DNA of 64,000 bases. It comes from an uncultured Flavobacteriales bacterium. GTDB lineage: Bacteria; Bacteroidota; Bacteroidia; Flavobacteriales_D; Parvicellaceae. The translations under genes were made by a program, and so were the position numbers. Of the stretch, positions 1-64,000 are shown piece after piece. The notes beneath the pieces were generated by a model. The model was not told the DNA's origin. It was given only the letters and a program-made list of their open reading frames with translations, and did no database searches. The stretch spans positions 62,001 to 126,000 of the forward strand of contig CALSPA010000003.1 of assembly GCA_943788115.1 (NCBI GenBank), read 5' to 3'. The first letter of the stretch is position 1. Every line of letters starts with the position of its first letter.

Positions 1-1
1 C

Positions 2-706
2 ATGTTTGTTGAGCGTAAAAATTATAATGGTGATTTTTTACCGGGTTTTAAAAAATGGGAATCTGATTACAACCCATCCTCTGTTGGGTTAAAATACATT
101 GACCACATGGTTGGGAATGTAGGCTGGGGAGAAATGAATACCTGGGTAAAATGGTATGAAGATGTAATGGGATTCGTAAACTTTTTATCTTTTGATGACA
201 AACAAATTCATACAGAATATTCTGCTCTAATGAGTAAAGTAATGAGTAATGGAAATGGAAGAATTAAATTCCCAATTAACGAACCCGCAGAAGGAAAAAA
301 ACGTTCTCAAATTGAAGAATATCTTGACTTTTACGAAGGTTCAGGTGTTCAACACATAGCAGTGGCAACAAATGACATTATAGGAACCATTACTGAAATG
401 AGGAAAAGAGGCATAGAGTTTTTAAGCACACCTCCTGATGAATATTACAAATCTGTTCCCATTAGATTAGAAGAGCACAATCATAAATTAATTGAAGACA
501 TTGAAGTTCTTAAAGGTCTAGGCATAATGATAGATGCAGATGAAGAAGGTTATTTGTTACAAATCTTCACAAAACCAGTTGAGGATCGACCAACACTTTT
601 CTTTGAAATCATTCAAAGGATGGGTGCTAGAGGCTTTGGAGCAGGAAATTTCAAAGCATTATTTGAATCTATAGAAAGAGAACAGCAAAAAAGAGGAACA
701 TTGTAA
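2..706 (+). CDS. hppD: 4-hydroxyphenylpyruvate dioxygenase, C-terminal part (5' end outside window)
   Basis: Converts 4-hydroxyphenylpyruvate to homogentisate in tyrosine catabolism; cytoplasmic non-haem Fe(II) enzyme of the vicinal oxygen chelate fold. The visible 234 residues hold the three expected metal ligands: His35 (YIDHMVGNV), His118 (GVQHIAVAT) and Glu202 (FFEIIQRMG), followed by the conserved GFGAGNFKALFESIE C-terminal helix. Family members are about 350-390 residues, so roughly a third is missing; the frame is open to the window edge and the ATG at 2 is internal, not the start. The stop codon is directly followed by the next gene's ATG (0 bp), which suggests one transcript with the tryptophan dioxygenase and paaABC genes downstream. 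Confidence 0.95.
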   Translation: MFVERKNYNGDFLPGFKKWESDYNPSSVGLKYIDHMVGNVGWGEMNTWVKWYEDVMGFVNFLSFDDKQIHTEYSALMSKVMSNGNGRIKFPINEPAEGKKRSQIEEYLDFYEGSGVQHIAVATNDIIGTITEMRKRGIEFLSTPPDEYYKSVPIRLEEHNHKLIEDIEVLKGLGIMIDADEEGYLLQIFTKPVEDRPTLFFEIIQRMGARGFGAGNFKALFESIEREQQKRGTL

Positions 707-1666
707 ATGCAGAAATTAATTGAAGAAATAGTTGCTAAACTTGAGAGTGAAGGGCAAAACCCTAAAACTCATTTTGAAGGAATGTTACACAGTAAACCAA
801 TGAATTATTGGGATTACATTCAGACAGAGCCCTTGTTAAATCTTCAAACTCAACGTACCAATCTTCCAGATGAGCTTATTTTTATAATGTATCATCAGAT
901 TAACGAGTTACTTTTTAAAATGATTCTCTGGGAAATAGAACAAGTTGCTTTTAACAAAGACTTAAATGCAACATTCTTTAGCTCCAGATTAGACCGTATA
1001 AGTCGCTATTTCGATTTGCTTTCTGGTTCTTTCAAAATAATGGGTGATGGTATGGAAGTGGAGCAATACATGAAGTTTAGAAACACATTAGCACCAGCTA
1101 GCGGATTTCAAAGTGCTCAATATAGAATGATTGAATTTGGTAGTACAGAGCTAATCAATCTAATAGATTTTAGATTTAGAGACTCTATTAATAGAAATAC
1201 TCCATTTAAACATGCATTTGATCACTTGTACTGGCAAGCTGCTGGGAAAAACCATCAAACCGGAGAGAAATCAACTTTAATTAACTTATTTGAAGATAAA
1301 TACATGGATACTTTCATTCGTTTTATGAAAGATTACAACACTAAAAATCTGTGGTCAACGTTTAAAAATCTGCCTGAAAAAGAAAGAAAAGATTTGAACT
1401 TGGTTAATTCTATGAGACATTATGATCATACAGTAAATGTATTGTGGGTAATGGAACATTTTAATGCCGCTGGAAAATATTTAGACAGCGGTAAAAAGTC
1501 TGCCCAAGCAACTGGAGGAAGTGATTGGAAGAAATACATGCACCCACAATATCAAAGAAGAGTTTTTTTCCCAGACTTGTGGACAAATCAGGAATTAAAA
1601 GATTGGGGTAAACAAAATCTAGAAAATCATAAAATACTCACTAAATTAGAGGGCATTAAAATTTAA
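707..1666 (+). CDS. Tryptophan 2,3-dioxygenase family protein
   Basis: Haem dioxygenase family that opens the indole ring of tryptophan to N-formylkynurenine. 319 residues. Family signatures are visible: the substrate-site region [15 protein letters not shown] near residues 60-74, the [17 protein letters not shown] block near 124-140, and a HYDHTVNV...ATGGSDW stretch near 238-274 in which His241 is the best candidate for the proximal haem ligand. The end of the protein (VFFPDLWT) is also family-like. It is divergent from the classical proteobacterial enzyme, as members beside hppD in Bacteroidota usually are, so tryptophan specificity is inferred. It starts immediately after hppD and ends 2 bp before paaA, so it is very probably co-transcribed. 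Confidence 0.88.
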
Positions 1667-1668
1667 AC

Positions 1669-2613
1669 ATGATGGAAGACTCAAAAAAATTAGAAGAATT
1701 TCAAGCCAAGATAGATGCTGATGTTAAAATTGAGCCTAAAGACTGGATGCCAGAAAAATACCGTCAAAATTTAATCAGACAAATTTCTCAACATGCTCAT
1801 TCTGAAATTATTGGAATGCAGCCCGAAGGAAATTGGCTAACAAGGGCTCCAAGCTTAAGAAGTAAAAAAATTCTAATGGCTAAAATTCAAGATGAAGCAG
1901 GACACGGACTTTATCTCTATTGTGCTGCAGAAACTCTAGGTGTTAAACGAGAACAATTTCTCAAATGGCTTCATGATGGTGTCGCAAAATATTCAAGTGT
2001 CTTTAATTACCCAACATTATCTTGGGCAGACATAGGAGCAATTGGATGGCTTGTTGATGGTGCTGCTATAGTAAATCAAGTATCGTTACAAGGAACATCT
2101 TACGGACCATATTCTAGAGCTATGGTTAAAATATGTAAAGAAGAAAGTTTTCATCAAAGACAAGGTTATGAAATAATAGTCAATTTAGCCAACGGCACAA
2201 AAGAGCAAAAACAAATGGCTCAAGATGCTTTAGATAGGTGGTGGTGGCCATCTATAATGATGTTTGGCCCTCACGATGCAGATAGTGCTCATTCCAATCA
2301 ATCTTTAAAATGGAAAATTAAAAGAGAGTCAAACGATGAATTAAGACAACGCTACATAGACAAAACCATTCATCAGGGGGAACACTTAGGCTTAACATTT
2401 CCTGATGAAAATTTGAAATGGAACGATAAAACAAAACACTATGACTATAGCCCAATTGACTGGGACGAATTTTGGAATGTAGTCAAAGGAAATGGCCCAG
2501 GAAATAAAGCAAGGTTAGCTCACCATACAAAAGCACATAATGATGGTGCCTGGGTAAGAGAGGCCGCTATTGCTTTTCAAGAAAAACAAAAATTAAAATC
2601 TAAAATTGCCTAA
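1669..2613 (+). CDS. paaA: 1,2-phenylacetyl-CoA epoxidase, catalytic subunit PaaA
   Basis: Catalytic di-iron subunit of the multicomponent monooxygenase that epoxidises phenylacetyl-CoA, the entry step of aerobic phenylacetate breakdown (phenylalanine-derived). 314 residues, the usual family length. Di-iron ligands are in place: Glu46 (HSEIIGM), Glu76/His79 in [10 protein letters not shown], and Glu159/His162 in [10 protein letters not shown]. Two ATGs lie at 1669 and 1672; the first is used here. It is followed by paaB after 10 bp and paaC. It sits in the same run as hppD and the tryptophan dioxygenase gene, so genes for three aromatic amino acids are grouped. Confidence 0.96.
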
Positions 2614-2623
2614 TTTTTAAATA

Positions 2624-2914
2624 ATGAGTAAAGATAATCAAGGAGATTTATGGGAAGTTTTTATTCAGCCTAAAGCTGGTAGACCACACAAGCATGTTGG
2701 AAGTTTACATGCCTACGACAAAGAAATGGCGATGAAGTCTGCTAGAGATCTTTATACTAGAAGACAAGAAGGTGTCGGGATTTGGATTGTAAAAGCAGAA
2801 GAAATTATTTCTAGTCAGGCAGCTGATGCAGAATCATTTTTCGACCCGGCAGATGACAAAATTTACAGACACCCCACTTTTTATGAACTTCCTGATGGTA
2901 TTAAACACATTTGA
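2624..2914 (+). CDS. paaB: 1,2-phenylacetyl-CoA epoxidase subunit PaaB
   Basis: Small structural subunit that bridges the PaaA-PaaC heterodimers of the phenylacetyl-CoA epoxidase. 96 residues, normal length. It shows the family opening WEVFIQPKAGRPHKHVGSLHA, the central RDLYTRRQEGVGIWIV stretch and the C-terminal YRHPTFYELPDGIKHI. It lies 10 bp after paaA and 2 bp before the paaC ATG, the canonical gene order. No catalytic residues are expected in this subunit. Confidence 0.96.
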   Translation: MSKDNQGDLWEVFIQPKAGRPHKHVGSLHAYDKEMAMKSARDLYTRRQEGVGIWIVKAEEIISSQAADAESFFDPADDKIYRHPTFYELPDGIKHI

Positions 2915-2916
2915 AA

Positions 2917-3672
2917 ATGAATAACAACCTGTTTACATACTGCTTAAGACTTGGGGATAACGGTTTAATTCTAAGTCATAGAATAGCTGAATATTGTAGT
3001 GCTGGGCCTCAACTAGAAGAAGATCTTGCAATAACAAATGTTGGGCTTGATCTATTGGGTCAAGCAGAAAGTTTTTTAAAATATGCAGCAGATATTAAGG
3101 GTGGAGGTACAACTGAAGATGATTTAGCTTTTAAAAGAAAAGAAAAAGAATATTTGTGTGTTCACTTAACTGAAATACCAAATATTGACTATGCCTATAT
3201 AATGGCTAGACAGTTCTTAATGGATGTCTATAATTATTACTTGTTTCAAAAATTAACAGCTAGTAAAGACACTGTTATAGCTGGAATTTCTGCAAAAGCC
3301 ATCAAAGAAATAACATATCATCTTAGCAGAAGTGCAGATTGGATAGTTCGATTGGGTCAAGGAACTGATGAAAGTCACCTTAGGATTCAAACAGCTTTTA
3401 ATGACTTATGGATGTTTACAGATGAATTGTTTGAAACAGATGAAATTGAAAAAGATTTAGCAAATAAAGGAATTGGAGTAGATTCTTCTAGTCTAAAAGA
3501 AGATTGGAAAAATAAAACAAAAGAAATCTTTTCTCAGGCTGGACTTCAAACACCTACAATTGAGAAACATTCATTAGCATATGGTAAATTTGGTTCTCAC
3601 ACCGAATATTTAGGATTCTTGCTTGCAGAAATGCAACACATACCACTTTTATATCCAGATGCAAAATGGTAA
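2917..3672 (+). CDS. paaC: 1,2-phenylacetyl-CoA epoxidase subunit PaaC
   Basis: Structural ferritin-like subunit that binds PaaA and is needed for activity. About 251 residues. Recognisable blocks are the N-terminal LGDNGLILSHRIAEYCSAGP, the LGLDLLGQAE-type helix (here NVGLDLLGQAESFL), the central HLSRSADWIVRLGQGTDESH and the C-terminal GKFGSHTEYLGFLLAEMQ. A TTG at 2911 is in frame and would overlap the paaB stop, but the ATG at 2917, two bases after that stop, is the likelier start. Its stop abuts the stop of the convergent glycosyltransferase gene with no spacer. The next genes normally expected, paaD and paaE, are not present here. Confidence 0.95.
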   Translation: MNNNLFTYCLRLGDNGLILSHRIAEYCSAGPQLEEDLAITNVGLDLLGQAESFLKYAADIKGGGTTEDDLAFKRKEKEYLCVHLTEIPNIDYAYIMARQFLMDVYNYYLFQKLTASKDTVIAGISAKAIKEITYHLSRSADWIVRLGQGTDESHLRIQTAFNDLWMFTDELFETDEIEKDLANKGIGVDSSSLKEDWKNKTKEIFSQAGLQTPTIEKHSLAYGKFGSHTEYLGFLLAEMQHIPLLYPDAKW

Positions 3673-4425
3673 TTACATTTTATCTTGAAGAATCTGTTTT
3701 AATTTAACGTATCTCATAAAAATCCCCATGCTAGATAAGGAGCATACGATTAAACCAGTTATTCCATCCAAAAAACCTAATCTAACAACATAGTCTCTAA
3801 AAAACCTAAACGCAGGTTTAAAAATAAAGTGGAATAAAGTTGGTTTTTGCCCTTTATCAAAATGATCTTTTGCACTCCAAGTTGAATACCTGTCCCATTT
3901 TTCAAGATAATGTGAAATGTCTTTAAATGTATAGTGAGATATTCTACTTTTCAACAAACCAACATTGCCATCACATATAATTTCTGCATGAACGTGCTTT
4001 TCTTCATACCTACATTTATCTCTTTTAAATAATCGAATTACTTTATCTCCTTGCCAACCAGAAAATCTAATTTTCTTTTGCATAAAAAAATTATCTCTTT
4101 TTATCCAATATGCCTCATCTTTTAAATCGCTTTTTAAAAGCTCTTCAATCTCGATTTTCAAATTCCCTGTTACTCTTTCATCAGCATCTAAAAGAAAAAT
4201 CCAATTGTATTTAGCTTGAGGAATAGTCCAATTTTTTTGAGCTGCTGAATTGCCATATTCTCTTTGTAATAATCGCACCCCCTTATCATTGGCAATTTTC
4301 ACAGTTTCATCTGTGCTAAATGAATCAACAACGATGATTTCATCTGCCCAAGAAACAGAGTCTATAGCTGCTCCAATGTTATGTTGTTCATTGAAAGTTG
4401 GAATAATAGCTGTAATCTTTTCCAT
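3673..4425 (-). CDS. Glycosyltransferase family 2, WaaE/KdtX-like
   Basis: Predicted cytoplasmic-face glycosyltransferase of the GT-A fold, resembling the enzymes that add a sugar to the LPS inner core (WaaE/KdtX type); the acceptor is not identifiable. The N-terminal ITAIIPTFNEQHNI, the EIIVVDSFSTDET block and a DAD nucleotide-metal motif at residues 80-82 are typical. The C-terminal part has an amphipathic and hydrophobic stretch (FFRDYVVRLGFLDG...) that may contact the membrane. A TTG at 4446 is in frame, but it lies within the predicted promoter, so the ATG at 4425 (250 residues) is preferred. It is transcribed divergently from the nitroreductase gene and ends tail to tail against paaC with no gap. 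Confidence 0.85.
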   Translation of the reverse strand: MEKITAIIPTFNEQHNIGAAIDSVSWADEIIVVDSFSTDETVKIANDKGVRLLQREYGNSAAQKNWTIPQAKYNWIFLLDADERVTGNLKIEIEELLKSDLKDEAYWIKRDNFFMQKKIRFSGWQGDKVIRLFKRDKCRYEEKHVHAEIICDGNVGLLKSRISHYTFKDISHYLEKWDRYSTWSAKDHFDKGQKPTLFHFIFKPAFRFFRDYVVRLGFLDGITGLIVCSLSSMGIFMRYVKLKQILQDKM

Positions 4426-4439
4426 TAGATTAATTAAAG

Positions 4440-4471
4440 TTGTCAAACAAAGGTATCATTTTATAATTTTG
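4440..4471 (+). promoter_or_regulatory. Predicted promoter of the nitroreductase gene
   Basis: A TTG at 4440-4442 is followed after 21 bp by TAATTTTG at 4464-4471, matching the -33/-7 pattern of Bacteroidota housekeeping promoters. The expected transcript would have a leader of about 20 nt before the ATG at 4497. It overlaps the minus-strand box at 4448-4455, so the two divergent genes share one short control region. Confidence 0.5.
4448..4455 (-). promoter_or_regulatory. Candidate -7 box for the glycosyltransferase gene
   Basis: Read on the minus strand this is TACCTTTG, matching the Bacteroidota -7 consensus TAnnTTTG. A start about 4 nt downstream would give a leader of about 20 nt before the ATG at 4425. 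No convincing TTG lies at the -33 distance. It overlaps the divergent promoter of the nitroreductase gene. Confidence 0.4.
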
Positions 4472-4496
4472 TGGTGAAAATAATAGTTGCTCTAAA

Positions 4497-5081
4497 ATGA
4501 AATATAATTTAAGTGAGATCATTGAGGTTATTAAAAACAGAAGAACGATTTATCCGGAAAATTTTACTGGTAGAGTAGTTCAAAAGGAAGTAATTGAAAA
4601 GCTATTATCTTCCGCTATTTGGGCACCAACTCACGGGAAAACACAACCCTGGCGATTCAAAGTCTTTCAGGATAATGGAAGACTTACATTAAGTGATCAG
4701 TTAGGTGAAACATATAAAGAGAATTACACAGGAGATTCTTTTAATGAATTTAAATACAAAAAAATTAAAAACAGACCTCTAATTTCATCTGTTGTAATAG
4801 CTGTATGTATGAAAAGAGATGTCACTAAAAAGATTCCTGAAATTGAAGAAATTGAAGCTGTTGCATGTGCTGTTCAAAACATGATGTTAACAGCTACAGC
4901 TTATGGAATTGGCTCATTTTGGTCTACACCAAAATTACTAGATAAGCCAGAAATGAAAGATTTTTTCCAACTTGAACAAGATGATAAATGCTTAGGTCTT
5001 TTATATTTTGGATACACCAATGAAAAGTGGCCTTCTGGCCAAAGAAAACCTATTGAATATGTTACTGAATGGATAAATTAA
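4497..5081 (+). CDS. Nitroreductase family protein (FMN oxidoreductase)
   Basis: Predicted FMN-dependent NAD(P)H oxidoreductase of the nitroreductase fold, closest in look to the short YdjA-like group; the physiological substrate is unknown. 194 residues. The N-terminal IKNRRTIYPENF carries the phosphate-binding Arg pair, SAIWAPTHGKTQPWRF is the usual flavin-site block, and the YGIGSFWSTP and LGLLYFGYT stretches are family-like. It has its own predicted promoter and is followed after 4 bp by a small membrane protein gene. Confidence 0.9.
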   Translation: MKYNLSEIIEVIKNRRTIYPENFTGRVVQKEVIEKLLSSAIWAPTHGKTQPWRFKVFQDNGRLTLSDQLGETYKENYTGDSFNEFKYKKIKNRPLISSVVIAVCMKRDVTKKIPEIEEIEAVACAVQNMMLTATAYGIGSFWSTPKLLDKPEMKDFFQLEQDDKCLGLLYFGYTNEKWPSGQRKPIEYVTEWIN

Positions 5082-5085
5082 TAAA

Positions 5086-5445
5086 ATGGCATTAGATGAC
5101 ATGAATGAAGGGTTCTTACAGGTTACTAATCATAAAGAACACCCAACAAATAAAGCCTACAAAGTTTTTTTCTTTTATTCTGAAGAAGAGTCCTCTTTTT
5201 TTGAAACACAATTAAAAACAAACGAAATAAAATATGAGTGTGGAAAAGAAGAAACCCGTAAAGGAACCGTTTATTTATTTGGAATAAGAAAAACAGATCT
5301 CACTACTGTTGGGAAACTAAATTATACAACTCTAGGGAAATTTAGAAAACCATTATTTGTAAATAATAAATTAAAATATTTAATAGTTGGACTAGGAATC
5401 TTTATATTATTGATTGTATTAATTTCATATTTAATGAATCAATAA
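5086..5445 (+). CDS. Small protein with C-terminal membrane helix, function unknown
   Basis: 119 residues; no family recognised. The first 90 residues look like a compact soluble alpha/beta domain (KVFFFYSEEESSFFETQL, then GTVYLFGIRK), reminiscent of small domains that read out charged ligands, but that is only a resemblance. One transmembrane helix follows near residues 96-116 (KYLIVGLGIFILLIVLISYL) with three residues after it, so it is probably tail-anchored with the domain in the cytoplasm. It starts 4 bp after the nitroreductase gene and precedes an outer-membrane barrel gene by 30 bp, so it may belong to the same transcript. Confidence 0.7.
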   Translation: MALDDMNEGFLQVTNHKEHPTNKAYKVFFFYSEEESSFFETQLKTNEIKYECGKEETRKGTVYLFGIRKTDLTTVGKLNYTTLGKFRKPLFVNNKLKYLIVGLGIFILLIVLISYLMNQ

Positions 5446-5475
5446 CATTTAATTTGACATTTCGTTTACTAAAAA

Positions 5476-6225
5476 ATGCTTGAACTAAAATTAAATAGCT
5501 TTTTCAAATTTGGTTTAACACCTTGTTTAATTATTTGTTTAACAACAAACATTATTGCTCAACAAGGGATTACAACAATTGGATTACAGGTGAAACCAAT
5601 TATACCCATTAGTTATTTCGGAGCTGGGCCTATTTCTGTTTCAATTGAAGATACAGCATCAATCGATGTTTCATCAAAGCTAGGTTATTGTTTTGGAATG
5701 GTAATTAGGCACGGTTTTACAAAATCATTTTCTATAGAAACCGGAATAAATTATACAGAAAGGAATTACAATTTAATAGGAAGTTCTAATTTTGAAAATT
5801 CTCAAGATAATGCTGACTTTGGGTTTGTTAGCTATGAAATACCTGTTCAAGGATTAATCTATATAAGATTAGACAAGCAATTATATATGAATGCTTCAGT
5901 TGGGCTTGGAATAAACTTTTACGCATCTGATGTTGCAAGTAAAGGAGAGAACTTTTTCATTGATCATTACTCTGAAAGGGCGAGATGGGTGAACTTTTCG
6001 TTCCACTCAAATCTAGGCTTAGAATACAGAACTAAAGAAAAAGGTTATTTCTATTTAGGAGCTTCATTGAACACCCCATTTAATGAGATTACAGCAACTC
6101 GACTGAAATATTATTACGAGAATAATAATAGCGTGAATTTTGATCCTATTTTTCTAAATGGCAATTACTTAACCTTAGATTTAAGATACTTTTTACCCGC
6201 TAATGAGAAAAAGAAAAAAGATTAA
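5476..6225 (+). CDS. Outer-membrane beta-barrel protein (PorT-like)
   Basis: 249 residues with an N-terminal signal peptide ending near residue 28 (TNIIAQQG) and alternating beta-strand pattern to a terminal aromatic-rich strand ([11 protein letters not shown]). Internal strands such as [26 protein letters not shown] resemble the Bacteroidota outer-membrane beta-barrel family that includes PorT-like proteins. No specific function can be assigned. The stop codon overlaps the infB stop on the other strand: the four bases TTAA at 6222-6225 supply TAA to both genes. Confidence 0.78.
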
Positions 6226-8831
6226 AGCTTTTTAGCTACCTCAACTTCTTCAAACGCCTCTACAACATCTCCAACTTTGATATCGTTATACTTATCAATG
6301 TTCAATCCACATTCATAATTTTTCGCAACTTCCTTAACATCGTCTTTGAATCTTTTAAGAGACCCTAAAGCGCCTGTATAAACAACTATTCCATCACGAA
6401 TAATTCGAACATTATTATTTCTGTTTATTTTCCCTTCTGTAACATAACAACCAGCAATAGTCCCCACTTTAGTTATTTTAAAAGTTTCTCTTATTTCTGC
6501 AGTACCAACTATTTCTTCTTTGAAATCTGGGGAAAGCATACCTTCCATGGCTTCTTTAATCTCATCAATAGCCTTATAAATAACAGAATAAAGTCTAATG
6601 TCAATTTCTTCTTTTTCTGCAATCTTTCTTGCTCCGGCAGAAGGTCTTACTTGAAATCCAATTACAATTGCATCAGATGCTGATGCTAAAAGAATATCTG
6701 ACTCTGTTATTTGACCAACTCCTTTGTGTATAACATTTATTTGAATAGACTCATGAGATAGTTTTAACAATGAATCTGAAAGCGCTTCAATTGAACCATC
6801 AACATCACCCTTAACAATGATGTTAAGCTCTTGAAAATCACCAAGGGCAATTCTACGACCAATCTCATCAAGTGTAATGTGTTTAGTTGTTCTTAAGCCT
6901 TGTTCTCTTTGAAGTTGTTGTCGTTTAGAGGCGATTTGCTTAATCTCTCTTTCATCTTTCATTACATTAAATGAATCTCCCGCACTTGCAGCTCCATTCA
7001 TTCCCAAAACTGAAACTGGTTTTGAGGGACCAGCTTCATTGACTTCACGACCATATTCATCATGAAGGGCTTTAATTTTACCAAACTCTTTACCTGCTAA
7101 AAGAGAGTCTCCTACTCTTAAATTTCCATATTGAACAAGTAATGTTGTAACATAACCTCTTCCTTTATCCAAAGAAGCTTCAATCACTGTTCCAACAGCT
7201 TTAACTTTTGGATCTGCTTTTAGCTCTAATAATTCTGCCTCAAGCAAAACTTTTTCTAATAGCTCTTCAATACCATCACCAGATTTTGCAGAAATTTCTT
7301 GACATTGATATTTACCTCCCCAATCTTCAACTAAAATATTCATTGCCGACAATTCTTCTTTAAGTTTGTCTGGATTAGCACTTGGCCTATCACATTTATT
7401 TAATGCAAAAACCATAGGGACACCAGCTGCTTGAGCGTGATTAATTGCTTCTTTTGTCTGAGGCATCACACGATCATCTGCTGCAATAATAATGATTGCG
7501 ACATCTGTCACCTGAGCTCCACGAGCACGCATAGCTGTAAAAGCTTCGTGACCAGGTGTATCTAAAAATGTAATTTGTTTATCATCATGCGAAACAGAAT
7601 AAGCACCAATATGCTGAGTAATTCCACCTGCTTCACCTGCTGTAACCTCTGCTTTTCTTATGTAATCTAATAAAGATGTCTTTCCATGATCAACATGTCC
7701 CATAACAGTAACGATTGGAGGTCTAGCAATCATTTCTTCAGGGTTTTGCTCATCTTCGATAACAGAATCGGTAAGATCTGAACTAACAAACTCAACCTCA
7801 AAACCATATTCCTCAGCAACCATAGTCAAAGTTTCAGCATCAAGACGTTGATTTATAGATGCAAAAATCCCAATTGACATAAGTGTTCCGATAACATCAT
7901 TTGGTGATTTATCCATCATGTTACCTAACTCTGAAACGGTAACAAATTCTGTAAGCTTTAATGTGTTTTTATCTTGTTCTGCTTTAATGTTTTCTTCTTC
8001 AATTCTTTCAGAAACAGCTTGTCTTTTATCTCTTCTGTTCTTTGAACCCTTAGACTTCCCTTTATTACTAAGTCTAGCTAGTGTGTCTCTAATTTCTTTT
8101 TGAATTTCATCTTCAGAAACTTCTGCCTTTTGGTGCTTTTTTGAAGTTCTATGCTCTTGAATAGCTTTCTTACCTGCCTTTTCAACATTTACTTTCTTAA
8201 TCCTTTTACGCTTTCGCTTATTTGGATCATCCGCATCTGACTTCTTAGCTGGAGTCTTTACTTTTTCCTTAGGTAATTCTATTTTACCTAAAACTGTTGG
8301 TCCTGTTAATTTCTTAGCTTCAGCTTTAATTGTAACAACTTCATTCTTATCGGAAACAGGGGGTGTGACTTTTTTATCAAGCTTTTCTGCAGGAGCTTCT
8401 GTTTTCTTTTCTACGGGTTTTTCAACTTCCTGAACAGGTTCTTCTTTCACCTCTTCTTTTTTAATCTTTTTCACAGGATTAATATCAATTTTACCTAAAA
8501 CTGATGGTCCTGTTAATTTCTCTGCCGAAGCTTTAATCACCTTTGGTGGTTCAACAACTTCTGGCTTTTTCTCTTCCTTCGCCTCCTCTTGTTCTCTTTT
8601 AATAGAGATGACTTTCATTTCATCACGCTCCATCTGAATCTCATTGGCTTTTTCTTTCTCAAACTTTTCACTTTGAAATTCTTTAAGAAGAATCAAATAT
8701 AGATCCTCACCAATTTTAGTGTTAGGATTAGAACCAATATCTTCACCAATAGAATTAAGGTGATCAACTATTGTTGAAATACCAACATTTAACTCTTTCG
8801 CAACCTTGCTTAGTCTTTTTACTCCAGCCAT
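6222..8831 (-). CDS. infB: Translation initiation factor IF-2
   Basis: GTPase that recruits initiator tRNA to the 30S subunit and promotes subunit joining. 869 residues. An IF2 N-terminal winged-helix-like domain (residues 1-50) is followed by a Lys/Glu-rich linker. The linker holds two copies of the KLTGP(S/T)VLGKI motif near 105-115 and 174-184, a feature of Bacteroidota IF-2. A second IF2_N domain lies near 290-350. The G domain has GHVDHGKT at 378-385, DTPGH at 424-428 and NKCD at 478-481, followed by the usual beta-barrel and C-terminal domains. It is the last gene of the rimP-nusA-infB operon, 37 bp after nusA, and its stop overlaps that of the convergent barrel gene. Confidence 0.98.
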
Positions 8832-8868
8832 TATTAATTTTTAAATGAAAAAATGAAAAAATTCATTT

Positions 8869-10101
8869 TTACTCAAATTCCGATTTTAATATTTTTAATA
8901 CCTCATCAATAGTTTCAGTTTCCAAATCTGTTCTTTTCACTAAATCAGTTTTAGAGATTTCAAGAACACTTCTCGCTGAATCACATCCGATAGATTTTAG
9001 CTGATCTAAAATCCAACCATCAATTTCATCAACAAATTCATCTAAATCTACATCATCAATATCTTCAGAACCTTCTCTATAGACATCAATTTCATATTCA
9101 GTAAGCTTAGAAGCTAATTTGATGTTATGCCCTCCTTTACCAATAGCAAGTGAAACTTGATCTGGCTTTAAAAACACTTCAACCCTAGAATCGTCTTTAA
9201 TTACCATGTTGGTAATTTTTGCAGGACTAAGAGCTCTTTGTATAAGTAATTGAGAATTAGCTGTCCAGTTAATAACATCAATATTCTCATTTCTTAATTC
9301 TCTAACAATACCATGAATTCTTGAGCCTTTCATTCCTACACAAGCTCCAACAGGATCGATTCTATCATCATAAGATTCTACGGCTACTTTTGCTCTTTCA
9401 CCTGGTTCTCTAACTATTTTTTTAATGGTAATCAAACCATCAAATACTTCTGGAACTTCTAATTCAAATAATCTTTCTAAAAACTCAGGAGCTGTTCTAG
9501 AAAGAACAATAATTGGATTATTGTTTCTTAAATCAACTTTAGAAACAACAGCTCTAATAGTATCCCCTTTCCTGAAATAATCAGAAGGGATTTGTTCAGA
9601 CTTAGGCATGATTAACTCATTTCCATCATCATCTAAAATTAAAATCTCTCTTTTCCATATTTGGTAAACCTCACCAGTAATAATATCTCCAACTCTTTCT
9701 TTGTATTTGTTGTAAACATTGTCTTTCTCAAGTTCCATTAATCTAGCTTGAAGGTTTTGTTTTAAAGAAAGAATATTTCTTCTTCCAAAATCTTTCACTT
9801 TTATTTCTTGAGAAACCTCTTCACCAACCTCAAAATCTGGTTCTATTTTTAATGCTTCAGAAAGTGCAATCTGAATGGCTTCATCTTCAACCTCATTATC
9901 TGGAACAATTTCTCTATTTAGCCATATTTCCAAATCTCCTTTATCAGGGTTAACTATGACATCAACATTTTCATCAGTCCCATATTTTCTCTTTAAAGTA
10001 GAACGAAAAACGTCTTCAACAATTCTCATCATTGTACCTCTGTCAATATTTTTCATTTCCTTAAATTCAGAAAACGATTCTATTAAATCTACTGCATTCA
10101 T
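8869..10101 (-). CDS. nusA: Transcription termination/antitermination factor NusA
   Basis: RNA polymerase-associated factor affecting pausing, termination and antitermination. 410 residues, a normal length for the phylum. It shows the N-terminal NusA domain (residues 1-130, with VEDVFRSTLKRKYG), an S1 domain (about 135-200, GDIITGEVYQIWKRE), two KH domains (about 230-345, with DPVGACVGMKGSRIHGIVREL and VSLAIGKGGHNIKLA), and a short helix-hairpin-helix-like C-terminal region. It lacks the long acidic repeats of the proteobacterial protein. It sits 9 bp after rimP and 37 bp before infB. Confidence 0.98.
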   Translation of the reverse strand: MNAVDLIESFSEFKEMKNIDRGTMMRIVEDVFRSTLKRKYGTDENVDVIVNPDKGDLEIWLNREIVPDNEVEDEAIQIALSEALKIEPDFEVGEEVSQEIKVKDFGRRNILSLKQNLQARLMELEKDNVYNKYKERVGDIITGEVYQIWKREILILDDDGNELIMPKSEQIPSDYFRKGDTIRAVVSKVDLRNNNPIIVLSRTAPEFLERLFELEVPEVFDGLITIKKIVREPGERAKVAVESYDDRIDPVGACVGMKGSRIHGIVRELRNENIDVINWTANSQLLIQRALSPAKITNMVIKDDSRVEVFLKPDQVSLAIGKGGHNIKLASKLTEYEIDVYREGSEDIDDVDLDEFVDEIDGWILDQLKSIGCDSARSVLEISKTDLVKRTDLETETIDEVLKILKSEFE

Positions 10102-10110
10102 ATTAAATTA

Positions 10111-10587
10111 TTATTTAAATGTAATTACTACTTTTGTTTCTTTTATATCTTCAAATTCAATTTCACTTGTTTTGGAAACCAATACTTGTTTTTTTCTTCC
10201 TTCAATACGCTCTTTTTCTTCCCATTCTAAAACAATTGTCTTTTCAGAAACACTCTTCAATACTCCTTCTTGACTTCCGTGAGAATTAAGGACAACCTTA
10301 ACCGATCTTCCTATATTTTTTTCATATTGTTGTTTCACCTTAAAAGGCTGATCTAAACCTGGAGAACTCACTTTTAATTCAAAGTCAGTTTCCTCTCTAT
10401 CTAAATTGTGTTCAATGTTTCTACTTACAGAAATACAATCATTAACAGACACGCTATTTTTAATTCCATCAATTTCAACTACAATTGAATTTTTTGGACT
10501 AATTAAAACATCAACTAAATAACAACCATTATCAAGCTCATCTATTCGCTCCTGTGCTAATTCTATTACTTTCTTTTTACTTATCAT
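10111..10587 (-). CDS. rimP: Ribosome maturation factor RimP
   Basis: Needed for late maturation of the 30S subunit. The ATG at 10587 gives 158 residues; a GTG two codons upstream (10593) is also in frame but less likely. The family pattern is visible: N-terminal alpha/beta domain with VEIDG, the SVNDCISVSRNIEHNLD helix and VSSPGLDQPF, then a C-terminal SH3-like barrel. It is the first gene of the rimP-nusA-infB operon. A 10-bp stem-loop ends 9 nt upstream of the ATG, so expression may be controlled by leader structure. Confidence 0.95.
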   Translation of the reverse strand: MISKKKVIELAQERIDELDNGCYLVDVLISPKNSIVVEIDGIKNSVSVNDCISVSRNIEHNLDREETDFELKVSSPGLDQPFKVKQQYEKNIGRSVKVVLNSHGSQEGVLKSVSEKTIVLEWEEKERIEGRKKQVLVSKTSEIEFEDIKETKVVITFK

Positions 10588-10596
10588 TGACACAAA

Positions 10597-10620
10597 AAGA
10601 GGGGACTTTCGTCCCCTCTT
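10597..10620 (-). promoter_or_regulatory. Terminator-like hairpin in the rimP leader
   Basis: A perfect 10-bp inverted repeat, AAGAGGGGAC at 10597-10606 and GTCCCCTCTT at 10611-10620, with a 4-base loop. In the minus-strand RNA the loop is GAAA, a GNRA tetraloop closed by C-G, and the stem runs into a short U tract (CUCUUUUUG) that ends next to the rimP start. On the plus strand it is also followed by a T-rich run. No gene lies upstream in either direction that would need a terminator here, so an attenuator or a translation-blocking leader structure of the rimP-nusA-infB operon is the best reading. A weak -7-like TATATTCG lies at 10654-10647 (minus) with no good -33 element. Confidence 0.6.
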
Positions 10621-10726
10621 ATTTTTTCTTTCTATTTAAATCATTGCGAATATACATAATTTTAACAAACCCTCGTGCCTAAGCGTAAATAAATTATGTT
10701 TCTATTTTATTTATTTAGGAAAAAAC

Positions 10727-11827
10727 ATGACGGATATAATACAACAAATTGCTCTTTTAAAGGTCAAAGGCTTAGGTCCTTATAACTGCAGAAAACTAAT
10801 TTCGGATTTTAATGGTCCTCAACAGCTATTTGAGGGAAAACTAAGATTATTTAGTGCTAAATATGAAAAGAGGGGCTTAGAAATATATAGAAAAATTCAA
10901 TTGGCTAAAAAAGAACTGATAAATGCTGAAAAAATCTTTTTTGAGTGTGAGTTAAACAACATTAAAATTTGTTCTTACTATGATAAGAGCTATCCAAAGC
11001 AATTAAAAGAATGCCATGATGCTCCACAATTAATTTTTTATTCTGGGAAAAACACATTTAATAGTTCTCCATTAATTTCAATTGTTGGAACACGAGATTG
11101 CTCCGATTATGGACTTAGATTAGTAAAAGAAATATGTGCCAACTTAAAAAATTTCAATGTAACTATTGTTAGTGGTCTAGCAAAAGGTATAGATTATTCG
11201 GCCCATTACAATGCAATAAAAAATAATTTAATTACATATGCTATTTTAGGTCATGGGCACAAACACATATACCCAAAGTGTCATTCAGACATGTTCAACT
11301 TAATTAAAGAAAATGGCAAATTAATTAGTGAATTTGAACCCAGCACAATTCCGACAAAATTTAATTTCCCAAAAAGAAATAGAATTATTGCAGGAATAGC
11401 AGACGCAACTTTAGTTGTAGAATCGAAAGAAAGAGGAGGCAGTTTAATTACTGCAAGAATTGCGAACTCTTACAACAAAGATGTTTTTGCAATTCCAGGA
11501 AAGGTCGATTCAGCAAACTCTAAAGGGTGTAACAAATTAATAAGTAATAATGAAGCCCTCTTAATTAATTCATCATCTGAAATAATTAAGCTGATGGAAC
11601 TTAAAAAGAAAGCAGTGACTAACCAAGTTGTTACAATTCCAGAAGGCCTTAATAAAACTGAAGAAAAAGTAATGCATAAAATAATAAGCTATCCGAATTA
11701 CAATACTGATGAAATATCGACTTTATTGTCTATGAATAGCCACGAATTACAAAGTCAACTAACTACATTGGAACTTAAAGGCGCAATAAAACTTCTTTTT
11801 GGAAAAAAAATTAAGATCTTAAATTAG
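10727..11827 (+). CDS. dprA: DNA-processing protein DprA
   Basis: Binds incoming single-stranded DNA and loads RecA during natural transformation. 366 residues. An N-terminal helix-hairpin-helix/SAM-like region (residues 1-80) is followed by the Rossmann-like DprA domain with SIVGTRDCSDYG, VSGLAKGIDYSAHY, the FPKRNRIIAGIADATLVVES block, the GSLITARIA stretch and FAIPGKVDSANSKGCN. A C-terminal winged-helix DML1-like domain lies at about 305-365. It is divergent from rimP and followed after 34 bp by an FtsX-type permease gene. Confidence 0.97.
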   Translation: MTDIIQQIALLKVKGLGPYNCRKLISDFNGPQQLFEGKLRLFSAKYEKRGLEIYRKIQLAKKELINAEKIFFECELNNIKICSYYDKSYPKQLKECHDAPQLIFYSGKNTFNSSPLISIVGTRDCSDYGLRLVKEICANLKNFNVTIVSGLAKGIDYSAHYNAIKNNLITYAILGHGHKHIYPKCHSDMFNLIKENGKLISEFEPSTIPTKFNFPKRNRIIAGIADATLVVESKERGGSLITARIANSYNKDVFAIPGKVDSANSKGCNKLISNNEALLINSSSEIIKLMELKKKAVTNQVVTIPEGLNKTEEKVMHKIISYPNYNTDEISTLLSMNSHELQSQLTTLELKGAIKLLFGKKIKILN

Positions 11828-11861
11828 ATTTCAAATTACAATACCTACTTTAGAAGTCATT

Positions 11862-13085
11862 GTGAACTTTCCAAACTTTATAGCCAAACGATATCTTTTC
11901 TCTAAGAAGTCTAAAAGTATTATAAACATAATCTCTTTGATTTCTATTATCGGGGTTTTTGTAAGCTCTACAGCTATGATTATCGTGCTAAGCGGGTTTA
12001 ATGGGATTGAAAAACTTGTCGAAAATATTTACAGCAAACACGAGGCAGATATTGTAATTTCTCCTAAAATCGGAAAAACATTCTATGAAACTGATAGCAT
12101 TATTAATGCTCTTAACTCTTATTCTGAAATAAAAAACTATTCTAAAATTATTGAAGAAGTAACCATGATTAAACATGGGGAAAAGTGGACCACCGCAATT
12201 ATGAAAGGTGTTGAAAAGCCTTATGTAAAAATTTCCAAACTAGAATCATCTATTATTGAAGGCAATTGTAACCTGTGGAAAAACAGCTCTCATAATTCAA
12301 TTATAGGAGTAGGTTTACAAAATCAAATTCAAGTTTCTTCTGATAGCAGGTTCAATAATGAAGTAATTATTTACGGGCTATTAAGAGAAGAAAAAATATC
12401 TAGAACAAATAAAAGTGTCTTTAAACCTGCAAAAATTAATGTGACTGGTATTTTTAATATCACCCCTGAATTTGATGAAAAGTACATAATTGTTCCAATT
12501 AATTTTGCTCGAAACCTTTTAAACTATGAAAATGAAATTAACTCAATTGAAATTGAGCTTAATTCAGGAATAGATCCACTTTCATTTAAAAACAAATTAG
12601 CAACTGTTTTAGGTGACAAGTACAACTATGAGACCCAATACGAAAAAAACGAGCTTATTTATAAAACAAATGCGGCAGAGAAATGGATGGTATTTATGAT
12701 CTTAATATTTATATTCATTCTATCTACCTTTAACATCATTGCATCTCTTACTATGCTGATATTAGACAAAAAGAAGGATATTTCTACTTTAATTTCTTTA
12801 GGTGCTACTCCGAATTTAATAAAATCAATATTTTTTAGAGAAGGATTTTATATTAACATTCTGGGAGGTGGTTTAGGCTTGACTATAGGAGCATTACTTT
12901 GTTTAGTTCAAGCTAAGTTCAAAATAATTAAACTAGAAAACTCTGTAATTGATCACTGGCCTGTGGTTGTAGAGTTATGGGACCTTTTAGCTATTCTATT
13001 TATTTTAATTTTTATTGGAGTTATATCATCTTATTTACCAACTGCATTTATCATTAAAAGACACTTTAAATCTTATTTCAATTAA
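11862..13085 (+). CDS. FtsX/LolC-family ABC transporter permease
   Basis: 407 residues, four transmembrane helices in the MacB/FtsX arrangement: one N-terminal (about 22-44, IINIISLISIIGVFVSSTAMIIVLSGF), a long periplasmic domain (about 50-265), and three C-terminal helices (about 272-300, 320-345, 370-395). This matches Bacteroidota proteins annotated as LolC/LolE-like lipoprotein-releasing permeases; the ATPase partner is not adjacent. The start is GTG, supported because the family begins with FPxFIAKRYLF. The stop lies 1 bp from the stop of the convergent hemolysin-type gene. Confidence 0.85.
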   Translation: MNFPNFIAKRYLFSKKSKSIINIISLISIIGVFVSSTAMIIVLSGFNGIEKLVENIYSKHEADIVISPKIGKTFYETDSIINALNSYSEIKNYSKIIEEVTMIKHGEKWTTAIMKGVEKPYVKISKLESSIIEGNCNLWKNSSHNSIIGVGLQNQIQVSSDSRFNNEVIIYGLLREEKISRTNKSVFKPAKINVTGIFNITPEFDEKYIIVPINFARNLLNYENEINSIEIELNSGIDPLSFKNKLATVLGDKYNYETQYEKNELIYKTNAAEKWMVFMILIFIFILSTFNIIASLTMLILDKKKDISTLISLGATPNLIKSIFFREGFYINILGGGLGLTIGALLCLVQAKFKIIKLENSVIDHWPVVVELWDLLAILFILIFIGVISSYLPTAFIIKRHFKSYFN

Positions 13086-13086
13086 A

Positions 13087-14391
13087 TTACTTGATAATAG
13101 AATTTACAACAAGGAAAGTAACCCATTCAATTCTAGTTTCTGAAACTTCTTTTATTAAAATTTTATACTTTCCAATAGAAATTAAATCTCCTTTTTTTGG
13201 AATTGTTTCCTTGTAATGAATTATTAACCCCCCAATGGTTTCATACTCTTCTTTTTCTGGAATTTCTAATCTGTACTTTTCATTGATGAAATCTATTTCA
13301 GTTCTTCCAGAAAATTCAAATTCGAACTCAGAAATTTGACGATGATCTTCATCTTTCTGATCGTGTTCATCATCAATTTCTCCAAAGATTTCTTCAATTA
13401 CATCCTCCATAGTTACCATTCCTGAGGTGCCTCCAAATTCATCAACTACAATTGCAATGCTTCTATTTTTTTTAATAAATTCTTCCAAAATTTTATTGGC
13501 AGTAATACTCTCAGGAATTATGCTAATTGGAAGAAGGATGGATTTAATATGATCAGGTTTTTTAAAGAGCTCTAGACAATGAACAAAGCCGATAATATTA
13601 TCAATATTGTCTCTATAAATTAATATTTTAGACAACCCTGTTTCGATAAATTTATTCTTTAATTCTGATATGTTTTCCTCTATTTCAAATGCAACGATTT
13701 CATTTCTAGGAATCATACAATCACGTGCAATAACTTCTGAAAATCCTAGAGCATTATGGAAAATTTTAACTTCATTTTCAAGCTCTTTCACATCAACAAT
13801 TTCTTTCGTTAACTCATCCAAATAATTATCTAAATCTATTTTTTCAAATGCAACTTTATCGTTTTTATCTAATTTATCCTTAATAAAAAAGAACATCAAT
13901 CCCTCTGCAATTCCAATGACTATAATTGTAGGCAACCATAGAATGCTGTAGATTAATATTAACGGAACTGCCAAAAAACTAAGAGTTCCGTTTGGATTCA
14001 TTCTGAACAATGCTTTTGGAAGAAATTCTGCAAAAATTAAAATGAATATTGTAGAAATTAAGGTTTGAACGAAAAGTACTAATGCTGCTGAATCCATCCA
14101 ACTTATCTTTACAAATAAATCTTCAATAAATGGTTTGAGAATAAACCCCATAAACCATGAATAAACTACCATCGAGATGTTATTACCCAATAACATTGAT
14201 CCAATAAACCATTCTGGTTTTTTAGCAAAGTAAGCTAATAGTTTAGCTTTATAACCTCCTGTTTTATTATCTAGCTCAATTTTTAATCGATTTGCTGAAA
14301 TAAAAGCAATTTCCATACCAGAGAAAAAAGCAGAAAAAATTAGCGCAATTATAATAATTAATGAAATAGGTAAAAGCATTTCAACATCCAT
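13087..14391 (-). CDS. CNNM/CorC-type hemolysin family protein with CBS domains
   Basis: Integral membrane protein of the DUF21-CBS-CorC family, members of which are linked to Mg/Co homeostasis; the ion here is unknown. From the ATG at 14391 it has 434 residues; a TTG three codons earlier is possible. It has an N-terminal CNNM/DUF21 domain with about four membrane segments (SAFFSGMEIAFISANRLKI opening), a CBS pair at about 200-330 (ending VVDEFGGTSGMVTMEDVIEEIFGEI), and a C-terminal transporter-associated domain (about 350-430). It is related to GldE, but it sits in a coaX-lptC cluster rather than next to gldD, so I do not name it gldE. Confidence 0.9.
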   Translation of the reverse strand: MDVEMLLPISLIIIIALIFSAFFSGMEIAFISANRLKIELDNKTGGYKAKLLAYFAKKPEWFIGSMLLGNNISMVVYSWFMGFILKPFIEDLFVKISWMDSAALVLFVQTLISTIFILIFAEFLPKALFRMNPNGTLSFLAVPLILIYSILWLPTIIVIGIAEGLMFFFIKDKLDKNDKVAFEKIDLDNYLDELTKEIVDVKELENEVKIFHNALGFSEVIARDCMIPRNEIVAFEIEENISELKNKFIETGLSKILIYRDNIDNIIGFVHCLELFKKPDHIKSILLPISIIPESITANKILEEFIKKNRSIAIVVDEFGGTSGMVTMEDVIEEIFGEIDDEHDQKDEDHRQISEFEFEFSGRTEIDFINEKYRLEIPEKEEYETIGGLIIHYKETIPKKGDLISIGKYKILIKEVSETRIEWVTFLVVNSIIK

Positions 14392-14417
14392 GTGAAACAA
14401 AGATAAAATCTATTTAA

Positions 14418-14642
14418 TTAGTTAGCGGATTGATCTAATTTTATTCTAAGACCCCTTTTTATCAAGAAAACCCCCCATGCTAATCCAGATAATAGAAAAT
14501 ATGACAATACTCCTTCCCATTTGTCAACAAAGCCAATTACTAAAGAAGATGCTGTTGCTAAAATTGCCACGTAAAACCATACCTTTTCCATGAACTTTTG
14601 CCATTTTCTTATGTTATTAATCGATGATTTTTGATTCTTCAT
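14418..14642 (-). CDS. Small two-helix membrane protein, unknown function
   Basis: 74 residues with two predicted membrane helices (about 22-40, VWFYVAILATASSLVIGF, and about 45-63, GVLSYFLLSGLAWGVFLI) and a basic C-terminal tail. From the first ATG it overlaps the lptC end by 26 bp. A start at the internal ATG (14594) would remove the overlap and keep both helices. It lies between lptC and the CorC-type gene in a minus-strand operon. No family recognised. Confidence 0.65.
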   Translation of the reverse strand: MKNQKSSINNIRKWQKFMEKVWFYVAILATASSLVIGFVDKWEGVLSYFLLSGLAWGVFLIKRGLRIKLDQSAN

Positions 14643-15180
14643 AATTAATATGACTGTTTTTAATATTTAATAATCGATAAAAAGTAAAATTACTATTTGC
14701 CACTAATTCATTGCCTAAAATTACACCATTTTGTGATGAAACTTTAACTGGCCTATTTGTATAAATACTATCCTTTTGAAAATAGATATTTAGTAAGTCT
14801 GTAAATAAAGTGTCTCTATTTTTATTGTAAAAGACTACGTTTTCTTTTACAACCATGAATTGATCTTTTGTATAAAGTTTACCATAATCAGCAATAAGAA
14901 CGGATTCAATATTTTCTAAAGAATCGTAAAAAGTAAGCTCCATTCCCGTTGGACACTCTAAAGTCATTTCTTTTTCATCATCAAACCTGTGAACTTCGGG
15001 ACTAATTAAACGCATTTTAGAATTCCCCATATCTGAATAGTACATAGTAACACCATTTGTTACTTCGACTGGAGATGAGTAATCTGACGACAAGTTTTTA
15101 ATCTGTTCTACAGATGAAGAACAACCATAGGCTAAAAAACTAATAATAAAAAGTGTGGAAATTCTTAAATAGGAAAGCAT
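14617..15180 (-). CDS. lptC: LPS export periplasmic protein LptC
   Basis: Inner-membrane-anchored component of the Lpt bridge that passes LPS from the LptBFG transporter towards LptA/LptD. 187 residues. The first 20 residues form a lipoprotein-type signal (FIISFLAYGC), unlike the plain membrane helix of the proteobacterial LptC but usual in Bacteroidota. The rest is beta-rich with the family's repeated strands (GVTMYYSDMGNSKMRLISPEV, VFYNKNRDTLFTDLL). It sits 2 bp after the tetratricopeptide-like gene in the cluster starting with coaX. lptB is elsewhere, at 33589. Confidence 0.85.
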   Translation of the reverse strand: MLSYLRISTLFIISFLAYGCSSSVEQIKNLSSDYSSPVEVTNGVTMYYSDMGNSKMRLISPEVHRFDDEKEMTLECPTGMELTFYDSLENIESVLIADYGKLYTKDQFMVVKENVVFYNKNRDTLFTDLLNIYFQKDSIYTNRPVKVSSQNGVILGNELVANSNFTFYRLLNIKNSHINYEESKIID

Positions 15181-15182
15181 TA

Positions 15183-16478
15183 CTAATCTCTTGTTCGAAG
15201 CTTAACAGTGGCATTCCAACATTCAACTTTCTGGTCTGAACCGTTAACAACATCGAGCATAATTAAATCTTTTTTCGGAAGTAAAGATCCAGTCCAAGAA
15301 TTTACTGTGGCAGAACCTATTTTACCACAAGACTTTTCAGCATAATTTAATGCTAAACAGTAAACAAGACTTCTCTCTAATGCAGATGTTCCGCATGAAT
15401 TTGCGCTAGCGGCAATAGCTCTTGCTTTCTTTTCATTTGCCACACAATTATCAGAAATTGAATTGGTAATTTTATATGCTTCTTTATAACTTTTTCTTTT
15501 CAAAGCAATATCATAAAGCATTGTGTAGCACTTTTGTTTGTTTGCATCATCATTCGAAATTGTTAATGCTCTTTGAAAACGATCTTTAGATTTTGTGTAA
15601 TCTCCTCTTTTGTAATCAGCTAAAGCAGCGTTAATTAAATCTTTATCATTAGGAGGGTTATTTGGATCGTTAAGAACTTTATCTAATAAACTCAAATAAA
15701 AATCTGAATCTGTACATTTTTTAGCGCTCAACATACCAAAAACTTTTCTTGTTAATGACATATCTTCAGGAGATGCAGCTACTTTCTTAGCATAAATTTC
15801 TTCTAGTTTATCACAAGATGCACATGGAGCAATACTTTGATCAAGGAAACCAAGCACAGCTGTAAACTTTTCAGCTTTTAAACCTGCTTTAATGTTGTTG
15901 TCACATAAATCAGACATTTGTTCAAAATCAGTTAAAAACGCATCGCAGTCTATTTTCTTATTATTAAACATGTAAATGGCTGAATAAAAGAATAACTTAA
16001 CATTACTGTAAGACAATGAAGCTGGGTTTGAGGCATACACTTCATGAAATAGAGCATACGATTGTTCATATTTCAAACTAGGTATTAATTTCATTATATC
16101 TCCAGCCGATTTCAATTTTATCTCATCACAATTCCCATAATTTTCAATCCATAAATCATAAATAGTAAAAAGTGAATCTACATAAACACTTAAATTAGGA
16201 TCTTTTGCTTTTGCTCTCTCAGAAGCTATTTTTCTATATATGTATGTACCGTTCTTGTACAAGTTGGTCTTATACTGTGGGCAATAAGCTTGAGCTTTCC
16301 ACCAAGATTTTGAAGCATCATTCCAATTTTTTTGCTTTAAGAACTCAGTATACAGAGAAACATTTGTTCTGCAACTTACACTATCACTTCCCCAATTAGG
16401 CTGTTTTTGAACTGCACAATCTTGAGCAGAAATGAAACTTGAAACTAAAAGGGATATTATTAAAATTATTTTACTCAT
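15183..16478 (-). CDS. Secreted tetratricopeptide-like repeat protein
   Basis: 431 residues from the ATG at 16478, which places a clean signal peptide (MSKIILIISLLVSSFISAQ) at the N-terminus. An in-frame ATG at 16526 would give an odd 16-residue extension overlapping the upstream gene. The mature part is helical, with tetratricopeptide-like segments, clearest near residues 290-370 (ALADYKRGDYTKSKDRFQRAL, then KRKSYKEAYKITNSI). It is rich in cysteine, including CASCDKLEEIYAKK and a C-terminal RSLVYCLALNYAEKSCG. Probably periplasmic. It lies 4 bp after an outer-membrane protein gene and 2 bp before lptC, so a role in envelope assembly is plausible. Confidence 0.82.
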   Translation of the reverse strand: MSKIILIISLLVSSFISAQDCAVQKQPNWGSDSVSCRTNVSLYTEFLKQKNWNDASKSWWKAQAYCPQYKTNLYKNGTYIYRKIASERAKAKDPNLSVYVDSLFTIYDLWIENYGNCDEIKLKSAGDIMKLIPSLKYEQSYALFHEVYASNPASLSYSNVKLFFYSAIYMFNNKKIDCDAFLTDFEQMSDLCDNNIKAGLKAEKFTAVLGFLDQSIAPCASCDKLEEIYAKKVAASPEDMSLTRKVFGMLSAKKCTDSDFYLSLLDKVLNDPNNPPNDKDLINAALADYKRGDYTKSKDRFQRALTISNDDANKQKCYTMLYDIALKRKSYKEAYKITNSISDNCVANEKKARAIAASANSCGTSALERSLVYCLALNYAEKSCGKIGSATVNSWTGSLLPKKDLIMLDVVNGSDQKVECWNATVKLRTRD

Positions 16479-16482
16479 CTTA

Positions 16483-17847
16483 TTAATCATATTTTCTTTT
16501 CTTAAACCATCTATCATACCTAGCATCTGGAGCTAAACTAAAACCTATAGAACATTTCAAATAATTATCTTCAATTAATCCATTATCTATTGTCCCTAGT
16601 TTACCAAATTCAAATCCTAAATTGATTCTAGATAATGATCTTGAACTTATTAATGGCATTGAAATTCCAAAATTCATGCCATAGTTAGTTAGTTGTTGAT
16701 CATTAATTACAATAAATGAATTCCCATAATTAAAACCTAGACTGTAAGTAGACTTCTGAAATGAGTTTTTATTTTTACTTGAGAAATCTAATGAGGGAGT
16801 AATTCTTGCACCAATCGAAAGCTGAGTCATTTGGGCCAAAGACTGGTAATCATTCACAACAACATCAAAATTTTCTTGATATAAATCCCAATTATAAATT
16901 GAATACTGAACACCTAAAGACCAAACATTTTTATCTTGCTTGTTTCTACCAATATTAGCTCCAATAGAAAACTTATCTGGGAAGGAAACTGTTCCATCTT
17001 CATCTTGGAAATAATCTAAGGTGTCTTTAGGAATTTCTTGAACAGAGAAATTGTAAGTAAATGAATAAGCATAGTAATCTCTTTTAGCATTAACAGAAGA
17101 TCCAAAAGTTTGGGCCGCTCCAAATTGCCAAAACCATTTGTCGTTTTCGGCTTTTCCTTTAATTTCTTGGAAATAATGTAATCCTGCATCAAAAGAAAAT
17201 CCACTTAAAGTCATTCTATTTTGAATTCTTGAGTTATAGAAAGAGCTTTCTTGAAAAATTACACTATTGTTTCTATCAATTGTTCCAAATAAATAAGAAC
17301 TATTAAATCCTAAAGAAAATCGAGTAGTGTCACCTCTATTCACAAAATCATGCCCAACACCTAATAGAATGCGATTAACGCTTCCATCTCCAGCATAGTT
17401 ATAGTTTAGAGTGTCTGTTCCTAAAAGCTCTGTAGAAGTTATATTATAACCAATAGTAGAGAAAGGCATAATACCTAAAGTAATTCCTGTTTTTTTTGAA
17501 ATAGGTAACCCAATTAACATGTTGTTTAAAGCAGAATTTGAACCACTGCTTGAATTCACATTTCCATCAACCTCAGATCTATAGGAAGAAATTTTAGCAG
17601 AAATTCCTAAGTCAAATAGAGGGTTGTTTTTCTTATATGCTGAGTATGTAGCCGGATTCGAAACATTTATGAATGAAAAGTCAGAAAAAGAAACACCGAT
17701 ACCTCCCATACTAGAATAATGGGCGGTAGACAAAGGAGTTAGTTCTCCTAGACCAAATCTTGTATAAGGTGATGTGTTTAAGTCTTGTCCAAACAGAACT
17801 AAACCTAATGTTAAAACAGACAATAATGTTCCCAGCTTACGATACAT
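16483..17847 (-). CDS. Outer-membrane beta-barrel protein of the coaX-lptC cluster
   Basis: 454 residues; signal peptide (LSVLTLGLVLFGQ) then the start LNTSPYTRFGLGELTPLST and SSMGGIGVSF, a pattern of Bacteroidota outer-membrane proteins distantly like FadL/PorV barrels. Alternating strands continue to the C-terminal strand (LKCSIGFSLAPD...). The substrate is unknown; there is no T9SS sorting domain. Its start overlaps the coaX end by 11 bp, and the TPR-like gene follows after 4 bp. Confidence 0.75.
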   Translation of the reverse strand: MYRKLGTLLSVLTLGLVLFGQDLNTSPYTRFGLGELTPLSTAHYSSMGGIGVSFSDFSFINVSNPATYSAYKKNNPLFDLGISAKISSYRSEVDGNVNSSSGSNSALNNMLIGLPISKKTGITLGIMPFSTIGYNITSTELLGTDTLNYNYAGDGSVNRILLGVGHDFVNRGDTTRFSLGFNSSYLFGTIDRNNSVIFQESSFYNSRIQNRMTLSGFSFDAGLHYFQEIKGKAENDKWFWQFGAAQTFGSSVNAKRDYYAYSFTYNFSVQEIPKDTLDYFQDEDGTVSFPDKFSIGANIGRNKQDKNVWSLGVQYSIYNWDLYQENFDVVVNDYQSLAQMTQLSIGARITPSLDFSSKNKNSFQKSTYSLGFNYGNSFIVINDQQLTNYGMNFGISMPLISSRSLSRINLGFEFGKLGTIDNGLIEDNYLKCSIGFSLAPDARYDRWFKKRKYD

Positions 17848-18556
17848 TCTCTTTTAAAATTCTATTTAAACCTAATAAGGTTATATAATCGTGTGCAAAT
17901 ATGCTACTTTTTTGGCGATCTACCATTGGATAAATGAATTCGGAGTCACCACCAGTCAAAAACACCTGTAATTCCGGATAATTATTTTTATAATTATTAA
18001 TCATTTCTTTAATTTCAGATGATAACCCGTTTACTATTCCCGAAAAAATAGATGATAAAGTTGAGTCTCCAACTAGTTTAGAAGAATTAAACTCTTCAAC
18101 TAACGGCAATTTGTCTGTAAAAGTATGTAATGCTTTTGCTCTCATTTTTAAACCAGGTGAAATTGAGCCCCCTAAATAGTTGTTTTCTGAATTTATCAGA
18201 TCAAATTTCAAACAAGTACCCGCATCAATAATTAAATTATTTCTATTAGGCGATATTGTAAAAGCTCCAATAGCATTTGCTAATCGATCATAACCGAGAG
18301 TATCTGGTGTGGTATAATTATTTTTAACAGGAATCTTTAAACCATTATTAAATAATACAATTGCTTTGTTTCTATTTAAAATCGAATGAACTTTATCATA
18401 AGTTTTAACTGAACATATAATTCCTTGACTGAAATCGCAGTTAACTATAAAGTTTTCAAGCTCATTAATTAAAACAGTATTTTTCTTTACTAAATCACCA
18501 TCTTTAAAAAAACCAATTTTAGCAGCTGTATTTCCAATGTCAACAACAATATTCAT
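17837..18556 (-). CDS. coaX: Type III pantothenate kinase
   Basis: Phosphorylates pantothenate in the first step of coenzyme A synthesis; cytoplasmic ASKHA-fold kinase not inhibited by CoA. 239 residues. Motifs: the phosphate loop VVDIGNTAAKIGFF at residues 4-17, PDTLGYDRLANAIGA, the DAGTCLKFDLI phosphate motif and GGSISPGLKMRAKALHTFTDKLP. It is the first gene of a six-gene minus-strand run. A -7 type box ends 5 nt before its ATG. Confidence 0.96.
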   Translation of the reverse strand: MNIVVDIGNTAAKIGFFKDGDLVKKNTVLINELENFIVNCDFSQGIICSVKTYDKVHSILNRNKAIVLFNNGLKIPVKNNYTTPDTLGYDRLANAIGAFTISPNRNNLIIDAGTCLKFDLINSENNYLGGSISPGLKMRAKALHTFTDKLPLVEEFNSSKLVGDSTLSSIFSGIVNGLSSEIKEMINNYKNNYPELQVFLTGGDSEFIYPMVDRQKSSIFAHDYITLLGLNRILKENVS

Positions 18557-18560
18557 TAAG

Positions 18561-18568
18561 CAAATATA
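18561..18568 (-). promoter_or_regulatory. Candidate -7 box of coaX, possible leaderless start
   Basis: Minus-strand TATATTTG, a perfect match to TAnnTTTG. The G at 18561 is 5 nt from the A of the coaX ATG at 18556, so transcription would begin at or one base before the start codon. The -33 position falls in the T tract of the hppA terminator and is not a good TTG. Confidence 0.4.
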
Positions 18569-18582
18569 TAAATGTATCTACA

Positions 18583-18609
18583 TAAAAAATCCGGCACTTA
18601 GGCCGGATT
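18583..18609 (-). terminator. Rho-independent terminator after hppA
   Basis: Stem AATCCGGC (18588-18595) and GCCGGATT (18602-18609) with a 6-base loop. On the minus strand it is followed by a run of six T. It lies 27 bp beyond the hppA stop and separates hppA from coaX. Confidence 0.85.
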
Positions 18610-18635
18610 AAGAAAACATTAATTGTTGAAAATAT

Positions 18636-21050
18636 TTAAATAGAAGCTTTTACAGAATCAACACTTACTTGTCCTTCAATAGTTTCTGAAGAATTTGTAA
18701 TTGTATCTCCATTTTCAACTACAATAGTATTAATTGTGCTATTTGAAGAGCTATCAGTTTCATTGACATCAATTGTCATGATAACTTCTTTGCCATCATC
18801 TATTTTTGAATCAGCTGTGACACTAACTTCTGTTTGTGTTTCAGAATCATTATGAGCATGACCATCTCCACCCAAAATAGGAGCAATTACTAAACCAATT
18901 AGACAAGTTAATTTAATTAAAATGTTCATCGATGGACCTGAAGTATCTTTAAATGGATCACCTACTGTATCCCCAGTTACTGCAGCTTTATGAGCTTCAG
19001 AACCTTTATAAGTCATTTCACCATCAACCATAACCCCAGCTTCAAATGATTTCTTAGCGTTATCCCATGCACCACCAGCATTGTTTTGAAAGATAGCCCA
19101 AAGAACTCCACTTACGGTAACTCCAGCCATATAACCACCCAACATTTCAGCAACCATTAGATTATTCATTCCAAATGCTAGAGGAACAAAAGCAATAACT
19201 AATGGGAAACCTATAGTTAACAACCCTGGCAACATCATTTGCTTTAATGAAGCTTTCGTAGAAATATCAACACATTTATCGTATTCTGGTTTTCCAGTAC
19301 CTTCCATAATTCCAGAAATATCTCTAAACTGACGTCTAACTTCTTGTACCATTTCCATTGCAGCCTTTCCAACAGCATTCATAGCTAAAGCAGAAAATAC
19401 AACCGGCACCATTCCACCAACAAATAACATTGCCAATACTGGAGCTTTAAAGATATTAATACCTTCAATCCCTGTAAATGTAACATATGCTGCAAATAAA
19501 GCTAAAGAGGTTAATGCAGCAGATGCAATAGCAAATCCTTTTCCAGTTGCAGCAGTAGTATTACCAACTGAATCTAGTATATCAGTTCGTTCTCTAACAA
19601 TTGGATCTTGCTCACTCATCTCAGCAATACCACCTGCGTTATCTGCAATTGGTCCGAATGCGTCAATTGCCAACTGCATAGCTGTTGTAGCCATCATAGC
19701 AGAGGCAGCCATTGCAACTCCATAGAATCCTGCTAATGCATATGATCCCCAGATTGCACCAGCAAATAAAAGAACTGTTGGGAAAGTAGAAATCATTCCC
19801 GTAGCTAAACCAGCAATAATGTTAGTTCCAGCTCCAGTAGATGATTGTTGAACAATTTTTAAAATAGGTTTTTTACCTAACCCTGTGTAGTATTCAGTTA
19901 CAGATGAAATAACAGCACCAACTATCAATCCAATGATAGTAGCGCCAAATACACGTAAAGAAGAAATATTTTTAATTAAATCTGTTCCATCAGGACCTTC
20001 TCCAAAAAATTCCATTTTCATTGTTGGTGGCAACATCCAATTAACTAACACATAACAAGAGACCGCAACTAATGCAATAGAAACCCAGTTTCCAACATTT
20101 AATGCTCCCATTACTTGCTTTTCTTTTGCGTCATTCGATTTAATTTTCACTAACATTGATCCAATCATTGAAATGATAATTCCAACACCTGCAATTGCCA
20201 TTGGCAATAAGATGGGACCCATTCCACTAAATGAATCAACAATAGCACCATTATCTCTAATGACATAGTTTCCAAGCACCATAGCAGCTAGTACAGTTGC
20301 AACATAAGAGCCAAATAAATCTGCTCCCATTCCTGCAACATCACCAACATTATCCCCAACATTATCTGCAATAGTAGCAGGATTACGTGGGTCATCTTCT
20401 GGAATACCAGCTTCAACTTTACCAACTAAATCGGCTCCAACATCAGCTGCTTTAGTGTAGATTCCTCCACCAACTCTTGCAAACAACGCAATTGATTCAG
20501 CGCCTAAAGAGAAGCCTGCCAATGTTTCTAATACTACAGTCATTTTATCTGTAGAGAATGCATCTCCACTATTCATGAACATGTTGTAAAAAAGAATAAA
20601 AAATGCAGTTAATCCTAAAACAGCAAGTCCAGCAACACCTAATCCCATAACTGTACCACCACCGAAAGAAACCTTCAATGCATTTGGTAAGCTAGTTTTT
20701 GCTGCTTGTGTAGTTCTTACATTTGTTTTAGTAGCTATTTTCATTCCCATATTTCCAGCAAATGCAGAAAATAGAGCTCCGAAAACAAACGATACTACAA
20801 TCATCCAATGGGTAGATGGCACAAAGTAAGATACTATAGCTAGAGCAATACTAACTACTAGAACAAATATTGCTAAAAGACGATACTCTGCGTTCAAGAA
20901 AGCTAAAGCTCCTTCATAGATATGGTCTGAAATTTCTTTCATCTTTCCATCTCCTGCATCTTGTTTCATTACCCAAGACTTCTTAACCAACATATATAAC
21001 AGTCCAACAAGGGCTGCAGCAATTGGCATATAAATAATCATTGATTCCAT
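18636..21050 (-). CDS. hppA: Membrane ion-pumping pyrophosphatase, K+-dependent type
   Basis: Couples hydrolysis of pyrophosphate to H+ or Na+ transport across the inner membrane. 804 residues, about 16 helices. The substrate loop GGGIYTKAADVGADLVGKVE begins at residue 194 and is followed by DNVGDNVGDVAGMGADL. The GNTTAATGKG motif at 496-505 has Ala500 and Gly503, the K+-dependent signature (K+-independent forms have Lys and Thr). Which ion is pumped cannot be read safely. Unusual: after the last helix (IKLTCLIGLVIAPILG) there is a tail of about 78 residues, rich in Ser, Thr, Asp and Asn and starting GGDGHAHND, where homologues end within a few residues. It has its own promoter and terminator. 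Confidence 0.96.
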   Translation of the reverse strand: MESMIIYMPIAAALVGLLYMLVKKSWVMKQDAGDGKMKEISDHIYEGALAFLNAEYRLLAIFVLVVSIALAIVSYFVPSTHWMIVVSFVFGALFSAFAGNMGMKIATKTNVRTTQAAKTSLPNALKVSFGGGTVMGLGVAGLAVLGLTAFFILFYNMFMNSGDAFSTDKMTVVLETLAGFSLGAESIALFARVGGGIYTKAADVGADLVGKVEAGIPEDDPRNPATIADNVGDNVGDVAGMGADLFGSYVATVLAAMVLGNYVIRDNGAIVDSFSGMGPILLPMAIAGVGIIISMIGSMLVKIKSNDAKEKQVMGALNVGNWVSIALVAVSCYVLVNWMLPPTMKMEFFGEGPDGTDLIKNISSLRVFGATIIGLIVGAVISSVTEYYTGLGKKPILKIVQQSSTGAGTNIIAGLATGMISTFPTVLLFAGAIWGSYALAGFYGVAMAASAMMATTAMQLAIDAFGPIADNAGGIAEMSEQDPIVRERTDILDSVGNTTAATGKGFAIASAALTSLALFAAYVTFTGIEGINIFKAPVLAMLFVGGMVPVVFSALAMNAVGKAAMEMVQEVRRQFRDISGIMEGTGKPEYDKCVDISTKASLKQMMLPGLLTIGFPLVIAFVPLAFGMNNLMVAEMLGGYMAGVTVSGVLWAIFQNNAGGAWDNAKKSFEAGVMVDGEMTYKGSEAHKAAVTGDTVGDPFKDTSGPSMNILIKLTCLIGLVIAPILGGDGHAHNDSETQTEVSVTADSKIDDGKEVIMTIDVNETDSSSNSTINTIVVENGDTITNSSETIEGQVSVDSVKASI

Positions 21051-21080
21051 TTTGTTATTATTAAATATTTTTTAGGTGTG

Positions 21081-21112
21081 CGAAATTAGATTTTTCTCTT
21101 ACAAAGTCCAAA
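21081..21112 (-). promoter_or_regulatory. Predicted promoter of hppA
   Basis: On the minus strand a TTTG at 21112-21109 is followed after 20 bp by TAATTTCG at 21088-21081, one mismatch from TAnnTTTG. A leader of about 27 nt before the ATG at 21050 would result. Spacing and both elements fit the Bacteroidota pattern. Confidence 0.5.
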
Positions 21113-21127
21113 TTACTTCTACAAAAT

Positions 21128-21772
21128 TTACACCTCACTTCTTTTTTCAAGTAGTCCTTTAACTATAAAATATTGAGCCATCACATATAAAAGGATAACA
21201 AATACTTGGGCTAATTTTAAATTTGAATCATACATAAAATGATTTACAGCTAAAATACTATCTGAAAAAATAAAAAGTAATGCTCCTAATAATACACTTC
21301 TGTAACCTTGTTTTGGAATTCTTAAAAATGCTCCAAATCCCATAATAACAAGTGAAGCACCATAAACGCAAACGGGAAAAAGAAGCAAATCTAAATAACT
21401 AGAAAGTAATTGTATTAATAATAAGTAATAAGCTAAGAATACGAATAAAACAAAAATGAACTTGAAATTTATTTTAAGCTCTACATTCTTGTAAAAAATT
21501 AAAATATAAATAAGATGTGTAATTAAAAAAGAAAGAAGGCCTTGAAGAAAGAAATTAGTGTTAAAAATCAAAAATACATCTCCGAAAAATGAGAATAAAA
21601 GAGCAAGTATGAGTAAATAGAACCGAGTTTTTTTGATTTTGTTTTTATTAAAAAACAAAACAAGTCCTAAAGCTGGCATCAATAATGGCTTACAGACATA
21701 TATGAATAATGGAATTTCTAACCAGCCTCCCACTATAACAAATAATGAAAGGGCAAAATAAAAAAAAGGTAA
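21128..21772 (-). CDS. YhhN/TMEM86-family membrane protein (lysoplasmalogenase-like), non-standard start
   Basis: Polytopic membrane protein of the YhhN family; animal TMEM86B and some bacterial members hydrolyse the vinyl ether of lysoplasmalogens, activity here unproven. The family stretches VCKPLLMPALGLVLFF, FSFFGDVFLI and GALLFIFSDSILAVNHF are present, with about eight helices. The first NTG codon in frame is a GTG at 21733. However, the 13 codons before it encode ITFFYFALSLFVI, exactly the first half of the helix that precedes the KPL motif in the family. No ATG, GTG or TTG exists between the upstream stop (21790) and that GTG. I place the start at the ATT at 21772 as the best candidate; the alternative is 21733. 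Confidence 0.75.
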   Translation of the reverse strand, partial: LPFFYFALSLFVIVGGWLEIPLFIYVCKPLLMPALGLVLFFNKNKIKKTRFYLLILALLFSFFGDVFLIFNTNFFLQGLLSFLITHLIYILIFYKNVELKINFKFIFVLFVFLAYYLLLIQLLSSYLDLLLFPVCVYGASLVIMGFGAFLRIPKQGYRSVLLGALLFIFSDSILAVNHFMYDSNLKLAQVFVILLYVMAQYFIVKGLLEKRSEV

Positions 21773-21797
21773 TATTGAAATTGAATTTTTAATCTAA

Positions 21798-21876
21798 ATT
21801 ATGAATGGTTTTTAGGACATTTTTTACAAGGCTTGTCCTTTTTGTATTTTTTACAACATTTTTTCTTTTTCTTCAT
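21798..21876 (-). pseudogene. Lys/Cys-rich mini-ORF broken at an A6 run
   Basis: From the ATG at 21876 the frame reads MKKKKKCCKKYKKGQAL and stops at 21823. Skipping one base in the A6 run continues as KYKKDKPCKKCPKNHS and stops at 21798, giving a 25-residue peptide with a CC-x(8)-CxxC pattern. I recall similar short Lys/Cys-rich peptides as unnamed ORFs in Bacteroidota, but cannot verify this. It has a good promoter (21952-21981) and lies directly upstream of the YhhN-like gene. It may be a frameshifted remnant, a sequencing error, or a slippage site. Confidence 0.4.
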
Positions 21877-21951
21877 TTCTATTTCAAAAGATAAGAAACT
21901 GCATTCATTTAAGCAACCAAGATTTATGTCTAGATTTTTTTTCACTATTTG

Positions 21952-21981
21952 CAAAATTAAGGCACTTTAAAAACATTCCAA
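21952..21981 (-). promoter_or_regulatory. Predicted promoter for the mini-ORF and YhhN-like gene
   Basis: On the minus strand a TTG at 21981-21979 is followed after 19 bp by TAATTTTG at 21959-21952, a full match to the -33/-7 pattern. It would give a leader of about 70 nt before the mini-ORF ATG at 21876. Confidence 0.55.
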
Positions 21982-21997
21982 TACCTTTTTTAAGGTA

Positions 21998-22005
21998 TAT
22001 GTTTG
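21998..22005 (+). promoter_or_regulatory. Candidate -7 box of the metzincin gene
   Basis: TATGTTTG matches TAnnTTTG and ends 24 nt before the ATG at 22029. No clear TTG at the -33 distance. It lies back to back with the minus-strand promoter at 21952-21981. Confidence 0.4.
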
Positions 22006-22028
22006 TAATTTAAAGGCAAAATTACACC

Positions 22029-23408
22029 ATGACTAAAATCTCCAGCTCACTTTTTGCTCTTATTTTATCATTCTGTTTCTCTATTTCACTTACGGCTCAA
22101 AACTTTAATCTGATTAAAGATTATATCCCTGAAGAATTTTCATCTGTAAAAACACATCCAATTTTAACATTAAAAACGACTTTGCATATTGTATATAGAA
22201 CAAAAGAAAATCCACAAAACATACTAGCCAATGATTTAAAATTTATAAATCAACAATATTTATGGGTTAACAACTCATATAAAAATTTAAAAAAACCAAC
22301 ATTACTGCCTGAAAATGGTGAAACCTACTACATCCCTGATTCAAGAATAAAATTCCGTTTAGACACCATCATAGTTCATCACGATTCTGTTGCATGGGAT
22401 AGAATTTATAGAGGCTTGGCTATGAATGGAAACTTACCGTGGAAAATTGATTCTATTGACATAAATAAAAACACCATTAAAATTGTTGGCAAATGGGAAG
22501 GGTTACTTAGATCAAGAGGAGACAGTTTAGTAATTGGTGGGTCTAATGGGAATGATGGAGTCTATCATACCTCTTCTTTTTACACTATTGAAAATAACAC
22601 CTACATCATTTTAAAAGAAAAGCTAGATAATGACATTATTGACGGGTACATTACTTACTACAGGAAAATTGATAAAAACTGTTGGAAAGACAATTGGGAA
22701 AAGCTGGCTAATTCAGATAAAAACTCAATTCATGTATTTTACACTGGAGCTTCCTCAACTCAACCAGCATTTGGTTGTGGCCCCTCTCCTTATTTCCTCA
22801 ATCTCTCTAAATTAGATTTAAATGGTGATTACGCTTCAGCATCATTAACTGCTCATGAATTGGGCCACTGCATTGGATTAAGACACACTAATGTTCCTCA
22901 ATTTAATGATCTCCCCCCAAAAGATAAATTTGGGTTTATTCCATGCGACACTATTAGCGTTAGTAATAATATTATGGGTTATAATAAATGTCGAAACTAT
23001 TTATCGCCTAAACAAATTGGGTTTATTCATCAGCAATATTCTAATGATACTGCTATAATTAGAACCACGGCTAATGGAGAGTATAATTCATCGAATAATA
23101 TAAAAATACGCTTAAAAACCACTTGGGAAAAATCTATTCTTGTTAGTGGAGACATTATAATTAAACCTGGAAGAAAGCTGATCGTTAAAAACATGGTTTC
23201 AATGGCAGAAGGAGCAAATATTTATTTGTCTAAAAAAGCAAAACTCATTATTGACGGTGGACTAATAACTAATAATCATGGGGGAAAATGGGGGGGAGTT
23301 ATTATTTGTAAAAGCTACTCTAAAAGAACAAAAAAACCGTTCAGAAAAGCCAATTATGGAGAGATAATATTCAAAAATGAAGGCCTGATGAACAACTCTT
23401 CTAAATAA
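22029..23408 (+). CDS. Secreted metzincin-type zinc protease with inserted beta module, C-terminus short
   Basis: 459 residues with a signal peptide (cut near residue 23, SLTAQ). The zinc site HELGHCIGLRH lies at 276-286 and the Met-turn NNIMGYNKC around Met316, so it is a metzincin related to the M43 group. Between residues about 140 and 212 there is an added beta-rich module (WEGLLRSRGDSLVIGGSNGNDGVYH...DGYITYY), which splits the usual N-terminal part of the domain. After the protease come beta-helix-like strands (IIIKPGRKLIVKN, LIIDGGLITNNHGGKWGG). The protein then ends abruptly at EGLMNNSSK without the T9SS sorting domain expected for such an exported protein. Its stop is 2 bp from the convergent AsmA-like gene. 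Confidence 0.82.
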   Translation: MTKISSSLFALILSFCFSISLTAQNFNLIKDYIPEEFSSVKTHPILTLKTTLHIVYRTKENPQNILANDLKFINQQYLWVNNSYKNLKKPTLLPENGETYYIPDSRIKFRLDTIIVHHDSVAWDRIYRGLAMNGNLPWKIDSIDINKNTIKIVGKWEGLLRSRGDSLVIGGSNGNDGVYHTSSFYTIENNTYIILKEKLDNDIIDGYITYYRKIDKNCWKDNWEKLANSDKNSIHVFYTGASSTQPAFGCGPSPYFLNLSKLDLNGDYASASLTAHELGHCIGLRHTNVPQFNDLPPKDKFGFIPCDTISVSNNIMGYNKCRNYLSPKQIGFIHQQYSNDTAIIRTTANGEYNSSNNIKIRLKTTWEKSILVSGDIIIKPGRKLIVKNMVSMAEGANIYLSKKAKLIIDGGLITNNHGGKWGGVIICKSYSKRTKKPFRKANYGEIIFKNEGLMNNSSK

Positions 23409-23410
23409 AC

Positions 23411-26071
23411 TTATTGGTCAATTTCGAAAATAACTTCTTTTTCCTTTTCTTCTTCAATCCCAAGTTTTTTAAGCCATTTATTTAGCTTTTTTTCTTTTTT
23501 TGGCTTCTCTTTTTTTAATTCCGTTTTTGATTCATCGTTTCCTTCTGTTTCTTCTTCCCATTCAAGCTCAAAAATCGTTGTATCATTAGCTTTCTTTTTC
23601 TCAATAGTTGAGTCTTTAGAAAAGACACCAAATTCATCTTTAAGCACAGCTTTTAGCTCTTGTTTTTCTTCTTTCTTTTTTGCATGAAATTGTTCTTTTT
23701 TACTTTTCCTGTCTAATTCAAAAATAGGATCTTCTGTTGTTCCGTACATTCTAACAAACACCATTTTACCAGCAGAATTGTCTTTTACTTCGACACCTTC
23801 TATTTTTTTGGTTTTCCGACTCAACAAATCTTTTAATCTAAAAGCTATGTTATAATCAATAGAATCGTTAAAAAAATGAACTCCTGATAAATTAAAATCA
23901 AGAACATTAGAGCTTATTTCCATTTTTGGAACTTTAATTTTACCATTGATTATTTCAATTGAATTGTTCAAATCCGAAAACGAAATGTGCTTTAAGCTTT
24001 TAGAAAGCTTTTCAACATCAATAAATGTTTTAGCTAGCTTACTTTCATTAAGGAAATCATCAATTGCAAGTACAGATTCATGATTAATAAGCTCTCCATT
24101 TTTAACTGCCAAATTAGCAACCGCATTAATGTCATTTACAGAATATGACAAATCATTTTTAAAAGGTAAAGTCAATTTTAAATCGACATTAGATATACCT
24201 TTTAAATGATTTCCAGTTAAGTATTGTTGCCCAAAATTATCGAACTCCAAAAAGAAATTTGAAATTGCAATGTTTTGAGCTTTTCCTTGAACGAAAAAGA
24301 TGTAATTACTTTCATCTTGCTTAGAAATTGCCAACTCAAGCTGATACCTCCCCTTATTTCCATTTAAAGAAATATTTTTAAAATACAAGTTGCCATTATT
24401 AATATCTAATTGACCTTTCACATTTTTAGCTTTAAAAGAATTATAAATTACCCTTTTAACGTTTAATGAAATTTTCAAATCAACACTATCTTGAATAGAA
24501 AACAAATTGGTTTCGTTGTTATTTTCATTTGATAAAAATGGATCAATCAACAACTGATCAAGATGAACTTGAGCGTGAATCTTAGGAATACTATTTTCTA
24601 AAGTGAGTAGCTTTTTAAAATTCACAACACTTAATTCACTTACTAATTTTGAATCGTTTAATTCGCCTTTTATTTTACTCCCTAACAATTGTTCCCCTGA
24701 TGTATAAAACTCACCTTTAACATTTTTTAAAAAAATATTTTCATTAGGGTTTATAAGCGAAAAATTATTTAAAACAAAATTACCTTCTAATTTTTTCAAA
24801 TTGTAATTCTCTAAATTTTTATTGTAGTTAAAATTAAACTCAAGATTTGAGTTAAGCCTACCTTCAATTTCTCCCCAATTTAAGGTTGTAAACTTTAAAA
24901 TCTCACTTAAGGGAAGATTAGCACTGAATTCTCCGTTAATCATGGGTTGATTAAAGTTACTAACCTCAATATTCCCTTTACATTTTTCACTTCCGATAAC
25001 AGCACTAAAATTGGAAATCACCAACCGCTCTTTTTCTTTTTTAATTCTACTAGAATAATTCCCTAACAAAAAAATTGAAGCTAGCTCTGTATCTGATTGT
25101 ATCTCAGTAACACTCCCATCATTTATAGCGAAATTTGCAGAAACAAAAGGACTTTTTGTGTTAGATAACTCTCCAACAATAGACGCTTCAAACTCAAAAA
25201 CACCTTTAGCTTTATAGGTAGAAATCACCTTTAAAGTGTTAATAGGAAAAACTCTGAAAATTTGACCAATTTGAATCTCATTTCCAATAATATTTAAATT
25301 AATAGTTGCTGTTTCATTCACAACATAATGTCCATTTATTTTAAATGGCATACCCTCTATAAAAAGCAGACTATTAGAAAATTGATAACTTTTTGTCAAA
25401 AGGTCAACCTGTAAATTTATATCTAGATTAGCTTTTTTACTTTTTAAATAAGTAACATGATTTGAACTAAATTTCACCACATCTACATCACCATTAACCG
25501 CTAAAGAAAAATTAGATTTAAAAAAATCTCCATTTAGTGTTATGCTAGAAGAATTAAAGTGATAATCTTGATTATTTATTTGATTAAAGTACTTAAAGCT
25601 TAAATCATTAAAAACTACTTCTTCTAAAGAAAAATTAACCGCATTATTATTAGATGAATCATTTATCCAAATTAAATAATTTTCATTGCCAGAGGCATCG
25701 ACTTTAATGTTAATTGTAGAATTATCAAAAACTACTTTTTTTACTTCATAATTTCCTCTTAAAACATCAATAAAATCAAAATTTAAATACAGTTTCTCAC
25801 TGAAAAAAAGTGTATCATTCTGATTATTACTAACAACATCTTTAATGAAGATGTTTTTAAACTTTAAAGATATTTTCGGGAATTGATCTAAGGCTGTTAA
25901 TTCAATTTCTTCAACCTCAACTTTAGATTTTAAATGTGAGTTGAGCTCTAAAACCGCCTGTTTTTTAATTTCCTTTTCATAAACAAATGCAATTGCAATA
26001 AATAGTGCGAAAATTAAAAAAGACAACAATCCAAGTGTTGTTAAAATATATTTAGTTCTTCTTAACCACAT
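23411..26071 (-). CDS. AsmA-family inner-membrane protein
   Basis: 886 residues. An N-terminal membrane helix (about 10-31, LTTLGLLSFLIFALFIAIAFVY) is followed by a very long beta-rich periplasmic region typical of AsmA/TamB-like proteins, which are thought to form grooves carrying lipid between membranes or to affect outer-membrane assembly. The start has the family pattern (LNSHLKSKVEVEEIELTALDQFPKISL). Near 690-800 lies the AsmA C-terminal region (FIDVEKLSKSLKHISFSDLNNSIEI). The last 90 residues are a Lys/Glu-rich tail with clusters such as KKEEKQELK. It is monocistronic by position; the 125 bp before its start hold no clear promoter match. Confidence 0.88.
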   Translation of the reverse strand: MWLRRTKYILTTLGLLSFLIFALFIAIAFVYEKEIKKQAVLELNSHLKSKVEVEEIELTALDQFPKISLKFKNIFIKDVVSNNQNDTLFFSEKLYLNFDFIDVLRGNYEVKKVVFDNSTINIKVDASGNENYLIWINDSSNNNAVNFSLEEVVFNDLSFKYFNQINNQDYHFNSSSITLNGDFFKSNFSLAVNGDVDVVKFSSNHVTYLKSKKANLDINLQVDLLTKSYQFSNSLLFIEGMPFKINGHYVVNETATINLNIIGNEIQIGQIFRVFPINTLKVISTYKAKGVFEFEASIVGELSNTKSPFVSANFAINDGSVTEIQSDTELASIFLLGNYSSRIKKEKERLVISNFSAVIGSEKCKGNIEVSNFNQPMINGEFSANLPLSEILKFTTLNWGEIEGRLNSNLEFNFNYNKNLENYNLKKLEGNFVLNNFSLINPNENIFLKNVKGEFYTSGEQLLGSKIKGELNDSKLVSELSVVNFKKLLTLENSIPKIHAQVHLDQLLIDPFLSNENNNETNLFSIQDSVDLKISLNVKRVIYNSFKAKNVKGQLDINNGNLYFKNISLNGNKGRYQLELAISKQDESNYIFFVQGKAQNIAISNFFLEFDNFGQQYLTGNHLKGISNVDLKLTLPFKNDLSYSVNDINAVANLAVKNGELINHESVLAIDDFLNESKLAKTFIDVEKLSKSLKHISFSDLNNSIEIINGKIKVPKMEISSNVLDFNLSGVHFFNDSIDYNIAFRLKDLLSRKTKKIEGVEVKDNSAGKMVFVRMYGTTEDPIFELDRKSKKEQFHAKKKEEKQELKAVLKDEFGVFSKDSTIEKKKANDTTIFELEWEEETEGNDESKTELKKEKPKKEKKLNKWLKKLGIEEEKEKEVIFEIDQ

Positions 26072-26196
26072 TAAAAATCTAATTTACCTGCAATGTACTT
26101 TTAAGAGATTTTAAATTTTCAATCAAACAAAAGGACTTATTAACGTATAACTCTGAATATAACGTTGATATGAGAAGAATCTTGTGTGTCAATTAA

Positions 26197-27327
26197 TTAT
26201 AATGCTTTAACAAATTTCTTTGTTACAAAATTAGCATCATTGGATAGGGTGATAAAATAAATGCCATAATTATACATTTCAACGGATAATACAAATGCGC
26301 TATTTACTGAAATGTCTAAAATTAATTTCCCTGCTAAATCGTGAATCTTCAAATCCAACATTCCTATTGATGTTTGATTAGAATTAATATATATTAATTC
26401 ATTGCCAGGATTAGGGTAAATACTAAAATCAAACATTTCGTTAACAAATGAAGAGTCTATGTCTAAAGGGCAAACAAGATAATTTCTGTAGGCAAACAAA
26501 TAAGCATTCATCTGACTCAACTGTTGCTCGGAAAAGAAATCTCTACAACTTTTCCTTGAATATGACATGAAGTTAGTAACATCTGGATTATAAAAATCGC
26601 CATTCACATCTTGTTCATTTCCGATATAAACACAACTGTTCGTAACTGTGGAGGTAGATAGTGTTGGGTCAGCTGGAGTGTCGCAGAACGAATCTCCAGC
26701 AGTGGAACAATTTGAACCATTCACTAGTTCATCACCAAAGGAAGATGAGTGAGTATGATATAATGAAAAATAATGTCCAATTTCATGAGCCAGTGTACTT
26801 CCGTTAGTTGCACATGAGTTTTTCATGATTATTCTATTTTTAGTAACTCCCGACAAGTAAGCATAGCCACATAAATTAACAGTATCTCCATTGGAAATTT
26901 TATAAAGTCTGGGTACAAAATAAATATTTAAAACATTTTCAAGGTCTGCAGTATCACAAAGTGTTTCATCATTAATTTTTTCAAAAAGTGCATACTCATT
27001 ATTGTTAACATAATTTATATTTCCACACTGCTTAAATTGAATTCCAGCATCAAAATAATAAGAATTAACATCATTTAATTCATTTAAAACACTAATTGAG
27101 TCAATAGCACTTGATCCACTTGAATATCCAACAATATGAAGTTGTATTGGGACAACAGAATCAAAGGGTGTTTTTGAATAATTATTTTCTTTTAAATCTC
27201 TTATAAATTGTTGAATAACGTATTTGTCGGATTCAGAAACCTCTGTTCCACAATTCACATTTTCTTGCCCCAAACAGAACTCAGTAATAAAAAAAAAACT
27301 AATTAATAAAAATAATGCTCTTTTCAT
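26197..27327 (-). CDS. M43-family zinc metalloprotease, T9SS substrate
   Basis: 376 residues, exported. Signal peptide MKRALFLLISFFFITEFCLG, zinc site HEIGHYFSLYH at 181-191, the GDSFCDTPADP calcium-loop-like stretch near 211-221 and the Met-turn TNFMSYS (Met254): a pappalysin/cytophagalysin-like metzincin. A short T9SS type A sorting domain begins at FSIYPNPGNE (about 301-310), ending with VTKKFVKAL. It is predicted to be exported by Sec, then secreted through T9SS and attached or released at the surface. It is the last gene of a minus-strand set with the M23 peptidase and YkgJ-type genes, 15 bp from the latter. Confidence 0.92.
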   Translation of the reverse strand: MKRALFLLISFFFITEFCLGQENVNCGTEVSESDKYVIQQFIRDLKENNYSKTPFDSVVPIQLHIVGYSSGSSAIDSISVLNELNDVNSYYFDAGIQFKQCGNINYVNNNEYALFEKINDETLCDTADLENVLNIYFVPRLYKISNGDTVNLCGYAYLSGVTKNRIIMKNSCATNGSTLAHEIGHYFSLYHTHSSSFGDELVNGSNCSTAGDSFCDTPADPTLSTSTVTNSCVYIGNEQDVNGDFYNPDVTNFMSYSRKSCRDFFSEQQLSQMNAYLFAYRNYLVCPLDIDSSFVNEMFDFSIYPNPGNELIYINSNQTSIGMLDLKIHDLAGKLILDISVNSAFVLSVEMYNYGIYFITLSNDANFVTKKFVKAL

Positions 27328-27342
27328 CTTAATAAATTTAAG

Positions 27343-27849
27343 CTATTTAACTCCAACTTTATTAGTAATGTGATTAAAAACCTCATTTACTGCAGGGCAA
27401 TGTTTTGTGTTTTCAAGATGGAGTTTAAGTAGCTTTTTTTGATCTCTTAAATCTGTTAAAGGGTAATCTTTACATGCTTTTGGGCGAATTGAATATATAT
27501 TGCAATTATTATCTGAAGAGAGAAATGGGCACGGCAAGGTCTTTAAAACATAGTCATTGTCTTCATCAATTCTTAAATACTTTTCAGTGAAGTCTCCAGG
27601 GGATAGCTTAAAATTTTTACTTATTCTTGTAATGTCTTTTGATGTAAACAACGGCCCTACTGTTTTACAACAATTGGCACAATCTAAACAATCTATTTTT
27701 TTAAATGCTTGATCATGCCCTTCATTAATAATGGAATCTAATTCTTTTCCTTTTTTATTTCTAAGATTGGAGACGACTTTTTTTCTTGATTTTAATTTAC
27801 TCTTAGCATCTCTAATTGCCTCTAATCTATATTCTTCAAAACTATTCAT
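27343..27849 (-). CDS. YkgJ-family cysteine-cluster protein
   Basis: 168 residues with the metal-chelating Cys cluster of the YkgJ/UPF0153 family: CLDCANCCKTVGPLF, then LPCPFLSSDNNCNIYSIRPKACKDYP. The Cys spacing (CxxCxxCC ... CxF ... C ... RPxxCxxYP) is intact and probably binds Zn or Fe. No enzymatic role is known for the family with certainty. It overlaps the M23 peptidase gene end by 4 bp (ATGA type), so the two are translationally coupled. Confidence 0.92.
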   Translation of the reverse strand: MNSFEEYRLEAIRDAKSKLKSRKKVVSNLRNKKGKELDSIINEGHDQAFKKIDCLDCANCCKTVGPLFTSKDITRISKNFKLSPGDFTEKYLRIDEDNDYVLKTLPCPFLSSDNNCNIYSIRPKACKDYPLTDLRDQKKLLKLHLENTKHCPAVNEVFNHITNKVGVK

Positions 27850-29099
27850 TGCACCAATATTGAGTCCAACTGCATTTTAAGAGGGTCAATTACATTTAAA
27901 AATTGTTTCATGTTTTCTGAACTTATTGGATCTAAAGTAGGTATGTCAATGCCTAAAGGGTCAACAGCCTTCCCGTTAATGTATATTCTATAATCTAAAT
28001 GTGGTCCTGTACTCATTCCAGTATTGCCAACTTCACCTATTTTTTGACCCTGTTTTACAAATACTCCTTTTTTAATTCCTTTACCATACCTTGAAAGGTG
28101 AAGGTATTTAGTTAAGATCTTTCCTACTGAATGCTTAATCTTTACCATTTTTCCGGCTCCCCCAGAAGTAGCTGCAAAAATCACTGTTCCATCTCCAGTT
28201 GCCACCACATCTGTTCCTGTAGGAGCAGCATAATCAACGCCATGGTGAGGTCGGTATTTTCTCGTTATTGGATGAAGTCTTCTGTTAGAAAACTTGGATG
28301 ATATTCTTTTATATTCTAAAGGTGCAGACAAAAGTGCTTTTTTCATACTCTCACCTTTTTCATTAAAATATCCAAATTCATCAGTAGAATCTTTTTCATA
28401 TCTAAATGAATAGTAATCATTTCCCCTATGATTAAATAAAAAGGCTTTTATTTCACCAATTCCGATAAATTGATGGTTTACATATTTAGCCTCGTAAATA
28501 ACTTTGAAAGAATCTCCTTTTTGAATACCAAAAAAATCAATAGTCCAGGCATACAATTTTGCAACCTCCATTACAAGTGCGGGGCTTAATTCATTTTTGA
28601 TAAATGCATTCCACAAACTAGATTCAATAACACCTCCAGATTGTTTAATAGTAGTGGTTATTTTTCGTTTATATCTGTTAACTTTAATTGAATCTTTTAA
28701 ATTTATAGTAACATATTCAATCGCATTTAATTCGTAAACAAAACAAACAGGTGTTTTCACACTGTCTCTTTCTTGAATCATGAAATATTTTTTATCTGGC
28801 TTTATTTTTTTAAAATCAAATATTTCATTAAAGTTGGTAGCAATATTGAAAATTACCTTTTGTGAAACACCATATTTTGGCAACAAATGACTTAATCCCT
28901 GATTAGGTTCAACTTGATTGCTATCTATAAAATAATTATTAATTGTATATCCATAAATTGTACTTGTATCTATAATTTCTTTTTCCTGAACTTTAGTCTC
29001 AACAAATGAATTACCATTTTGATTGGTTGATTTATTTTCTTTACAACCATGAAGAGTAATTAATAGAAAAAATAAAGAGCAGATGGGTATGTTTTTCAT
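27846..29099 (-). CDS. M23 (LytM-type) peptidoglycan endopeptidase, lipoprotein
   Basis: 417 residues. A lipoprotein signal (FFLLITLHGCKEN) suggests anchoring in the envelope. Residues about 60-250 hold an OapA/LysM-like N-terminal region, and the LytM domain lies at about 270-385 with HHGVDYAAPTGTDV (HxxxD motif) and DGTVIFAATSGGAGKMVKIKH. In the last motif the usual HxH is HLD (TGPHLDYRIYING), so Asp stands where the final zinc His is normally found. Such variants are seen in Bacteroidota, so loss of activity should not be assumed. It cleaves, or regulates cleavage of, peptide cross-links. First gene of the M23-YkgJ-M43 set. Confidence 0.9.
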   Translation of the reverse strand: MKNIPICSLFFLLITLHGCKENKSTNQNGNSFVETKVQEKEIIDTSTIYGYTINNYFIDSNQVEPNQGLSHLLPKYGVSQKVIFNIATNFNEIFDFKKIKPDKKYFMIQERDSVKTPVCFVYELNAIEYVTINLKDSIKVNRYKRKITTTIKQSGGVIESSLWNAFIKNELSPALVMEVAKLYAWTIDFFGIQKGDSFKVIYEAKYVNHQFIGIGEIKAFLFNHRGNDYYSFRYEKDSTDEFGYFNEKGESMKKALLSAPLEYKRISSKFSNRRLHPITRKYRPHHGVDYAAPTGTDVVATGDGTVIFAATSGGAGKMVKIKHSVGKILTKYLHLSRYGKGIKKGVFVKQGQKIGEVGNTGMSTGPHLDYRIYINGKAVDPLGIDIPTLDPISSENMKQFLNVIDPLKMQLDSILVQ

Positions 29100-29333
29100 A
29101 TTAAGCGTATTTATGACAATAATATATTCTTCTCGCTTTGGAATTACATTAATAATAAAAGAATTTTAAACATTGGAGTGTGCCTTAAAAAACCAATACT
29201 TAATTGTTGCTAGAAGCGAAATCATTCATCATTGATTTTAATGCTGTTAACACTTATATTGAGTCGACTAACACATGTTTTTAATCGACAAAAACATAAT
29301 TACTACTTTAGCACTAACCCTAAATTCAAAAAC

Positions 29334-29429
29334 ATGAACACAAAAGCCATAAGTTGGTTTGTATTTTCAGTAGCATTGTTCTTTACGTGTGTTGGATTTA
29401 TTATCTACACATACATGATTGAGTACTAA
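29334..29429 (+). CDS. Very small single-helix membrane protein
   Basis: 31 residues from the ATG at 29334: MNTKAISWFVFSVALFFTCV followed by GFIIYTYMIEY. It is essentially one transmembrane helix with short polar ends. Codons upstream in the same frame look non-coding. Its stop overlaps the methyltransferase stop on the other strand by 4 bp (CTAA at 29426-29429). The 234 bp upstream hold no other gene that I can see. No family recognised; possibly an accessory subunit of a membrane complex. Confidence 0.45.
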   Translation: MNTKAISWFVFSVALFFTCVGFIIYTYMIEY

Positions 29430-30214
29430 AAAATTGATTTTTTCAATTTAAAATGCTCTTTAACTTTTACTGAATGTAAAAATACTATTCCCATTTTAAA
29501 TAAATCTATTGTCATAGTTACTTCATTTAATTTTTTGACATAATCCCAAGATTCTTCCATTTCTTTAGACCAATATATATCATCTATAACAATTATAGTA
29601 TTCTCATTCGCATTCTCTAAAGCCCAATTAAAATAACTAATGGTAGCACTTTTAGTATGATTTCCATCAATGTATATTAAACCTAATTTACTATCTAAAA
29701 TTAGGTTCTTTAAGTTCGTATTAAAGTCACCTATTATTAGTTCTATATTTTTTAATCCTAATTTTTTAAACACTGAGTTTGCAACATTTGCAATTTCAGT
29801 AGATCCTTCAATTGTGTAAATTTTATTACTTTTTTTTGCGTTAGCTAAATATGCAGTGGTTATCCCTAAAGAGGTTCCTAACTCAACTACATTATCGCTT
29901 AGTTGATAATAATTTATCATTTTAAACAAGATTTGAGCCATTTTTTTTTCTTGTAAGCTTGTTTTAGCAATAGTTGAAATTTTTCTTTTTGCAGTTTTGA
30001 TTTTTTTACTTCCAGCTCCTAAATCGTTTACTATAATTTCTGATGAGTTTTTTTCTATTTTTTTTCTTATATGCTCAATAGCAAGAAACGAATAATAATT
30101 TGATTCATTTTCAAGAATCTCCTCAATAAAAGCAAATACAAATGGCGAATGAATACCATATTTTGTCTTAGCAGAAAAATAAAAAGATAAATATTTAATT
30201 ATTTGAAGAAACAT
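29426..30214 (-). CDS. Class I SAM-dependent methyltransferase
   Basis: 262 residues. A family opening YGIHSPFVFAFIEEIL (common in Bacteroidota O-methyltransferase-like proteins) precedes a Rossmann domain with VVELGTSLGITTAYLA (SAM-binding motif I, about residues 110-125), IYTIEGSTE (motif II acidic residue) and LGLIYIDGNHTKSATISYF, an O-methyltransferase-like D-x-x-H region. The substrate is unknown. A predicted promoter ends 5 nt before its ATG, so the mRNA may be leaderless. It converges with the 31-residue membrane protein gene and diverges from tatC. Confidence 0.85.
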   Translation of the reverse strand: MFLQIIKYLSFYFSAKTKYGIHSPFVFAFIEEILENESNYYSFLAIEHIRKKIEKNSSEIIVNDLGAGSKKIKTAKRKISTIAKTSLQEKKMAQILFKMINYYQLSDNVVELGTSLGITTAYLANAKKSNKIYTIEGSTEIANVANSVFKKLGLKNIELIIGDFNTNLKNLILDSKLGLIYIDGNHTKSATISYFNWALENANENTIIVIDDIYWSKEMEESWDYVKKLNEVTMTIDLFKMGIVFLHSVKVKEHFKLKKSIF

Positions 30215-30218
30215 TATT

Positions 30219-30251
30219 CAAATTTAGCATCTTTCATTAGTTCTCGACAAA
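30219..30251 (-). promoter_or_regulatory. Predicted promoter of the methyltransferase gene (leaderless arrangement)
   Basis: On the minus strand TTTG at 30251-30248 is followed after 21 bp by TAAATTTG at 30226-30219, a full match. The box's final G is 5 nt from the ATG (30214), so a start at the usual distance would fall on, or one base before, the start codon. Confidence 0.55.
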
Positions 30252-30276
30252 AGATAAAAACAAATGGAATATCTAT

Positions 30277-30284
30277 TAGTTTTG
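30277..30284 (+). promoter_or_regulatory. Candidate -7 box for the tatC operon
   Basis: TAGTTTTG matches TAnnTTTG and ends 9 nt before the tatC ATG at 30293. No good -33 TTG is visible, so this is weak. It would give a leader of only about 5 nt. Confidence 0.25.
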
Positions 30285-30292
30285 TAGAGCAA

Positions 30293-31108
30293 ATGGAAAA
30301 TAAAAACGCTAAAAAAGAAATGTCATTTCTAGGGCACCTTGAAGAACTAAGGTGGAGGCTCGTAAAATCAGCAATAGCTATTTTAATAATGGCTATTATT
30401 CTTTTTTATTTTACAAACCCAGTAATTGAGCATGTTTATTTAGCCATGTCCAAAAACAATTTCCCCACTTATCAGTTTTTCTGCAAATTATCTAGTTTAC
30501 TGAACCTTGAGGGCTTTCTATGCGCTAAAGATATTCCCATACAAATTCAATCAATTGAAATGACTAAGCAATTTTCAACCAATATGTATTTTGCAATAGT
30601 AGGGGGGATAGTTTTAGTTTTCCCTTTTATTTTTCATCAGTTCTGGAGTTTTTTAAAACCTGGATTAAAGGAAAATGAAGTTACTGTAACAAGAGGTGTT
30701 GTATTTTTTGCTTCAATTTTATTCTTTCTTGGTGTTCTATTTGGGTATTATCTAATAAGCCCTCTTTGTGTTCAGTTTTTTGGAGGTTATAAGTTAAGCT
30801 CAGAAATTCAAAATAATTTCACTATTAGCTCTTACATGTCTATGATAACAACTTCAACCTTTTTTAGCGGATTATTCTTTGAACTACCTATAGTAGTTTT
30901 TATTTTATCAAAATTGGGGATTGTTTCATCTAAAATGTTAAAAAAATTCAGAAAACACGCATTGGTTGGAATTTTGCTTCTATCGGCAATAATCACTCCA
31001 CCTGATGTAATAAGCCAAGTACTAGTTTCAATTCCAATATTAATTCTATATGAAGTAGGTATAGGAGTTGCAAAATTAGTTGAGAAGAAAAGAGAGAAAT
31101 TAAACTAA
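30293..31108 (+). CDS. tatC: Twin-arginine translocase subunit TatC
   Basis: Inner-membrane receptor of the Tat pathway that recognises twin-arginine signal peptides of folded proteins. The ATG at 30293 gives 271 residues beginning MENKNAKKEMSFLGHLEELR, the family's start; an upstream TTG at 30203 would overlap the divergent methyltransferase gene and is rejected. Six membrane helices are expected, with the family block FWSFLKPGLKENE and the late stretch SAIITPPDVISQVLVSIPIL. First gene of a seven-gene run reaching the LytTR regulator. Confidence 0.97.
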   Translation: MENKNAKKEMSFLGHLEELRWRLVKSAIAILIMAIILFYFTNPVIEHVYLAMSKNNFPTYQFFCKLSSLLNLEGFLCAKDIPIQIQSIEMTKQFSTNMYFAIVGGIVLVFPFIFHQFWSFLKPGLKENEVTVTRGVVFFASILFFLGVLFGYYLISPLCVQFFGGYKLSSEIQNNFTISSYMSMITTSTFFSGLFFELPIVVFILSKLGIVSSKMLKKFRKHALVGILLLSAIITPPDVISQVLVSIPILILYEVGIGVAKLVEKKREKLN

Positions 31109-31117
31109 TTTAAAATT

Positions 31118-33589
31118 TTGTCAAAAATAAGACATATACTTTTTCTTGGAATAATTTTAACAAACCTAGTTGCAATTAGTCAAAAAACTAAAGTAACAGG
31201 AATTGTAAAAGATAGTGTCACAAATGAGCCGCTTCCATTTGTAAATGTGTTTTTCAACAGCACAAAAGTTGGTGTAACAACTAATATCCAAGGAGAATTT
31301 GTCATTGAAACTTTTTACGCAACAGACTCATTAGTAATCTCATTTATTGGATATAAAAAATTAAAAATTCCTGTAAATAAAGACCATTCACAACATTTGG
31401 AAATTTTACTAAATGAATCATTTACTGATTTAGAAGAAATAACGATTATTTCAAGTAATATAAATCCTGCTCATGCAATTATTAATAATGTAATTAAGAA
31501 TAAAAAAATAAATAACAGAGAAAAGCTAGACGCATACCAATATGAGGTTTACAATAAAATTCAATTTGACATTAATAATTTAACTGAGGACTTTAAATCG
31601 ACTAAAGCATTTAAAAAATTCAATTTTATTTTTGACAATGTTGATACAGCTGGTGGAAAAGAATTTTTACCCTTATTTGTAACTGAATCTTTATCAGATT
31701 ATTATTTCAGAAAATCACCTAAAACACATAAAGAGATAATTAAAGCATCAAATGTTTCTGGTGTAGATAATGAAAGCATTTCTCAATTTACAGGAGACAT
31801 GTATCAGCAGGTAAACATATATGATAACTACCTAACAATCTTTAGGAAAAACTTCATTAGCCCTATTTCAAAACAATGCATGTCCTACTATAAATATTAT
31901 TTAATTGACAGCTTAAATGTAGATGGTTATTGGTGTTATCAATTGGATTTTGTTCCTAAAAGAAAGGGAGAACTAACTTTTGACGGAACTCTTTGGGTTC
32001 ACGATACAACATATGCAATTAAAAAAGTAAGTAGTACAATATCAAAAGAAGCAAACATCAATTTTGTAAACAATTTAAAAGTAACTCAAACATTTAATCA
32101 GGTAGAAAAAGAGGTGTGGATGCTTACCAAAGATGAACTTTTCATTGATTTTCAGTGGACAAAAAAAGCACTTGGCTTTTACGGTCGAAAAACCACTTCT
32201 TACAATAATTTTTTAATCAATCAGCTAAAAGAAGAGCCTTTCTATGCTGGGGCTGAAAACATTTTTATTGCTGATTCAGCAAGCAATAGAGATGAAAAAT
32301 ACTGGGGGAAAAACAGGCATGACACATTAACCAATCAACAACAAGAAGTATATAAAATGATTGATACTTTACAAAAACTTCCTGTCATGCGAACCTATGC
32401 AGATGTTATTTACTTATTGGCAACTGGATATAAAATTTTTGGGAAATTTGAAGTTGGAGAATACACTTCTTTATATTCTTTTAATGAAGTAGAAGGACAT
32501 CGTTTTAGAGGTACAATAAGAACAAGTAATAATTTTAGCACTCGCGTTGAATTATCCGCTTTTGGAGCTTATGGCCTTAGTGATAATACTTTTAAATACG
32601 GTGGCTCTTCGCGTTTCTTTATAACTAAAAAGCCAAGAAGACTTGTCCAAATTGTTTATAAAAAAGATGTAGAACAAATAGGAATTAGTTCAAATGCATA
32701 TAATAATACAGGTGTTGTTTCTTCATTATTTAGAAGAAACCCATTTAATAAATTTATTTTCAACACAGAAACAAGAATATCTTATAATAGAGAGTGGTTT
32801 CACGGATTCTCAAGTAACATATTATTTAGAAATTCCATTTTACAACCTATTGGAATAATAAATTTCACAAATATTAATCCAGCAGGAATAGAAACAAATA
32901 TAGACAGAATTAACTCCTCCGAGATAACACTTCAAACAAGATTTGCTTACAATGAAAAATATATTTCTGGTGAATTTGATCGAGTTAGCTTAGGAACTAA
33001 ATTTCCAATCTTAGAATTTAATTATGGCTATGGAATTCCAAATTTATTAGGAAGTCAATATGAATTTCATAGATTAAAATTTTCATTTAAGCATAAAGTT
33101 CCACTTGGGATTTTAGGAAAATTTAACTACCAATTTTCATTGGGGAAAATATTTGGAGATGTTCCTTATCCTCTTTTAGAAGTGCATCCTGGAAATGAAA
33201 CATGGTCATACAATGATGAAGCATTTAACATGATGAACATCGGAGAATTTATTAGCGATGAATTTATTTCTGCTAAAATTGAAAATCATTTTGATGGCTT
33301 AGTTTTAAATAAAATACCTTTTTTGAAAAAATTAAAATGGCGAGAGGTAGTTGCTCTACAGGGTGTTTGGGGAAGATTGTCAAACAACACTTTTTCTACA
33401 CTAGAACTACCTGAATTTTCTAAATCGCTTGAAAAAAAACCTTACTTAGAATCTTCATTAGGAATTGAAAATATTTTTAAATTTTTGAGAATTGATGTTA
33501 TTTGGCGACTTTCGTATCTTAACAATGATTTTGAGGGTATTAAAGTTGCTCCATTTGGAATAAGGGCTAAATTACAATTTGACTTCTAA
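31118..33589 (+). CDS. DUF5686 outer-membrane protein with carboxypeptidase-like regulatory domain
   Basis: 823 residues. A signal peptide ([15 protein letters not shown]) precedes a carboxypeptidase-D-like beta-sandwich (about 24-115: [38 protein letters not shown]). The remainder is the DUF5686 region with many barrel-like strands, ending IRAKLQFDF. It probably sits in the outer membrane; function unknown, no TonB plug. The start codon is TTG, accepted because the signal peptide begins there. It lies between tatC (9 bp) and lptB (1-bp overlap, TAATG). Confidence 0.9.
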
Positions 33590-34335
33590 TGATTTTAAGA
33601 ACAGAAAAAATATCCAAATCATACAAAAACAGAACTGTTGTAAAAGACGTTTCTATCACTGTTGAAAAAGGTGAAATAGTTGGGCTATTAGGCCCAAATG
33701 GAGCGGGTAAAACTACTTCATTTTACATGATGGTAGGGCTTGTTAAACCAGATAATGGGAGTGTATATTTAGAAAACACGAACATCACTAAAACTCCAAT
33801 GTATAAACGATCTAAAATGGGCATTGGATATTTACCTCAAGAGGTTTCTGTATTTAGAAAGTTAAGCGTAGAGGACAACATTCTAGCTATTTTACAAATG
33901 ACTTCACTGTCTAAAAGCGAACAAGAAAACAGATTAGAAGAGTTAATTGAAGAGTTTGGGTTAGGTCATGTAAGAAAAAACTTAGGGATTAAGCTTTCTG
34001 GTGGAGAGAAAAGAAGAACAGAAATTGCTAGAACGCTAGCTATAAGTCCCTCTTTTATTCTATTAGATGAACCATTTGCAGGGGTAGACCCTATAGCTGT
34101 TGAAGACATTCAAAGAATAGTTCTTAAATTAAAAAACAAAGGAATAGGAGTTTTAATTACCGATCACAATGTTCAAGAAACATTATCTATTGTTGACAGA
34201 GCATATTTACTTTTTGAAGGGTCTATTTTAAAGTCTGGAACAGCAGAAACTTTAGCTAAAGATGAACAGGTGAAAAAAGTATATTTAGGTCAAAACTTTG
34301 AACTTCGCAAAAAATCATTCGATTCAAATGTTTAA
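33589..34335 (+). CDS. lptB: LPS export ABC transporter ATP-binding protein LptB
   Basis: ATPase that powers extraction of LPS from the inner membrane with LptF/LptG. 248 residues. Walker A GPNGAGKT at 35-42, signature [13 protein letters not shown], Walker [15 protein letters not shown]-loop ITDHNV. The [17 protein letters not shown] stretch and the late [16 protein letters not shown] are LptB-specific. The ATG overlaps the DUF5686 stop, and its own end overlaps the next gene by 8 bp. lptF/lptG are not in this window. Confidence 0.97.
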
Positions 34336-35572
34336 AGGTCATATACTATCTTTTATTTATCTATTAATGCCTTTTATTGCTTTATCTCAACACTCTGACT
34401 GTATCGATGCTTTAGTTTATGACTCTAAAAAAGAAGGTGATATTTCTGTTCCTAAAGGATTTGGTAAGGAACAAGAAATATTTGGGCATGATATTTACAA
34501 CGATTATTTCTTTACGCAAGAGCACAATACACTTTGGATTTACTTGTATTTTAGAGATTCAACAGAATTTGAATTTGAATTAACACCAAAAAGGGGAAAC
34601 GATGATTTTGATTTTATGTTATATAAAATTGATCGCCCAAATTTCTGCAATTATATTAAAGAGAATCAACCTCTTCCAATTCGATCTAATCTTGCTAGAA
34701 AACATCAAAAAACAGGAAGTATAACAGGAATGAAAAAAGGGCATGAAAATGCTTTTGCGAAAGCTGGTTATGAACCTTATTTTTCATCAACACTTAAGGT
34801 AAATAGAGGGGAAGAATTTTATTTAATAATAGATAGCCCATACGGATCAGATGCTTATTTTAATCTTTTTTCTGAAACTGTATTTATTGATACTAGTATA
34901 ATGCCAAAACAAATTGCTCCCCCTTCAATAATTCCAAAAATTAAAGAAGAACAAATATTGCAACCAAAAATTAAAGTTGCATTCGTAAACCAAAACAATA
35001 AACATGTAGAATTTAAAGGCATAAAATTAAATGGTATAGAAAATGAAGATTCTTTATTTTTTTTCAAAAGAGACTCTTTAGTTTTTATTTCCAATACTAT
35101 TCCAGAAAAATATTCTTTTAATGTTACTGCTTCGGGCTTTGAACCACAAGATTTCACATATTACAGTACCATCTTAAAAGACACCAATTTAATTTTCAAA
35201 CTTAAAGAACTTAAGGTTGGTGCGGTTTTAAAGTTTAAGAACATTAAATTCGCATCTAACAAACCAACTATTCTTGAAGATAGTTTTTCTGAGTTAGCTA
35301 AACTTTATTCTTTTTTAATTGCTAACGAAAACATCAAAATTGAAATTGGCGGTCATGTTAATGGATTAGGAAGAAATAGACACACTTACAAATCATTATC
35401 TAGAAAAAGAGCTAAATCAGTTTATAAAGAGTTGATTGAATTAGGGGTGCTTAAAAGTAGAATGGAATTTAAAGGATATGGCAATAAAAACCCTGTTTAT
35501 ATAAATCCAACATCTAGTGTTCAAAGCAGCGAAAACAGAAGAGTTGAAATTACAATAACATCACTAAATTGA
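34328..35572 (+). CDS. OmpA-family peptidoglycan-binding outer-membrane protein
   Basis: 414 residues from the ATG at 34328, which begins a signal peptide ([13 protein letters not shown]). The N-terminal region (about 30-165) looks like a beta-sandwich ([24 protein letters not shown]), a middle region follows, and the C-terminal OmpA domain occupies about 300-414: [52 protein letters not shown]. The usual D of the GHTD-type motif is N here (GGHVNG). It tethers the outer membrane to peptidoglycan. It overlaps lptB by 8 bp and tsaB by 4 bp. Confidence 0.9.
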
Positions 35573-36246
35573 GTTTATTATTACACATAGAAACTGCCAC
35601 AAAGGTATGTTCTGCTTGCCTCTCTAAAGAAGGCCAGCTAATTCATATTGTTGAGGAATATTCAGAAAAATACATTCATGCTGAAAGACTAACTATTCTT
35701 ATTGAACAGCTGATGAATGATACTAATTATAATTTAAAAGATCTTGACGCTATCTCTATTGACAAAGGACCGGGCTCCTTTACTGGTTTAAGAATTGGTG
35801 TTTCAACAGCTAAAGGGTTGTGCTACTCATTAAAAATTCCTTTAATAGCAGTAGATTCTCTAACATCTCTTTATTTTGGATACAAGAAAATAAAAGGGGA
35901 TATTTCTAAAAATGAATTAGTTATTCCAATGATTGATGCTAGAAGAATGGAGGTTTATACGGCTGCTTATAACTTCTTGGGAGAACATCATTTCCAAATT
36001 GACGCCAAAGTTATTGATCAATCTTTTTTTGACTCATTAAGTCAATTTAATAAGCTGCACATTTTAGGTGATGGCTCTAATAAAATCAAAGCTAATTTTA
36101 ATGCTGTAAATTTAGAAATCCACGAAAAAATTAGTTGCTCTGCAGAATATCAAATTCCACAATCTTTTTCAAAATTTAGAAAAAAAACATTTGAAAACGT
36201 TGCCTATTTCGAGCCATATTACCTAAAAGATTTCAAACCTAATTAA
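35569..36246 (+). CDS. tsaB: tRNA threonylcarbamoyladenosine biosynthesis protein TsaB
   Basis: Partner of TsaD and TsaE in making t6A37 on ANN-decoding tRNAs. 225 residues, normal length. ASKHA-fold start LLHIETATKVCSACL, HAERL near residue 41, and KGPGSFTGLRIGVSTAKGL near 66-84 are diagnostic. The start codon is TTG, overlapping the preceding TGA (TTGA). It sits 2 bp before the histidine kinase gene. Its presence in an envelope run is probably just convenient co-expression. Confidence 0.96.
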   Translation: MSLLLHIETATKVCSACLSKEGQLIHIVEEYSEKYIHAERLTILIEQLMNDTNYNLKDLDAISIDKGPGSFTGLRIGVSTAKGLCYSLKIPLIAVDSLTSLYFGYKKIKGDISKNELVIPMIDARRMEVYTAAYNFLGEHHFQIDAKVIDQSFFDSLSQFNKLHILGDGSNKIKANFNAVNLEIHEKISCSAEYQIPQSFSKFRKKTFENVAYFEPYYLKDFKPN

Positions 36247-36248
36247 CC

Positions 36249-37289
36249 ATGTCAAGAAAAAATTTATTGTATTGGTTATTTCAAATCCTAGGCTGGGGAT
36301 TCATTATTTTCATAGGGTTAATAAACGACTTTCAGAACAGTCAAATTTTCATTACTAAAACTATTTCTAATGGTTTAATAATAATGCTTTTAGGTATAGG
36401 GACAACTCACTTATATAGAGTGCATATTCTAAAGCATCAGTGGTTAAACTTAAAGGTTATTCAAATAATACCGAGGATTATTATTGGCTCTATTGTTATT
36501 GGCTTCACTTTACTAATTCTAACACAACTAATCTCTTGCTTAATTGATGACATCGCTTTAGCTAAAATAATATCCTTAATTAAGATTATTCAAAACCTTA
36601 CAGGTCAATTTATAACTATTTTCATATGGTCAATACTATATTTCACATTTCACTTTATTGAACGTTCTAGGAACCAAGAGTTATCAACTCTACAACTTGA
36701 AGCTGCCAAACAAAAAGCTGAGTTAAGTAGTTTAAAGAGTCAAATGAACCCTCATTTTATGTTTAACTCGCTAAATAACATTAGAGCTCTTATTGACGAA
36801 AATCCATCAATTGCGAAAAAATCTATAAATGAGTTGAGCAATTTATTACGTGCATCTTTAAACACAAAAAAACTCAACTTAATATCGCTAAAAGATGAAA
36901 TGAAATTAGTTGAAGACTATTTAAGTTTAGAAAAAATTAGATTTGAAAGTAGACTAAAAATCAATCTTAATATTTCAGAAGAATCGCTTTCTTATCTTGT
37001 TCCACCAATGCTTATTCAAACTTTAGCAGAAAATGGTATTAAACATGGTATAAGCAAATTAAAAAATGGAGGTGAAATATGCATTTCGAGCTTTCTTAAA
37101 AATGAATTTTTAATTATTGAAATAATTAATGATGGGACATATAAACCTCAAATTAAAAACTCTAATGGAACTGGTTTAAATAATTCTAAGAAAAGAATAG
37201 AATTATTATATTCAAATAAAAGTACGTTAGTAATTAAAAATGAAAACAATAAAGTTCATACTGAAATTAAACTTCACTATTTAAAATAG
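36249..37289 (+). CDS. LytS-type sensor histidine kinase
   Basis: 346 residues. About four N-terminal membrane helices (residues 8-135) act as the sensor or anchor, with no obvious external domain. The His-kinase domain (PF06580 type) contains QMNPHFMFNSLNNIRAL with phospho-acceptor His169. The ATPase part follows, with VPPMLIQTLAENGIKHGI (N box) and NGTGLNNSKKRIELLY (G box). It pairs with the LytTR regulator 5 bp downstream. The signal is unknown. Confidence 0.94.
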   Translation: MSRKNLLYWLFQILGWGFIIFIGLINDFQNSQIFITKTISNGLIIMLLGIGTTHLYRVHILKHQWLNLKVIQIIPRIIIGSIVIGFTLLILTQLISCLIDDIALAKIISLIKIIQNLTGQFITIFIWSILYFTFHFIERSRNQELSTLQLEAAKQKAELSSLKSQMNPHFMFNSLNNIRALIDENPSIAKKSINELSNLLRASLNTKKLNLISLKDEMKLVEDYLSLEKIRFESRLKINLNISEESLSYLVPPMLIQTLAENGIKHGISKLKNGGEICISSFLKNEFLIIEIINDGTYKPQIKNSNGTGLNNSKKRIELLYSNKSTLVIKNENNKVHTEIKLHYLK

Positions 37290-37294
37290 TTAAA

Positions 37295-38014
37295 ATGAAA
37301 GCACTTATTATTGATGATGAAAGATTGGCAAGAAAAGAATTAATCAATTTGCTGAAAAATCATCCAGAAATTGAAATTATTGGAGAATGCGAAAATGCAG
37401 AGGATGCTAAAGAAAAAATTACTGAATTGCAACCAGATCTGTTATTCCTTGATGTTGAAATGCCTGAAAAAACTGGATTTGATTTACTAAATGAAATTGA
37501 GGAATCACCACAAGTGATTTTCGTAACGGCTTATCAAGATCATGCTTTAACAGCTTTTGATGTAAATGCATTTGATTATTTAACTAAACCGGTATTAGCT
37601 GATCGGCTAAGCGAAACAATAAAAAATCTATTTCAAGAAAAAAAAGAACTCAATAAGCTAATTTCCAATAAAAAAAAACTCACACTAGAGGATCAAGTTT
37701 TCATAAAAGATGGAGAAAAATGTTGGTTTATTCAGATGAAAGAAATTGTTCTTTTTGAAAGTGAAGGGAATTATGTTAGAATAATATTTAAAGACTTTAA
37801 ACCACTTATTTTAATGTCATTAAACAATTTAGAGAACCGATTAAGCAACACCTCTTTTTTTAGAGCTAATAGAAAGTTTATAATTAATTTACATTGCATT
37901 AAGCATGTGGAAAATTGGTTTAATGGAGGGTTGAAAATAACTCTTTTGAACAATCAAGAAATAGAAATTTCTAGACGACAAGCCGTAAAGTTTAAAACTC
38001 AATTCAGTATTTAA
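37295..38014 (+). CDS. LytTR-family response regulator
   Basis: 239 residues. The receiver domain (1-115) has the acidic pair IDDE at 6-9, phospho-acceptor Asp53 (LLFLDVEMP), Thr78 (FVTAY) and Lys98 (YLTKP). The LytTR DNA-binding domain lies at about 140-238 (VLFESEGNYVRIIF, FFRANRKFIINL, ISRRQAVKFK). It is expected to bind direct-repeat sites; the target is not visible. Last gene of the tatC-to-LytTR run. The 109 bp after it show no strong terminator. Confidence 0.95.
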   Translation: MKALIIDDERLARKELINLLKNHPEIEIIGECENAEDAKEKITELQPDLLFLDVEMPEKTGFDLLNEIEESPQVIFVTAYQDHALTAFDVNAFDYLTKPVLADRLSETIKNLFQEKKELNKLISNKKKLTLEDQVFIKDGEKCWFIQMKEIVLFESEGNYVRIIFKDFKPLILMSLNNLENRLSNTSFFRANRKFIINLHCIKHVENWFNGGLKITLLNNQEIEISRRQAVKFKTQFSI

Positions 38015-38123
38015 TATTTAATCGAAACAAAAATAGGTTTAGTCGTTAAAATTTATTTCTTTGCAGAATATAAAAATAACCTAAAAGAATTATCGCAAAA
38101 TTAGCATAACTAGTTAGTGTAAT

Positions 38124-38522
38124 ATGAACGTATTCAATTGTAAGGCTACTGAGACAACTCCGCTTGTCACTCTAAATCATGAAAATGGTGAGCTTACAAT
38201 TGAAGGGAATGCAATTCCAGATAACGCTGAGGAATTTTTCGATCCAATTCTAACCTGGCTTGAAGAATACACTAAAAACACAACTGTTAAAACTACATTA
38301 AATTTAAAGCTTCACTACTTCAATGTATCTTCTTCTAAAAGGATTTTATTTATTTTTTACAAACTTAATGAGCTAATTAAAAAAAATAGGTCTGTTGTTG
38401 TAAACTGGTACTATGTTGAAGATGAAGATGAAATGTTTGAGGTAGGTCAAGACTTTGCTTTTATGGTTAATATCCCATTTCATTTCATTGAATATAATCC
38501 ATACTTAACAGCTACTGTATAA
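38124..38522 (+). CDS. SiaC/DUF1987-family regulatory phosphoprotein
   Basis: 132 residues. It matches the DUF1987 family, which includes SiaC of the Pseudomonas SiaABCD pathway, where a partner-kinase-controlled phosphorylation changes binding to a diguanylate cyclase. The diagnostic N-terminal TPLVTLNHENGELTIEGNAIPDNAEEFF pattern and the NVSSSKRILFIF stretch (Ser69-Ser71 in place of the phosphorylation site) are present, as is WYYVEDEDEMFEVGQDF. No GGDEF or SiaB gene is nearby. It follows the LytSR pair by 109 bp, so functional linkage is only a possibility. Confidence 0.85.
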   Translation: MNVFNCKATETTPLVTLNHENGELTIEGNAIPDNAEEFFDPILTWLEEYTKNTTVKTTLNLKLHYFNVSSSKRILFIFYKLNELIKKNRSVVVNWYYVEDEDEMFEVGQDFAFMVNIPFHFIEYNPYLTATV

Positions 38523-38537
38523 TAAGCACATCTTCTA

Positions 38538-38567
38538 TTGTATTACACATTGTTTCTTATAAATTTG
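38538..38567 (+). promoter_or_regulatory. Predicted promoter of the 84-residue gene operon
   Basis: TTG at 38538-38540, 19-bp spacer, then TAAATTTG at 38560-38567: full match to the Bacteroidota pattern. It would give a leader of about 12 nt before the ATG at 38583. It separates the SiaC-like gene from the next operon. Confidence 0.6.
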
Positions 38568-38582
38568 CATGAATTTTAAGAA

Positions 38583-38837
38583 ATGAAAACCACAACAAAA
38601 GTTTCACATCCAGTTTTAGACATAAGTATTTTCTTAAGAGAGAACACTTATCTAATTAAAATAGTATTGAACCAATTTGAACAGATTTACAGAATTAAAC
38701 AAGCTGATGTAACAGGGATGGATGATGTGAAAAAAATGTTAACTACAATATTTCTTGACAAAGTTTATCTACGGTTTGTAGAAATGAGCAAAGACTTTAA
38801 AGACAGCTTTATAAATATCAATAAAATAGAACCATGA
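38583..38837 (+). CDS. Uncharacterised 84-residue protein
   Basis: 84 residues; no family recognised. It reads as a small soluble alpha/beta protein with hydrophobic strands (LDISIFLRENTYLIKIVL, IYRIKQADVTG) followed by an amphipathic helix (VKKMLTTIFLDKVYLRFVEM). No signal peptide or membrane helix. It has its own promoter and overlaps the OmpH-like gene by 4 bp (ATGA), so it is co-translated with a periplasmic chaperone-like protein. Confidence 0.75.
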   Translation: MKTTTKVSHPVLDISIFLRENTYLIKIVLNQFEQIYRIKQADVTGMDDVKKMLTTIFLDKVYLRFVEMSKDFKDSFININKIEP

Positions 38838-39496
38838 GTAATAAAAATTCAACCATTATTAATTTAATCTTAATCATTGCTGTTGCAATCTTGTTTTATC
38901 TTCAGTTTAGCACTTCAAATGACTCTCCAAATATTAATGAAATAAGTTCTTCGAATGACACTACAATTTCTAATGTTGCTAATGAATATTTAGTACCCAC
39001 TATTAATAAAAACATTTCAGAAGAAGACTTCACAAATCTTAAAATTGCTTTTGTAAACAGTGACACAGTTTCGACTCATTATTTGTTTGCTAAAGATGTT
39101 CAGAAATCATTACTTAAAAAGCAAAGTTCTGCAAAGAATCAAGTGAAAAATAAATACAATGAATATCAAAGAATGGTAGATGACTATCAGCAGTCTGCTA
39201 AAATAATGGGGCAATCTGAAGCAGAAGAAAAAGCTCAAAAAATAGGTCTTTTAGAAAATGAAATAATGCAGCTAGAACAATCTTTAAATCAGAAATTATC
39301 AAGCGAAGAATTACAATTAACAACAGATTATGTTACTCAGACAAATGTTTACATGCAAAAAATCGGAAAACAATTGGGCTATGACTACGTCTTAAGTTAT
39401 AGATTAGGAGGAGAGATGTTGTACGCCAACCCTAATTTAGACATCACAAATGAAGTTATCATTATGCTCAATAATGAATACAAATCCAACAAATAA
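38834..39496 (+). CDS. OmpH/Skp-like envelope protein
   Basis: 220 residues. An N-terminal membrane helix or uncleaved signal (about 9-25, IINLILIIAVAILFYLQF) precedes a Ser/Asn-rich linker and an OmpH domain: NLKIAFVNSDTVSTHYLFA, then a long coiled coil (about 95-165, KNKYNEYQRMVDDYQQSAK ... ENEIMQLEQSLNQKL) and a return strand YDYVLSYRLGG. Skp-type proteins shield unfolded outer-membrane proteins; being membrane-anchored, this one may act at the inner membrane. Its stop shares a base with the next ATG (TAATG). Confidence 0.88.
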   Translation: MSNKNSTIINLILIIAVAILFYLQFSTSNDSPNINEISSSNDTTISNVANEYLVPTINKNISEEDFTNLKIAFVNSDTVSTHYLFAKDVQKSLLKKQSSAKNQVKNKYNEYQRMVDDYQQSAKIMGQSEAEEKAQKIGLLENEIMQLEQSLNQKLSSEELQLTTDYVTQTNVYMQKIGKQLGYDYVLSYRLGGEMLYANPNLDITNEVIIMLNNEYKSNK

Positions 39497-40038
39497 TGCT
39501 TTTAGCAGAACAGATTAAAGAAAACAACATTGCTGAATATGTTTTATACATGTGGCAAACAGAAGATTTAGTAAGGGGATTTGATTTAAATATTGATTCA
39601 ATTGAAGCAAATGTAATTCCTCAAATTGCAAAATCTGATGAGGATATTCAAGCAGTAAAAAACTGGTATCTTCAGTTAATTAAAGAATTAAGAATTCAAG
39701 GGAAAACACAAAAAGGACACTGTAACAGTATTATTGAAATACTTGGAGAAATTAATTATTTACACAATACGCTTATCAATTTAATGCAAGATGGCAAATA
39801 CAGTGACATATACAAAAATGCTTTACCATATCTTGAAGATTTCAGAAAACACTCACAAGAAGAGGAGGTAAGTGACATTCATCTATGTTTTAATGCTTTA
39901 TATGGAAAACTAATTTTAAAGCTTAAAGGCGATTCTATTTCGGAAGACACTGAAAAAGCTTTTACACATTTCAGAAACGTTTTAGGTTATCTTTCCGTTA
40001 AGTATAAACAAATGAAAGCAGGGCAGCTTAATTTTTAA
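39496..40038 (+). CDS. DUF4924 family protein
   Basis: 180 residues, all-helical, no signal. The start LLAEQIKENNIAEYVLYMWQTEDLVRGF, the WYLQLIKELRIQGKTQKGH block and the C-terminal VLGYLSVKYKQMKAGQLNF are characteristic of DUF4924, a Bacteroidota family of unknown function usually found beside OmpH/TonB-like genes. It starts on the last base of the preceding stop codon. Confidence 0.9.
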   Translation: MLLAEQIKENNIAEYVLYMWQTEDLVRGFDLNIDSIEANVIPQIAKSDEDIQAVKNWYLQLIKELRIQGKTQKGHCNSIIEILGEINYLHNTLINLMQDGKYSDIYKNALPYLEDFRKHSQEEEVSDIHLCFNALYGKLILKLKGDSISEDTEKAFTHFRNVLGYLSVKYKQMKAGQLNF

Positions 40039-40080
40039 AGTCGCCTATTAAACTTTACTAACTGCTTATTATTTTAATCA

Positions 40081-40806
40081 ATGGGTATTGTTGATACTAT
40101 AGTAAAACATAATAATGGAATTATAGGAACACTAGCTGTTCATATGCTGTTGTTTGTCTGGTTTAATCTAGAAAACATGTCCTTCACAGTTATTGATCCA
40201 AAAGAAAAAGTAGTTGCAGTGCTTGACTATATTGATGACTCTCCAATTATTGAACTAGAAAGCTTATTAGATGAGAATTCTCCTTCTGAAGAATTAAAAA
40301 ACGTTAGTGTAAACAATAACCTAAAAGAAACACAGTATACAAGCTCTTTTGACCAAGAAAAAGCAGATCGAGAAGTTTTAGAAGAATTAAAAACATTAGA
40401 ATCTAATGAGTTTGACAATGTCAGCCTTGATAATCCTGAACTTTTAGAACAAGAAAAATCAATTAACCCCAACCTGATTAATGAAGAAAGTTTAGAGAAC
40501 AAAAATGCTGATTTTGGGAGTAACATTGTTGCTACTGCTAGTTACTCATTACCAAACAGGACATCATTAGATCAAAAAATACCATCATATAAGTGTAAAG
40601 AAGAGGGTGTAGTTAGGTTAAAAATAAAAGTTAATCAAAAAGGTAGAGTTGTTCAATACGATATTGATGAAAGTAAAACAACTACACAAAATGATTGCTT
40701 GAGAAATGTTGCCCTGCAGTATATTAACTATTGGAGATTTAATCAAGACTTTAATGACAATGCAAAAAAAGAGGGTTGGGTAGAGTTTAAATACCTTAAA
40801 CAATAA
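40081..40806 (+). CDS. TonB-like energy transducer protein
   Basis: 241 residues. One N-terminal membrane helix (about 12-29, GIIGTLAVHMLLFVWF) is followed by an acidic, Asn/Glu-rich linker (40-165) and a C-terminal TonB-like domain (EGVVRLKIKVNQKGRVVQYDI, CLRNVALQYINYWRFNQDF). The linker is acidic rather than Pro/Lys-rich as in classical TonB, so it may be a specialised member or one not tied to a TonB receptor. It is 42 bp after DUF4924 in the same direction. Confidence 0.78.
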   Translation: MGIVDTIVKHNNGIIGTLAVHMLLFVWFNLENMSFTVIDPKEKVVAVLDYIDDSPIIELESLLDENSPSEELKNVSVNNNLKETQYTSSFDQEKADREVLEELKTLESNEFDNVSLDNPELLEQEKSINPNLINEESLENKNADFGSNIVATASYSLPNRTSLDQKIPSYKCKEEGVVRLKIKVNQKGRVVQYDIDESKTTTQNDCLRNVALQYINYWRFNQDFNDNAKKEGWVEFKYLKQ

Positions 40807-40879
40807 TTTATTGTAACCTAATTGAATTAACTAAGTTCTATATTTAAAAACTAAATTATAAATCATATATCTCATTAAG

Positions 40880-42679
40880 ATGACTCCATTTCATATTTAC
40901 AAAAAGCTTTTTATACTTTTTATCATCTTCATTTTAAATTCTTCATTTGCTCAAGATGATTGGCAAAGAGAAAAAGGTCTTCTTAAAATTAAAGAAGAGG
41001 TCACCTTTTGGGATAAAGACAGTGTCGTAATAAGAAGTTCTGGGCATTATAATAAAATGGGATTCTCAGTAATAGGTCAGCGAGTGGGAGAATGGAAATT
41101 TTACAATAAGCAAGGGAATCTAGAAGAAGTAACTCGTTATTACATGGGATTAAAGCATGGGCAATCTGTATTTTTCCATGAAAACGGAAAAATAAAAATC
41201 CAAGCTTTCTTTTTTCTTGGATTGCCAGATTCTGTTTTTAAAGCATATTATAAAAATGGCAATCTAGCTGAATCAGGAGAGTATAGTGGTCTACCAAAAA
41301 CTTTTTTAAATGATTCAGCAAATTTCATGGATTGGAAAATAAAATTAGCTGAATTTGAATCTAATAAAATTGGTGAATGGAATTATTTTTATAAAAATGG
41401 AACCCCTTTCCAAACGACTAACCACAAAATAAATGATACCACTGAATACATAATCGAATACATCACAAAGAATGGTGAAAAACTCATTACAAATGGGAAT
41501 GGAGTTATTGAAACTCAATACCAATCAGGAAAGCCAAAAGTTAGAAAATCCTTCAAAGAAGGCGTTCCAAATGGAGAATACAAAGAGTGGAATGCAAATG
41601 GAACCATAAGAATTACAGGATTTTATTTAAATGGCCTCAAAAATGGTCAATGGAAAGAACGATATTTTGTTACAGATCAAGATTTTCAATTATATGAATA
41701 TAAAAATGGTAAGAAAAATGGTGAATTCATTGAATATTTAGCTGATGGAACAAAAGTTATTAACGGCAACTACCTTAATGGAAACAAAGAGGGGCTTTGG
41801 GAGTACTATTTTGAAAATGGAGAACTGGACATGACTGGAGATTTTAAAAACAACTTACAACATGGACATTGGCAATTTTGGTATCCTAATGGTCAGCTTT
41901 ACTATGATGGAGATTTTGAATTAGGAAAAAAACAAGGACTTTGGAGCTTCAATTATAATGACGGAAAAAAATGGAAAGAAGGTGAATATAGTAATGATAA
42001 AAAACAAGGACTTTGGGACTCGTGGTACGAAAATGGAAATAAAGCGTTCAATGGTTCATATAAAAATGATTTAGAAGATGGGTTATGGCAATCATGGTAC
42101 GAAAATGGAAAGCTAAAAGACAGGGGGAGTTATTCTATGGGTTTAATGAGCGCTATTTGGGAAGGTTGGTATCCAAACACAATAAAAAGATATGAAGGAT
42201 CCTACGAAGGTGATTTAAAAATAGGTTCTTGGAAATATTGGACAGATCAATCAATTCTAAAAGACGAAGAATCTTACAAAGTTTTTCCAAAAACTAGCGT
42301 AAATTCTGACAGAGAGATTCTTCAATCATTTAAACATGGCGACTTTAAATCATATGATGAAATGCAAGGTAAATTAGTTTCTGAGGGTTCTTATAATAAA
42401 GGAATGCAAAATGGAAGTTGGAAATACTTTTTTCCTGGGGGAGTTATAGCAAGTAGAGAATTAAATTTTAAAGATGGGAAACTTGAAGGTAGTTCTAAAG
42501 AATTTAGCAGAAGGGGTGAAATCAAATCTGAAATTAATTACAAAAACAATAAAAAAAATGGCAACATGAAAGTGTATTCCAACAGAGGGAAACTGATCTC
42601 CCATGTGGTTTATAAAAATGGTGTTAAAATAAAAGATGTCCTTAAGAAAATAGATTACAAATATTCAACATTAAAATAA
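40880..42679 (+). CDS. Exported protein with about a dozen MORN_2-type repeats
   Basis: 599 residues with a signal peptide (LFIIFILNSSFAQ). Most of the protein is a tandem of about 22-24-residue units of the form G-x-W-x-x-W-Y-x-N-G-x-x-x-x-x-G-x-Y, for example HGHWQFWYPNGQLYYDGDF and QGLWDSWYENGNKAFNGSY. Database labels often call such proteins a YwqK-family antitoxin, but nothing here suggests a toxin-antitoxin pair. A repeat scaffold at the outer face or in the periplasm is more likely. Near-identical neighbouring units suggest recent repeat expansion. Confidence 0.85.
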   Translation: MTPFHIYKKLFILFIIFILNSSFAQDDWQREKGLLKIKEEVTFWDKDSVVIRSSGHYNKMGFSVIGQRVGEWKFYNKQGNLEEVTRYYMGLKHGQSVFFHENGKIKIQAFFFLGLPDSVFKAYYKNGNLAESGEYSGLPKTFLNDSANFMDWKIKLAEFESNKIGEWNYFYKNGTPFQTTNHKINDTTEYIIEYITKNGEKLITNGNGVIETQYQSGKPKVRKSFKEGVPNGEYKEWNANGTIRITGFYLNGLKNGQWKERYFVTDQDFQLYEYKNGKKNGEFIEYLADGTKVINGNYLNGNKEGLWEYYFENGELDMTGDFKNNLQHGHWQFWYPNGQLYYDGDFELGKKQGLWSFNYNDGKKWKEGEYSNDKKQGLWDSWYENGNKAFNGSYKNDLEDGLWQSWYENGKLKDRGSYSMGLMSAIWEGWYPNTIKRYEGSYEGDLKIGSWKYWTDQSILKDEESYKVFPKTSVNSDREILQSFKHGDFKSYDEMQGKLVSEGSYNKGMQNGSWKYFFPGGVIASRELNFKDGKLEGSSKEFSRRGEIKSEINYKNNKKNGNMKVYSNRGKLISHVVYKNGVKIKDVLKKIDYKYSTLK

Positions 42680-42721
42680 TAATTTGTTTTTTCTGTTTTT
42701 AATTACTCTTTATTTTATAAA

Positions 42722-42753
42722 TTGAACTCTAGTTTATAAACTATATAAATTTA
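42722..42753 (+). promoter_or_regulatory. Candidate promoter of the TonB-dependent receptor gene
   Basis: TTG at 42722-42724, 21-bp spacer, then TAAATTTA at 42746-42753, one mismatch to TAnnTTTG. The box ends 5 nt before the ATG at 42758, the same spacing as at coaX and the methyltransferase gene. Confidence 0.35.
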
Positions 42754-42757
42754 ATCT

Positions 42758-45187
42758 ATGAATAGAGTTTTACTTTTTCTACTTTCAACACTTATTTTCT
42801 CAACCATTCACTCTCAAAACGCAATCCTTAAAGGTGTGTTAATGGATGGTGACTATAACGAACCTTTAATTGGTGCTAATGTAGTCTTGAATACCGGCAT
42901 AGGAGCATCAACTAATTTAGAGGGCGAGTATTCCTTATCGATACAACCTGGCTCATACACCGTTGAATTTAAATATGTTGGATACAAAACAATATCCAAA
43001 TCAATAAATTTAGAAAATGGTGAAATTAAAATCATAAATCTAACGCTTCAACCCTCCATTAATCAGTTAGATGATATTGTTGTTTCTGCTAGTAAATATG
43101 AACAAAAACTTGGTGAAGTTCCTGTTTCTATGGCCATTATAAAACCGGCATTGATAGAAAACAAAGCAACTCGAGATGCCGAAGCTATAATCGAACAGGT
43201 TCCTGGTGTTCAAGTCAATGAAAATCAAATTAGCATTAGAGGAGGAAGCGGATGGAGCTATGGAGCAGGTAGTAGAGTTTTGGTTATGGTAGACGAAATG
43301 CCTATGCTTGCTGGAGATGCAAATGACATTAAATTTAGTGCTATTCCAATGGAAAATATAGCTCAAATCGAAGTGTTAAAAGGGGCATCTTCTGTATTGT
43401 ATGGTTCTTCTGCACTAAATGGAGTGATTAACATAAGAACTAAGTATCCCAAAGAAAAACCATTAACAAACATTACAGTGTCTAACGGATACTACATGCC
43501 AGGGTATGCAAATAGGAATTTAACGTCATCTGATGGTGCAGATTCTATTCCCGACAGAAGCAATCAAACCTGGTGGAAAGGTGCTCAATACTATGTTCAA
43601 TCCAATTTTACTCACCTTAGAAAGTTAGGTAAAAACAATGAACTTGTTCTTGGTGGAAATTTTATGCAAGATCAAGGATATCGTTTGGGCTCTTTTGAAA
43701 ACAGGTACCGTTTAAATGGGGGACTCAAGCATTATTCAGAAAAAATAAATGGCCTTACTTATGGACTTAATGTTAATAGCAACTTTAACGATGGAAGTGT
43801 TTTCTTTATTTGGGCAGGTGGAGACAGCGTTCTTCATGCACTTGGTGGAACAGATACAACTACTACTACTCTAAGTGAATACAACAGCTCGAGATACATG
43901 ATAGATCCATACTTATCTTACTTAGACTCGAACGGAAATAAACATAATTTAAGAACAAGGTTTTTCAGATCAGACAATAAAAACAACACCAATCAGGCTG
44001 CAACAGCAAATTATTATTTCGCTGAATATCAATTTCAGAAAAGATGGGACAATAAGCTAACTCTTACTTCAGGAATTACCTCCTCTTTTACTGATGTAAT
44101 ATCTGAGCTCTATGGCAATCATACCTCAAACAATATTGCTGCTTTTTTACAGCTTGATAAAAAATGGGATAAGTTTATTATTTCTGGAGGAACAAGATTA
44201 GAATACTATCGAATTGATTCTGTTTTCACTGAAGGTAAATTATTTTCAATGGACAAAACACTCCCCTTTCAGCCCGTTTTTAGATTTGGCGGAACATATA
44301 ATCCAATGGAGTACACATTTATCCGCGCCTCATACGGTCAAGGTTATCGATTCCCTTCAATTGCTGAAAAGTATATCTCTACATTTGTAGGGGGCCTTAA
44401 CATCTTTCCAAATGTTCAAATCCAACCGGAATATGGCTGGAGTGCAGAAATTGGCATCAAGCAAGGGTTTAAAATTAAAAACTTTCAAGGATACATTGAT
44501 GTTTCTGGTTTCTTAACTCGATATTCTGACATGATGGAATTCGTATTTGGATTTTATGACCTAGACGGGTCAGATATTTCTGATGCTGAGCTGGCTGCTG
44601 TTGTTCAAGCAAATGGTTTTGGAGTGCTTGCTAACTACTTAGGTGCAAGAACTACTAATATACAAAATGCTAACATTCCTGGATTTGAAGCTAGCATTGT
44701 TGGCCAAGGAGACATTGGAGATTTTTCTTTAAGTGTTTTAGCCGGCTATACCTTTATTAATCCAACACCAATAAATCCTGACTCTGCATACCTCTCAACG
44801 TTCAGTGACCCTGATTCTCCAATGCTCAAGTATAGAAACAAACACATGGCTAAAATCGATTTTCAGGTAGATTATAAAAAAGTGGCTGTTGGAACTAGCG
44901 TAAGGTATACTAGCTTTATGGAAAATGTTGACAAAGCTTTTACGGAGCCTCTTCCAGGTGTTGTAATTAACGGAGCTCCTGTAGAAATCCTACCCGGATA
45001 TGGCCCGTATAGAAACGCCAGGAGAACTGGAGATATTATTTGCGATGCAAGGCTTTCTTTTGGGATAACCAAAACCTCTAGATTGTCTTTTTTAATTAAC
45101 AATGTATTTAATAGAGAATATAGCAATAGACCAGGCAACGTAATGCAGCCAAGAACTGTAATTTGTCAATATGCACTTAAATTTTAA
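42758..45187 (+). CDS. TonB-dependent outer-membrane receptor
   Basis: 809 residues. Signal peptide (FLLSTLIFSTIHSQ), carboxypeptidase-like domain (about 22-110, LKGVLMDGDYNEPLIGANV, VEFKYVGYKT), plug (about 115-230: LDDIVVSASKYEQKLGEVPVS, ISIRGGSGWSYGAGSRVLVMVDEMP, IEVLKGASSVLYGSSALNGVINIRTK) and a 22-strand barrel ending YALKF. The ligand is unknown; the single-protein receptor without a SusD partner suggests a siderophore, cobalamin or metal rather than a glycan. Its TAA overlaps the recX stop on the other strand (TTAA at 45184-45187). Confidence 0.96.
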   Translation: MNRVLLFLLSTLIFSTIHSQNAILKGVLMDGDYNEPLIGANVVLNTGIGASTNLEGEYSLSIQPGSYTVEFKYVGYKTISKSINLENGEIKIINLTLQPSINQLDDIVVSASKYEQKLGEVPVSMAIIKPALIENKATRDAEAIIEQVPGVQVNENQISIRGGSGWSYGAGSRVLVMVDEMPMLAGDANDIKFSAIPMENIAQIEVLKGASSVLYGSSALNGVINIRTKYPKEKPLTNITVSNGYYMPGYANRNLTSSDGADSIPDRSNQTWWKGAQYYVQSNFTHLRKLGKNNELVLGGNFMQDQGYRLGSFENRYRLNGGLKHYSEKINGLTYGLNVNSNFNDGSVFFIWAGGDSVLHALGGTDTTTTTLSEYNSSRYMIDPYLSYLDSNGNKHNLRTRFFRSDNKNNTNQAATANYYFAEYQFQKRWDNKLTLTSGITSSFTDVISELYGNHTSNNIAAFLQLDKKWDKFIISGGTRLEYYRIDSVFTEGKLFSMDKTLPFQPVFRFGGTYNPMEYTFIRASYGQGYRFPSIAEKYISTFVGGLNIFPNVQIQPEYGWSAEIGIKQGFKIKNFQGYIDVSGFLTRYSDMMEFVFGFYDLDGSDISDAELAAVVQANGFGVLANYLGARTTNIQNANIPGFEASIVGQGDIGDFSLSVLAGYTFINPTPINPDSAYLSTFSDPDSPMLKYRNKHMAKIDFQVDYKKVAVGTSVRYTSFMENVDKAFTEPLPGVVINGAPVEILPGYGPYRNARRTGDIICDARLSFGITKTSRLSFLINNVFNREYSNRPGNVMQPRTVICQYALKF

Positions 45188-45651
45188 TGCTTATTAATTG
45201 ATTCGATTACTTGATTCACCTTATCTGCTTCGTACCCTTTATTTGCTAAATATCTTTTCATCTTGATTATCAAATCAAAATCATTCTTAGCCTTGATTAA
45301 TTTCATTTTATTGACAGCTAAATCATATAATGTTTTTGAATAATCTTCTTCACTGATTTGATCTAATGCTTTATCAATTAATTTAGAATCTAACCCTTTA
45401 TTTATAAGCGCCATTTTAATTTTAATTCTCCCCCACTTATTCATTCTAAATTTCCCAGAAGCAAAGGAACACGCAAAACGTTGGTCGTTTAAATAATTAT
45501 GCTGAATTAAATAATTATAAATCAACTGTACCTGAACTGATTCATTAGTGAAAGTGCTTAATTTATTTAACACTTCTTTAGAAGACCTTTCTTGGAATGC
45601 ACAATAACGCATTAACTTTGCCAATACCTTTTGATTCAAAGGCTCACTCAT
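45184..45651 (-). CDS. recX: Regulatory protein RecX
   Basis: Modulates RecA filament activity. 155 residues, normal length for the family, made of three-helix repeats: LMRYCAFQERSSKEVLNKL, LIQHNYLNDQRFACSFASGKFRMNKWG and the C-terminal MKRYLANKGYEADKVNQVIE. It sits 10 bp after the HU/SPOR gene on the same strand and overlaps the convergent receptor gene by 4 bp. recA is not in the window. Confidence 0.95.
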   Translation of the reverse strand: MSEPLNQKVLAKLMRYCAFQERSSKEVLNKLSTFTNESVQVQLIYNYLIQHNYLNDQRFACSFASGKFRMNKWGRIKIKMALINKGLDSKLIDKALDQISEEDYSKTLYDLAVNKMKLIKAKNDFDLIIKMKRYLANKGYEADKVNQVIESINKH

Positions 45652-45661
45652 ACATGTGAAA

Positions 45662-46750
45662 TTATTTTATTTTGAGCACCCAAGTTGAAATGCCATTTTC
45701 AGCTAAAATTTTCTTTCTAGCTTTTTTCGCTTCCCTTCTAGATTTATAACCGTTTATAGCAACTCTATGCAAGTTGTTATGCACATCTACTTCTAGAGCA
45801 GGAAAACCCATACTTCTTAGGCTAGCTAAAAACCCATCAGCATTTGATCTCTTTTTAAAACAACCACCAACAAGAAAGTATCTGTGGTTATTCGATGTAT
45901 TCGAATCTAGATTTGTTTTTTCTTTTACTAATTCCACATGAGTAGAAACAGCATCTATTTCACTTAACTGAACAGTTACATAAGAATCACTCTCATCTAT
46001 TTGATAAACACCAAACCCATTAGTTTTTTCACTTTTAACAATACCATCACTTTTATCTACTATTAATTCATTCTCCTTATCACAAAAAATTAATGTGTTT
46101 GCACAATAATTTTTAACTTTTTCAAAAGAAAATGGATTTAAATCTGAATAATGAAACTGGGACTGATCTGTAAGTAAATTAGTCTTTAAAGGAATCCATG
46201 CTGTATAAAAGAAGATAGGTAGTAAAACTGCCGCAACCCACCAATATTTTTTTGACTTTTCCTTTTTAACTTTTGTTTTAGGAGCTAACTCAATGACTGG
46301 TGTCTCCTGATTTATTTTTTCCTGAATAACAGTATTTACTATTGGAATAGCACTTATTACCGGAAGGCCATATGAACTTTTAAGAAAATTAGTTTCACTA
46401 CTTTTAAATCGATATTGGTTGTTTATCAAAAATAAAATACCAACCCCTTTCAATTCAATTCTTTTTTCAGCTAAAAGTTGATTATTTAATTCAGTTGCAA
46501 AATCGTTAACTAAAACCAAACCCTGATCATAAGAAATTTGCTCGCAAGAACTAACCTTATGCACAAGAAGGCCGTCATTGTTTACTAAATTTTTATTAAA
46601 AAGCAGGTGCTTTTTTGGAGGAGATATTATGTTTTTTGAATGCTCATATTTAGCAGGAGCATAACTAGCAACAAAACCACCAAAATTTGGCAAAATAACA
46701 CAGTCATGATCAAAAAGTAATTCAAAAATATGTTTAGTAATTTTTTCCAA
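45662..46750 (-). CDS. HU-like (CCDC81-type) plus SPOR-domain membrane protein
   Basis: 362 residues. The N-terminus has the two prokaryotic CCDC81-like HU domains (HIFELLFDHDCVILPNFGGFVASYAPA, then LKGVGILFLINNQYRFKS). One membrane helix lies near 170-190 (WWVAAVLLPIFFYTAWIP). A C-terminal SPOR domain at about 285-360 (YFLVGGCFKKRSNADGFL, HRVAINGYKSRREAKKA) should bind denuded septal peptidoglycan glycans. It thus links the cytoplasm to the cell wall and is probably concerned with division or the nucleoid. The start codon is TTG. It is 10 bp upstream of recX. Confidence 0.9.
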   Translation of the reverse strand: MEKITKHIFELLFDHDCVILPNFGGFVASYAPAKYEHSKNIISPPKKHLLFNKNLVNNDGLLVHKVSSCEQISYDQGLVLVNDFATELNNQLLAEKRIELKGVGILFLINNQYRFKSSETNFLKSSYGLPVISAIPIVNTVIQEKINQETPVIELAPKTKVKKEKSKKYWWVAAVLLPIFFYTAWIPLKTNLLTDQSQFHYSDLNPFSFEKVKNYCANTLIFCDKENELIVDKSDGIVKSEKTNGFGVYQIDESDSYVTVQLSEIDAVSTHVELVKEKTNLDSNTSNNHRYFLVGGCFKKRSNADGFLASLRSMGFPALEVDVHNNLHRVAINGYKSRREAKKARKKILAENGISTWVLKIK

Positions 46751-46907
46751 CTTTATAATAAAAGTATTGAATAATAAATTTACTCTTTCTTGATGATAAA
46801 AGAAAATAATTCAATTTAAAGATTGTTATAAAACAATGGGGATTTGAAACTGAAAAATCAACTTTTGAAAATGTTATTTTAAAAAACAGCTATTTTAATT
46901 ACCTTTA

Positions 46908-48941
46908 ATAATCAGAAAAACTCAATTAATATCGTTTTTATTTTTACTGTTTAGCAGTCATTTTAATGCCCAAACGTGTAATTCAAACACCGTAATTCTA
47001 ATACTTAATACTGGAGATTGGGCATCTGAGGTTTCGTGGTCAGTTACAGATTCTAGCGGTGCTTTAACAGATAGTTCCTCACAGATATATTTAGATTATA
47101 CTCAATATATTGACACCTTGTGCCTTTCGGACGGCTGTTACCAATTTAACATGTTTGACAGCTATGGTGATGGTTGGCAAGGGGGAAGTTATCAATTAGA
47201 AGATTCTACTGGAAATTTCATCTCTTCTGGAGATTTACAAGGTAGTTATTTTGCTGGCAGTAATCCTTTTAGTGTCAATTACAATTGTAATTATTCAGTT
47301 TTCGGATGTACTTGCCCAACGGCAGTTAATTTCAATCCTAACTCTACTATTGACGACACTTCTTGCACATTTATTTCAGATAACATTACTTTACTATCTC
47401 AATGGAGCGACTCAACCCTACCAATAAATAGTTTAAATGGAAGTTATAGTGAGGTTTATGGCTTTGCGGTAAATCAAATGGAATTTGCAGTAATTGGCTC
47501 AACCATGGGAACTCACATTATTGACATTACCAATCCTTTATTACCAAATGAAATTGCTTTTATTGCTGGTGAAAATCAAGGAAGCGGTGTAACCCATAGA
47601 GACTTTCATACAATGGACAATTATCTTTATGCTGTGTGTGACCAAGGACCAAGCACACTTCAAATAATTGACATCAGTAATCTTCCTAATAGTATTTCAT
47701 TAATTTACAATTCAGATAATCTTTTTAACACTTGCCACAACATTTACATTGACACTACCGCTAAAAAGCTATATGCTTGTGATGTAGATAAGTTAGGTAA
47801 CAACAGCTGGCATTCACCGCTAAGAATTTACGACTTATCAAACCCCATTAGCCCTAACTTAATTAATGATTTAGACAACCTTTTTAGCAGTGTTCATGAT
47901 GCTTGGGCTGAAAATGACACAGCATATATTAATGCAGGTTCTAGTGGCTTAAAAGTTGTTGACGTTAGTAGCACTCCCATAATAATTGGATCACTTTCAT
48001 CTTACCCTTTTGCGGGAGGTAACCACTCAGGATGGAAACAAGATGATACTTATATTTTCGCAGATGAAAATCATGGATATGATGTGAAAGTAATTAACAC
48101 ATCAGATGTTACTAATCTAACCTTATCGAGTTTACTAAACTCTAATGTTGACGTTAACTCTATTCCTCACAACCTTATGATCAAAGATGACTTCCTGTAT
48201 CTATCATACTATCATGATGGCTTGCAAATTTTTGACATTTCTGACCCAAGTAATCCAACAAAGACAGCTTATTACGATACCTATCTCAATAATGACCACA
48301 ATGGGTATGCTGGAGCTTGGGGAATATATTGCTTTTTACCCTCTGGAAACCTTTTAATTTCAGATGTTCAAACTGGATTATATGTTTTAAGGTTCGACTT
48401 ACCTGAAATTAAAATTTGCGAAGGGGATAGTGCTTATATTTACGGCTCATATGAAACCGAACAAGGTTATTATTATGATTCTATTTTAGATACGCTAGAT
48501 TACTACAGCTTAGATATCACTGCTCTATCATATTTTCACAATACAGTTAATTATGAATCCATAAGTATTAACATTGGTGATAGCATATATTTAAATGGCA
48601 GCTTTCAAACTCAAACAGGAACATATACCGATAGTCTTTTTAGCACATGGGGATGTGATTCGATTGTAGTAACTCAATTAAATGTTGGGAATACAAGTTT
48701 TATTGCCAATCAAAACTCAACTACCACTTTTTCAATCTATCCAAATCCAGCAAATAAACAAATCAATTTAGTCTCAAAATTAGCTGGTGTTGTTTACATA
48801 TATAATGTTTTAGGAGAAGAAATTTGCAGCTACAATAAAATTGAAAACTCAATCAAAATAGATGTTCAAAATTTCGATACAGGAGCATATATAGTTAAAT
48901 TCAAAACTAGCTCAATAAAATTCATTGTTGATCATTATTAA
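46908..48941 (+). CDS. LVIVD-repeat (choice-of-anchor B) surface protein, T9SS substrate, non-standard start
   Basis: The first NTG codon in frame is a TTG at 47118. However, the frame is open upstream to a TAA at 46896, and codons 46908-46980 encode a plain signal peptide (IRKTQLISFLFLLFSSHFNA followed by Q). I therefore place the start near the ATA at 46908 or the ATC at 46911, giving about 677 residues. After the signal comes a DSYGDGW-type beta domain, then LVIVD repeats in a propeller-like region (THIIDITNPLLPNEIAFI, LQIFDISDPSNPTKTAYY), and a T9SS type A sorting domain (FSIYPNPANKQINL to the end). It overlaps uvrC at the 3' end by 20 bp. Confidence 0.82.
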   Translation: MIRKTQLISFLFLLFSSHFNAQTCNSNTVILILNTGDWASEVSWSVTDSSGALTDSSSQIYLDYTQYIDTLCLSDGCYQFNMFDSYGDGWQGGSYQLEDSTGNFISSGDLQGSYFAGSNPFSVNYNCNYSVFGCTCPTAVNFNPNSTIDDTSCTFISDNITLLSQWSDSTLPINSLNGSYSEVYGFAVNQMEFAVIGSTMGTHIIDITNPLLPNEIAFIAGENQGSGVTHRDFHTMDNYLYAVCDQGPSTLQIIDISNLPNSISLIYNSDNLFNTCHNIYIDTTAKKLYACDVDKLGNNSWHSPLRIYDLSNPISPNLINDLDNLFSSVHDAWAENDTAYINAGSSGLKVVDVSSTPIIIGSLSSYPFAGGNHSGWKQDDTYIFADENHGYDVKVINTSDVTNLTLSSLLNSNVDVNSIPHNLMIKDDFLYLSYYHDGLQIFDISDPSNPTKTAYYDTYLNNDHNGYAGAWGIYCFLPSGNLLISDVQTGLYVLRFDLPEIKICEGDSAYIYGSYETEQGYYYDSILDTLDYYSLDITALSYFHNTVNYESISINIGDSIYLNGSFQTQTGTYTDSLFSTWGCDSIVVTQLNVGNTSFIANQNSTTTFSIYPNPANKQINLVSKLAGVVYIYNVLGEEICSYNKIENSIKIDVQNFDTGAYIVKFKTSSIKFIVDHY

Positions 48942-50718
48942 AATAGTTATAAACTATTTTCGCCTTACTTAAGCCTATTGACTTTTGAAGCTCTTTCACT
49001 TTTAATGTTTTTATTTTTTTAACTGTTTTAAATTCTTTCATTAATAGCGCTAAAGTTTTCGCACCTATTCCTTTAATGTTTGTTATCTCTGATTGTAATG
49101 TGGATTTGATTCTTTTTTTCCTATGGTGTTCAATGCCAAATCGGTGGGCTTCATTTCTCATTTGCTGAATAATCCTCAAAGATTCAGATTTCTTATCGAT
49201 ATATAGAGGGAGTTTATCTCCAGGAAAATAAATTTCTTCTAGTTTTTTAGCAATAGCAACCACAGCAACTTTCCCCATTAAATTAAGTTTAGATAAACTT
49301 TTAATTGCACTGCTCAATTGCCCTTTACCCCCATCAAGTATAATGAGCTGTGGAAGCTCTTTTTTTTCTTCTAAAATTCTTTTATAACGTCTAAAAACCA
49401 CCTCTTCCATAGAAGAGAAATCATCCGGGCCAACAACTGTTTTAATGTTAAAATGTCTGTATTCTCTTTTTGCTGGTTTTCCATCTTTAAAAACTACACA
49501 TGCAGCTACTGGCTCTACACCTTGAAAATTAGAGTTGTCAAAACACTCCATATGCTTAGGCAATACTGGTAATCTCAAATCCTTCTTTATTGTTTCTAAA
49601 ATTCGTTTAACTGAACTTTCTGGATTTTTAATAACCTCTTTTCTGTGCTTTTCTTTCATGTAATAAAAAGCATTCTTCTTTGATATATCTATTAATTTTT
49701 TTTTCTCACCCCTTTCTGGAATAGTAACTTTTTGAGATAATTCTAATGATATTTCGAAAGGTATTATAAGCTCATTAATTGAACTTGAAGAATGTTGAAA
49801 AACATCTGCTATTGCTTTTTCAATTAACATCACACTAGTTTCATCCAATTTTTTCTTTACCTCTATCATTCTACTTTGATTAACAGCTCCATCAATAACT
49901 TTTAAATAATTAATGTATGCAAAATGTTGATCTTCCTCAATGCTAAAGACATCTACATTGTCAATACTGTTACTGACAATTGCAGATTTTGATTGGTAAT
50001 TTTCCAATGCAATTATTCTGGTTTTATAATCTTGTGCTTGTTCATAAAGGAAAAGATCAGAAGCCTGTTTCATTTTTAATTTTAATTCTTTTAAAACACC
50101 CTTCACATTTCCATTTAGAACATTTGAAACAGCTTTTATTCTATCACCATATTCTTGTTCACTAACATCGCCCTGACAACAACCTTTACAATTTCCAATA
50201 TAAAATTCGAGTGCTGTGTTTAATTGCCCTTTTTCAAAATGATTCTTTTTTAAATCATGAGAACAATTTCTAATGTTAAAATTTTCAATTAAAAATGCAA
50301 TTATTTGTTTTACGATTTTAACAGATGGATAAGGTCCATAATATTTTGCTCCATCTTTTAAAACTCTTCTAGTTGTAGTTATCCTAGAAAAGGGTTCATT
50401 CTTAATGCAAATCCATGGATAAGTTTTATCATCTTTTAACTGAACATTGTATTTAGGTTGATGCTTTTTAACCAAAACATTCTCAAGTAACAATGCATCC
50501 ATTTCAGTTTCCACTTTAATGGTTTTAACATGCTTAATTTGTGAAGCTAAAAGTTTAGTTTTTCGGTTTTCAAACTGAACTTTATTAAAATATGAGCTAA
50601 CTCTATTTTTTAAATTTTTTGCCTTGCCAATATAAATTATTTCATTTTTTTGATTAAAAAACTGATAAATGCCTGGGCTTTTAGATAGAGACTTTACTAT
50701 TGATTGCAAATCGTCCAT
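48922..50718 (-). CDS. uvrC: Excinuclease ABC subunit C
   Basis: Makes the dual incisions in nucleotide excision repair with UvrA and UvrB. 598 residues. GIY-YIG nuclease domain at residues 14-90 (GIYQFFNQKNEIIYIGKAKN, NRVSSYF), UVR motif near 205-240, UvrC RNase H-like domain at about 380-520 (MECFDNSNFQGVEPVAACVVF, KGQLSSAIKSL), and C-terminal helix-hairpin-helix (ITNIKGIGAKTLALLMKEF). It is downstream of the polyprenyl synthase gene by 16 bp, and its last 20 bp overlap the convergent LVIVD gene. Confidence 0.97.
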   Translation of the reverse strand: MDDLQSIVKSLSKSPGIYQFFNQKNEIIYIGKAKNLKNRVSSYFNKVQFENRKTKLLASQIKHVKTIKVETEMDALLLENVLVKKHQPKYNVQLKDDKTYPWICIKNEPFSRITTTRRVLKDGAKYYGPYPSVKIVKQIIAFLIENFNIRNCSHDLKKNHFEKGQLNTALEFYIGNCKGCCQGDVSEQEYGDRIKAVSNVLNGNVKGVLKELKLKMKQASDLFLYEQAQDYKTRIIALENYQSKSAIVSNSIDNVDVFSIEEDQHFAYINYLKVIDGAVNQSRMIEVKKKLDETSVMLIEKAIADVFQHSSSSINELIIPFEISLELSQKVTIPERGEKKKLIDISKKNAFYYMKEKHRKEVIKNPESSVKRILETIKKDLRLPVLPKHMECFDNSNFQGVEPVAACVVFKDGKPAKREYRHFNIKTVVGPDDFSSMEEVVFRRYKRILEEKKELPQLIILDGGKGQLSSAIKSLSKLNLMGKVAVVAIAKKLEEIYFPGDKLPLYIDKKSESLRIIQQMRNEAHRFGIEHHRKKRIKSTLQSEITNIKGIGAKTLALLMKEFKTVKKIKTLKVKELQKSIGLSKAKIVYNYFNNDQQ

Positions 50719-50734
50719 CCAATAAAATTATGAA

Positions 50735-51712
50735 TTATTTTGTTCTTGAAATAGAATATTCTAGTAACGAAATAAGCGCTTTTTTAGATTCGTTTTCTGG
50801 GAAATCTTTAATGTATCCAAGGGCTTTTGCTTTATATTCTAACATTTTTTGTTCTGAATATTCAATACCTCCATTTTCTATCACTAGTTGTATTACTTCT
50901 TGAACCCGTTCTGGGTCTTCATTGTGATTTTTAAAAGTGTTAATAATTCTATTTTTCACTTTTTTACTTACGTTATTCAATGTATAAATTAACGGCAATG
51001 TCATTTTACGTTCTTTTATATCTATTCCTGTTGGTTTACCAATTTCAGCAGAAGATCCAAAATCAAAAATATCGTCTTTAATTTGAAACGCCATACCGAC
51101 ATTGATTCCAAACTGATACATTAATTCGACTGTACTTTCACTCGCGTTTACAGACTGTGCACCACTTGCACAACAGGAGGCAACTAAAGATGCTGTCTTT
51201 TGCTTTATAACCTTGTAATAAATTGCTTCATCAATATCTAACCTCCTAGCTTTTTCCATTTGAAGAAGCTCCCCTTCGCTCATTTCTTTTACAGCCTTAG
51301 AAACTATCTTAAGTAATTCAAATTGTCCATTTTCTGTTGTTAGTAAAAGTCCTCTAGAAAGTAAAAAATCTCCTACTAAAACAGCTATTTTATTTTTCCA
51401 AAGTGCGTTAATTGAGAAAAAACCTCTTCTCTCATTAGCATCATCTACTACATCATCGTGAACAAGAGTAGCTGTATGTAATAACTCAATAAGTGAAGCC
51501 GCAGTATATGTTGCCTCATTTACAGTGCCGCAAGTTTTTGCTGATAAAAAAACAAACAAAGGACGCATCTGTTTGCCTTTTCTTTTAATAATGTAATTGG
51601 TGATTTTATCTAAAAGTGCAACATCACTTTTCATTGAGTCTTTAAACTTTTCTTCGAAAAGTTTCATCTCAGTAGCAACTGGAGCTTTTATTTGTTCCAC
51701 TATGGGGATCAT
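50735..51712 (-). CDS. Polyprenyl (octaprenyl-type) diphosphate synthase
   Basis: Trans-prenyltransferase building the long isoprenoid side chain, probably for menaquinone. 325 residues. First Asp-rich motif DDVVD at 86-90 (LVHDDVVDDANERRG), second DDIFD at 213-217 (FQIKDDIFDF), both followed by the expected basic and aromatic residues; RGKQMRP-type start (KGKQMRPLFVF). Chain length cannot be told from this. It is the first gene of a two-gene run with uvrC. The 74 bp upstream show no good promoter match. Confidence 0.94.
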   Translation of the reverse strand: MIPIVEQIKAPVATEMKLFEEKFKDSMKSDVALLDKITNYIIKRKGKQMRPLFVFLSAKTCGTVNEATYTAASLIELLHTATLVHDDVVDDANERRGFFSINALWKNKIAVLVGDFLLSRGLLLTTENGQFELLKIVSKAVKEMSEGELLQMEKARRLDIDEAIYYKVIKQKTASLVASCCASGAQSVNASESTVELMYQFGINVGMAFQIKDDIFDFGSSAEIGKPTGIDIKERKMTLPLIYTLNNVSKKVKNRIINTFKNHNEDPERVQEVIQLVIENGGIEYSEQKMLEYKAKALGYIKDFPENESKKALISLLEYSISRTK

Positions 51713-51786
51713 AAACTCAACAAATATCTATATAAATTCAATAGAAAGGATTTGTTTGTGGTTATTTATTCTTATTTAAAGCTATT

Positions 51787-54579
51787 TTATTCTTTTATAA
51801 TCTTAAAGTCATAAGTAGATTCTGAAGAATTTAGTTTAATAAAATATATGCCGGATGAGTATGTAGACATGTCTACATTAATTTTATTTATAGAATTAAT
51901 ATTAAACTTTTCAATCAATTTAGACTGCGAATCAAAAATTGAAACATCTAACTTCTGATTCAAATTAGGCAGCTCTATTGAAAACTCATCAACTACTGGA
52001 TTAGGATGAATAGAAAGTCCTTCCCATATTCCAGCATTTATACTACTCATATCTACATTAAAGCATGAAGATGTTAAAGAGCAACCAACTACAGATACCT
52101 CAACAGCATAGTTTCCAGAACTTGTTGGAGTGAAAACCATATTAGTTTCACCAATTATCGGTTGGTTGATATCACAATCAATCCACTGATAAGTAGCAAA
52201 AGGACTTGGTGCAACTGCCAATGAAAATCCGTTTTGAATTATTGTAGTATCTATATAAGGTATTGATAAGTTAATAGTTATAATACTATCACATCCAACA
52301 GAATTAGGAATTATATCAGTGTATGTTCCCGATGAAGTATAAACAACCCCACTTGGAGATGTGTAGGAATCACATACATCTTCATTAACAATAGAATAAG
52401 AATTGTTTAAGCACCCCGTAATAGTATTAATTTGAAAATCATCAAAATAAAAACCATCTTCTTGAACATATTGATCTGAAATAATTTTAAACCTAACAAG
52501 AATTGAAGATCCTAAATAATCAGACAAATTAATTTCTTCTTTAACCCAGCTTGTTTGAAAACCATCGTAGAGTGGCTCTCCGTCAGCAGCATTCTGATCA
52601 GCAACACCAGTATTGGTATATTTTCCACATTGAGGAATCCAACTATTTCCGCCATCAATTGAGACTTCAAGCTGAACATAATCCCAATTATCTTCAATTT
52701 CCCATATCGCCCAAAATGTCATGTTAGCACCGGCTGCATTTGAAAGGTCAATAGCGCTATTTAAAGTTATTGTTTTATTAGCATTATTACTGTAGTCACC
52801 ATTAGGTGAATCTGTAATGGAAGAAGACGGAGAGTAATATTCGTTATTTGTTGTATTCCATGATTGGGAAACCGTCCAATTTGCCAAACTATTACCATTG
52901 TCAGTTAGTACATTTGTTTCAGATCCATAAATTTTTGAAATCACATAATTTTCTAAATACTGTCCATTATCCACAATAATTTCATAATCGATAACATCAC
53001 CTAATGAAATAGTAGGACTAAGCTGGAAGGATACAGAATCTAAATCGGTTTGTAAAAGGGTGAGGTTAGAGTGTGTATTACTGCCGCCAATAGATAATAT
53101 ATTTGCACTTAGAGGATTTATACTAACGGAAAAATTTGAAGGAGATTCTAAACCTAATCGTTGAAGTTCGTATGAAAAATAACCATTTGTAGTTTGAATT
53201 GTTAGAGGAGATGCATCGACAACATTAGCATAATTAGTAATTAAATGTGCTGCCATTAAATTTGTAAAAACCATGCTATTACAAATATTTTCAGCATCTG
53301 ATGCAGGTGGCCAAAAGCCATTATCGCCAATTTCAGGGGTAAATGAAAATATTTTTGGTTTAGTTGATAAATCCGCACCGTACATCCAATCGTCAGAATC
53401 ACCAGATGCTGGATATAATGAAGCGCTTATTTTAGGAGTCATTCCCAGTCCATTTTGTTCTGTCATCATATCAGATATTACAACATATGTTGCATGATCT
53501 GGTGTAAACTGATTATTATCGTATCCATAAGGGTAAAGTAAAGAATTATCATAAGTGTGATTATTCAATGCAATTTTAAATTCATGATTCTCACAAAACC
53601 ATTTCATTGCTTGATTTTCAATTTCTGAAAATGGTCCTGAGCCTGGATAGGTATCATTATTTGTATTAAAACTAACACCTGTTGTCCCCCAAACTGCGTT
53701 GCCTTGAGGGTCAATATAATCGTAGTTTCTATTGTTATCTACTCCATAATTTCCATTAAAATGGTTTCTTCTATTTTTTCTCCACATTCCACCACCATTA
53801 GGGTCTTGAGTGCAATTGTAAACAAATCCATCTGGGTTTAAAACAGGAATAAAATAGAGCTCAGAATTATCAACTATACCCTGGACCTCAGCATCGGTTG
53901 CATAATTTTCTAAAAGATACCACATGTAATAAATTAATTGTTGCATAGCAGCTGGTTCACGTGCATGGTGAATGGCATCATATAGCATTTCTGGTTCTTG
54001 TTCATCAACATTGGGGTTGTCAGATATCTTCAGCCAATATATAGGTCTACCTTCAAAAGTTTGAAAATTTGAAATGGGTGCTTTTGCTGTAATCAAATTT
54101 GGATATTGAGCTACCATATCATCTAATTCGGAAAGCATTTCAGTATATGTATAAAAGCCACCCATTGAGCCTAGCTCCCAATTTGAGGGGGTAGCATATG
54201 TTGGAGATCCTGATGATGAACAAGAACTGTTTTTCAAATTTTTAGTTTCAATATCATTTTTATTGTTCTGTTCAACATAAAATTTTGAAACATCATTAAT
54301 GAAAATTTCAACTTTCATCCCTAACATTTTTGCTATACCTAAATCATTTTCTGAAAAATCTGATTCTATGAAAATTCCTTTTTTATGCTTAACATGATCT
54401 AATGGAATTCCTTGAGATGCTAGTTGCGTTAAACCAATAGAAGAGCCATAAAATATTTTGGCTTTATGATAAATCATTTTAGCATCAACTTTTTCTTCCA
54501 AAATACTATTGTTTGAAAACGATTGTGAAAAAGTAGCTAGCGAATAAAAAATAGTAATAATGGTAATTAAAAATTTCAT
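51787..54579 (-). CDS. M14-family zinc carboxypeptidase, T9SS substrate
   Basis: 930 residues. Signal peptide (IFYSLATFSQS), propeptide, then the carboxypeptidase domain at about 145-455. Zinc ligands His205 and Glu208 in HHAREPA and His341 in NNHTYDN; catalytic Glu416 in FTPEIGDNGFW; substrate loop NRNYDY near 284-289. Downstream are Ig-like and jelly-roll domains (SIDGGNSWIPQCG, VRFKIISDQYVQEDGFYFDDFQI), a VCDSYTSPSG-type repeat, and a T9SS type A domain (LSIHPNPVVDEF...). Secreted exopeptidase for protein scavenging. Confidence 0.95.
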   Translation of the reverse strand: MKFLITIITIFYSLATFSQSFSNNSILEEKVDAKMIYHKAKIFYGSSIGLTQLASQGIPLDHVKHKKGIFIESDFSENDLGIAKMLGMKVEIFINDVSKFYVEQNNKNDIETKNLKNSSCSSSGSPTYATPSNWELGSMGGFYTYTEMLSELDDMVAQYPNLITAKAPISNFQTFEGRPIYWLKISDNPNVDEQEPEMLYDAIHHAREPAAMQQLIYYMWYLLENYATDAEVQGIVDNSELYFIPVLNPDGFVYNCTQDPNGGGMWRKNRRNHFNGNYGVDNNRNYDYIDPQGNAVWGTTGVSFNTNNDTYPGSGPFSEIENQAMKWFCENHEFKIALNNHTYDNSLLYPYGYDNNQFTPDHATYVVISDMMTEQNGLGMTPKISASLYPASGDSDDWMYGADLSTKPKIFSFTPEIGDNGFWPPASDAENICNSMVFTNLMAAHLITNYANVVDASPLTIQTTNGYFSYELQRLGLESPSNFSVSINPLSANILSIGGSNTHSNLTLLQTDLDSVSFQLSPTISLGDVIDYEIIVDNGQYLENYVISKIYGSETNVLTDNGNSLANWTVSQSWNTTNNEYYSPSSSITDSPNGDYSNNANKTITLNSAIDLSNAAGANMTFWAIWEIEDNWDYVQLEVSIDGGNSWIPQCGKYTNTGVADQNAADGEPLYDGFQTSWVKEEINLSDYLGSSILVRFKIISDQYVQEDGFYFDDFQINTITGCLNNSYSIVNEDVCDSYTSPSGVVYTSSGTYTDIIPNSVGCDSIITINLSIPYIDTTIIQNGFSLAVAPSPFATYQWIDCDINQPIIGETNMVFTPTSSGNYAVEVSVVGCSLTSSCFNVDMSSINAGIWEGLSIHPNPVVDEFSIELPNLNQKLDVSIFDSQSKLIEKFNINSINKINVDMSTYSSGIYFIKLNSSESTYDFKIIKE

Positions 54580-54672
54580 TTCTTCAAATAAATTTAAGGT
54601 TAATTGAACTATACAAAGACTCTATAAGTTTCATATGGTTGTAAGATAATTTAAAAAAATTAAGTTTAACAA

Positions 54673-54705
54673 AATGTTCAACTTATAAAGAACATTCTAG
54701 TTTTA
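54673..54705 (+). promoter_or_regulatory. Dyad next to a -7-like box upstream of the ABC exporter
   Basis: An inverted repeat AATGTTC (54673-54679) and GAACATT (54690-54696), separated by 10 bp, lies directly before TAGTTTTA (54698-54705), one mismatch from TAnnTTTG. A dyad placed just before the -7 box is where a repressor would act. It has no U tract, so it is not a terminator. Confidence 0.35.
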
Positions 54706-54752
54706 CGTATATAATTATTACAATTATTTAAATAAAACTATTTTTAAAAGAA

Positions 54753-55643
54753 ATGTCCCTTCTAAATGCCAAAAACTTAACAAAAAAATTTTCAGACTTT
54801 ACTGCTGTTAACGATTTAACTTTTAATGTTAACAAAGGCGATATTTATGGTTTCCTGGGGCCAAATGGTGCCGGAAAAAGCACTTCATTAAGAATGGTTT
54901 TAGGTTTAATTCATCCCACGTCAGGTACCGTTATGGTAAACAATCAAACCGTAAATAAAACTAATCGCAAATACCTCTCTTCAATTGGAGCTCTTATTGA
55001 AAGACCTGACTTTTACACAAATTTAAGCGCATATGACAACCTAAAAATTCTTGCCAAACTTTCTAATCTTAGGGATAAAAAAAGAATAAATGAAGTTTTA
55101 GAAGAAGTAGGACTTATTAAAAAAGCAAACGTTAAGGTTGGTTCATTTTCTCAAGGAATGAAACAAAGACTTGGAATAGCCCAAGCACTTTTACATCAAC
55201 CAGAACTAATTATTTTAGATGAGCCCTCGAACGGTCTTGATCCTCAAGGCCAAATAGACATGAGAAAGCTTATACAAAGAATTAATTCAGATTTAGGCAT
55301 TACCATTATTATTTCTAGCCATATTTTATCAGAAATAGAACAAATTGCAAATAGAATGATTGTAATTAATAACGGAGAAAAAATTGTTGAAGGAGATGTT
55401 ACGCAACTTATGAATTCAGAACAAATGAAGGTTCGGATAAAAGTCAATCAATTAAATTCTCTAAAAGAATTACTTAAATCAAAAAAACTCTCATTTGACA
55501 TGCATGATGAGTTTGTGATAGTAAAGTTAAAGGAAAGTGAAATTAGCAGTCTTGTTAATTTAATAACTGACAATAATATCTCTATTCAAGAAGTTAGGCA
55601 ATTAAGAACTTTAGAAGAGTTATTTTTAAAATGGACCCAATGA
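54753..55643 (+). CDS. ABC transporter ATP-binding protein
   Basis: 296 residues. Walker A GPNGAGKS at 36-43, signature FSQGMKQRLG, Walker B LIILDEPSNGLDP, H-loop ISSHIL, followed by a C-terminal regulatory extension of about 80 residues. It resembles the CcmA/BcrA-type ATPases that pair with ABC-2 permeases. The permease gene follows with a 13-bp overlap. The substrate is unknown. A dyad-containing control region lies upstream. Confidence 0.95.
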   Translation: MSLLNAKNLTKKFSDFTAVNDLTFNVNKGDIYGFLGPNGAGKSTSLRMVLGLIHPTSGTVMVNNQTVNKTNRKYLSSIGALIERPDFYTNLSAYDNLKILAKLSNLRDKKRINEVLEEVGLIKKANVKVGSFSQGMKQRLGIAQALLHQPELIILDEPSNGLDPQGQIDMRKLIQRINSDLGITIIISSHILSEIEQIANRMIVINNGEKIVEGDVTQLMNSEQMKVRIKVNQLNSLKELLKSKKLSFDMHDEFVIVKLKESEISSLVNLITDNNISIQEVRQLRTLEELFLKWTQ

Positions 55644-56476
55644 TTCGTTTAATTCAAATAGAGCTTTTTAAAATATCAAAACGACCTAGAACTTACATTG
55701 GTTTTATAGCAATATTTATAATTGTTGCAGGCCTTCAAATGGCGATGTATTTTGAAGGTGAGTCTTTAGTAACAATGGGGATTCAAAACTTGAAAAATGA
55801 CTTCAGATTAGAAGGGGGAATCATTAATGTAAATTTAATGACCTATATTCTTATGAATAGCTTAATTATACATATACCAATATTAATCTGTTTAGTAACT
55901 GGAGATTTAATAGCTGGAGAAGCATCATCTGGAACGTTACGCTTAATACTTCAACGCCCTCATTCAAGGTCAAAAATATATCTTTCAAAAATAATCACTG
56001 GATTTGCATACTCGATAGCTTTAATCTTATTCATGGGCTTAACCACTTATTTATCAGGTATTCTATTATTTGGTAACGGTGATTTAATCGTATTAAGAAG
56101 GGGAGTTAATGTTTTTTCAGCAGATGATGTTTTTTGGCGTTTTGCAGGAGCTTTTTCAATGGGGTTACTATCGATGCTTGTTGTTGCATCTCTATCTTTA
56201 ATGATATCCTCTTTTGTTAGAAACGCCATTGTTCCAATAGTAGGAACCATATCAATAATTATTGTTCTAAATATAATTTTTACTCTAGGAGCTACTTTCT
56301 TTGAGCCCATTCTTCCATATATCTTTACTACACATTTCATTAAATGGCAATATTTTTTCGACTTCGATTTAAATTATGCTGCTATTTATAATGCCATTGG
56401 CATACAGTTAGCTTACATTATAATCTTTAATGTTATAGGCTTAATTCATTTTAAAAACAAAGACATTCTTTCATGA
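55631..56476 (+). CDS. ABC-2 type transporter permease
   Basis: 281 residues, about six membrane helices (for example 19-39, 77-97, 115-145, 170-190, 200-222, 250-275). It has the ABC-2 block VTGDLIAGEASSGTLRLILQRPHSRSKIYLSKI typical of this family, where the coupling helix contacts the ATPase. It overlaps the ATPase gene by 13 bp and the LolA-like gene by 4 bp, so the three form one translationally coupled unit. Confidence 0.93.
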   Translation: MDPMIRLIQIELFKISKRPRTYIGFIAIFIIVAGLQMAMYFEGESLVTMGIQNLKNDFRLEGGIINVNLMTYILMNSLIIHIPILICLVTGDLIAGEASSGTLRLILQRPHSRSKIYLSKIITGFAYSIALILFMGLTTYLSGILLFGNGDLIVLRRGVNVFSADDVFWRFAGAFSMGLLSMLVVASLSLMISSFVRNAIVPIVGTISIIIVLNIIFTLGATFFEPILPYIFTTHFIKWQYFFDFDLNYAAIYNAIGIQLAYIIIFNVIGLIHFKNKDILS

Positions 56477-57126
56477 AAATTTACTTATTATTTTTCTGGT
56501 TGTTACTATCAACTTCTTTATTTGGTCAATCTGACAGTGCCAAATCAGTAATGCTTTCAATTTTAAATTCAATAGAAAAAACACCTGCTTATGAATGTGA
56601 TGTTAAAATAATCTTAGATGTTAAATTTATAAAAATGAAGGAGCGGTTTGGGCGAATGTTCTACACCTCCTCAGATAAAGTAGATTATAAAATTAAAGGT
56701 TTTGCGTTTTTACCTAAAAAAGAGCTTACCTCATCCTCATCTGAGCTTTTAAAAAAAGATTTTATTGCGATTTCCATGCCTTCTCAAACAATAAGGGATG
56801 AGAAATGTTCTGTAATTAAAGTTATACCAATGGATCTAGAGTCGACTATTGTTACTGGCCAATTTTGGATTAACAATAAAAATGAGATTAGCAGAATGAC
56901 TTTTATTACTAAAGAAAATGGGGCTTTCACCGCAGACTTGTTTTATGAAAACATTAAATATAATCTTCCAAAAAAACTTATTGTTTCTTTCAATGTTAAA
57001 GATCAAAAACTTCCTGCATTAATAACTGGAGATTTAGAAGGCTATTCATCCGATGAATCTTTTGAAGAAGTTTCAAAGGGAATTATTGAAATTAATTACT
57101 CTAATCACCTTTTTAAAAACTTATAA
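56473..57126 (+). CDS. LolA-like periplasmic protein
   Basis: 217 residues. Signal peptide (LLFFWLLLSTSLFGQ) then a half-barrel pattern (YECDVKIILDVKFIKMKERFGRMFY, TGQFWINNKNEISRMTFI) like the LolA/outer-membrane lipoprotein carrier fold, here in a DUF-type variant. It may carry a lipid or the substrate of the adjacent ABC exporter across the periplasm. It overlaps the permease gene by 4 bp (ATGA) and the convergent lamin-tail gene by 6 bp. Confidence 0.72.
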   Translation: MKIYLLFFWLLLSTSLFGQSDSAKSVMLSILNSIEKTPAYECDVKIILDVKFIKMKERFGRMFYTSSDKVDYKIKGFAFLPKKELTSSSSELLKKDFIAISMPSQTIRDEKCSVIKVIPMDLESTIVTGQFWINNKNEISRMTFITKENGAFTADLFYENIKYNLPKKLIVSFNVKDQKLPALITGDLEGYSSDESFEEVSKGIIEINYSNHLFKNL

Positions 57127-58923
57127 CCTTCCTTTTAGTGTAATTGTTTTCTTAACAGGATAAACGTTTCCATCAAGGTCAAAAGCTTCAAAATAAAGTA
57201 GATAAATACCTATCCTCGCTTTTTCGCCATTTTCCATAGTACCATCCCATGATGTAGATCCTGAGCTTGACAATAATTCATTTTCTAATAATCTAGTAAT
57301 TAATCTTCCTGAGTGATCATATACTAATAGATTTGCCACATATCCAGGTGAGCTCATTTCATAGGAGAAAATTGCAACATCTTCAAAACCATCATTATCA
57401 GGTGAAAATACTGGTGTTTCAACATTAAAAAACAAATCGGATGTTGTACCAGAAAAGTTCTGGGAGTTTTCTAAGCCAGGTGTTCCCCAACCTACTGACT
57501 CAGCAGCACTGTGCCAATTAGAAGCATCGTTTGTAGCTAAGCTAGCACTTATTCTTTCTAAGGAAACTCCTTCGACATCGTTTATTAAGTTAAAATGCAT
57601 ATCATCATTGTAACTAAAATAATCTAAAACTAAGCTATCAGGATTTAACACATACACAGTTGAAGAATCATTGGTAAATGTTGGTAAATCCATTTCAATA
57701 AATACTAAGGCATCTCTATTAAGGTATGCAGCAGCAGTTGCAGCCGAATCTTCAGTAAGAAGAACATAATTATTGGGCGCTAAAACAAAATGTTTTTCAA
57801 TGTTTTTATGGTTGTCAATACCCTCATCAAAATTTGCTACCATGTAACCGAATAAATCAATGCTTTTTAAGCTATTATTATAAAGTTCCACATAATCGCT
57901 TCCCCCCGTATATGGATCAAAAAGAATTTCATTTACTATAATTTCACTTTTAATAGCTGTATCAGGAACAATAATCCCTACAGTAGTATCTAAGCTATTA
58001 TTTGAAAGATCTTCAATATTTGAAATGTCTAATGAATAGTTTTCACCAGCTAAAAAAGGAGAGTTAAACATTAACTGAAAGACATTACTGTTATTAATTA
58101 CAATTAATGGTTCTCCATTACCTGCTGATAGAAAATAATTGGAAATGTTTTCTACTGAACTAGTTACCTGTTCATTGAAAACTAAATCTATTAGATTAGA
58201 TCCTGTTACTGTTGCAGACACGACAACAGGAGGAGAATTGTCAATTATAACATTTGCATCTATGCTAATGTCATCAAAAATAAATTTAGCTGAATTAGAT
58301 GATGTATACTTGCACCAAATTCCTGAATATTTAGAATATTGATAAGTTGCGTCTGAGCCCCCACCTTCAATAGTAAAATTAGTTCCCCCTGTACTATCAG
58401 ATTCTATTAGCCAATTACCTGCAATGTCTCTAAGCACTCTAATTCTAGCGTTTGGATTAGCTCCATAAGCTCCGAAAGAACCTGAACAAATTAAATCATC
58501 ACTTGAAGATGATACTCCATCTTGACGATATAGTTTAATCTTATCAACCGCTCCACTTTCACCTATTCTTATGTAATAGCCATTTAATGAGCCTTTTAAA
58601 TCCTCGAAATTAGAAACTAAATAAAATCTTCCTGTATTGTTGCTTGATGGACTAAACAGCATATTCATTCTGAAATTCCAAATAATAGTATCTGAAAAAT
58701 CAAGAATTCCTGTTTCTGTAGATAAATAAGATATATCTGAAACAGAAGGAGCATTTAACTGTAATTCATTAGAACTGTTTACAATAAAATTAGCCACATC
58801 TCCATTCCATTGAGGGTTAGAAGTGAAATTGCCATCAGAAAAATCTTCATTTAGTTGAGCCACAAATGTGAGTGGCAAGAAAACCAAAATCAATTTTATT
58901 ATTTTAAAAAAATATACCCTCAT
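57121..58923 (-). CDS. Secreted lamin-tail-domain protein with FlgD-like C-terminus
   Basis: 600 residues from the ATG at 58923; a TTG four codons upstream is less likely. Signal peptide (FFKIIKLILVFLPLTFVAQ), N-terminal concanavalin-like region (RFYLVSNFEDLKG), an Ig-like domain (PPVVVSATVTGSNLIDLVF), a lamin-tail domain at about 325-480 (IIVNEILFDPYTGGSDYVELYNNS) and a C-terminal FlgD-like Ig domain (FSPDNDGFEDVAIFSYEM, LLVYDHSGRLITRLL). Probably surface-exposed or secreted. The C-terminus lacks the YPNP-type T9SS A motif, so the export route is uncertain. Confidence 0.85.
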   Translation of the reverse strand: MRVYFFKIIKLILVFLPLTFVAQLNEDFSDGNFTSNPQWNGDVANFIVNSSNELQLNAPSVSDISYLSTETGILDFSDTIIWNFRMNMLFSPSSNNTGRFYLVSNFEDLKGSLNGYYIRIGESGAVDKIKLYRQDGVSSSSDDLICSGSFGAYGANPNARIRVLRDIAGNWLIESDSTGGTNFTIEGGGSDATYQYSKYSGIWCKYTSSNSAKFIFDDISIDANVIIDNSPPVVVSATVTGSNLIDLVFNEQVTSSVENISNYFLSAGNGEPLIVINNSNVFQLMFNSPFLAGENYSLDISNIEDLSNNSLDTTVGIIVPDTAIKSEIIVNEILFDPYTGGSDYVELYNNSLKSIDLFGYMVANFDEGIDNHKNIEKHFVLAPNNYVLLTEDSAATAAAYLNRDALVFIEMDLPTFTNDSSTVYVLNPDSLVLDYFSYNDDMHFNLINDVEGVSLERISASLATNDASNWHSAAESVGWGTPGLENSQNFSGTTSDLFFNVETPVFSPDNDGFEDVAIFSYEMSSPGYVANLLVYDHSGRLITRLLENELLSSSGSTSWDGTMENGEKARIGIYLLYFEAFDLDGNVYPVKKTITLKGRL

Positions 58924-58944
58924 TTTATAACTCAATAAATATAC

Positions 58945-58952
58945 TAATTTTG
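58945..58952 (+). promoter_or_regulatory. Candidate -7 box of asd
   Basis: TAATTTTG, a full TAnnTTTG match, ends 14 nt before the asd ATG at 58966. The -33 region has only TTTT, no clear TTG. It lies in the 42-bp divergent gap to the lamin-tail gene. Confidence 0.4.
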
Positions 58953-58965
58953 ATGAAAAAATCAG

Positions 58966-59955
58966 ATGAAATTAGCTTTAGTTGGCGCAACCGGCATGGT
59001 TGGAAATATAATGCTTAAATTATTAGAGGAAAGAAATTTTCCTTTTTCTGAGCTACTGCTTGTTGCATCTACGAGAAGCGTAGGCAGGCTAATTAAATAT
59101 AAAAATGAACAAATAAACATCATTGCAATTGAGAAAGCATTTGAAGAAAAACCAACAATTGCAATCTTTTCAGCAGGGAGTAATATCTCTAAAGAATGGG
59201 CGCCAAAATTTGCAGCAAATGGATGTACGGTAATAGATAATTCGTCTGCATGGAGAATGGATGAAAACATTAAGTTAATTGTTCCTGAAATAAATGCATC
59301 CGAATTAAATATAAAAGATAAGATCATTGCTAATCCTAATTGTTCCACAATTCAAATGGTACTTGCACTAAAAACTTTACAAAAAAATTATGGAATTAAA
59401 AGATTAGTAATCTCTACCTATCAATCTGTTTCTGGAACTGGAGTTGCTGCAGTCAAACAAATGCAGAACGAAAGAAATGGAATTCAAGGTGAAATGGCTT
59501 ATCCACACCCAATTGATTTAAACTGCATTCCACATGGTGGCGAGTTTCATAAAAATGGATATACCAGTGAAGAGTTAAAACTTGTAAGAGAAACTAATAA
59601 AATATTTGGCACAAAAGACATTAAAATAACTGCAACTGTAGTAAGAATTCCAGTTTTAGGAGGACACAGTGAAGCAGTAAATGTTGAGCTTAAAAAAGAA
59701 TTTGACATCACACAAATTAAAAAAGAAATTGGCGAAACTTCAGGAGTTATAATTCAAGATGATGTTGAAAACAACAATTACCCAATGCCAATAACAGCTC
59801 ATAATAATGACGATGTTTTTGTCGGTCGAATAAGACGTGACAACACAGTTGAATATGGTTTAGACCTTTGGATTGTTGCCGATAATTTAAGGAAAGGTGC
59901 AGCAACAAATGCCATTCAAATAGCAGAATACTTATATAACAATCAGCTCATTTAA
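58966..59955 (+). CDS. asd: Aspartate-semialdehyde dehydrogenase
   Basis: NADPH-dependent reduction of aspartyl phosphate to aspartate semialdehyde, the branch point to lysine/diaminopimelate, threonine and methionine. 329 residues. NADP-binding GATGMVG at 7-13, SAGSNIS near 69-75, catalytic Cys126 in ANPNCSTIQM, and the HGGEFH and RIPVLGGHSEAV blocks. It is 10 bp upstream of the MATE gene. Confidence 0.97.
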   Translation: MKLALVGATGMVGNIMLKLLEERNFPFSELLLVASTRSVGRLIKYKNEQINIIAIEKAFEEKPTIAIFSAGSNISKEWAPKFAANGCTVIDNSSAWRMDENIKLIVPEINASELNIKDKIIANPNCSTIQMVLALKTLQKNYGIKRLVISTYQSVSGTGVAAVKQMQNERNGIQGEMAYPHPIDLNCIPHGGEFHKNGYTSEELKLVRETNKIFGTKDIKITATVVRIPVLGGHSEAVNVELKKEFDITQIKKEIGETSGVIIQDDVENNNYPMPITAHNNDDVFVGRIRRDNTVEYGLDLWIVADNLRKGAATNAIQIAEYLYNNQLI

Positions 59956-59965
59956 TTTCTTTTAT

Positions 59966-61330
59966 TTGAAATCTTCTTTAAATAGTTCATCAAAATTAGG
60001 AACGCACCCAATTAAAAGATTACTCTTCACTCAGGCCATGCCTGCAGCTATTGGTTTTATGGTTATGTCTCTGAACATGGTTGTAGATACTTTTTTTGTT
60101 GGGCAATATATTGGAGAGTTAGCAATCGGAGCTATTTCTGTTGTTTTCCCCATATCTTTTCTACTTTCCGCAATTGGAATGTCTATAGGAATAGGAGGGG
60201 GTTCTATTGTGTCTAGAGCTCTAGGAAGTCAAGATCAACAAAAAGCTCAATTGTCATTTAACAATCAAATTAGTTTAACTTTTTTTCTTGCTTTCATAAT
60301 TATTCTTGTTGGGGTGTTTTTTTCGACTCCAATATTAGATCTCTTTGGAGCTAAAGGTGCCATATTTCCGTATGCAGATACCTATTTCTCAATTGTCTTA
60401 ATTGGTATTCCATTTTTAGCTATTTCAATGATGGCAAACAACAATCTAAGAGCTGAAGGAAAGCCTAAAATAGCAATGGTGGTTTTACTTATTCCTTCAA
60501 TTGTTAATATTTTTCTGGATTATATTTTCATAGATCTATTAGACTACGGAATGGATGGAGCCGGATGGGCAACTACAATTTCGTATTTAGGATGTGCCTT
60601 TTATATTTTTTATTTCTATCTCAGCGGGAAGGGAGAGTTAAAAGTAATTCCAAAATTGTTTAAGCTAAAAAAAGAAATTGTTACTGAAATATTTAAGCTA
60701 GGATCAGTAAATTTAGTAAGGCAAGGTACTCTTAGCATTTTAGCTATTCTACTTAACACATCTTTATTCATTTATGGAAATCAAATTCCAGAAATGGGTG
60801 GTGAAACAGCTATTTCTGTTTATGGATTAGCTAGTAGATTAGCAATGTTTGCATTCTTTCCGCTCATTGGAATTGCTCAAGGATTTATGCCCATTGCAGG
60901 TTTTAACTATGGCGCAAAAAACTATAAAAGAGTAAAGGATGTCATTAACATTTCATTGATTTATGGTTTTATTATTGCAAGTTTCATATGTGCTATTCTT
61001 ACATTTAGTTCTTCTTGGATTCCCTACATATTCACCTCAGACTTAAAGTTAATTAAGTATTCGCCAGATGCTATTTTTTGGCTTTTCATAACTGCACCAA
61101 TTGTTGTCTTTCAACTCATTAGTCCGTCTTACTATCAAGCAATAGGTAAAGCTTTTCCAGCTTTATTGCTAACAATAACTAAACAGGGTTTATTTTTAAT
61201 TCCATTAGTTATTTTATTGCCTTATTACTATGGAATAAATGGCATCTGGTATTCTTTCCCAATATCAGACATTCTTTCTGCCATAACCTGCTATTACTTT
61301 TTAAGGAAAAGTGTGAAAAAATTAATCTAA
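59966..61330 (+). CDS. MATE-family efflux transporter
   Basis: 454 residues, 12 membrane helices in two six-helix halves. The start LGTHPIKRLLFTQAMPAAIGFMVMSLNMVVDTFFVGQYIG is typical of MATE proteins (NorM/DinF-like), as is the second-half MAFFPLIGIAQGFMPIAGFNYGA-like stretch (here FAFFPLIGIAQG). It exports cationic compounds by Na+ or H+ antiport; the substrate is unknown. The start is TTG, supported because it precedes the first conserved block. A hairpin terminator follows. Confidence 0.93.
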   Translation: MKSSLNSSSKLGTHPIKRLLFTQAMPAAIGFMVMSLNMVVDTFFVGQYIGELAIGAISVVFPISFLLSAIGMSIGIGGGSIVSRALGSQDQQKAQLSFNNQISLTFFLAFIIILVGVFFSTPILDLFGAKGAIFPYADTYFSIVLIGIPFLAISMMANNNLRAEGKPKIAMVVLLIPSIVNIFLDYIFIDLLDYGMDGAGWATTISYLGCAFYIFYFYLSGKGELKVIPKLFKLKKEIVTEIFKLGSVNLVRQGTLSILAILLNTSLFIYGNQIPEMGGETAISVYGLASRLAMFAFFPLIGIAQGFMPIAGFNYGAKNYKRVKDVINISLIYGFIIASFICAILTFSSSWIPYIFTSDLKLIKYSPDAIFWLFITAPIVVFQLISPSYYQAIGKAFPALLLTITKQGLFLIPLVILLPYYYGINGIWYSFPISDILSAITCYYFLRKSVKKLI

Positions 61331-61331
61331 G

Positions 61332-61370
61332 TTCAGTTGGTTTGTAAACCAATAAGTATAACTGAATTTT
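61332..61370 (+). terminator. Hairpin terminator between the MATE gene and rlmN
   Basis: Outer stem TTCAGTT (61332-61338) and AACTGAA (61360-61366) around an inner GGTT-TGTA-AACC hairpin (61339-61350), followed on the plus strand by TTTT and a T-rich run. It lies in the only convergent gap of more than 2 bp in the window. Confidence 0.55.
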
Positions 61371-62421
61371 ATTTCTCTGCTAATTTGTTCTTGTTTGCTA
61401 ATTGTCCGCAAGCAGCATCAATGTCTTTCCCTCTACTTCTTCTTATATTAACAATAATATTTCTTTTTTCTAAATAGCTTGCAAATGCATCAACTTTTTC
61501 AGGGTCTGCCTGCTGGTATATACCATCATCTATTGAGTTATATTCGATGATATTTACTTTACAGGGCACAGTATTACAGAAATCTGCTAGTTCCATAGCG
61601 TCTGAAATATCATCATTAAAATCTTTAAAAATGATGTATTCAAATGTCAGGCGAGTATTAGTTTTTAAATAAAAATAAACAATAGCTTCCTTTAAAACTT
61701 CAAGATTATTGCTTTCGTTTATGGGCATTATTTTGTTTCTCTTTTCGTCATTGGCTGCATGTAAAGAAAGTGCGAGATTAAAACGAACGTTATCGTCTCC
61801 AAGTTTTTTAATCATCTTTGCAATTCCTGCCGTGCTTACAGTAATTCTTTTAGGAGACATTCCAAGTCCTTTTTCTGATGTAATCTTATCGATTGAATCA
61901 ATAACATTTTGATAGTTTAAAAGTGGCTCCCCCATTCCCATGAAAACAATGTTAGACAGAGGAATATCATATTTCTCTTTAGCCTGATTATTAATCATAA
62001 CCACTTGGTCAAAGATTTCATCTTGATTCAAATTTCTAACCCTCTTCAATGTTCCCGTTGCACAAAAAGCGCAAGATAAACTACAACCAACTTGAACGGA
62101 AACACAAGCCGTCATTCTTTTGCTTGTTGGAATTAATACACCCTCAATGATTGCATTATCCGATAATGCAAAAGCATTTTTAATAGTGCGGTCATTACTG
62201 AACTGAGCTTCAGACAATTTAATTGCATTTATAGCATATTTTTCACTCAACTTATCTCTTAGCTTTTCAGAAAGATTAGTCATCTGATCAAAATTGACTG
62301 CTCTTTTTTTCCAAAGCCATTCATAAATTTGTTTGGCACGAAACGGTTTTTCTCCTAATTCACTAAGTTCATTAGTGAGTTGTTCAATTGATAATTGCCT
62401 TATGTCTATTTTCTTTTGCAT
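61369..62421 (-). CDS. rlmN: 23S rRNA A2503 / tRNA A37 methyltransferase RlmN
   Basis: Radical SAM enzyme making C2-methyladenosine in 23S rRNA and tRNA. From the ATG at 62421 it has 350 residues. The radical SAM cluster is CSLSCAFC (Cys113, Cys117, Cys120), and the catalytic cysteine lies near residue 343 in DIDAACGQL. The GMGEPLLNY and ITVSTAG blocks are present. A queA terminator hairpin ends only 8 nt before the ATG, leaving no separate promoter room, so expression probably comes from read-through. Confidence 0.97.
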   Translation of the reverse strand: MQKKIDIRQLSIEQLTNELSELGEKPFRAKQIYEWLWKKRAVNFDQMTNLSEKLRDKLSEKYAINAIKLSEAQFSNDRTIKNAFALSDNAIIEGVLIPTSKRMTACVSVQVGCSLSCAFCATGTLKRVRNLNQDEIFDQVVMINNQAKEKYDIPLSNIVFMGMGEPLLNYQNVIDSIDKITSEKGLGMSPKRITVSTAGIAKMIKKLGDDNVRFNLALSLHAANDEKRNKIMPINESNNLEVLKEAIVYFYLKTNTRLTFEYIIFKDFNDDISDAMELADFCNTVPCKVNIIEYNSIDDGIYQQADPEKVDAFASYLEKRNIIVNIRRSRGKDIDAACGQLANKNKLAEK

Positions 62422-62424
62422 TAA

Positions 62425-62452
62425 CAAAAAACCCCGCTATAAAAACGGGGTT
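62425..62452 (-). terminator. Terminator after queA, abutting the rlmN start
   Basis: On the minus strand the stem AACCCCG/CGGGGTT (62446-62452 with 62430-62436, 9-base loop) is followed by a run of five T. It lies 21 bp after the queA stop, and its T tract ends next to the rlmN ATG (62421). Confidence 0.8.
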
Positions 62453-62473
62453 CAAAAAATTAAGTTTTAAAAC

Positions 62474-63523
62474 TTAAAGAATTAACATCGCATCTCCATA
62501 AGAATAAAAACGATATTTTTCTTTAATTGCTTCTTTGTAAGCTTTCATAATTAAATCATAACCACCATAAGCAGAAACCATCATTATTAATGTTGATTTT
62601 GGAGTGTGGAAATTAGTAATCATAGCATCTGGAATACTGAACTCATATGGAGGAAAAATAAATTTATTTGTCCATCCATCAAATGGCTTAAGGTGTTTTT
62701 CTACAGAAACTGCAGTTTCCAATCCTCTAGTAACTGTTGTTCCAATAGCACAAACTTTCTTCTTAGCAGCCTTAGTTTGATTTACTTTATCTGCAGTAGC
62801 TTGCGGGATAAATAACTGCTCAGAATCCATTTTATGTTTCGTTAAATCTTCAACATCTACAGGTCTGAAAGTTCCTAGACCAACATGTAAAGTAAGATCA
62901 GCAAAATCAATTCCTTTAATCTCTAAACGCTTCATTAATTGTTTACTGAAGTGAAGCCCTGCAGTCGGAGCAGCAACGGCACCTTCTTCTTTTGCAAAAA
63001 TAGTTTGGTACCTTTCTTTATCTTCAGGAACAGGTTCTCTGTTAATGTATTTTGGAAGAGGCGTCATTCCTAATTTGGTAATTGTACTTTTAAATTCTTC
63101 ATACGAACCATCAAATAAAAATCTTAACGTTCTTCCTCTTGAAGTTGTATTATCAATTACTTCAGCAACCAAATCATCGTTTTCACCAAAATATAATTTA
63201 TTTCCTATTCTGATTTTTCTAGCAGGATCAACCAAGACATCCCAAAGTAAACTTTCTCTATTTAATTCTCTTAAAAGAAAAACTTCAATTCTAGCGCCTG
63301 TTTTTTCTTTATTTCCATACATTCTTGCAGGGAACACTTTGGTATCATTTACCACCATTGTATCACCGTCATCGAAATAATCCAACACATCTTTAAATAC
63401 TTTATGTTCTATTTTTCCGGTGTCTCTGTGTACAACCATTAATCTAGATTCATCTCTTTGTTCACTAGGGAATTCAGCAATTAAATCAGTTGGTAATTCA
63501 AACTCAAATTGAGATAACTTCAT
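62474..63523 (-). CDS. queA: S-adenosylmethionine:tRNA ribosyltransferase-isomerase QueA
   Basis: Transfers and isomerises the ribosyl group of SAM onto preQ1-tRNA to form epoxyqueuosine. 349 residues. Family blocks [50 protein letters not shown] and [18 protein letters not shown] are intact. It sits 64 bp after truB and is separated from rlmN by a terminator. The truB-queA-rlmN order is common in Bacteroidota. Confidence 0.98.
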
Positions 63524-63587
63524 TTTTCTTAAAATTTATATATGGGGGCACGAAAATAGTAAATAAACGAGCAATATTAAAACCTAT

Positions 63588-64000
63588 TTAACATTCAATA
63601 ATTTTTATGCAATCTTCAATTGAAATTGAATCGGCTAAATCAAAGCTCCCAGACTTGGTTCTTCTTAATTTAATTAAGTGCCCGCCTACACCCAATCTCT
63701 TTCCTATATCACGAGCAATTGAGCGTATATAAGTTCCCTTTGAACAGCTAATTTTAAAACTCAATTGCTGCTCATTTATTAGCTCTAAAAAAATTTCATG
63801 AATGTTAATTAATTTTGGCGCTAATTTTATATTCTCTCCTTTTCTGGCCAACTCGTAAGCTCTTTTGCCGTTAACTTTTTTAGCAGAAAACAATGGTGGC
63901 TCTTGAAATTGTTCTCCCAAAAATGATTTTGCCAATATGTCAATATCTTTTACAGAAAATTCTTTATTAGGAAAAACATTATCAACTGGTGTTTCTAAAT
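63588..64000 (-). CDS. truB: tRNA pseudouridine(55) synthase TruB, C-terminal part (5' end outside window)
   Basis: Makes pseudouridine 55 in the T loop of tRNA. The frame is open to the window edge; the visible 136 residues include FQEPPLFSAKKVNGKRAYELARKGE, SCSKGTYIRSIARDIGKRLGVGGHL and LRRTKSGSFDL, all diagnostic of TruB. The catalytic Asp lies upstream, outside the window. The TTG at 63935 is not the start. queA follows after 64 bp. Confidence 0.95.
   Translation of the reverse strand, partial: LETPVDNVFPNKEFSVKDIDILAKSFLGEQFQEPPLFSAKKVNGKRAYELARKGENIKLAPKLINIHEIFLELINEQQLSFKISCSKGTYIRSIARDIGKRLGVGGHLIKLRRTKSGSFDLADSISIEDCIKIIEC

Follow-up and report, generated by a model that had tools for sequence, protein, structure and literature searches.

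A terminator-like hairpin conserved before rimP-nusA-infB in Bacteroidota, a likely attenuator of the operon

The question raised by this locus is what a terminator-like hairpin is doing immediately in front of rimP, the first gene of the rimP-nusA-infB operon, on a strand where no gene is found just upstream. Feedback attenuation by NusA, whose gene sits in the operon downstream of the hairpin, had been proposed in an earlier note on this DNA. The window, i.e. the whole stretch of 64,000 nucleotides that was analysed from an uncultured Flavobacteriales bacterium, contains the following features.

6222..8831, minus strand: infB (IF-2), TIGR00487
8869..10101, minus strand: nusA, 410 aa, with NusA_N, S1 and KH domains (TIGR01953; PF08529, PF00575, PF13184)
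10111..10587, minus strand: rimP (ribosome assembly cofactor RimP), first gene of the operon (NF002531, 163.1 bits for a cut-off of 123; PF02576)
10588..10642, minus strand: predicted 55-nt rimP leader RNA, its start site taken from the -7 box
10592..10598, minus strand: U tract UUUUUGU directly 3' of the GC core, broken distally at position 6
10597..10620, minus strand: putative attenuator hairpin, kept in relatives (5' arm 10620-10611, GAAA loop 10610-10607, 3' arm 10606-10597)
10647..10654, minus strand: predicted -7 box TATATTCG (consensus TAnnTTTG, PMC9723704)
10727..11827, plus strand: dprA, divergent neighbour, TIGR00732

The minus-strand RNA at 10620-10597 reads AAGAGGGGAC-GAAA-GTCCCCTCTT, followed by TTTGTGTCA / UUUGU. 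The perfect 10-bp stem, the GAAA loop and the U run were as the earlier note had described them; the distance of 9 nt given there holds from the end of the stem to the rimP ATG (10587), but not for the U run, which ends 6 nt before the ATG. The GC core is followed immediately by UUUUU (10598-10594), and this by G and U. It is worth mentioning that ORF callers may choose a GTG at 10593, just past the U run, as the rimP start; the ATG at 10587 fits the conserved N-terminus of the relatives.

The energy of the hairpin is about -18 kcal/mol, and the 46-nt segment that carries it (-20.4 kcal/mol, z = -5.8) was equalled in stability by none of 200 shuffles. It ranked first among the terminator-like sites at window positions 1-20000, where 13 were found on both strands versus 9.0 expected from shuffles. 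Terminator-like hairpins within 150 nt upstream of a start were restricted to four of the 51 ORFs called in the window (at least 100 aa): rimP, dprA, which lies 106 nt off on the other side of the same palindrome, and two ORFs preceded by a codirectional one. Only rimP among the 51 combined a hairpin near its start with the lack of a codirectional ORF before it. Elsewhere in the window, a hairpin with a U tract at 18588-18609 (minus strand) is located between 18635..21050(-) and a pantothenate-kinase-like gene, 17837..18556(-), whose name was read from the sequence; it is probably an ordinary terminator, since the upstream ORF is codirectional. Likewise, the hairpin GAACCCCGTTTTTATAGCGGGGTTT and a U tract were found 7 nt upstream of ORF 61369..62421 (minus strand), which has a codirectional upstream neighbour about 50 nt away.

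The anatomy of the hairpin would also fit an ordinary terminator at the 3' end of an antisense transcript or of one coming from upstream, and the same type of hairpin does occur at convergent gene ends. The exact GGGGAC...GTCCCC hairpin was found at nine sites other than rimP in 39 genomes of the window's family (0-2 per genome): eight are where convergent genes end, some of them reaching into the end of a called ORF, and one is inside an ORF. These eight locations are ordinary terminator positions, and a special repeat element was rejected on the same counts. A second GGGGACC...GGTCCCC hairpin in the window's own genome (G000:C18:47185-47203, L275) lies between an rplT-like ORF (L20, a name again read off the sequence) and a convergent ORF, overlapping the end of the latter, which is an ordinary terminator position as well. 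In front of rimP, the window has no minus-strand gene immediately upstream and the neighbour is the divergent dprA, which counts against an ordinary 3' terminator, as the earlier note had argued. Among the relatives, crude ORF calling gave a divergent upstream ORF in 67 of 147 hairpin-bearing leaders and a codirectional one in 77, and the hairpin was present in 67 of all 80 cases with a divergent upstream ORF. A 3' terminator is therefore disfavoured and must be regarded as very improbable.

The window palindrome has a U tract on the plus strand too (scores 25.5 and 24.6). Being terminator-like on both strands, its orientation was decided by relatives and not by the window sequence. A set of 173 rimP leaders, 30 from the window family, 54 from the rest of the order, 31 from the rest of the class and 58 from the rest of the phylum, was scored for hairpin energy and U-tract quality over the region from -150 to +12, with loops of up to 14 nt. 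A terminator-like hairpin with a U tract was found before rimP in 158 of them (30/30 family, 54/54 order, 28/31 class, 46/58 phylum), the fractions beyond the family not being those of a random sample, as the loci there were the 60 best-scoring ones and 90 hand-picked for diversity (88 new loci). With the same loop limit, 153 hairpins were within 60 nt of the rimP start, and 19 of 1730 dinucleotide shuffles passed the threshold. A loop limit of 10 nt gave 151 of 173 leaders and 13 of 1730 shuffles, long-loop hairpins being missed. In several of the 15 leaders below threshold, e.g. L158, L190, L192 and L214, a hairpin and a U tract can nonetheless be seen; no convincing hairpin was seen in the leader stretch inspected for L166, L199 and L202. 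Five loci from the order search that duplicated family genomes (L075, L086, L092, L093, L096) were excluded from the counts, as were L001, L032-L061 and L062-L066, and where one genome had two RecA matches, the second (L274) was also left out.

Within the family, rimP was found in 35 genomes, of which 30 leaders were taken; for the remaining five, coordinates put the hairpin beside rimP. The exact core GGGGAC-n-GTCCCC was present in 35 of the 39 family genomes. It adjoins rimP in 34 of the 35 genomes with rimP, the 35th (G021, L030) carrying a variant in which one pair is G-U. When the window genome was compared with eight family members, hairpin and U tract were 85-100% identical, whereas the rest of the intergenic region showed 54-66% identity, and 93% in the nearest genome. 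The opposite strand passed in 65 of the 173 leaders (23/30 family, 24/54 order, 12/31 class, 6/58 beyond class), and its passing in the window and in the 23 family leaders speaks against an attenuator. The strand bias for the rimP side rises with distance from the window family, reaching 46 versus 6 of 58 beyond the class.

Other leaders of the same genomes served as controls. In 30 shared genomes, a hairpin at most 60 nt from the start was found for rimP in 29/30, for groES in 0/30 and for recA in 1/29. Anywhere in the leader, passing hairpins amounted to 30/30, 12/30 and 2/29, respectively. The 12 groES hairpins lie 71-122 nt from the start and nine of them share a different conserved hairpin. 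The latter is a palindrome of the AATGTCAGTATG-n-CATACTGACATT type with a U tract, present in 9 of the 30 Bacteroidota genomes at 81-122 nt before groES (L221, L223, L226, L231, L237, L239, L241, L242, L244). The groES leader of a further genome, L217, has a CIRCE-like palindrome instead.

A MAFFT and alifold consensus of the wider set was shifted and meaningless, and stems were instead found in each sequence separately. In an alignment restricted to the order (80 distinct hairpins), five stem columns were standard pairs in 78-80 of 80, with GC, AT and GT mixed within columns; the other three of the eight columns reached no more than 61-68 of 80, owing to misalignment between stems of unequal length. 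Among 147 leaders (loop limit 10 nt), 52 distinct 5'-arm sequences (last 8 nt) were counted with pairing kept, examples being GAGGGGAC, AGAGGGGT, AGGGAACG, AAGTGGGG, TCGCCC and ATAGCCCG. Beyond the class, the arms were quite different (TCGCCC/GGGCGA, AAGTGGGG/CCCCACTT, ATAGCCCG/CGGGCTAT). Conservation of the stem, which the earlier note had put forward as a check, was borne out in close and distant relatives, with paired sequences that differ. The 5' arm was G-rich in 29/30 family, 52/54 order and 25/26 class hairpins, and C-rich, i.e. of inverted polarity, in 23 of the 43 hairpins counted beyond the class. Exact GGGC/GCCC arms were seen in 14 of 153 hairpins, that of the window not being one of them.

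Loops were equally variable, with 92 distinct ones among the 147 leaders at the same loop limit. The GNRA loop that the earlier note had pointed out is present in the window as GAAA, but is not a conserved feature: GNRA loops were found in 17/30 family and 18/54 other order leaders and in 0/69 further out. A functional GNRA motif was rejected on account of this free variation. Positions 1-5 after the GC core were 90-97% T in the 147 leaders and position 6 was 58% T, a conservation that is partly circular because the search rule itself requires T there. In the window, the U tract has only five U before a G, which also speaks against an attenuator.

A perfect palindrome within a divergent intergenic region, with high sequence identity inside the order, could act at the DNA level as a transcription-factor operator for rimP or for the divergent dprA. 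Against this stands the freedom of the loop while both stem sides change, together with the persistence of the hairpin in the 77 hairpin-bearing leaders whose upstream ORF is codirectional and the growth of the strand bias with distance from the window family. Furthermore, the palindrome lies downstream of the predicted rimP promoter. In our opinion, an operator has hardly any probability.

That promoter was predicted from the -7 box, which passages of PMC9723704 give as TAnnTTTG at position -12 to -5. Placed accordingly, +1 would fall at about 10642, the stem would begin at +23 and the leader would measure 55 nt, with a terminated form of presumably 45-52 nt. A start upstream of the hairpin, on which the earlier note's proposal depends, agrees with this box as a prediction. 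The pattern TAnnTT[TC]G was scanned up to 75 nt upstream of the stem in leaders passing the hairpin threshold, and was present in 26/30 family, 54/54 other order and 28/28 other class leaders; beyond the class, it was present in only 16 of 46 passing leaders and its spacing was not tight. Shuffled segments contained it in 6-8% of cases up to the class and in 10-11% further out, with a 'class' shuffle set that included L159, L162 and L179 from other classes and a distant 'phylumclass' set that included the class members L105, L108, L111, L118 and L119.

The geometry of these leaders bears on a further explanation, namely a translational or stability element: the hairpin would obstruct or place the ribosome, or shield the 5' end of the mRNA, and the U run would be just an A/U-rich translation start region. 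From stem to start codon the median was 13 nt in family and order, as compared with 17 nt in the class, so that the stem would meet an initiating ribosome. On the other hand, the U tract abuts the GC core, an arrangement partly imposed by the search rule, and promoter-to-stem spacing was tighter than stem-to-start spacing in family and order. The 10-90% ranges for box-to-stem and stem-to-start were 23-30 versus 9-25 nt in the family and 20-29 versus 9-37 nt in the other order leaders. In the class (15-29 versus 14-32 nt) box-to-stem was only slightly tighter, and beyond the class it was no tighter. Within the order, this difference fits a transcriptional element better than a translational one, and we regard the latter as improbable; the end of the stem 9 nt before the AUG points to a possible translational role and speaks against an attenuator.

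Pairing of the leader with the 5' arm of the stem was evaluated in 101 leaders with a predicted start and no antiterminator was found: the duplex had a median of -0.2 kcal/mol and a best value of -5.5, compared with a median of -15.7 for the hairpin. A terminator/antiterminator switch within the leader is thus unsupported, as these leaders are unable to pair with the stem. In a leader devoid of an antiterminator, read-through should be set by a protein altering terminator efficiency.

Taken as a whole, the hairpin is likely to be an intrinsic terminator in a leader of about 55 nt, attenuating rimP-nusA-infB, most likely by NusA-stimulated negative feedback. RNA polymerase would start about 22 nt upstream of the stem. 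Part of the polymerases would stop in vivo at the U tract, releasing a leader RNA of about 50 nt, and the remaining ones would read through into the operon. A protein acting on the efficiency of the terminator would govern the read-through fraction, the most likely candidate being NusA, which the second gene encodes: more NusA would cause more termination and hence less operon mRNA. The attenuation suggested in the earlier note is supported by the conserved stem and the predicted upstream start, with control by NusA as its presumptive part. The strength of the window hairpin (-18 kcal/mol) speaks against an attenuator, as 5' terminators are described in passages of PMC2965389 as less stable than 3' ones.

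All hairpin and leader anatomy would fit equally well an attenuator with another effector (RimP, IF2, NusG, a ribosomal protein or the growth state), or a constitutive partial terminator fixing the operon dose. RimP is also named as a possibility by Naville and Gautheret in passages of PMC2965389. NusA, however, has its gene within the operon and is a stimulator of intrinsic termination; in B. subtilis it is also the effector published for this arrangement, according to passages of the review PMC12288461. This alternative appears rather unlikely to us.

Comparison with known systems placed the hairpin among previously described elements. It would be the form taken in Bacteroidota by the 'rimP-leader' of Naville and Gautheret (2010), as that element is characterised in the main text of PMC2965389: a short intrinsic terminator in the 5' UTR of rimP-nusA-infB, described there as the most ubiquitous attenuator, located 4-130 nt from the gene start, with no antiterminator in its general form and with a GGGc(...)gCCC stem. 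The window hairpin likewise lies 5' of rimP-nusA-infB and has a stem and a U stretch, 9 nt from the ATG and therefore inside this range. It has no antiterminator (101 leaders), no larger sensor domain (no Rfam match at gathering scores), and a G-rich 5' arm with a C-rich 3' arm. Unlike GGGc/gCCC at the loop side, the window arms are GGGGAC/GTCCCC, and beyond the class the C-rich 5' arms depart from it as well. The earlier note was correct in mentioning attenuators before rimP in enterobacteria, their range being wider than that group (passages of PMC2965389).

In B. subtilis, NusA is autoregulated through NusA-stimulated intrinsic termination in its 5' leader (review PMC12288461, in part). The leader-terminator arrangement is the same as that of the window; NusA dependence was reported there, whereas here we infer it. 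The original work on autoregulation at the B. subtilis nusA leader is reportedly that of Mondal et al. in 2016, and the system is said to operate without an antiterminator. In S. agalactiae, RNA-seq of gbs0413-gbs0418 (rimP-nusA-infB) revealed short and long transcripts from one start site, with termination 31 nt after the start at an intrinsic terminator, and NusA feedback was proposed (passages of PMC4448216). This leader belongs to a different phylum, and its transcripts were seen, those of the present leader being predicted. The E. coli operon metY-nusA-infB has terminators t1 and t2 upstream of rimP, and in front of rimP it also has a tRNA gene, several promoters and RNase III sites (passages of PMC6511841). 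It resembles the window in its terminators before rimP and in its operon; it differs in the tRNA gene, the window having no Rfam match at gathering scores. NusA negative feedback on rimP-nusA-infB is in fact a model proposed or reported in other bacteria (passages of PMC4448216 and PMC12288461). A further precedent comes from Flavobacterium psychrophilum, for which passages of PMC9723704 mention a transcribed and structured 5' region ahead of rimP that is shared by other Flavobacteriaceae and has no Rfam hit. These passages give neither a sequence nor a terminator or NusA role; it is very likely the same element as the window hairpin.

Rfam gave no match at gathering scores over the whole 64-kb window, and its rimP family was absent among the 20 matches at E <= 5 on 10500-10800. 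The accession of the rimP leader in Rfam is presumably RF01770. The best match, sraA (38.1 bits for a gathering score of 56, E 1.2e-4 on 301 bases), was rejected as chance, since it was below gathering and, among 20 loci at E <= 0.05, recurred only in L002, the window's own leader. The only other match in these 20 loci was IS009 in L189, with 29.9 bits versus 117. A weak match to Bacteroides BTnc231 (13.4 bits) was set aside, the main text of its paper containing no occurrence of rimP or nusA.

A description of the rimP-leader element across Bacteroidota was not found in the open-licence papers searched, and 'bacteroid' has no occurrence in the main text of the rimP-leader paper (PMC2965389). 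The rimP leader attenuator of other bacteria and the structured rimP 5' element of F. psychrophilum are already known, from the passages of the papers cited above. What is new here is the breadth across the phylum, the promoter-hairpin geometry and the lineages with inverted stem polarity. The finding is well conserved, but would be recognisable to a specialist.

A wider reading can be put forward tentatively, with slightly less than even confidence: a near-universal NusA attenuator of Bacteroidota, in which stem sequence and G/C polarity are free, and the terminator shape is fixed, as is, within the class, the distance from promoter to hairpin. If this were true, NusA would be sensed in this phylum without a sequence signature, unlike the GGGc...gCCC recognition suggested earlier. 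The varied stems of Bacteroidota are natural variants with which the response of NusA to hairpin strength, U tract and sequence may be separated, and annotators would gain an early terminator to mark before rimP across the phylum. One simple feedback device, a terminator before the gene of a termination factor, would then operate on the same essential operon in Bacteroidota as has been reported or proposed elsewhere.
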